Below are positions 1 through 24,209 of a stretch of 24,209 nucleotides of DNA, in pieces. The DNA is from a virus. Within the stretch, counting starts at the first letter, position 1; each line of letters starts with the position of its first letter. The stretch is from positions 1 to 24,209 of the IMG/VR virus record IMGVR_UViG_3300018065_000758; one strand, written 5' to 3'. Below the pieces are notes generated by a model, which had not been told where the DNA came from, did no database searches, and saw nothing but the letters and a program-made list of their open reading frames with translations. The translations under genes and the position numbers were made by a program.

Positions 1-285
1 GACGCATTTGTCAGATCACCTCGCAAGGGTGAGGTCTACAACATCGGCGGAGGGCGCCCGAACAGTGCGTCGATCCTTGAGGTGATCGATCTGATCGCGG
101 ATGTGTCCGGTCGACAGCTGGATTATGAACTTTCTCCTGACGCTCGAATAGGAGATCACATCTGCTACATCACGGACATGTCGAAATTTCACCAGCACTT
201 TCCGGAATGGAAACCTGAAGTCTCATTGCGGGATATGATCATCGAGATGGTCCAGTTTCATGAGAAAGGGAGCCGGGTTGTCTAA
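1..285 (+). CDS. NAD-dependent sugar epimerase, C-terminal part (CDP-paratose 2-epimerase-like)
   Basis: The reading frame is open from the first base and stops at 283-285, so only the last 94 residues are in the window. They resemble the substrate-binding C-terminal part of extended SDR sugar epimerases. The best match from memory is CDP-paratose/CDP-tyvelose 2-epimerase: VYNIGGGRPNSASILEVIDL near the beginning, then ARIGDHICYITDMSKFH, then a PEW-x-P-x-VSL-x-DMI segment. In that family these parts cover the nucleotide pocket and the final helices. The Rossmann fold and catalytic Tyr-x3-Lys lie upstream of the window. It is followed with a short overlap by a methyltransferase and sits in a sugar-nucleotide cassette, which supports a role in making a nucleotide sugar. 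The exact substrate is an inference; another SDR sugar epimerase or dehydratase is possible. Confidence 0.8.
   Translation, partial: DAFVRSPRKGEVYNIGGGRPNSASILEVIDLIADVSGRQLDYELSPDARIGDHICYITDMSKFHQHFPEWKPEVSLRDMIIEMVQFHEKGSRVV
266..272 (+). promoter_or_regulatory. ribosome binding site favouring the TTG start at 278
   Basis: AAGGGAG lies five bases before a TTG at 278 that overlaps the upstream stop codon. The in-frame ATG at 260 has no comparable purine-rich stretch before it. This is why the later start is preferred for the methyltransferase. Confidence 0.45.
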
Positions 286-964
286 GAATCTGTCAAAGGC
301 CGAGCTTGTCGGACGTGTTATGCTGTCAGTGCTGAATGCTGAGAAGCTAGCATCAGGTCTGCCACCTGAGATCATTCAGCTCGAGGGAATGTCGTCGCCG
401 AAGGTTCGGCACTTTCTCAACAGTGTCTGTTCTTTCGAGGACACGAGATACCTGGAAGTCGGGACAGCCGCAGGTTCAACTCACGTCTCAGCGATGTTTG
501 GGAACAGCCCGGAAGTGGCGGTCGGAATGGATCTGTGGCTTGAGCAGAAGAACGAGGGAGGAAAGGAAGCTTTTCTCGAGAACTGTGAGAAGTGCCTGGG
601 CCAGAAACCTACTGAGGAACCCAGTGATTGGTATCTCATGTCAGGCGACTGTTTCCAAGCAGATCTGTCCAAGATGCCCCACGACATCAATGTCTACTTC
701 TATGACGGTGGGCATGAGGTCGAGGATCACTTTCAAGCGCTCAAGTACTTTGAACCGATTCTGGCAGATCGTTTTATCATGATCATTGACGACTGGAATG
801 ACCACCGTGTTCAGCTCGGGACCCGACTAGCCATCAAGGAGGGGATGTACGACGTTGTCTTCTCCCACTACGGTCAGGCGAATCCCGGATCAACACCGGG
901 AGTCTTCGGTGACATGGCTGAGTGGTGGAACGGGATCCTGTTTCTCGTCCTGGAGAAGAAATGA
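278..964 (+). CDS. class I SAM-dependent methyltransferase (Methyltransf_24-like)
   Basis: Protein of 228 residues from TTG 278 (234 from the alternative ATG at 260). Motif I of a Rossmann methyltransferase is visible as YLEVGTAAGS (residues 58-67), followed by an acidic MDLW at 84-87 where the ribose of SAM is usually held, YDGGHEVED at 142-150 and IIDDWN at 169-174. This Y/D-D-G-x-H plus D-D-W pattern is typical of small methyltransferases that act on sugars or glycans in surface polysaccharide clusters (Methyltransf_24 group). The gene overlaps the end of the epimerase and its stop overlaps the next start (ATGA), so translational coupling is likely. The acceptor is unknown; methylation of a sugar made by the surrounding enzymes is an inference from context. 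No signal peptide or membrane segment is seen, so it is probably cytoplasmic. Confidence 0.8.
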   Translation: MSKNLSKAELVGRVMLSVLNAEKLASGLPPEIIQLEGMSSPKVRHFLNSVCSFEDTRYLEVGTAAGSTHVSAMFGNSPEVAVGMDLWLEQKNEGGKEAFLENCEKCLGQKPTEEPSDWYLMSGDCFQADLSKMPHDINVYFYDGGHEVEDHFQALKYFEPILADRFIMIIDDWNDHRVQLGTRLAIKEGMYDVVFSHYGQANPGSTPGVFGDMAEWWNGILFLVLEKK

Positions 965-1980
965 GCACGCCCAAGGTCACGTTTGGTGTCGTCAACTGCA
1001 ATCGTCTCTACTACCTTCGAAGTTGTGTGGAGTCCCTCCTCATCAGCACGGCGGACTTTCCGAGCAAGGAGCTCATCGTCGTGGACAACGCGTCGGTTGA
1101 GGCTGGGACCGAGGAGTACTTGTCTGAGCTGGAGGATCGGGGGTTCACAGTCATTCGTCAGAAGGAGAGGGATCCTTCCAACGAGTTCGCCCGGGGGCTG
1201 AATACGATCTGTCGACTAGCAAAGGGCGAATTCATTGTCCCGCTTCAGGGTGACATGCAGTTCGTTCTGGAAGGTGGATGGCTTGCTGAGTACGTGAGAT
1301 TCGCGGAGGCCCACGCTGATCAGGTCGGCTCGATCATTTTGAATGCTCAGCGGCGTTCGACGAATGAGTCTCACACCCTCATTCCGTTGTCGACCGAGGA
1401 CGAACCGTTCAAGTTTGTTCTCGACATGCACAGGGATCCTGTCGCGGGTGCGGGAGACGTCTTCTACTCCCGTGCTGTCATTGACAGGATTCTCCCGTGG
1501 TCTGAGTCCAACCAGAATCACGAGGGCGGAAAGGACTCAGAGACGAGAATGCTGGAGAAGGTCGCGAGGATGAAAGCTCAGGGTGAGGTGGAGTGGAAGC
1601 CGATTCAGCCTGTGATCTCACCTGCCATCACGATCAACACCGATCCACGTGGAACGAATGCACGGGTTAGAAAGAATCGACGATATGGCCAGTACTGGAG
1701 CCCCAAGGAGGACAGCTACAGGTACTACGAGATGATTCCATTCGAGATCGCCGTGGAAACCTACGCTGACCGTGCCGTTCCGGTAGGCATTGAGGAGCTG
1801 GTCCGACCGGTGGGCTTCAAGCCGTTCCTGGACGAGTGGGGCGCCTGGCTAAAGAACCCGATCCGACCTGAGACTGCTAGTTCAGATGATTGGGTCGAAC
1901 TTGATGATCCGTCGTTTACGAGCTCTCTTGAGGGTGAGTGCACAGACGATCCTGAATTTTTAGATTGGCTCCAGTCGTGA
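961..1980 (+). CDS. glycosyltransferase family 2-like protein
   Basis: The 339-residue protein starts at the ATG overlapping the methyltransferase stop (ATGA). An in-frame ATG at 922 would overlap the upstream gene by more than 40 bases and is less likely. The N-terminus follows the GT-A fold of family 2 glycosyltransferases: KVTFGVVNCNR, then a helix, then ELIVVDNASVEAGT (VVDNAS at 40-45), then ARGLNTICRLAKGEFIVPL. Where a DXD metal site is expected there is QGDMQ (GDMQ at 97-100), an atypical version. The expected function is transfer of a sugar from an activated donor to a glycan, protein or other acceptor in the cytoplasm. The C-terminal third has a basic RVRKNRRYGQYW segment and an acidic tail and was not recognised. 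The neighbouring sugar enzymes support a glycan role. Confidence 0.75.
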   Translation: MSTPKVTFGVVNCNRLYYLRSCVESLLISTADFPSKELIVVDNASVEAGTEEYLSELEDRGFTVIRQKERDPSNEFARGLNTICRLAKGEFIVPLQGDMQFVLEGGWLAEYVRFAEAHADQVGSIILNAQRRSTNESHTLIPLSTEDEPFKFVLDMHRDPVAGAGDVFYSRAVIDRILPWSESNQNHEGGKDSETRMLEKVARMKAQGEVEWKPIQPVISPAITINTDPRGTNARVRKNRRYGQYWSPKEDSYRYYEMIPFEIAVETYADRAVPVGIEELVRPVGFKPFLDEWGAWLKNPIRPETASSDDWVELDDPSFTSSLEGECTDDPEFLDWLQS

Positions 1981-1982
1981 GC

Positions 1983-2012
1983 CTTAAACGAATTGTCTCA
2001 TTTGAACAGTTC
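1983..2012 (+). promoter_or_regulatory. intergenic element A (CTTAAACGA + AATTGTCTCA)
   Basis: The 43-base gap before the carbamoyltransferase holds CTTAAACGA (1983-1991), repeated exactly at 6977-6985. It also holds AATTGTCTCA (1991-2000), the exact reverse complement of TGAGACAATT at 6101-6110. GAACAGTTC, a short inverted repeat, follows at 2004-2012. No clear -10 box lies at the right distance. A regulator site, promoter variant or RNA processing site are all possible. Confidence 0.4.
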
Positions 2013-2018
2013 GGAGGT
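2013..2018 (+). promoter_or_regulatory. ribosome binding site setting the GTG start at 2024
   Basis: GGAGGT lies five bases before the GTG at 2024, after which the protein begins MKIAGLWSGHD, the normal N-terminus of the carbamoyltransferase family. This fixes the non-ATG start. Confidence 0.7.
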
Positions 2019-2023
2019 GTTGA

Positions 2024-3643
2024 GTGAAAATCGCTGGTCTGTGGTCGGGTCATGACTGCTCTTGCTGTGTCCTGGAGGATGGTGTACCGATCATCCACGC
2101 AGAGTTGGAGAGATACATCCGCGAGAAGGAGCCGAAGGGTGACTCTGTCCAACTTCTCATGGATACCTGGGGCAAGCTTGACGACATCGATGAGTTTGTC
2201 ACGTGTTTTGGCAGCTCTCTCCTGGAGATGCGTGAGGGGCCTTGGCCATTAAGCGGTCACCGAGTTCACCCGTACGGTCACCATCTCGCTCACGCCGCCC
2301 ACGCATTCTACAGCAGCAAGTTCGACGATGCTGCGATCGTCACCATCGACGGGGGTGGCGTGGAGACACAGGATGGTTTCGAATCTGCCACGACCGCTTG
2401 GGCAGGTTCGGGAACCCAGATCCACCCAGGAAAGATCTGGCCTTCGCACAAGGTCAATATCGGAGGCCTCTGGACACGGGTCACAAGGTCGGTCTTTCGA
2501 CTTCAGAATGGTTGGCCACGAGGCCACCAGGCTGGGTCTGTCATGGCCATGGCCGCGATGGGCGATCGCACTCGATTTGTTAATGACTTTTGGCAGATGC
2601 TGACGAAGGATCTCCTGCTTGCATCCCAAAAGCCCAAGGGTCAACCGAGGGGAGCTTATACGGGTAACGATCCCAGGCATCCGTATCTGGGTCGGTACAC
2701 CGACTTGGCTGATGCAGACGATCAGACAAGGTACGACCTGGCAGCGGGCTTGCAGATGGCAACTGAGATCATGATTCGGCAGCTTCTCACAGCTGTTTTG
2801 CAGAATACTGACAGTCGAAACCTCTGCCTGTCCGGAGGGGTCGCTCTCAACTCGGTCGTTGTGGGCAAGATCTACGACTGGTTCCCGGATCGGATTGACA
2901 ATGTGTTCATTCCGCCGGTGCCTTACGACGGCGGGCTTAGTCTAGGAGCGGCCCAGTACCATTGGCACCACGAGCTGGGAAATCCTCGAATCGACTGGCA
3001 GGACAACCTTTCCCCGTACTTGGGTGAGGAGTACACGACCAGGCACATTCAGGCTCACCTGATGCCGTACGTCATGTCCGGTGCTGTAGAGACTCGAATT
3101 GTGTCCGAGAGCGACGTCATCGACCTGCTTGAGGATCAGAAGATCGTTGCGATTTTCACGGGTCGGTCAGAGTCGGGTCGTCGTGCTCTGGGCAACCGGA
3201 GCATTCTGGCAGATCCTAGATCCCCTGACATGAAGGATCAGATCAATCAGAAGGTCAAGCATCGTCAGTGGTACAGGCCCTTTGCCCCCTCGATCCTACG
3301 CGAGGATGTGGGAGAGTGGTTTACTCGGGACATTGAGAGTCCGTATATGAGCCACGTCGTTCCCTTCAGACCTGAGGTTCGAGACAAGATTCCTGCTGTT
3401 ATCCACTTTGATGGAACGGCCAGGCTTCAGTCAGTGTCTGAGATGGACAACCCAATCTATCACAGCCTCCTGTCAGCCTGGAAGGATCGGACGGGAGTTC
3501 CGATCCTGTTGAATACCAGCTTCAACGACCGGGAACCTATCTGTGAGACGGTGGAGCACGCGTTGAACTGCTACTTGCGGACCAACATCGATCACCTCTG
3601 GCTTCCGGAGCTGGAGGTTCTCGTGAGCAAGAAGGGGGAGTGA
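2024..3643 (+). CDS. carbamoyltransferase, NodU/CmcH family
   Basis: The 539-residue length is normal for the family. The N-terminal domain opens with MKIAGLWSGHDCSCCVLEDG, carries the metal/substrate histidines in GHHLAHAAHAF (H86, H87, H90) and continues into DDAAIVTIDGGG. Around residue 270 comes LCLSGGVALNSV. The C-terminal domain has GRSESGRRALGNRSIL near 380-395, then KHRQWYRPFAPSIL and a late LLNTSFNDREPI, all hallmarks of the family (Carbam_trans_N and _C). These enzymes use carbamoyl phosphate and ATP, through a carbamoyl-adenylate, to put a carbamoyl group on a hydroxyl of a sugar, an antibiotic or, in some phages, a hydroxymethylated cytosine in DNA. Which acceptor applies here is not visible; sugar is favoured by neighbours, DNA is a serious alternative. 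Its stop overlaps the next start (TGATG). Confidence 0.93.
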   Translation: MKIAGLWSGHDCSCCVLEDGVPIIHAELERYIREKEPKGDSVQLLMDTWGKLDDIDEFVTCFGSSLLEMREGPWPLSGHRVHPYGHHLAHAAHAFYSSKFDDAAIVTIDGGGVETQDGFESATTAWAGSGTQIHPGKIWPSHKVNIGGLWTRVTRSVFRLQNGWPRGHQAGSVMAMAAMGDRTRFVNDFWQMLTKDLLLASQKPKGQPRGAYTGNDPRHPYLGRYTDLADADDQTRYDLAAGLQMATEIMIRQLLTAVLQNTDSRNLCLSGGVALNSVVVGKIYDWFPDRIDNVFIPPVPYDGGLSLGAAQYHWHHELGNPRIDWQDNLSPYLGEEYTTRHIQAHLMPYVMSGAVETRIVSESDVIDLLEDQKIVAIFTGRSESGRRALGNRSILADPRSPDMKDQINQKVKHRQWYRPFAPSILREDVGEWFTRDIESPYMSHVVPFRPEVRDKIPAVIHFDGTARLQSVSEMDNPIYHSLLSAWKDRTGVPILLNTSFNDREPICETVEHALNCYLRTNIDHLWLPELEVLVSKKGE

Positions 3644-4560
3644 TGGAGAGGGACACAAGACCTGCGATCGGTGTGATTGGTCAGGGCTTCGTTGGGGGTA
3701 GCCTCACGACAGTTTTTCTGGAGCGTGGATTCAACGTGTACACCTACGATAAGGCGGGTGTGTACGTTCCGGGTTCCCACTGGAGGCAGGGAGCTGCTCC
3801 CTGGTCGGTCGAGCATCTCGTCAACGCGCTGTCTTACAAGAGGGCATCGCCTGTCGTATTTGTCTGTGTTCCAACACCCATGAGAAGGTCGGGTGAAGCT
3901 GATCTCTCAATCGTTGAGAGCGTCCTGGATGAGCTAAGCGAGGCATCAGAATCTGTTGATCGCGACCTGATCGCGGTCATCAAGTCGACAGTTCCTCCGG
4001 GTTCTACAGAGCGGTGGAATGAGAAGTACGCGGGAACAAAGCTTACCGTCGTTTTCAGTCCGGAGTTTCTGATGGAGGTGAGCGCTCTGGAGGATATGCG
4101 GACCCAGAGCAGGATCATCGTGGGAGGACCTAGACCGGCATCCACGATCGTCAAGAACACCTTCCGTCGTGCATTTCCGGAAGTCAAGATCATCAAGACC
4201 AGTTCCACAATCGCTGAGACGGTGAAGTACTTCACCAACAGCTTGCTGGCGACTAAGGTGAGTTGGGCGAATGAGATGTACCAGATCTGCGAGGGTCTCG
4301 GGATCGATTATGACAAGGTTGTCGAGTACGGCCTTCACGATCCGCGACTTGGCAAGACACACCTGTCCGTTCCCGGTCCTGATGGGCACTTCGGTTTCGG
4401 TGGTCACTGCTTCCCCAAGGACCTGAACGCTCTGATGTTCTTGGCCCGACAGCTGGGAGTCAAGACGACTGTCATGCAGGGAGTCTGGGACAAGAATGCT
4501 GAGGTTCGGGATGATAGGGATTGGGAGAGGCAGGTTGGTAGGGCAGTTTCGGAGGATTGA
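3643..4560 (+). CDS. UDP-glucose/GDP-mannose 6-dehydrogenase family, short form lacking the C-terminal domain
   Basis: The 305-residue protein starts at the ATG overlapping the previous stop; a GTG three bases earlier is an alternative. The NAD-binding domain shows GQGFVG (13-18). FVCVPTPM, VIKSTVPPGST and FSPEFLMEVSALEDM follow in family order. The central domain has AETVKYFTNSLLATK and ends in GFGGHCFPKDLNAL, with the catalytic cysteine at about residue 256. Family members oxidise UDP-glucose (or a similar sugar) twice to the uronic acid using NAD+. They usually have more than 400 residues because a third domain, which closes the nucleotide-sugar site, follows the central helix. Here the protein stops about 50 residues after the cysteine, so that domain is missing, although the frame is intact. 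Activity on UDP-glucose is therefore plausible but not certain. Confidence 0.88.
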   Translation: MERDTRPAIGVIGQGFVGGSLTTVFLERGFNVYTYDKAGVYVPGSHWRQGAAPWSVEHLVNALSYKRASPVVFVCVPTPMRRSGEADLSIVESVLDELSEASESVDRDLIAVIKSTVPPGSTERWNEKYAGTKLTVVFSPEFLMEVSALEDMRTQSRIIVGGPRPASTIVKNTFRRAFPEVKIIKTSSTIAETVKYFTNSLLATKVSWANEMYQICEGLGIDYDKVVEYGLHDPRLGKTHLSVPGPDGHFGFGGHCFPKDLNALMFLARQLGVKTTVMQGVWDKNAEVRDDRDWERQVGRAVSED

Positions 4561-5481
4561 GTGAGCTGGATCATACCGTACGGGTCGAGGTGCCTGGTCA
4601 CAGGTGGGCACGGTTTTATCGGATCTCACATCGTCGAGCGTCTCCTGAATGACGGTTGCAAGGTCACGGTGATCGACGATCACTCGGCTGTGTCGAATGA
4701 GTCGTTTGTCGAGTTTCCTGGCGCGTCCAACTACGTTCTGGACATTCGGGATCCTGCGACGGCGTGCTTGTACGAGAATGTGGACTACGTCTTCCACCTG
4801 GCCGCACGGGCGAGGATCCAGCCGACAATCGAGGATCCGAGTGACACGTTTATGAACAATACGATCGGAACCCAGATCGTTCTTGAGCACAGTCGACGTG
4901 CCCGGGTCAAGAGGGTGATCTACTCCGCCAGTAGTTCGGTCTACGGTCGAAAAAACTGGATGCCTCTCAGAGAAGACCAGCGAACTGACTGTCTTAATCC
5001 GTACTCCCTGTCAAAATTGCAGGGAGAGGAGCTGTGTGAGCTCTACGCGAGACTCTACGGGCTTCCCACAGTCGTTCTCAGGTATTTCAACGTTTACGGC
5101 CCTCGGGAGCCACTCAAGGGTGAGTACGCTCCCGTCATCGGAATCTTCAAGAAGCAGAGGGACGCGGGAAAGCCGCTTACCGTCGTTGGGACGGGAGAGA
5201 AGCGACGAGATTTTACGTACGTTCTGGACGTCGTTGAGGCCAATGTGAGGGCCGCTCTCTGTGTTCTACCGGAGAGGGAGGGTAGGTTCGTCAGGCTCAA
5301 TGTGGGAACGGGAAAGAACTACTCTGTTCTTGATGTTGCTCGCATGGTGGGAGGCCAGATCACCCACATTTCTGATCGTCCTGCGGAGGCCCTTGAGACC
5401 TTGGCGGACGTCTATCTTCTTGAGCATGTTCTCGAGTGGGTTCCGAGTCGTGATCTTTCCAGTATGATTGACAGCTACTAG
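4561..5481 (+). CDS. NAD-dependent epimerase/dehydratase (GalE/WbpP-like SDR)
   Basis: The protein has 306 residues from GTG 4561, directly after the previous stop, with GGAGG (4551-4555) five bases upstream. This is an extended SDR with TGGHGFIG (14-21) for NAD binding, FHLAARARIQ, SASSSVYG holding the catalytic Ser near 124-126, and the catalytic pair Y148/K152 in PYSLSKLQGEE. LRYFNVYGPRE and then TVVGTGEKRRDFTYVLDVVEA follow, close to the C4-epimerases of the GalE/WbpP/UDP-glucuronate-epimerase group rather than to UDP-glucuronate decarboxylases. Next to the dehydrogenase it would fit conversion of UDP-glucuronate to UDP-galacturonate, or a similar C4 inversion. The precise sugar is an inference. 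It is a different branch from the epimerase cut at the left edge. Confidence 0.9.
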   Translation: MSWIIPYGSRCLVTGGHGFIGSHIVERLLNDGCKVTVIDDHSAVSNESFVEFPGASNYVLDIRDPATACLYENVDYVFHLAARARIQPTIEDPSDTFMNNTIGTQIVLEHSRRARVKRVIYSASSSVYGRKNWMPLREDQRTDCLNPYSLSKLQGEELCELYARLYGLPTVVLRYFNVYGPREPLKGEYAPVIGIFKKQRDAGKPLTVVGTGEKRRDFTYVLDVVEANVRAALCVLPEREGRFVRLNVGTGKNYSVLDVARMVGGQITHISDRPAEALETLADVYLLEHVLEWVPSRDLSSMIDSY

Positions 5482-5488
5482 GTGCGAT

Positions 5489-6103
5489 ATGAAGATTATT
5501 GGGCTTCACGCGGAGATTATCGCTGATCAGATTCGACGCCTCTTCGCCAAAAAGGGTTACGTGTTCTTTGACGGAGATCGATCGTTTAATGTCAACATTG
5601 TTGGTATTCGATCTGCTAATCCGCGCTCTGGAAAATTTGACGATGCCCTTCTCGTTATCCAGAGGAGTGCTAGTAAGCAGTGGGAGGTCTACAGCTATCG
5701 GGTTACGACTGATCCAGGGACCTACTACCTGAAGAGCCCGATGAACGTGAAGGGGACAGCGATTTTGGTTCCAGGCCAGTATAGGTCAGCGTATGAGATC
5801 GGAACGCACAAGACCTACGACGCCTTGATCCAGAGGTCGGGTGCTGTGAAGGTCTGGAGGGATGCTGATCGGGATGACGTTCTGGACTGGGATGAGGGGC
5901 ACATTCACGAGGGATACTACGGGATCAACATCCACCGTTCTAAGCGGGGCGGAGAGAGTGAGTCGGTAGGTCGATGGTCCGCGGGATGTCAGGTCTTCAA
6001 AAATTCAGGTGATTTTGACGAGTTCATGGGCCTGTGCGAGAGATCGTCAGGGAAGTATGGGAATAAGTTCACGTACACTCTCATCAGGCAATCTGATACC
6101 TGA
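5489..6103 (+). CDS. YkuD-like (L,D-transpeptidase-fold) cell-wall protein with EF-hand-like loop
   Basis: The 204-residue protein starts at ATG 5489, eight bases after the previous stop; an upstream in-frame TTG at 5468 lies inside the epimerase gene. The second half carries GINIHRS (H149) followed after 18 residues by WSAGCQVF (C167). This matches in order and spacing the His and the Ser-His-Gly-Cys block of YkuD L,D-transpeptidases, which cut or form peptidoglycan cross-links through a cysteine. Just before it, DADRDDVLDWDE (125-136) has Asp at loop positions 1, 3 and 5 and Glu at 12, the pattern of an EF-hand calcium loop. No signal peptide is seen, so it may be a virion protein or be released by a holin. 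A role in lysis or entry through the cell wall is inferred; similar HR-x(n)-WSAGCQVF proteins occur in many phages with unproven function. Confidence 0.6.
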   Translation: MKIIGLHAEIIADQIRRLFAKKGYVFFDGDRSFNVNIVGIRSANPRSGKFDDALLVIQRSASKQWEVYSYRVTTDPGTYYLKSPMNVKGTAILVPGQYRSAYEIGTHKTYDALIQRSGAVKVWRDADRDDVLDWDEGHIHEGYYGINIHRSKRGGESESVGRWSAGCQVFKNSGDFDEFMGLCERSSGKYGNKFTYTLIRQSDT

Positions 6104-6126
6104 GACAATTCTGTTCGTTTAGAACA
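6101..6126 (+). promoter_or_regulatory. intergenic element B (TGAGACAATT + inverted repeat TGTTC-N5-GAACA)
   Basis: TGAGACAATT (6101-6110) includes the stop codon of the cell-wall gene and is the exact reverse complement of the word in element A. It is followed by TGTTC (6112-6116), GTTTA and GAACA (6122-6126), a perfect five-base inverted repeat that could be an operator or a small hairpin. CGTTTA here is the reverse complement of TAAACG in elements A and C. Confidence 0.4.
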
Positions 6127-6148
6127 TCGACTGGGTGCGTAGTATGAT
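6120..6148 (+). promoter_or_regulatory. possible promoter before the nuclease gene
   Basis: TATGAT (6143-6148) is one base from the TATAAT -10 consensus and lies just upstream of the GTG start at 6155. TAGAAC (6120-6125) is a weak -35 at 17 bases spacing. The predicted transcript would start at or close to the start codon, leaving almost no leader, which argues against it. Confidence 0.2.
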
Positions 6149-6154
6149 TCGGGT

Positions 6155-6970
6155 GTGAAGAACTACCCGACAAATCGAGAGCATGTCTCCTTCTCTGAGC
6201 TTAAGACGTGGGGAGAGTGTTCGTGGCGACACCACCTTCGGTACGTTCTGGGCCTCAAGGAGGTTGGGGACACCGTCTACACCGACTACGGTACTCTGAC
6301 GCATAACACGTCGGAAGCGTATCTACGAACCCGCGTCATGAACGTTGACGATGCGGAGGCAGAGTTTCGAAAGCTCTGGGTGAAACGTGGATATCCAAAC
6401 GGTCCTGATTGGCCCTCCTACGCCGACACCGACCTGGAGTCCTGGGTCAAAAATTTACGGGGAACTCTTGAGGCGATCCCAGCCTTTTTGGACGAGACGT
6501 TTCCGGAATGGGAGTTTGTGGATGCTGAGGCTGATCTGTCCGAGCCCATTCCGGATCAACAGCTCAAGTTCAAGGGATACGTGGACGCGATCATTCGGGT
6601 CAAGAAGCGGGGAAAGTGGATCTACTGGATTCTGGACTGGAAGACCGCACCCAAGCGGGGTTGGGACCGAAAGAAGAGATCGGACAAGTACACCACCATG
6701 CAGGTTGTCCTGTACAAGTACTTTTGGGCGATCAAGAACGACATTCCCATCAAGGATGTTAGGTGTGGGTACGTCCTCCTTCGTCGTGACGTTTCCAAAA
6801 AGAGGATTCAGTTCTTCGATGTATCAGCGGGGCCCAAGACGATCGAGAAGGCTCACAAGATGCTTCGAAATATGATCCGAATGGTGTCATCCGGCCGTGC
6901 TCTCAAGAATCGGTACGCGTGCACGTTCTGTGAGTTCAAGGGCACCGAGCACTGCAAGATCAATCTTTGA
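6155..6970 (+). CDS. PD-(D/E)XK nuclease with probable Fe-S cysteines (Cas4/AddB/RecB-nuclease-like)
   Basis: The protein has 271 residues from GTG 6155; no better start is visible. The RecB-type nuclease core is clear: H50 in GTLTH, D144 in FKGYVDAIIRV, then ILDWKT with D161 and K163, then QVVLYKYFW (motif QxxxY, Q183 to Y187). One cysteine lies near the N-terminus (C22 in WGECSWRHHLRY) and three at the C-terminus (C256, C259, C267, CTFCEF and EHCKI), the arrangement that holds a 4Fe-4S cluster in Cas4 and AddB. The expected activity is metal-dependent exonuclease or endonuclease action on DNA, in recombination, replication fork processing or host DNA breakdown. There is no cas1/cas2 gene or CRISPR array in the window, so a CRISPR role is unsupported. 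It stands alone between sugar genes, preceded by a 51-base gap with regulatory-looking sequence. Confidence 0.85.
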   Translation: MKNYPTNREHVSFSELKTWGECSWRHHLRYVLGLKEVGDTVYTDYGTLTHNTSEAYLRTRVMNVDDAEAEFRKLWVKRGYPNGPDWPSYADTDLESWVKNLRGTLEAIPAFLDETFPEWEFVDAEADLSEPIPDQQLKFKGYVDAIIRVKKRGKWIYWILDWKTAPKRGWDRKKRSDKYTTMQVVLYKYFWAIKNDIPIKDVRCGYVLLRRDVSKKRIQFFDVSAGPKTIEKAHKMLRNMIRMVSSGRALKNRYACTFCEFKGTEHCKINL

Positions 6971-6976
6971 ACTCCG

Positions 6977-7006
6977 CTTAAACGACTCACCTGAGACGGG
7001 TAAGAT
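6977..7006 (+). promoter_or_regulatory. possible promoter / intergenic element C (TTAAAC-N17-TAAGAT)
   Basis: CTTAAACGA (6977-6985) repeats the word in element A. TTAAAC (6978-6983) and TAAGAT (7001-7006) are separated by 17 bases, the ideal spacing for a sigma-70 promoter, but each box matches the consensus only partly. It would drive the two GT4 genes and perhaps the late sigma gene behind them. Confidence 0.3.
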
Positions 7007-7032
7007 TGGCACAGCAGTTATCTTGTCTCAGG
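6990..7032 (+). repeat. inverted repeat / leader hairpin before the first GT4 gene
   Basis: CCTGAGAC (6990-6997) is perfectly complementary to GTCTCAGG (7025-7032). Inside it, AAGAT (7002-7006) pairs with ATCTT (7020-7024), leaving a four-base bulge on one side and a 13-base loop. The right arm covers three bases of the ribosome binding site AGGAAGG (7030-7036) of the gene starting at 7040. Folding would partly hide this site. No T-tract follows, so it is not a standard terminator. Confidence 0.55.
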
Positions 7033-7039
7033 AAGGCGC

Positions 7040-8287
7040 ATGCCAGAAAAGAAGAAGATCCTGATGATCTCGGATCACGCCTTATCCACATCAGGGGTGG
7101 GCGTTCAGTCGAGGCACCTGATCAATGGTCTTATCGCGAAGGGAGAGTGGTCGGTCCGACAGCTGGGCGCGGCCATTAAGCACTCCAACTACGACCTGGT
7201 GAGGGTGAGTGACGACTTCATCATCAGACCGATTGACGGATTCGGTAATCGTGATATGTTGCGCCTGGTTCTTGCTCAGGAGCAGCCGGATGTCCTATTC
7301 ATCTTTACTGATCCCAGATTTTTTATCTGGCTCTTTGAGATGGAAGATGAGATTCACCAGATCTGTCCGATCGTCTGGTGGCACGTCTGGGACAATTACC
7401 CGATCCCGAAGTTCAACTACCCTCTCTACGAGGCGACGGACGCGATCAACTGTCACTCCCATCTGACATATCAGATGTGCGCTCAGGACTTTTTGAACAA
7501 GACCAAGTTCATTCCTCACGCGCTACCTGAGGATGTCTACTTTCCGATTCCTGAGAAGAACATCCGACAGGCTCGCGCCCAGATCTTGGGGGCGGACAGG
7601 GTGGATCACTTCATCGGGTTCTGGATCAATCGGAATGCTAAGAGAAAGCGGCCCAACGATCTCTTGATGGCCTGGTCAAAGTTTCTCGATGATTTGGAGT
7701 CAAAGCACGGTCATCGGAACGCGACCCTTCTCCTTCACACTGACCCGCTCGACAGTGAGGGTCCCAACCTCTTTGCTACGACAGAGAGATTTGGGATTGT
7801 CAACAATGTTTTCTTCTCGAAAGATCGACTGGGTTTTGACAAGATCAACGTTCTCCACAACATTGCTGACTTCTACGTCAACATCAGCTTCGCGGAGGGC
7901 TTTGGCCTGGGAACCCTGGAAGCGATGCAGTGTGGCAAGCCGATCATCGCGACGAAGACGGGTGGAATGACCCGACAGGTTGTCGATCATCGTGATGGAT
8001 CTGTGCACGGAGTGGGACTTGACATTGAGCTAAGGACGCTCGTGGGCAGCCAGCAGGTTCCTTACATCTACGAGGACTACGTCTCGGTCGAGACGATCGC
8101 CCAATCCTTCATGGAGATGTACGAGATGGGCCCGATCCGTCGTCGGCAGATCGGAGCGAAGGCGAGGCAGTACGTTTTGTCAGAGTTCTCCCTCCAGACG
8201 ACCATCGACCAGTGGCACGACTCCTTGAATGAGACCATTGAGCGGTTCAGGAATAGAAAGCACCGCTGGACCCTTGAGACGCTCTGA
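7040..8287 (+). CDS. GT4-like glycosyltransferase (first of a pair)
   Basis: The protein has 415 residues from ATG 7040, with AGGAAGG four bases upstream. It is a GT-B fold retaining glycosyltransferase. The N-terminal domain begins ILMISDHALSTSGVGVQSRH, a short glycine-rich acceptor-side loop. The C-terminal domain carries the donor-binding E-x7-E motif in FAEGFGLGTLEAM (E286 and E294), followed by CGKPIIATKTGG. HTDPLDSEGPNLF and FSKDRLGFDKINVLHNIADF fit the usual strand order before this motif. Such enzymes move a sugar from a nucleotide donor to glycans, lipids or proteins, and in phages sometimes to modified DNA bases. It is followed after seven bases by a second GT4 gene sharing the S-x-SG-x-GV-x-SR start, so the two probably act in the same pathway. 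Donor and acceptor are unknown. Confidence 0.88.
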   Translation: MPEKKKILMISDHALSTSGVGVQSRHLINGLIAKGEWSVRQLGAAIKHSNYDLVRVSDDFIIRPIDGFGNRDMLRLVLAQEQPDVLFIFTDPRFFIWLFEMEDEIHQICPIVWWHVWDNYPIPKFNYPLYEATDAINCHSHLTYQMCAQDFLNKTKFIPHALPEDVYFPIPEKNIRQARAQILGADRVDHFIGFWINRNAKRKRPNDLLMAWSKFLDDLESKHGHRNATLLLHTDPLDSEGPNLFATTERFGIVNNVFFSKDRLGFDKINVLHNIADFYVNISFAEGFGLGTLEAMQCGKPIIATKTGGMTRQVVDHRDGSVHGVGLDIELRTLVGSQQVPYIYEDYVSVETIAQSFMEMYEMGPIRRRQIGAKARQYVLSEFSLQTTIDQWHDSLNETIERFRNRKHRWTLETL

Positions 8288-8294
8288 GGATATC

Positions 8295-9458
8295 ATGAAG
8301 ACTGTTCTAATTCGAGCTCCCCTTCTCTCGATCAGCGGCTACGGCGTCCATTCTCGACAGATCTTTCGTTGGCTTCTGACGCAACCCGTGAACGTGATCG
8401 TCCAGATCGTTCCCTGGGGAAACACGTCCTGGATGATCAACCCGGACGCTGAGAGCGGTCTCGTCCGACAGATCATGGAGAAGTCACGTGCACCCGAGGA
8501 GATCGGTCGACCTGACGTAACCATTCAGGTGCAACTTCCCAATGAGTGGGATCCCAATCTGGGGAACGTGAACGTGGGCGTGTCCGCCTGGGTTGAGACG
8601 GAGACGTGCAATCCAGAGTGGATCGTCGCAGCGAACAAGATGTCCCACCTCGTGGTTCCGTCAACATTCACGAAGTCAGTGATCGAGAATACGGGCATCA
8701 TCACGCAACCGTTACACGTGATTCCTGAGGCATTCATCGATCAGGTCGCTCAGGAAAACTTACCTGAGCTTCCGCTTGACCTGAAATCGAAGTTCAACTT
8801 TCTGATGATCGGTCAGATCACTGGAAATGATCCTGGAAATGATCGAAAGAATAGCTTTCTCGCTCTCAAGTGGATCTGTGAGCAATTCAAGGACGATCCT
8901 GACGTGGGCCTAATCATTAAGACGAATAGCGCACGCGGAACGACAATTGACAAGGCAATCACACGACGATCTCTGAGCGGTGCGTTGAGCCAGATCAAGC
9001 GAGGACCCTATCCCCGGATCCACCTCCTGCACGGTGAGATGAGCTCGGAGGAGATGGCTGCCCTGTATCGTCATCCATCGATCAGGGCCCTGGTGAGCTT
9101 GACAAGAGGAGAGGGGTGGGGTCTTCCTCTGCTGGAGGCAGCTGCTTCAGGACTTCCTGTGATCGTGACGAACTGGTCGGGTCATCTGGACTTTCTGAGC
9201 ATGGGACGGTTCATCCCCGTCAGCTACACCTTGTCTCCCATTCCGGAGAATCGGGTGGATAGCAAGATCTTCATGACAGGTGCCCGATGGGCGATGCCTG
9301 ATGAGGAGGATGCGAAGCGAAAGCTACACAAGATGAGGATTCGTCCTGAGATACCAGAGAAGTGGGCGCGAGAGCTGGCCCCTAAGATTCGAGAATCATT
9401 CTCTCAGGTTGCGATCAACGGGCTTTACGATCAGGCTCTTGGGGACCTTTTCCGATGA
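8295..9458 (+). CDS. GT4-like glycosyltransferase (second of a pair)
   Basis: The protein has 387 residues from ATG 8295, which follows GAGGA and lies seven bases after the preceding stop; in-frame codons further upstream lie inside the previous gene. The N-terminus reads VLIRAPLLSISGYGVHSRQ, parallel to the first GT4 protein. The donor-site E-x7-E motif is in TRGEGWGLPLLEAAASG (E273 and E281), followed by LPVIVTNWSGHLDF. FLMIGQITGNDPGNDRKN is the start of the C-terminal Rossmann domain and holds an in-frame 12-base duplication. The role is glycosyl transfer in the cytoplasm, with unknown donor and acceptor. Its stop overlaps the next start (ATGA), which ties it to the membrane protein and late sigma gene downstream. 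Confidence 0.87.
   Translation: MKTVLIRAPLLSISGYGVHSRQIFRWLLTQPVNVIVQIVPWGNTSWMINPDAESGLVRQIMEKSRAPEEIGRPDVTIQVQLPNEWDPNLGNVNVGVSAWVETETCNPEWIVAANKMSHLVVPSTFTKSVIENTGIITQPLHVIPEAFIDQVAQENLPELPLDLKSKFNFLMIGQITGNDPGNDRKNSFLALKWICEQFKDDPDVGLIIKTNSARGTTIDKAITRRSLSGALSQIKRGPYPRIHLLHGEMSSEEMAALYRHPSIRALVSLTRGEGWGLPLLEAAASGLPVIVTNWSGHLDFLSMGRFIPVSYTLSPIPENRVDSKIFMTGARWAMPDEEDAKRKLHKMRIRPEIPEKWARELAPKIRESFSQVAINGLYDQALGDLFR
8821..8844 (+). repeat. 12-base perfect tandem duplication inside the second GT4 gene
   Basis: CTGGAAATGATC occurs twice without interruption. It is in frame and encodes the doubled GND of TGNDPGNDRK in the loop at the start of the donor-binding domain. It adds four residues and keeps the gene open. 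Confidence 0.9.
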
Positions 9459-9817
9459 GCTGGCTCACGATTCTCGCGATCTGCTTGGGACTCTTGGTAC
9501 TGATTCTCGCGGTGCTGCTGGTCGTGTCCGTCGGGATCTTGGGCTTTTTGCTGGCTGTATCGATCGCGTTCAATCTCAGGCTTGCGAGGATCATCTTCAG
9601 CACTGAGGATGCAATCGAGAAGAGTCTTGACATTCTCGATAATCTGTACGGTGAGATGACTAAGATCGCGGAGAAGGAGATTTTTTTCGATAGTCCGGAG
9701 GTCAGGCACGCGGTGAGCACGATTCATTCTGCTCGAGGTGCTGTCCTCTACGTTGCCAACGCTCTTGCTTCGATAGATATGAGTGCGATTCAGGAGCTTG
9801 AGGACGAGGAGGACTAA
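9455..9817 (+). CDS. small membrane protein
   Basis: The 120-residue protein starts at the ATG overlapping the GT4 stop. Residues 3 to about 42 are almost entirely Leu, Ile, Val, Ala and Gly, enough for one long or two short membrane helices, with a Trp at position 3 and Arg residues at the inner end. The remaining part is an amphipathic, acidic helical region (ILDNLYGEMTKIAEKEIFFD, then SPEVRHAVSTIHSARGAVLY) ending in an acidic EDEED tail. Small proteins with one N-terminal membrane segment followed by an E-x-F/Y-F-D-x-P-x-V-like helix are common in marine T4-like phages, with no known function. A holin is possible from the membrane region alone, but the long soluble tail is unlike typical small holins. 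It is three bases from the late sigma gene. Confidence 0.7.
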   Translation: MSWLTILAICLGLLVLILAVLLVVSVGILGFLLAVSIAFNLRLARIIFSTEDAIEKSLDILDNLYGEMTKIAEKEIFFDSPEVRHAVSTIHSARGAVLYVANALASIDMSAIQELEDEED

Positions 9818-9819
9818 GG

Positions 9820-10539
9820 GTGGCGTACGTCAAGAAGCGGAGACGGGTGAAGAAGAAGCGGAACATGTACTTCCACCAGGGCACGCAGGACGCGATCGTT
9901 GCCTACCAGCAGGCGGATGATCTTGCCGTGCGGGAAGAGCTTTACGTTAAGGAGATCTTTCCGGCATTCACGCAGCTGGCAGAGAATCTGATCTTCATGC
10001 ACGGGTTCGCGAAGGGGACGGATTTTGAGACCCTTCGAAATGATTGCGTGACTCACCTCTACGTGACGCTTGAAAAGTGGGATCCGGCCCGAGGAACAAA
10101 AGCTTTTTCATATTTCAATGTGGTTGCCAAACACTACCTGATCATTCAGACGAAGAAGCGCAAGAAGAATAATCGAAGACACATCAGCCTAGATGATGAG
10201 ACATCTCTAAGCTACGCTGAGAAGCGAATGATCGAGAAGTTCGGATACCTTCCGGGTCCGGATGACGTCATGATCATGAAGGATCGCCCTCAGGAGATTC
10301 AGGCACTCCTTCAGGAGATCAAGCTTCGGGTGAGTAATGAGAATGAGATCGCCTGCATCGACTCCATCCTGGAGATCTTCAATCGGGTGGATGATCTTGA
10401 CTTCTTGAATAAGCGTGCCATCTTCGTCTACCTGAGAGAGATTTCAGGACTTACTCCTAAGAAGCTGTCGATCGCGATGTCGGTAATCCGTCGGCACTAC
10501 AGAGAGCTTTCTAGAACTGACGACTTCGGCATATTTTGA
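9820..10539 (+). CDS. late-transcription sigma factor, T4 gp55-like
   Basis: The 239-residue protein starts at GTG 9820, with GAGGAGGA inside the end of the upstream gene. The first 18 residues are strongly basic (KKRRRVKKKR at 5-14). The sigma region 2 part has a helix rich in acidic and aromatic residues, then YVTLEKWDPARGTKAFSYFN and VVAKHYLI (FSYFNVVAKHYLI at 96-108), then a basic TKKRKKNNRR linker. This is the pattern of T4 gp55, the small sigma-like factor that directs host RNA polymerase to late promoters together with the sliding clamp. T4 gp55 has about 185 residues, so this one is longer, with an extra C-terminal helical domain. The last residues, RTDDFGIF, are acidic and hydrophobic like the clamp-binding tails of T4 late factors; this is an inference. 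It stands directly before the late structural genes it would switch on. Confidence 0.82.
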   Translation: MAYVKKRRRVKKKRNMYFHQGTQDAIVAYQQADDLAVREELYVKEIFPAFTQLAENLIFMHGFAKGTDFETLRNDCVTHLYVTLEKWDPARGTKAFSYFNVVAKHYLIIQTKKRKKNNRRHISLDDETSLSYAEKRMIEKFGYLPGPDDVMIMKDRPQEIQALLQEIKLRVSNENEIACIDSILEIFNRVDDLDFLNKRAIFVYLREISGLTPKKLSIAMSVIRRHYRELSRTDDFGIF

Positions 10540-10554
10540 TCTGCTGGAGGCGTT

Positions 10555-10947
10555 GTGGATCAGACCGCGGTTGAACAGGTTATTGGAGTTGGGATTGATT
10601 CGTCCCTAGAGAAGGAGGACAGTCGACTCCAGGAATTCAAGTCGATGCTGGCGGAGATCAGTTCCTTGGATGACAAGAAGAAGATTCTCTGGCTTCACAT
10701 CTACGAGAACGCCATTCAGGATCGACGCAACGCTTACGCCCTCCTGTTTGAGCTGGTGGCTGGTGTGAAGGGCAAGCCAGGAGATCACCACCTAACGGGT
10801 CCCATCCTGTCCAAGTACATTGAGAGAATGTCCAGGGCAAATGATCAACTTCTCAAGCTGGCTGAGCTGATTCAGAAGGCGCAGGACGAGGAGGAGAAGT
10901 TCGATCCTGAGGATATTTGGGCTGAGATTGAGAAGAAGGAGGGCTGA
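10555..10947 (+). CDS. conserved small acidic helical protein of T4-like phages, function unknown
   Basis: The 130-residue protein starts at GTG 10555, after GGAGG at 10546-10550. It is almost all predicted helix: EKEDSRLQEFKSMLAEISSL at about 20-40, KKKILWLHIYENAIQDRRNA in the middle, and SKYIERMSRANDQLLKLAEL with a long charged tail ending EDIWAEIEKKEG. No membrane segment, cysteine or catalytic motif is visible. The phrase KYIERMSRANDQLLKLAEL resembles a protein family I recall from T4-like marine phages near gp55 and structural genes, without a proven role. It lies 15 bases after the sigma gene, and its stop overlaps the start of the spike gene (TGATG). A small terminase subunit or a sigma co-factor of the gp33 type are guesses that the sequence does not prove. 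Confidence 0.65.
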   Translation: MDQTAVEQVIGVGIDSSLEKEDSRLQEFKSMLAEISSLDDKKKILWLHIYENAIQDRRNAYALLFELVAGVKGKPGDHHLTGPILSKYIERMSRANDQLLKLAELIQKAQDEEEKFDPEDIWAEIEKKEG

Positions 10948-12419
10948 TGTCCGGCACCGACCGAAGAGGGTCGGATATCCGTCGTCGGATCCTTCATCCA
11001 TCGACGGGATTTGATCAAGAGATCGAGAGGATCCGTCGTCTGTCGCCCCCTGCCCACTTCTACAGGGGTGTGATCGTCGAATTTTTGGGCGATCCGGGAA
11101 AGCTAAGCGAGGATAGGCTGACTACCCTTCAGGAGATGATCGTCAATCCCACATACCTCAGGGACGCTCCTCGTGGAAGCGTGATCGTCCGGATCATCAC
11201 AAATGCTCGCGATCGGAAGAGCATCGCGCCATTTTTGTGCTACCCGTTCCTGCCTCCACACATTGCCCTGCCTGCTAAACCTGGAGAGCAAGTTTGGGTG
11301 ATGTTTGAGAACGAGGAGATCTCAACCGGTCTGGGCTACTGGCTCTGGAGGGTTCCGGAGCCGAGATCCGTCGATGACTTGAACTACACTCACGGCGATC
11401 GAAAGTTCGACAGGTCAGCTGAGCTGTCCACCAGTGATCGGGCTCAGGGTGGCAAGAACGAGACTCCAGGTTTTCCAAATGGCGGAAGTACCTGGTCATC
11501 CTTGTCACTAGCCAGAGAGGGCGATTACGAGAAGATCGTTAACGAGTCTGACGCGTACAAGGAGTTTGTTCCAGAGCCCGTTCCGCGATTCACAAAGAGA
11601 CCCGGTGACACGGTCCTTCAGGGTTCGAACAATACTCTGGTCGTTCTGGGTGAGGATCGAACAGGAGAGGGAGACGGACAGCCTGAGTCAGGTGCGATCG
11701 ACATCGTTGCGGGCCGTGGCCGCCCGATCCCAGCTCAGGGCGAAGATCCGTCAGGTACCGCGCCTCGTGTCGTTGAGAATGCTCGAGGAAATCTTGAGAC
11801 TGACAAGGATCCCGAACAGAGGGGCAAGTCTGACAATCCGCAGGAGGGTGAGCCCGACCTAATCAACGACGCGTCCAGACTTCTTGTCTCCATGCGTTCC
11901 GACGGTGACCAGGGTTTGGGCCTAACGAACAAGTACCCAAAACCTTTTGATACGGGCTCTCCGGCTGTCTCCGGAGTGCCGTACGTGATCATGAAGTCTG
12001 ACGAGGTTCGCCTCGTATCCCGGGAGGACGGAAGTGTCCGTCTTGTCAAGGAGGGCGAGCCCGGAGGTGATCAGTCTGCCATCCTGATGCTACCTGATGG
12101 GACCGTTCGAATCGACGGCAACATGATCTACATCGGTCGTCCAGGTGGACAGGGGCCAGGAAAGGGAGGCTCTGAGCCCTATATCAAGTTCAGCAAGTAC
12201 AAGTCGCAGATGGAGGAGTTGATTGGGATCATGAGCGATCTCATGTCAGTCTTTCTCTTGACCTTCCCGATCCCAGATCCTCCGGTTACCGGAGGACCGA
12301 GCCCATCCCTTCAGGCTGCTCTGACGAGTGACAAAGGAGTGACCGATGCGCTCGCGAGCCTGACGCTTCTCAAGAAGAAGCTAGATGAGGCCCGATCTAG
12401 CCGGATCTTCGGAGAGTAA
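10947..12419 (+). CDS. baseplate hub/spike-like virion protein (gp5-like, without lysozyme)
   Basis: The 490-residue protein starts at the ATG overlapping the previous stop. The N-terminal part has FYRGVIVEFLGDPG, then a strand-rich block around residue 105-135 (LPAKPGEQVWVMFENE, then GLGYWLWRVPEP), an OB-fold-like pattern of tail spike and hub proteins. The middle is acidic and low in complexity (residues about 150-310). The C-terminal part, from about 345, repeats short strands (VRLVSREDGSVRLVKEGE, AILMLPDGTVRIDGNMIYIG, RPGGQGPGKGGSEPYIKF) and ends in KKLDEARSSRIFGE, an ending I know from cyanophage and other T4-like spike or hub proteins. Such proteins form the trimeric needle under the tail tube that pierces the cell surface. 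No lysozyme domain is visible. Its place directly before the fibre, gp25 and gp6 supports a baseplate role. Confidence 0.7.
   Translation: MSGTDRRGSDIRRRILHPSTGFDQEIERIRRLSPPAHFYRGVIVEFLGDPGKLSEDRLTTLQEMIVNPTYLRDAPRGSVIVRIITNARDRKSIAPFLCYPFLPPHIALPAKPGEQVWVMFENEEISTGLGYWLWRVPEPRSVDDLNYTHGDRKFDRSAELSTSDRAQGGKNETPGFPNGGSTWSSLSLAREGDYEKIVNESDAYKEFVPEPVPRFTKRPGDTVLQGSNNTLVVLGEDRTGEGDGQPESGAIDIVAGRGRPIPAQGEDPSGTAPRVVENARGNLETDKDPEQRGKSDNPQEGEPDLINDASRLLVSMRSDGDQGLGLTNKYPKPFDTGSPAVSGVPYVIMKSDEVRLVSREDGSVRLVKEGEPGGDQSAILMLPDGTVRIDGNMIYIGRPGGQGPGKGGSEPYIKFSKYKSQMEELIGIMSDLMSVFLLTFPIPDPPVTGGPSPSLQAALTSDKGVTDALASLTLLKKKLDEARSSRIFGE
12278..12296 (+). repeat. perfect 8-base hairpin inside the spike gene
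   Basis: TCCTCCGG, a TTA loop and CCGGAGGA form a GC-rich stem with a three-base loop about 120 bases before the end of the gene. No T-tract follows. It encodes an ordinary-looking Pro/Gly-rich loop, so it may be a coincidence of codons. Confidence 0.6.
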
Positions 12420-12420
12420 C

Positions 12421-13710
12421 GTGTCACGAGATGTGAGAACACTGCAGGACAAGATCAACGATGCTCTCTCGTCCCTGATCTCCGCAGACCTTCCTGAGGA
12501 TTCTAAGGATGCAGTTGAGCGAACGATTCGTGATCTCTCGGATCAGATTTCTGAGGCGATCGGAGAGTTCGTGGGAGACGACAGGACTGAGGCGACCGCA
12601 GCAGATAGTACGTCCGAAGTCCTACCCACCACCATTCCAGATTCTCTTCAGGGCTTGGATGACCTGAGTGGAACGGGCTTGGTTGTCCAGAAGGAAAAGG
12701 GCGAGTGGACAGTTCGACGGTTTAAGAAGTCAGGTGACGGACTTGCGATCACTGACGGCAGTGGTGAGGCAGGAAATCCGACAATTGCCCTGGCCGATGA
12801 CGTCGCTGCTGTCGAGGGTCTGTCAGGGACGGGGCTGGCGGTTCGGGTAGACGACGACGACTGGAATGTAAGAGCACTTGTGGTGGATTCACCCGCAGGA
12901 ACAAATAGCGGCAAGGGTCTAACGTGGGCCAACGGAAACGGAGTGTCGGGTAATCCGACGCTTAGATTAACAGATGACCTCGCCGCCCTGGAGGCTCTGG
13001 GTGACAGCGATCCAGAATCGGGAACACCCATACGTCTCGAAGACAATACCTGGATTCTCAGACGGGATCACTATGGGTCGACAAATCCCACACCAAGTGA
13101 TGACGATTCAGAAAATTTTCTGACCGGTTCGGTGTGGATAAATCCGAATCGGGATGCAGTTTTTAGGGCTGTGGATACAACAAACAATGAAGCGAGGTGG
13201 AAGCTTCTGTCAAATCATGTTGAGACGAGGCTTAACGATGGAAATGACACAATTACTTTTGAGGATTCCGTTGCCGTCACTGCAACGTCAGCTAGCATTC
13301 CTGAGACACCCGTTCCCTTTGATTACACTGATACGGTTGTTACATCTAGTTTTGTAGACTGGGATACGGGAGATCAGGCGTACGTGATCAAGTCGACGGG
13401 CATCTATGATGTTACGTACACAGTCTCCGCGACAGTTGTCACTGGCACAGATCGGAATCTCTGTTATTGGGTTGCAGCTGTTAGTGGGTCGAATGGTTGG
13501 TCGTGGATTCGAAGGGGTCAGGGTTTCACGTATCACAGAACATCAGCCCGTGATTGTGGCTTTGGTACAACAACGGTGAACTTTGTCAGAAAGTTCACTG
13601 TGAATGACAAAATCTGCGTTCGACATAGCAAGCTTGTTGAGCTTGATGATATGTCCCTAGTGCAATATGGGTGCAGTTTCACAATTAAGCTCATCGAGAT
13701 ATTAGAGTGA
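12421..13710 (+). CDS. modular tail fibre / adhesin
   Basis: The protein has 429 residues from GTG 12421, with GGAG at 12410-12413. An upstream in-frame ATG at 12385 lies inside the spike gene. Residues 1-50 form a likely coiled coil (VRTLQDKINDALSSL). Two related units follow, LSGTGLVVQKEKGEWTVRRF from 82 and LSGTGLAVRVDDDDWNVRAL from 134, each ending in a GNG/GSG-x-x-GNPT-hydrophobic strand; a third, degraded unit is near 182-205. This GTG-x-x-V...GNPT pattern is common in phage fibre shafts. A conserved fibre segment (LTGSVWINPNRDAVFRAVD) lies near 224-242. The rest (about 260-429) is a strand-rich, aromatic, four-cysteine domain, C1q/TNF-like in feel, and is probably the receptor-binding head. 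Its DNA is richer in A+T than its surroundings, suggesting exchange of the tip. Confidence 0.72.
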   Translation: MSRDVRTLQDKINDALSSLISADLPEDSKDAVERTIRDLSDQISEAIGEFVGDDRTEATAADSTSEVLPTTIPDSLQGLDDLSGTGLVVQKEKGEWTVRRFKKSGDGLAITDGSGEAGNPTIALADDVAAVEGLSGTGLAVRVDDDDWNVRALVVDSPAGTNSGKGLTWANGNGVSGNPTLRLTDDLAALEALGDSDPESGTPIRLEDNTWILRRDHYGSTNPTPSDDDSENFLTGSVWINPNRDAVFRAVDTTNNEARWKLLSNHVETRLNDGNDTITFEDSVAVTATSASIPETPVPFDYTDTVVTSSFVDWDTGDQAYVIKSTGIYDVTYTVSATVVTGTDRNLCYWVAAVSGSNGWSWIRRGQGFTYHRTSARDCGFGTTTVNFVRKFTVNDKICVRHSKLVELDDMSLVQYGCSFTIKLIEILE

Positions 13711-13721
13711 TCATTCACTCT
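13704..13721 (+). repeat. stem-loop at the end of the fibre gene
   Basis: AGAGTGA (13704-13710, including the stop TGA), a TCAT loop and TCACTCT (13715-13721) form a perfect seven-base stem. No T-tract follows. It may slow ribosomes or shield the mRNA end, or act as a weak terminator before gp25. Confidence 0.45.
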
Positions 13722-13750
13722 TGAGATCTGATCGTGGGATACCTACCGAT

Positions 13751-13757
13751 AGGAGGA
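13751..13757 (+). promoter_or_regulatory. strong ribosome binding site fixing the gp25 start at GTG 13761
   Basis: AGGAGGA lies a few bases before GTG 13761. The in-frame GTG at 13734, which would add nine residues, has no such site, and the strong site would then lie inside the gene. Confidence 0.7.
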
Positions 13758-13760
13758 AGT

Positions 13761-14228
13761 GTGCCCACCTTCAAGAGCGTCGGAGATCTATCTACCGATC
13801 GTAAGTTCACGACGTCCGCACCCGTTGTTCCGATCGGGATCAGGACACCCCTCTCCTTGGGGAACAAGTCTGACGGCATCTTCGCCATGCACTTCAGCGT
13901 CGCCGATCAGATCCAGGACAACTTTCGTAATCTCCTGTTGACGAATCACAGTGAGCGACTAGGATTTCACGATTTCGGTGCGAACCTTCGAGCTTTAACG
14001 ATGGAGCTGACCCGCTCAAGTGAGCTCTTTGAGTCTGAGGTGGCCAACCGTGTCAAGGGCGCGGTCTCGAAGTACATGCCCTACATTGAGCTTCAACAAT
14101 TTGAGTACACGATCGATCAGGAGCAGAATCAGAACACTGCCAAGATCCGATTGCGGATACTTTACAACGTACCTTCCCTGAACGTTCAGAACAAGGGCAT
14201 CGAGCTCACGTTCTACCTCGCAGGCTAA
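13761..14228 (+). CDS. baseplate wedge protein, gp25-like (GPW/gp25 family)
   Basis: The protein has 155 residues from GTG 13761 (164 from the alternative GTG at 13734). The family signature is clear: PIGIRTPLSLGNKSDGIFAM, then a helix with DQIQDNFRNLLLTNHSERLG, then FHDFGANLRALTMEL, then a strand-rich end (NTAKIRLRILYNVPSL, ELTFYLAG). T4 gp25 has 132 residues, and related proteins in phages and type VI secretion systems have similar size. It forms part of the baseplate wedge where the sheath begins to assemble, bound to gp6. The gene is followed after nine bases by gp6, the usual neighbour in T4-like phages. No lysozyme active site is evident. Confidence 0.88.
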   Translation: MPTFKSVGDLSTDRKFTTSAPVVPIGIRTPLSLGNKSDGIFAMHFSVADQIQDNFRNLLLTNHSERLGFHDFGANLRALTMELTRSSELFESEVANRVKGAVSKYMPYIELQQFEYTIDQEQNQNTAKIRLRILYNVPSLNVQNKGIELTFYLAG

Positions 14229-14237
14229 GGAGAGACG

Positions 14238-16085
14238 GTGGCATTCGATGTCAAGAAGAGGATCAGGCCAGTTCGAAATCGGTCATACCTGAACAAGGAT
14301 TTTGATGCCTTTCGGGCGGAGCTCCTTCAGTACGCGCAGATCTACTTTCCGGATCGGATCAAGGACTTTAGTGAAGCATCCCTGGGCGGCCTCCTGCTCG
14401 ACTTTGCCGCCTTTGTGGGGGATGTCAACTCGTTCTACTTGGATCACCAGTTTGGTGAGCTAGACGTTGAGACTGCTGTTGAGACCAAGAATGTCGAGCG
14501 ACACATCCGGTCCGCGGGCGTGGAGATCACGGGAGCCGCTCCCGCTGTCGCACAGGTCACGTTCTATGTCGAGGTTCCCGCGGAGACCCTTAGTACAGGA
14601 AAGATCCAGCCCCAGGCGACAGCCCTGCCCAACATTCGGGAGGGCACAGTCCTCAAGGCGAACAATGGAGTGACGTTCGAGCTAACGGAGGACCTGGACT
14701 TCGGCAAGATTGACACGACCGGAGCCATCGTCGCCACCACGAAGATCTACACGACAGACTCGAATGGAAACCCGACTTCCTACATTCTCAGTCTGACGGG
14801 TGACTGTGTGTCCGGAACCGTCACCACCCAGTCGTTTCGGATTCCTAACACATACGTTCCGTTCCGAAAGATCACCCTGTCCAAGGAGAATGTGACTGAG
14901 ATCATCTCCGTGACTGACGTTGACGGGAATGAGTACTACGAGGTGTCTTCCTTGACTCAGGACACTGTCTTTCGGGGTGTTCTCAATACCGATGACGATG
15001 ACGAGCTTGTTGAGAAGAGCCTGGAGCTTCTTCCGGCACCCTACCGCTTCACGAGTGAGATGAGCTTTCAGACAGGGCTCACCTCCCTGCAGTTTGGTGG
15101 AGGTCGGGCTGAGACTCTGGATGACGACATTGTTCCCGATCCCAGCGAATTGGCCCTTCCACTCTACGGAAAGAAGACATTTTCTCGATTCTCAATTGAT
15201 CCGGGAAGCCTGCTCAGGACCCAGACACTGGGCATTGCTCCGATCAACACGTCGATCACTGTGAAGTATCGTTATGGTGGCGGGCTGACCCACAACGTGA
15301 GCGCGACCTCGATTCGGACGGTTAGCAGCTTGCTCATCAATTTTCCGGGTGGCGTATCCCAGTCTGTCGCGCAGAGTGTTCGAAGCTCGATTGACGTGAA
15401 GAACGATTCAGAGGCAGAGGGAGGGGATGATGCCCTCACCTTGGATGACCTTCGGGACAAGGTTCCAGCCGCACGAAATGCGCAGGAGCGGATCGTGACC
15501 CGGGAGGATTTGCTTGCTAGGGTTTACACGATGCCTGCCAACTTTGGTCGGGTATTTCGTGCAGGGGTCAGGTCGAATCCGAACAATCCATTGGCCACGC
15601 AGCTATTCATTGTCAGTCGAAACAGTGACAAGAAGCTCATCACGTCACCCGACACTCTCAAGAAGAATCTGCGAACGTATCTCAATCAGTACAGGTTGAT
15701 CTCCGACGCGATCGACATTCTGGATGCACAAGTTGTCAATGTCGGTGTGGATTTTCACGTGGCTGTCAGTCCATCATCCAACAAGAACACTGTCGTTCAG
15801 GGTGTGATCTCAGATCTCACCCGGTACTTCAACGTTCAGAATTTTCAGATCGACTCACCGATCAACCTGTCAGAGGTGCAAAACATCATCATCAATGGCA
15901 CGGGTGTGGTGTCGGTCATCGACCTGAAGGTCTCTAGTAAGTCAGGCATCATCCTGGGTCGGACGTACTCAGACGTCAATTTCAATGTTCCCTCGAATAC
16001 TGTCAAGGGCCTTGTGATCGGACCTCCGGGGAGTATCTTTGAGGTCAAGTATCCTGGCGTTGACATCGTCGGAAACGCCTCCTAA
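14238..16085 (+). CDS. baseplate wedge protein, gp6-like
   Basis: The protein has 615 residues from GTG 14238, with AAGGAGAG (14227-14234) upstream; T4 gp6 has 660. The N-terminal half shows the family's pattern: SYLNKDFDAFRAELLQYAQI, then YFPDRIKDFSEASLGGLLLD, then FAAFVGDVNSFYLDHQFGEL and VETKNVERHIRSAGVEITG, where an N-terminal helical part precedes strand-rich domains. The C-terminal part holds ALTLDDLRDKVPAARNAQER, IVTREDLLARVYTMPANFGR (baseplate J-like) and a later SPINLSEVQNIIINGTGVVS. gp6 dimers link the wedges into a ring that controls the opening of the baseplate. The preceding gp25 and this protein are a conserved pair, supporting the call. Confidence 0.88.
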   Translation: MAFDVKKRIRPVRNRSYLNKDFDAFRAELLQYAQIYFPDRIKDFSEASLGGLLLDFAAFVGDVNSFYLDHQFGELDVETAVETKNVERHIRSAGVEITGAAPAVAQVTFYVEVPAETLSTGKIQPQATALPNIREGTVLKANNGVTFELTEDLDFGKIDTTGAIVATTKIYTTDSNGNPTSYILSLTGDCVSGTVTTQSFRIPNTYVPFRKITLSKENVTEIISVTDVDGNEYYEVSSLTQDTVFRGVLNTDDDDELVEKSLELLPAPYRFTSEMSFQTGLTSLQFGGGRAETLDDDIVPDPSELALPLYGKKTFSRFSIDPGSLLRTQTLGIAPINTSITVKYRYGGGLTHNVSATSIRTVSSLLINFPGGVSQSVAQSVRSSIDVKNDSEAEGGDDALTLDDLRDKVPAARNAQERIVTREDLLARVYTMPANFGRVFRAGVRSNPNNPLATQLFIVSRNSDKKLITSPDTLKKNLRTYLNQYRLISDAIDILDAQVVNVGVDFHVAVSPSSNKNTVVQGVISDLTRYFNVQNFQIDSPINLSEVQNIIINGTGVVSVIDLKVSSKSGIILGRTYSDVNFNVPSNTVKGLVIGPPGSIFEVKYPGVDIVGNAS

Positions 16086-16095
16086 GGAGAAGTAA

Positions 16096-17604
16096 ATGTA
16101 CAGGATCCTGACGGCTAGTAGGGACACGTATGTTACCAACAAGATCGTTCGAAATAACTTTCGAGCAACAGACGGTAATGTCGGTCAGGCAGGCACGCTG
16201 GATCTTTTTAAGCTGTACGCTGAGTCCACCCTGTCTGGGTCCACTAATCCGTCTGAGGTGTCGAGAATCCTGATCAAGTTTGATCTGAATCCACTGCGAG
16301 CACTGACAGCTAGCATCCTTGACCTGACAAACTTTCAGGCGATCATGCACCTGTCGGACGTCTACGGTGGGGAGTCAGTTCCGACCAATTTCACCCTCAC
16401 CGTCATGCCTCTATCCCGATCGTTTGATGAGGGCTTTGGACGCGATCTTGTTGAGTTTCGTGATCTGGACGCTGCTAACTGGGTGACGGCATCTGAGAGC
16501 TCTGGAATCGATGCTTGGGCCGTGACCGGCGCGAACGCGATCGGTACGTTGGGTGACATTGACACCGACGCGATGGACGAGGGAAATGTGGGTGCTGGTG
16601 TGGTTTCACTGGAAGGCACCCAGGTTTTTAGGACAGGTGAAGAGGATCTCCTGGTGAATGTGACGACGGTGGTCTCTGCCACAGTTGCTAACCTGATCCC
16701 AGATCACGGTTTCAGGATCGCCTTTACCGGAAGCCAGGAGACGGACACTCGGACCCGATTCGTCAAGCGATTTATCTCCCGACACTCCACTAATTTCCAG
16801 AAGACACCCAAACTCCTGATCAAGTTCGACGATACTGTTCAGGATGATCACGAAAATTTCTTCTTCGATCTGACAGGCAGCCTGTTCCTGTCGAATTATC
16901 AACGGGGTATTCCGGCGAATATTCTGTCTGGATCGAGCCTATCAGAGGTGTCAGGGCTCAACTGCATGCTTCTGACCTTGGTCTCGGGAACGTTCTCCCA
17001 GTCGTTTACAGCGTCCCAACATCAGGTGGGTGGAAACAACATTGCCGGACTGTACTCCGCGTCCTTTGCTCTTCCATCGAATGACACAGATCTGGTGACT
17101 GAGATTCGGAATGCTGGATCGGCCACCTTCACCGAGGTCTGGGGAAGCTTGGACGGCACCGTCCCGTACCTGTCAAGCACCCTGGTGATTAAGGCGATTG
17201 TTCCGTCGGCCAACTCTCGAGAGCAACGAAGGTTGGACGTCTCCATCACGAATACGATGGGTGAATACTCAAAGACGACCCTAGCCCGCTTCAGGGTCTT
17301 CGCATTTGACTACGACGCTGCAGAGGATTTCCAGCTTCTCAAGCTTCCGATCGAGGCGAAGAGTGTGATCTTCAGGGACATGCACTATCGGGTGCGGGAC
17401 TTCAACAGCGGGGACATCGTCATTCCGTTTGACACGACGTACAACTCCACGCGGATGTCGACTGACTCTGATGGGATGTACTTCGACTTGTACATGGATT
17501 CCCTGACCCCTGGTCGGGTGTACACATTTGAGATTCTCGTAAGAGAGCGTGGCGTCGACCAGATCTTTACTGATGTGAGCGGTCGATTTAGGGTGGGGTC
17601 GTAA
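16096..17604 (+). CDS. virion structural protein of the baseplate/tail region (DNRLRE-like N-terminus)
   Basis: The protein has 502 residues from ATG 16096, after AAGGAGA. The first 70 residues (RILTASRDTYVTNKIVRNNF, then ATDGNVGQAGTLDLFKLY, then SRILIKFDLNPL) resemble phage virion proteins that start with a strand-rich carbohydrate-binding-like fold of the DNRLRE type. The middle repeats the pattern with QKTPKLLIKFDDTVQDDHEN around residue 235-255. The rest is rich in Ser, Thr and Asn and ends with FEILVRERGVDQIFTDVSGR and a short tail. There are no signal peptides or membrane segments. Its place between gp6 and the large LamG-like protein suggests a baseplate component that fills the role of T4 gp7/gp8 or a side-fibre connector; this is an inference from order only. 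Confidence 0.65.
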   Translation: MYRILTASRDTYVTNKIVRNNFRATDGNVGQAGTLDLFKLYAESTLSGSTNPSEVSRILIKFDLNPLRALTASILDLTNFQAIMHLSDVYGGESVPTNFTLTVMPLSRSFDEGFGRDLVEFRDLDAANWVTASESSGIDAWAVTGANAIGTLGDIDTDAMDEGNVGAGVVSLEGTQVFRTGEEDLLVNVTTVVSATVANLIPDHGFRIAFTGSQETDTRTRFVKRFISRHSTNFQKTPKLLIKFDDTVQDDHENFFFDLTGSLFLSNYQRGIPANILSGSSLSEVSGLNCMLLTLVSGTFSQSFTASQHQVGGNNIAGLYSASFALPSNDTDLVTEIRNAGSATFTEVWGSLDGTVPYLSSTLVIKAIVPSANSREQRRLDVSITNTMGEYSKTTLARFRVFAFDYDAAEDFQLLKLPIEAKSVIFRDMHYRVRDFNSGDIVIPFDTTYNSTRMSTDSDGMYFDLYMDSLTPGRVYTFEILVRERGVDQIFTDVSGRFRVGS

Positions 17605-20600
17605 TGTCTCCCGCACAGAAGATCGCTCCGTCCAAGGCGGTCCTCGGGTTCAAGAAGCCGAGGTTGTTCACGCCTGCGTACACGCGTCAGGTCACAACCA
17701 GTGACGGGACTGTTGTGCAGGCGTCTAGCACTGACGTATTGGATACGAACATTGACAGCACGGCGTCCTTCCGGTACGATCCTCCGGGAGCGGGCGTTCG
17801 GTCCACCCAGCAGATCCCGTTGGACTGGAGCCTATTCGAGAATCACACATTCTTCAATAGCGCAGAGGTGAACGTTAATGTCGCGTTCAACAAGATCATC
17901 AATGAGTTTCCATTTGACGGGACGAGGAAGGAGGCGGAGGCCTTTCTTGATGAGCTAACGGGTTTTGAGAAGTACGTTTACGATCAGTTCCCAAAGAATG
18001 TTGGCTACCTCTTCTTCTCGGGTAGCGGCGCGGCAGGAGGTGGCTCCTACATCAACGTGAACGACTTTGCTGGTTCATCGTATCCTACGTTGTCGAAGGA
18101 TCAGACAGGTCGATCGCTCCTGGATCCGGGAGAGGACTCCCTCAGCTTGGAGATGCACCTTTGGGTGCCCGGCGAGGCGAACGACAACTCCGTTGTCGCT
18201 CAGAAGCTAAGTGGTTCTAATCACGGATTCACCCTGGCGATCTCGGAGTCTGCCTCCACGACAGCCTGTGATCTGGTCTTCATGGTGACTTCTGGGTCAC
18301 ACTTTATGACCGAGTCCTACTCGATCACCAAGGGCGTCTTCAATCACATTGTGGTCTCCCTGGATCGAAGACCGTCAGAGCACAGGATCAGAATCTACAG
18401 CGGCTCTGTTCTGAGAGCCACATCCTCCGCTCCTCAGGAGTTTGGCAAGTTCGGATTCGCGGTGAGCCCGTTGACGATCGGATCCGGCTCCGCGCAGGAC
18501 GTCGCTGTCGGATCGGTGTTCACACCGGTCACAACCCTCTCGGGTGCGATCGATGAGTTCCGATTGTTCCACAGCCTTCGCAAGGTGACCGAGCAGGAAC
18601 AGTTGGGGATGAAGGGGATCTACGCGTCGGACGACCTGAAGCTGTATTTCAAGTTCAACGAGCCCACCGGTAGCCTGGGAAGCCTAAGCAACATCGTCCT
18701 GGACTCGTCCGGGAACTCCCTGCACAGCCAGATCACCAACTTTGGACACGCTCTTAGGTCCACAGGATCGATCACGGTTCCGATGGCTCACGAGAAGCTG
18801 GAGGACAATCCAGTTCTCTTCCCAGCGTACGCGGGAGTGGTCTCCCTCAACGCCGACCTGCTAACGTCGGCCAGCGCGTATGATGATGTCAATCCCAACC
18901 TAATCACGAACCTGATTCCTCCCCACTACCTGCAGGAGGGCCAGTACGTGGAGGGTTTCACGGAGGTGACCGGGACGATCGGCGACGCCTACGGTGGCAC
19001 CGGGATTCCGGGCACTGGGATCATGGGAAGCGCGCAGATTCTGGCGTCGTTCCTGTACGTCTGGGCGAAGTTCTTCGACGAGCAGAAGATCGTGAACGAT
19101 CACCTGTCGAACATTCTTCACGTTGACTACGATGATGATGGGACGGTGTCCGACCAGTTCCTGCCGCAGGTCTTTAAGTACTACGGCTTTGACGCTCCGA
19201 ACTTCTTCGCGGGAGCGTCGATCAGTCAGTTTGTGGATGCGGAGGATCTGGGAGTGGATGTCGGAACCTCTACGCAGGCACTGCAGAGCGTTCAGAACCA
19301 GCTCTGGCGGAGGATCCTCACCAACGTTCGGGAGATCATTCGGTCAAAGGGAACGATCCACGCCGTCAAGGCACTGATCCGATCGACCGGGATCAATCCC
19401 GACACGTCCCTCAGGATCAGGGAGTTTGGAGGTAAGACGACCCGGAACCTGGAGGACGCTCGGGTGACGAAGACTGAGGTGTCCGCCATGTTGGATTTCT
19501 CAGGAAGCTTGGCACCTGTCTCGTCGACGCTTGACGCACGAGGCATTCCTGATAACAAGCCCTTCATTCAGTCCGGATTCCTGTCAGCGTCACGGGTTGA
19601 GACGGGATTTCCTGTCGTCATGGGGAGCATGGTCGACAAGAGTGCCTACCCACCTCACGGGATCTCTGACGCTACTCAGGACGGTCTTCTAACGTCAGGA
19701 TCGTTTACATTCGAGGGGCTGTACAAGTTTCCACGTCTTCTGACGGGATCACACTACGTCACGCAGAGTTTGATGCGTCTAATGGCGACATCGTCGAATG
19801 GTCCCTTTTACCTGTACAACAATTTTCTGGCGATCTCAGGCACGGATGGATCAGGTAGTCTTAGGTTGTGGTCTCGTCCAGCTCGAGTGACAGGTTCTGT
19901 GTACCTTGATATGCCACTGACAGGTGTCAATATTTTTGACGGAGATGTCTGGCATGTGACGTGGGGCAGGATTGAGCCTGGCAAGATGGAAACAGCGACT
20001 AGTGGCTTCGGTTACAACTTCGTATCCGCTTCGTATTTCATTCGGGCCGGCAGGCAGGTTAACGGTCAGATCACTGAGTATGTGTCGACAGCTACCTTCC
20101 ACGACGACAGTTTAGGCCCTCCCGACACTTCTGATATTATGTACAGTCGGATCGGAAACATATTCAATCCGTCAGGAAGCATGATTGTGATCGGAAGTCA
20201 GTCGATTGATTTCACGAGCACCGGTCGTTTTCTGAACAGTCAGGCGACTGCTAGTAATCAGGCTCGTGTCACAGACTTTAGTGGTCGGGTGGCGCAGGTT
20301 AGATTCTGGTCGAAGGATCTGACTGAGATTGAGACGAAGGAGCACATACGAAATTTCAAATCCGTAGGGGTTGAAAATCCTCGGTTGAACTACAACTTTG
20401 ACACAGTATCTTCAGGAGCGTGGGAACGACTTCGGCTGAACGGAACGATGGATCAGCCGGTGACGGAATCTGACGCGTCGGGAGACATCAAGCTGATAGA
20501 CTTTAGTCAGAACAGGAACTCCTTCAGTGGTTCGGGATTTGAAGCTAGCACACGCGTGATCAAGCCTGAGACGTTCTACTACAGCCACCTGTCACCGAGA

Positions 20601-21146
20601 TTCGATGAGGCGGGTACGGACAATAAGGTCCGCATCCGAGGCTTCCTGGATCAGGACAACATCGATGAGTACGATGCTGAGGCCGCACCGGTCCATGAGA
20701 TTACCCCCAGTGAGAAACCTAACGACGACACTCGGTTCACGATCGACTTCTCTGTGGTCGACGCGCTAGACGAGGATATCATCACGATCTTCGCCACGCT
20801 GGACGATCTGGACAACGTGCTAGGGGATCCTAACCTAGCTTTCTCTCCGGATTATCCGGGCTTGACGAAGATCCGAGACGTCTACTTTAATCGTCTGACA
20901 GATCGAATGAATTTGAAGGCTTTGTTTGAGTTCTTCAAGTGGTTTGACACCTCGATCGGTATGTTCATCGAGCAGATCCTTCCCCGGAAGACGAACTATC
21001 TTGGGACAAATTTCGTGATCGAGTCACACATGCTGGAGAGGGCGAAGGTCAAGCACTCGGGTGACTCCCAGTACCTTGACGAGACCCAGCGAGTTGGAAG
21101 CGTGACCTCGACGGTTCTTGACTCGGGCGGAACTCTGGAACGGTGA
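17604..21146 (+). CDS. very large virion protein with two LamG/concanavalin-like segments (gp7-like position)
   Basis: The 1180-residue protein starts at the ATG overlapping the previous stop (TAATG). The first concanavalin-like segment runs from about 175 to 320 (LSLEMHLWVPGEANDNSVV to GAIDEFRLFHSLRKVTEQEQ), followed by YFKFNEPTGSLG. A helical segment at about 479-608 (SFLYVWAKFFDEQKIVNDHL, QLWRRILTNVREIIRSKGTI, LRIREFGG) is a pattern seen in many large-phage baseplate proteins. The second concanavalin-like segment is about 699-910 (SFTFEGLYKFPRLLTGSHYV to GRVAQVRFWSKDLTEIE). The C-terminus has more helix and ends near TVLDSGGTLER. Its size and position after gp6 fit a wedge protein like T4 gp7 (1032 residues), but the LamG parts suggest glycan binding as well. 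Identity with gp7 is an inference. Confidence 0.68.
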   Translation: MSPAQKIAPSKAVLGFKKPRLFTPAYTRQVTTSDGTVVQASSTDVLDTNIDSTASFRYDPPGAGVRSTQQIPLDWSLFENHTFFNSAEVNVNVAFNKIINEFPFDGTRKEAEAFLDELTGFEKYVYDQFPKNVGYLFFSGSGAAGGGSYINVNDFAGSSYPTLSKDQTGRSLLDPGEDSLSLEMHLWVPGEANDNSVVAQKLSGSNHGFTLAISESASTTACDLVFMVTSGSHFMTESYSITKGVFNHIVVSLDRRPSEHRIRIYSGSVLRATSSAPQEFGKFGFAVSPLTIGSGSAQDVAVGSVFTPVTTLSGAIDEFRLFHSLRKVTEQEQLGMKGIYASDDLKLYFKFNEPTGSLGSLSNIVLDSSGNSLHSQITNFGHALRSTGSITVPMAHEKLEDNPVLFPAYAGVVSLNADLLTSASAYDDVNPNLITNLIPPHYLQEGQYVEGFTEVTGTIGDAYGGTGIPGTGIMGSAQILASFLYVWAKFFDEQKIVNDHLSNILHVDYDDDGTVSDQFLPQVFKYYGFDAPNFFAGASISQFVDAEDLGVDVGTSTQALQSVQNQLWRRILTNVREIIRSKGTIHAVKALIRSTGINPDTSLRIREFGGKTTRNLEDARVTKTEVSAMLDFSGSLAPVSSTLDARGIPDNKPFIQSGFLSASRVETGFPVVMGSMVDKSAYPPHGISDATQDGLLTSGSFTFEGLYKFPRLLTGSHYVTQSLMRLMATSSNGPFYLYNNFLAISGTDGSGSLRLWSRPARVTGSVYLDMPLTGVNIFDGDVWHVTWGRIEPGKMETATSGFGYNFVSASYFIRAGRQVNGQITEYVSTATFHDDSLGPPDTSDIMYSRIGNIFNPSGSMIVIGSQSIDFTSTGRFLNSQATASNQARVTDFSGRVAQVRFWSKDLTEIETKEHIRNFKSVGVENPRLNYNFDTVSSGAWERLRLNGTMDQPVTESDASGDIKLIDFSQNRNSFSGSGFEASTRVIKPETFYYSHLSPRFDEAGTDNKVRIRGFLDQDNIDEYDAEAAPVHEITPSEKPNDDTRFTIDFSVVDALDEDIITIFATLDDLDNVLGDPNLAFSPDYPGLTKIRDVYFNRLTDRMNLKALFEFFKWFDTSIGMFIEQILPRKTNYLGTNFVIESHMLERAKVKHSGDSQYLDETQRVGSVTSTVLDSGGTLER

Positions 21147-21153
21147 GGGGAGC

Positions 21154-21906
21154 ATGACGGCCATCAACACGACCAAGTACGATCAGTTTCGTCAGGGAAT
21201 CTACGCTCAGGGTCTCTACTCGAGACGCGGGATCACGCCGGTTGTTGAACCGACACTGACGGGAAGCTTCTCCGAGGATCAGAACTTCGGCCAGGCGCGG
21301 GAGGTTCAGTTCGACACCCCGTTTGATGACGTGTCGAAGTTCAGTCCGACCCTGTACATCAATGACGTGGGCGGAGGGGAGAGATACTCGCCCCTCCTAA
21401 CCAACGTCAACATTCGTGAGCCTAGTCAGGCAGACGGAGTGATTGAGCCGTTCGTCATCAAGGCGTCGATTGCCCGCACCTCAGTTGATCATCCCCACGA
21501 GGTTCGGACGATCAGGGGCGAGTGGGGAAACGGTAACGAGGATCATGGTAGACGACACGATCACGTCGATCCTCTCTTCGACTTTAAGGCACCTTCTGTC
21601 GTGTCACCTTTCATTGACATGACCACGAGGATGGGTGATTCTGACGCGGGGGCGATCTCCCTTCCGATCACTGGGTCCCGACCTGATGCGGTGGTGTCTC
21701 CCTTTGTCGACGATCAACGGCCAAAGATTCGAGTGTTCGATAAGACCGCGACAGGTGCTGACATGCTGGTGGCCCTGGAGGCAATGTCACCGGGAACGGA
21801 TAACTACGCTCAGAACGATCAGAGAAGTGCTCGGACGGGGTTCACCTACCAAAACGTGACTCAGGGGATCGACTCGATCGCGTTCGGGGGTCAGAGGAGG
21901 AGCTAG
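21154..21906 (+). CDS. virion-associated protein, function unknown
   Basis: The protein has 250 residues from ATG 21154, with GAGGGGAG just before it; in-frame codons upstream lie within the preceding gene. The N-terminus is MTAINTTKYDQFRQGIYAQG, followed by SRRGITPVVEPTLTGSFSED. The rest is acidic, Pro/Asp-rich and low in predicted helix (SPLLTNVNIREPSQADGVIE, RRHDHVDPLFDFKAPSVVSP, then a near repeat DAVVSPFVDDQRPKIRVFDK). Two copies of a VVSPF[IV]D segment, near residues 149 and 191, suggest an internal duplication. No catalytic motif, cysteine or membrane segment was recognised. Its place between two large structural genes, two bases before the next start region, supports a virion or assembly role, which remains a guess. 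Confidence 0.6.
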   Translation: MTAINTTKYDQFRQGIYAQGLYSRRGITPVVEPTLTGSFSEDQNFGQAREVQFDTPFDDVSKFSPTLYINDVGGGERYSPLLTNVNIREPSQADGVIEPFVIKASIARTSVDHPHEVRTIRGEWGNGNEDHGRRHDHVDPLFDFKAPSVVSPFIDMTTRMGDSDAGAISLPITGSRPDAVVSPFVDDQRPKIRVFDKTATGADMLVALEAMSPGTDNYAQNDQRSARTGFTYQNVTQGIDSIAFGGQRRS

Positions 21907-21907
21907 C

Positions 21908-24209
21908 GTGGCGACCCGATTCATCGAAATTCCGATGAGAGTAAAGCTGAGGGACCGGGACTCGGTCACCGGCTCTTACCCAACGATCGCTCGAACAGGA
22001 GACGCAAATCGTTCCGGCAAGGCTGCCGTCCGTTTTGACGACACGGAGACTGTAGTATTCTCAGAGACCGACGGCACGACCCTCCTCAACTACCCGGAAG
22101 TTCTACCGGTGACGTCACCACACGTCACGAGGCGGACCAGGACAGGATCAATCGAGGCTGTGGGAACCGTTCGTAGGGGTCTGGGTGATCACCTTGTTGA
22201 GCTACGTCCGGGCCCCTCTGAGCAGAATTTGGGCCCCTTCATTGAGGATGGCTTACCTGAACAGTCAACAGGCACCTTCTTCTTGACAGGAACGTCTGAC
22301 GCTGTCCTCCCGGGCTTCTCGGAGGGTCTCAAGAGCAAGACGATCCTTCGGATCGACATCTCGGCGACTCAGAATCACCTCTTCACTCGAAATTCTGTGA
22401 GAAATGATTCTGACACCGAGGGTTCGCTCTACGAGACCAGGGTGTCGGGATTCGGGTACTACAATTTTGCTGATAAGCGGTGGGAGGATATCGGACTGAC
22501 GGATCCTGCCACGGGTAATGCGCTACCGTTCGATTACTCGATGGAGGTCACGACGTCCAATCCGGACATCTTTGTTTCGGGTACGAATCTATGGTGTCAG
22601 CAGTTCGTTGCACCGGATCAGCTGTATTACGCTACTCAGGCGGAGAGGCGTGCCAACACGAATCTTCCGGTCGTTGGTTGGCCGACCATCACCATGCAGG
22701 CTCCGTTCGCGAATCGGTATCACGCGACTAGCAGTCAAACGCTGGACATGTCGACCCTGATTTCCCACCCCTTCCTTCTTGAGAAGGTCGTGTTGGATTT
22801 CGCTGAGACGCACGCTCAGAGAATTTATAATTTCCTAAATTCAGATGCGACTGCGTCTCGACAGTCATCTGAGCGATATCTTGATGAGTACGTCGCGTTT
22901 CTCTACCGTCAGAGAAATACCAATGGAACAGCAGACTCTGCATTTGATGTGTCAGGAAGCCAGCGGTTTCTAATCTGCAGCGCGTCCATGTGTTTCTACA
23001 ACGCAAACATCAAGACGCCTAACGTAGGAACGACAGCATCAGAAGATTTTTCGCCACTTCACACTCCTAGCTTTTCACATGATTTTGCAAGCACTCTTGC
23101 TGCGCCTTGGTCTGGATCAGTTTCTCGTACTGGATCGATGCGATTGACGATGACACCCCACACGGTGGGGACAACCCTGCTGGGAACGTTTCGGGCCACG
23201 TCGTCGTGTGTGTCCGCTGACGAGCCTGTTCTCAATCCCATGATCGATAATTACTGGCCGGGTGGAACGACCTGCCAGAGCTTCCTGTCCGCAGATTTTA
23301 CGGGAAGGAATCAGTCAGGTGTGAGCGACTCGGGTGGTGACGCCAAGTTTGGTGTGACGACCTATGTCGAGTACAATACGGCCAGCCTTCAGGAGACACG
23401 AAAGAAGCTTCAGGTTGACAAGTACGATCACCGTTCTCACTCCCTGGTGGGAAGGGGAGGTCTCGGGAACGCGTCAGGATCGACAGGTTACAGGGGCGGT
23501 TCCCAGGGATCTCCGTACATTCTCCTACCCACGGACAAGCTGGTTCTGGGGCTTGACGCCCTAATCGGTGCGAGGCCCAATCAGCAGTCAACTTGGTTGA
23601 CGGGATCCCACTTTAAGGTCATCGCAGGTCCGGCCACTTTGACCCTGTATGGTTCCCTCATTCGCGGTGGCACGTCGTTTCACGACACCCTCAATCAGCC
23701 TTTGACCTCAGAGGCGATCCACGAGACACTTCACTTCGACAATCCTGTGGTCGACCAGTATAACATCGATGAAACCCAAGCGTACTCAGGAACTTACATC
23801 GATACCGTGGTCGGAGGCCAGGTCCTGAGCGGCGGTGTGGGCCGAAGCGTTATCGGGTCGGTCGTGGCAGGAACGTCAGCGGGTTCAGGATCTATCGCTC
23901 GGGCAGTCGGGTTCGTGTCTCGAGATGAGATGTTCTACGACAGTATTCCTCCGAGCATGTCGGAGTTCATTGTTAGGGCGGGCGGGTTCAGGATCACAGG
24001 ATCGGTTGCGGGAAATCCGGAGGTGTCAGGATCCGCCTACATGTTCGGCACTAGAGGCATCGATCCCGATGAGGTTCGTGGAGCTTCGACACTAAAATTC
24101 CGTGAACCGAAGACGGCCCTCACGGGTGTGTCCATGCCGTGGCCGTATATTGGAGATCCACCGAGGGTCCTCAATGATCGGACTCTTCTCCTAACTGCCA
24201 AGGCTGACA
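21908..24209 (+). CDS. large virion structural protein, open at the right edge
   Basis: This frame is open from GTG 21908 (one base after the previous stop) to the window edge, giving at least 767 residues and no stop. The protein begins MATRFIEIPMRVKLRDRDSV and continues as strand-rich, Ser/Thr/Gly-rich sequence with few helices. Segments such as SPYILLPTDKLVLGLDALIG (about residue 537) resemble a pattern in large-phage tail or baseplate proteins that I recall as PYxLLPxDKLVFG. HFKVIAGPATLTLYGSLIRG and GSVAGNPEVSGSAYMFGTRG follow. No fold was recognised with confidence. Bases about 22790-23110 have more A/T-ending codons than their surroundings. Its place after the LamG protein and the 250-residue protein suggests it belongs to the same baseplate/tail assembly. 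The true C-terminus is outside the window. Confidence 0.72.
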   Translation, partial: MATRFIEIPMRVKLRDRDSVTGSYPTIARTGDANRSGKAAVRFDDTETVVFSETDGTTLLNYPEVLPVTSPHVTRRTRTGSIEAVGTVRRGLGDHLVELRPGPSEQNLGPFIEDGLPEQSTGTFFLTGTSDAVLPGFSEGLKSKTILRIDISATQNHLFTRNSVRNDSDTEGSLYETRVSGFGYYNFADKRWEDIGLTDPATGNALPFDYSMEVTTSNPDIFVSGTNLWCQQFVAPDQLYYATQAERRANTNLPVVGWPTITMQAPFANRYHATSSQTLDMSTLISHPFLLEKVVLDFAETHAQRIYNFLNSDATASRQSSERYLDEYVAFLYRQRNTNGTADSAFDVSGSQRFLICSASMCFYNANIKTPNVGTTASEDFSPLHTPSFSHDFASTLAAPWSGSVSRTGSMRLTMTPHTVGTTLLGTFRATSSCVSADEPVLNPMIDNYWPGGTTCQSFLSADFTGRNQSGVSDSGGDAKFGVTTYVEYNTASLQETRKKLQVDKYDHRSHSLVGRGGLGNASGSTGYRGGSQGSPYILLPTDKLVLGLDALIGARPNQQSTWLTGSHFKVIAGPATLTLYGSLIRGGTSFHDTLNQPLTSEAIHETLHFDNPVVDQYNIDETQAYSGTYIDTVVGGQVLSGGVGRSVIGSVVAGTSAGSGSIARAVGFVSRDEMFYDSIPPSMSEFIVRAGGFRITGSVAGNPEVSGSAYMFGTRGIDPDEVRGASTLKFREPKTALTGVSMPWPYIGDPPRVLNDRTLLLTAKAD

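Follow-up and report, generated by a model that had tools for sequence, protein, structure and literature searches.

Gene content of the region

What would a phage make with a run of sugar enzymes placed ahead of its baseplate genes, and what would carry the product? The question is raised by positions 1–9458 of the window, the whole 24,209-nucleotide stretch of viral DNA analysed here. Ten ORFs, all on the + strand, fill this region with gaps between neighbours of −43 to +69 bases, and Pfam, PHROGs and NCBIfam matches identify eight of them as sugar-type enzymes: an SDR fragment, a methyltransferase, a GT2, a carbamoyltransferase (CBT), a UDP-glucose-dehydrogenase-like protein (UGD), an SDR and two GT4s (Table 1). 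This agrees with an earlier note on the same DNA, which had described ten overlapping or nearly touching genes, eight of them for sugar modification, leading into a late sigma gene. The sugar genes do stand directly before a sigma-like and baseplate block. The sigma identity itself is tentative: the window copy of g12 has no family match, and Sigma70_r2 matches among relatives reach at best E = 0.034, in two of 11.

Table 1. Features of the sugar-gene region and of the block that follows it
Feature	Assignment	Position	Strand	Evidence
g1	NAD-dependent epimerase/dehydratase (SDR), C-terminal fragment, 94 aa	1..285	+	phrog_540 1.7e-6; galE-like 1.8e-9
g2	Class I methyltransferase (Methyltransf_24-like)	260..964	+	PF13578 1.4e-4 (below cut-off); phrog_1458 7e-23
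g3	GT2 family glycosyltransferase	922..1980	+	PF00535 7.9e-13
g4	O-carbamoyltransferase (CBT), NodU/TobZ family	2024..3643	+	PF16861 3.2e-63; PF02543 4.3e-18; TobZ 3e-54; phrog_1601 9e-107
g5	Short UDP-glucose/GDP-mannose dehydrogenase-like, 306 aa	3640..4560	+	PF03721, PF00984; without PF03720
g6	SDR, 4-epimerase type	4561..5481	+	PF01370 2.1e-54; SSSVYG and YSLSK motifs
g7	Endolysin/L,D-transpeptidase-like (SAGC), island passenger	5468..6103	+	phrog_3000 4.6e-40; phrog_33083 endolysin 8e-20
g8	PD-(D/E)XK (RecB/Cas4-like) nuclease, upstream core member	6155..6970	+	PF12705 8e-22
g9	GT4a, conserved GT-B glycosyltransferase	7040..8287	+	PF00534 1.3e-12; EGFGLGTLE motif
g10	GT4b, paralogue of GT4a	8298..9458 (ORF can open at 8229)	+	PF00534 1.3e-8; EGWGLPLLE motif
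g11	Small protein, N-terminal membrane segment	9455..9817	+	Hydrophobicity scan; conserved after GT4b
g12	Putative sigma factor	9820..10539	+	Position in loci; weak Sigma70_r2 in 2 of 11 relatives
gp25-like and gp6-like	Baseplate wedge genes, downstream	13734..16085	+	phrog_43, phrog_219; gp6 homologue in phage immuto annotated as baseplate wedge

Enzymes of the upstream part

The contig begins inside g1, so only its C-terminal end is present; a full-length counterpart in a related contig (L129, 973–2007) matches PF01370 at 3.3e-35. The PF13578 match of g2 is sub-threshold (23.1 bits against a cut-off of 26.3), the match to phrog_1458, a family of unknown function, is firm, and identity with cyanophage proteins is 28–34%. 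Relatives of g3 in four contigs (L075, L129, L140 and L038) are 50–62% identical, and the cultured phages searched gave no match. A relation of g2 and g3 to the fused gp108 of mycobacteriophage Che8 was tested and support was not found.

Both Carbam_trans domains of g4 score above cut-off (PF02543, 66 bits; PF16861, 213 bits). The histidine motif HHLAH in its N-terminal half aligns with that of TobZ, and the RALGxRS motif is present as RALGNRS. At the positions that correspond by motif to Trp408, Gly421 and Arg423 of TobZ, the glycine and arginine of RALGNRS are kept and isoleucine replaces tryptophan.

The g5 protein combines the NAD-binding and central domains with a retained GGHCFPKD active-site motif, including the catalytic cysteine, and its TIGR03026 score in NCBIfam is 194.1 versus 189.8. 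The C-terminal UDP-binding domain (PF03720) is absent from g5, from the aligned relatives and from the window record. This absence is family-wide and is not caused by a frameshift; a C-terminal DWE..GRA motif is conserved in 17 aligned sequences, and the predicted model matches UGDH structures over part of its length only. Supply of the domain by a separate gene was considered and rejected: PF03720 is missing from 23 of 27 records, and in the other four it lies within longer frames (428–821 aa), one of which accompanies the short dehydrogenase in the record of L028. The possibly uronic sugar of the earlier note is weakened by the missing UDP-binding domain. The best solved relatives of g6 are NAD-dependent epimerases. 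The g7 protein is about 43% identical to Bacteroides/crAss-like phage proteins and was found in one of 52 relatives fetched with GT4a.

The GT4 pair

The predicted model of GT4a (pLDDT 91.7) has a GT-B fold, with MshA, B736L and BshA as its closest structures in Foldseek. Its identity ranges from 29 to 76% across alignment A2. The EX7E motif is present in both GT4a and GT4b, and hhalign of GT4b against GT4a gives 97%. Judged from relatives, GT4b probably starts nearer 8298 than 8229; its alignments exclude one locus with an in-frame stop (L001). In GTDB, GT4a occurs on only six contigs, all from MAGs, and at least three of these also have phage late genes; the conserved GT4s are essentially restricted to phages.

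A constant core and exchangeable cargo

Relatives were first fetched with UGD; because that sample was biased towards UGD, a second was taken with GT4a as the seed. Across its 86 loci we found an almost invariant core of PD-(D/E)XK nuclease, GT4a and GT4b, then the sigma-like gene and the gp25/gp6 baseplate genes. Among eligible loci, the nuclease lies upstream of GT4a in 63 of 64, GT4b follows GT4a in 84 of 85, a small protein of the g11 type follows GT4b in 80 of 84 and the sigma-like gene is kept in 81 of 84; gp25 is kept in 56 of 58 loci. Since this 3′ half recurs in almost all 86 loci, the arrangement is not due to chance.

The upstream genes of the relatives comprise epimerases, GDP-mannose dehydratase, NeuB, aminotransferases, methyltransferases, GT1/GT2 enzymes and sometimes a CBT. 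Domain matches among 123 upstream ORFs were Epimerase (23), GDP_Man_Dehyd (22, with overlapping counts), GT group 1 (11), GT2 (7), several methyltransferases, and NeuB, DegT, PIG-L and CBT (three each). The gene order of the window is found again in two long contigs (L129 and L140) and partially in L075/L110 and L141. The earlier note had proposed a single-pathway cassette of a gene set not familiar to it. The single pathway is not borne out, giving way to a fixed nuclease–GT4–GT4 core with an exchangeable sugar island; the set itself recurs in other phages, and comparable mixtures of sugar genes have been described from cyanophages and from Pelagibacter phage HTVC008M. A search of viral contigs that relied on CBT by itself fetched nothing, its back-translated patterns being overly specific.

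Comparison with known phage sugar clusters

Clusters of sugar genes have been recognised in large phages from the first marine cyanophage genomes onwards, and the island described here varies the cyanophage theme. T4-like cyanophages P-SSM2, S-SSM7, S-CAM1 and S-CAM3 carry LPS-like sugar clusters (PMC3037559). Like the window, cyanophage clusters hold a phage-borne Nol-like carbamoyltransferase, a nucleotide-sugar epimerase and other sugar genes, and vary between phages. However, P-SSM2 and S-CAM1 pair the CBT, which is only about 30–32% identical, with heptose kinase/isomerase genes that are not seen in the window (the contig is cut upstream), and neither has a tblastn match to GT4a or GT4b. 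HTVC008M likewise has a GT, a methyltransferase, a CBT and a UDP-glucose dehydrogenase in a single run, but the dehydrogenase has 381 aa rather than 306, the CBT is 33% identical and GT4a and GT4b have no match.

The core itself has counterparts in cultured phages. At 48–60 kb, Flavobacterium phage immuto has the nuclease–GT4–GT4 order followed by a GT2, a methyltransferase, an epimerase and more GTs; it differs in carrying WecE-type aminotransferases and a pilin-glycosylation-type protein, in lacking a CBT and in the distance of the cluster from its baseplate genes. The immuto genome also encodes 7-deazaguanine genes. Microcystis phage Mel-JY01 has the nuclease and GT4 pair beside other sugar genes. 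Moraphages, aquatic jumbo phages with Bacteroidota as predicted hosts, share the sigma factor, gp25, gp6 and four glycosyltransferase orthogroups as core genes; the likeness is by published description only, and the parts of it used here do not describe GT gene order or a sugar island (PMC12619734).

Proposed glycan and its acceptor

Region 1–9458 would form the 3′ portion of an island with which the phage assembles a glycan, exchangeable around a constant GT4 pair and acting probably on a virion protein, a proposal to which we give roughly an even chance. In the order of addition that we infer, the paralogous, cytoplasmic GT4a and GT4b, which adjoin the nuclease in a constant position ahead of the sigma-like and baseplate genes, would build the constant base of the glycan on one conserved phage acceptor, and the exchangeable upstream genes would provide activated sugars and decorations. 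In the window phage these would amount to a 4-epimerised, possibly oxidised sugar, an extra residue added by GT2, O-methylation and O-carbamoylation.

No polytopic protein is apparent among 280 ORFs of the island regions, and families of initiating transferase, flippase and polymerase/ligase (Wzx/Wzy, WaaL-type) are absent from the relatives searched, with PF02397, PF01943 and PF04932 absent from 27–28 relatives under working controls. This favours assembly on an acceptor in the cytoplasm over export of an O-antigen, and in the absence of lipid-carrier and export enzymes this acceptor is probably a phage product. It would most likely be a virion protein, related phages then bearing different particle glycans, and the benefit may be, for example, altered particle recognition. 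The GT4 pair is also independent of cytosine modification genes, and there is a precedent in mycobacteriophages, which use their own GTs to glycosylate capsid and tail tube (PMC12363180). In Che8, Corndog and Myrna, phage GTs (clustered as gp108–110 in Che8) are linked to capsid/tail protein glycosylation; unlike the GT4 pair, Che8 gp108–110 are of GT2/methyltransferase fusion, GT2 and GT25 types. Several observations count against a virion acceptor. No relation of GT4a or GT4b to gp108 of Che8 could be detected; the GT pair of RM378 adjoins a DNA-polymerase-I-like gene and a ribonucleotide reductase; the pair lies away from the baseplate genes in immuto and Mel-JY01; and four relatives, including L129 and L140, have a dCMP-hydroxymethylase-like gene. 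Host export machinery could also be borrowed.

Alternatively, the target could be DNA: GT4a and GT4b would glycosylate phage 5-hydroxymethylcytosine (5hmC) with the cassette sugar, or the CBT would make 5-carbamoyloxymethylcytosine directly from 5hmC. GT-B enzymes glycosylate this base in T4 and RB69 (PMC6024577), a metagenomic CBT of the g4 protein family is a proven 5hmC carbamoyltransferase, and the TS-family genes of L140 and L129 have Asp at the Asn177 position, the cytosine-specific mark (PMC8670742). A nuclease that spares modified DNA would suit the neighbouring g8. The proven enzyme lies with a TS homologue, and g4 among GT and sugar genes. However, where GT group 1 genes flank a CBT, the contigs of origin are reported to be unmodified (PMC8670742). 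A hydroxymethylase-like gene occurs in only four of 33 GT4-bearing records, being missing from contigs of 322, 257, 236 and 172 kb, and a C5-methyltransferase in one of 23, counts in which contigs may be incomplete. Among CBT-bearing relatives, two of seven have a cytosine-specific TS homologue; CBT and hydroxymethylase occur together in two records, CBT alone in five and hydroxymethylase alone in two (p = 0.19). The 24-kb window, a genome fragment, has neither a dCMP hydroxymethylase nor a cytosine-specific TS homologue. Tet_JBP was not found in a search that had no positive control, and we discount its absence. The scarcity of the hydroxymethylase and the lack of a significant link to CBT indicate that cytosine glycosylation of the RB69 type, one of the targets named in the earlier note, is not the general function. 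It is possible in some of these phages, and we consider DNA modification unlikely overall. The similarity of GT4a to B736L, tried as a discriminator between virion and DNA, was left out of this choice because DNA GTs match B736L too (PMC6024577). The earlier note was right to allow several targets: sequence alone could not name one.

Conversion of the host envelope, with the sugars fed into LPS or capsule assembly to block superinfection or to alter the surface during infection, would fit gene content like that of LPS/O-antigen clusters, and the same role has been proposed for jumbo cyanophage clusters (PMC7824862). It is nevertheless improbable, given the export functions missing from the island and the relatives searched, the essentially phage-restricted GT4s and the location of the core with the sigma-like/baseplate block; the lack of multi-pass proteins and of Wzy/WaaL-type enzymes equally disfavours the simple O-antigen cassette that the note had weighed. 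A diffusible metabolite, a carbamoylated and methylated glycoside as suggested for the second cluster of jumbo cyanophages, the one with a CBT (PMC7824862), would draw on a CBT family whose members include TobZ, GdmN and the novobiocin enzyme. We regard this as the most doubtful reading, as the window lacks an aglycone-making enzyme and the GT4 pair is conserved also where CBT is absent. Only slightly less doubtful is that the upstream genes are transient cargo in a hot spot of gene exchange, without joint function, and that the GT4 pair alone matters. Neighbours do turn over highly, an endolysin-like gene being inserted in the window and one of Phage_endo_I type in L075, and 'stuffer DNA' has been considered for cyanophage clusters (PMC3037559). 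Yet the Pfam-named cargo is mostly sugar-related, UGD and SDR remain paired in two gene orders, and the order SDR–methyltransferase–GT2–CBT–UGD is retained at about 50% identity.

Implications

A broader extension of the glycan-island proposal, which we hold tentatively and at less than even weight, is that widespread large tailed phages possess a 'serotype' system: the GT4 pair would prime a virion-protein glycan whose outer sugars, whether carbamoylated, methylated, nonulosonic, amino or oxidised, would change with the exchangeable island. A new dehydrogenase family, working without the usual UDP-binding domain, would be part of this system. With a virion protein as acceptor, the particle glycan of these phages would diversify much as O-antigens vary in bacteria; with DNA as acceptor, a wide range of new DNA sugars would follow. 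Because a constant enzyme pair stands at a constant place, it offers a handle for seeking the acceptor in a cultured phage, and an acceptor found in immuto or Mel-JY01 would hold for hundreds of phages from the environment.

Gene content of the region

The window is a complete IMG/VR viral record of 24,209 bases. The ten tightly spaced genes that open it include eight for sugar-type enzymes: an SDR fragment, a methyltransferase, a GT2, a carbamoyltransferase (CBT), a UDP-glucose-dehydrogenase-like enzyme (g5), an SDR (g6) and two GT4 enzymes (GT4a and GT4b). Family matches thus bear out the eight genes listed in the earlier note. The remaining two encode an endolysin/L,D-transpeptidase-like protein (g7) and a PD-(D/E)XK nuclease. 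On the 3′ side lie a small membrane-segment protein (g11), a weakly sigma-like gene and gp25/gp6-type baseplate genes; the weakly sigma-like gene is the one that the earlier note calls late sigma. Base composition gives no foreign signature in the first 9 kb. The g7 protein has ∼43% identity with Bacteroides and crAss-like phage proteins, which fits weakly with a Bacteroidota host. The late block also encodes a large structural protein, whose 1180 aa include a Laminin_G_3 (concanavalin-like) domain.

Positions of features in the window and in relatives
Feature	Position	Strand	Remark
Ten-gene region, window	1-9458	+	neighbour gaps -43 to +69 bases
g5, nucleotide-sugar-dehydrogenase-like, window	3640-4560	+	alignment A7, 17 sequences
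g7, endolysin/L,D-transpeptidase-like, window	5468-6103		within sugar island
Laminin_G_3 protein, window	17604-21146		late block
Phage_endo_I-type gene, L075	8049-8825		between dehydrogenase and g7
GT4a homologue, Mel-JY01 (L104)	8998-10489		two consecutive CDS
7-deazaguanine pathway, immuto (L107)	18607-36971		same phage as GT4 pair

A conserved core with exchangeable cargo

We compared the window proteins by tblastn with relatives fetched by the dehydrogenase or gp6, and the order nuclease–GT4a–GT4b–g11–sigma-like–g13–g14–gp25–gp6 is repeated among them. A second sample (80 viral and six genome-collection loci) was fetched with the GT4a alignment, which avoids sugar-pathway seeding. Here GT4b lies 3′ of GT4a in 84 of 85 eligible loci, as do the sigma-like gene (81/84) and gp25 (56/58), and the nuclease lies 5′ in 63 of 64. 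GT4a identity in this sample has a median of 62%, which should be taken as an upper figure because the sample consists of the best GT4a matches; in the gp6-seeded set the identity is 50–60% for GT4a versus 51–57% for gp6. The two GT4 enzymes are paralogous to each other (hhalign 97%), and the GT4a model (pLDDT 91.7) is a GT-B enzyme nearest to MshA, chlorovirus B736L and BshA. All six genome-collection matches are within MAGs and at least three (L188, L189 and L191) have the same phage neighbours, so they look like phage contigs in bins. The contigs L191 (NHDW01000006.1, 306 kb) and L188/L189 (PBIO01), from the Methylococcaceae TMED69 and Halobacteriovorax SP2999 bins, carry phage late genes with the GT4 pair and are probably phage genomes.

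The genes 5′ of this core differ between relatives. Among 52 eligible GT4a loci, the short dehydrogenase (≥35% identity) occurs in 36, a g6-like SDR in 22, GT2 in four, CBT in three, and the methyltransferase and g7 in one each. Pfam matches of 123 upstream ORFs from relatives comprise Epimerase (23) and GDP_Man_Dehyd (22), whose counts overlap, GT group 1 (11), GT2 (7), several methyltransferase models, and DegT aminotransferase, NeuB, PIG-L and CBT (3 each). Two loci, L129 and L140, share the full window order SDR–methyltransferase–GT2–CBT–UGD–SDR–nuclease–GT4–GT4 with differing methyltransferase subfamilies, and SDR–GT2–CBT–UGD–g7 is kept in L075 and L110. In L075, the closest relative, the Phage_endo_I-type gene stands where the window has g6. 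Regarding cultured phages, nuclease–GT4–GT4 is followed in Flavobacterium phage immuto by GT2, WecE-type aminotransferases, a methyltransferase, an epimerase and further GTs, and in Microcystis phage Mel-JY01 by GT and methyltransferase genes; in Mel-JY01 an IMP-dehydrogenase-type gene separates the nuclease from GT4a. The split GT4a annotation of Mel-JY01 suggests a frameshift or a sequencing or annotation error. The 7-deazaguanine pathway annotated in immuto is a DNA-modification pathway (DpdA, QueC/D/E/F and FolE).

Similar clusters are known. Pelagibacter phage HTVC008M has a GT, a methyltransferase, a CBT and a UDP-glucose dehydrogenase in a single run, as in the window. Cyanophage sugar clusters with a Nol-like CBT have had their function left open or ascribed to outer polysaccharide or metabolite (PMC3037559, PMC7824862). 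Moraphages, which are jumbo phages of aquatic habitats and are predicted to infect Bacteroidota, have four GT orthogroups within their core (PMC12619734).

The short dehydrogenase

Both g5 and 16 aligned relatives (276–332 aa) retain the motif for NAD, the catalytic Cys and the residues next to it. In all of them the chain ends once the central domain is complete, and a DWE..GRA motif is conserved at this C terminus. The UDP-binding domain PF03720 was found neither in the window record nor in most relatives. Compared with UGDH structures, the predicted g5 model covers only a part of them. These proteins form a phage family of nucleotide-sugar-dehydrogenase-like enzymes that lack the UDP-binding domain and retain the catalytic residues; either they bind their substrate in another way or they act on something other than a UDP-sugar. 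The missing PF03720 weakens the proposal of a uronic sugar.

Glycan route and acceptor

Judged by hydropathy, none of 280 island-region ORFs from 30 relatives encodes a protein with more than one membrane segment, and no initiating sugar transferase (PF02397), flippase (PF01943) or Wzy/WaaL (PF04932) was found in 27–28 relative records, where controls matched. The machinery is therefore soluble and has no lipid-carrier export path of its own. This speaks for an acceptor in the cytoplasm, either phage protein or DNA.

In TS-family enzymes, Asp at the position of Asn177 marks cytosine specificity (PMC8670742). A TS-family gene with this Asp occurs in four GT4-bearing records. Two of these, the records of L129 and L140, have the gene order of the window, which keeps DNA modification by the island alive for the window phage. 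The four proteins (L194–L197, from the records of L140, L129, L161 and L191) are divergent and dCMP-hydroxymethylase-like; the gene adjoining each may encode a DNA polymerase III alpha subunit. However, the gene was not found in 29 of 33 GT4-bearing records, some of them long contigs (322, 257, 236 and 172 kb), and a C5-methyltransferase was found in one of 23, although contigs may be incomplete in both counts. A cytosine-modification gene in records with the GT4 pair is thus not a general rule. CBT and the hydroxymethylase-like gene also show no significant association (both 2, CBT only 5, hydroxymethylase only 2, neither 24; Fisher one-sided p = 0.19), and in the work on 5hmC carbamoyltransferase, CBTs with GT group 1 genes as neighbours derived from unmodified contigs (PMC8670742). 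For these reasons a virion acceptor would be our first choice, which we infer from the glycosylated capsid and tail tube of mycobacteriophages (PMC12363180) and from the place of the island beside late genes. Against a virion acceptor count RM378, where the GT4 pair lies among DNA-metabolism genes, and the lack of detectable relation between the pair and Che8 gp108.

The gene set of the earlier note stands, and its interpretation is supported in part: the region is best described as a glycan core formed by a conserved GT4 pair and accompanied by exchangeable sugar genes. It would be a new variant among known phage sugar clusters, with a virion protein as the candidate acceptor.
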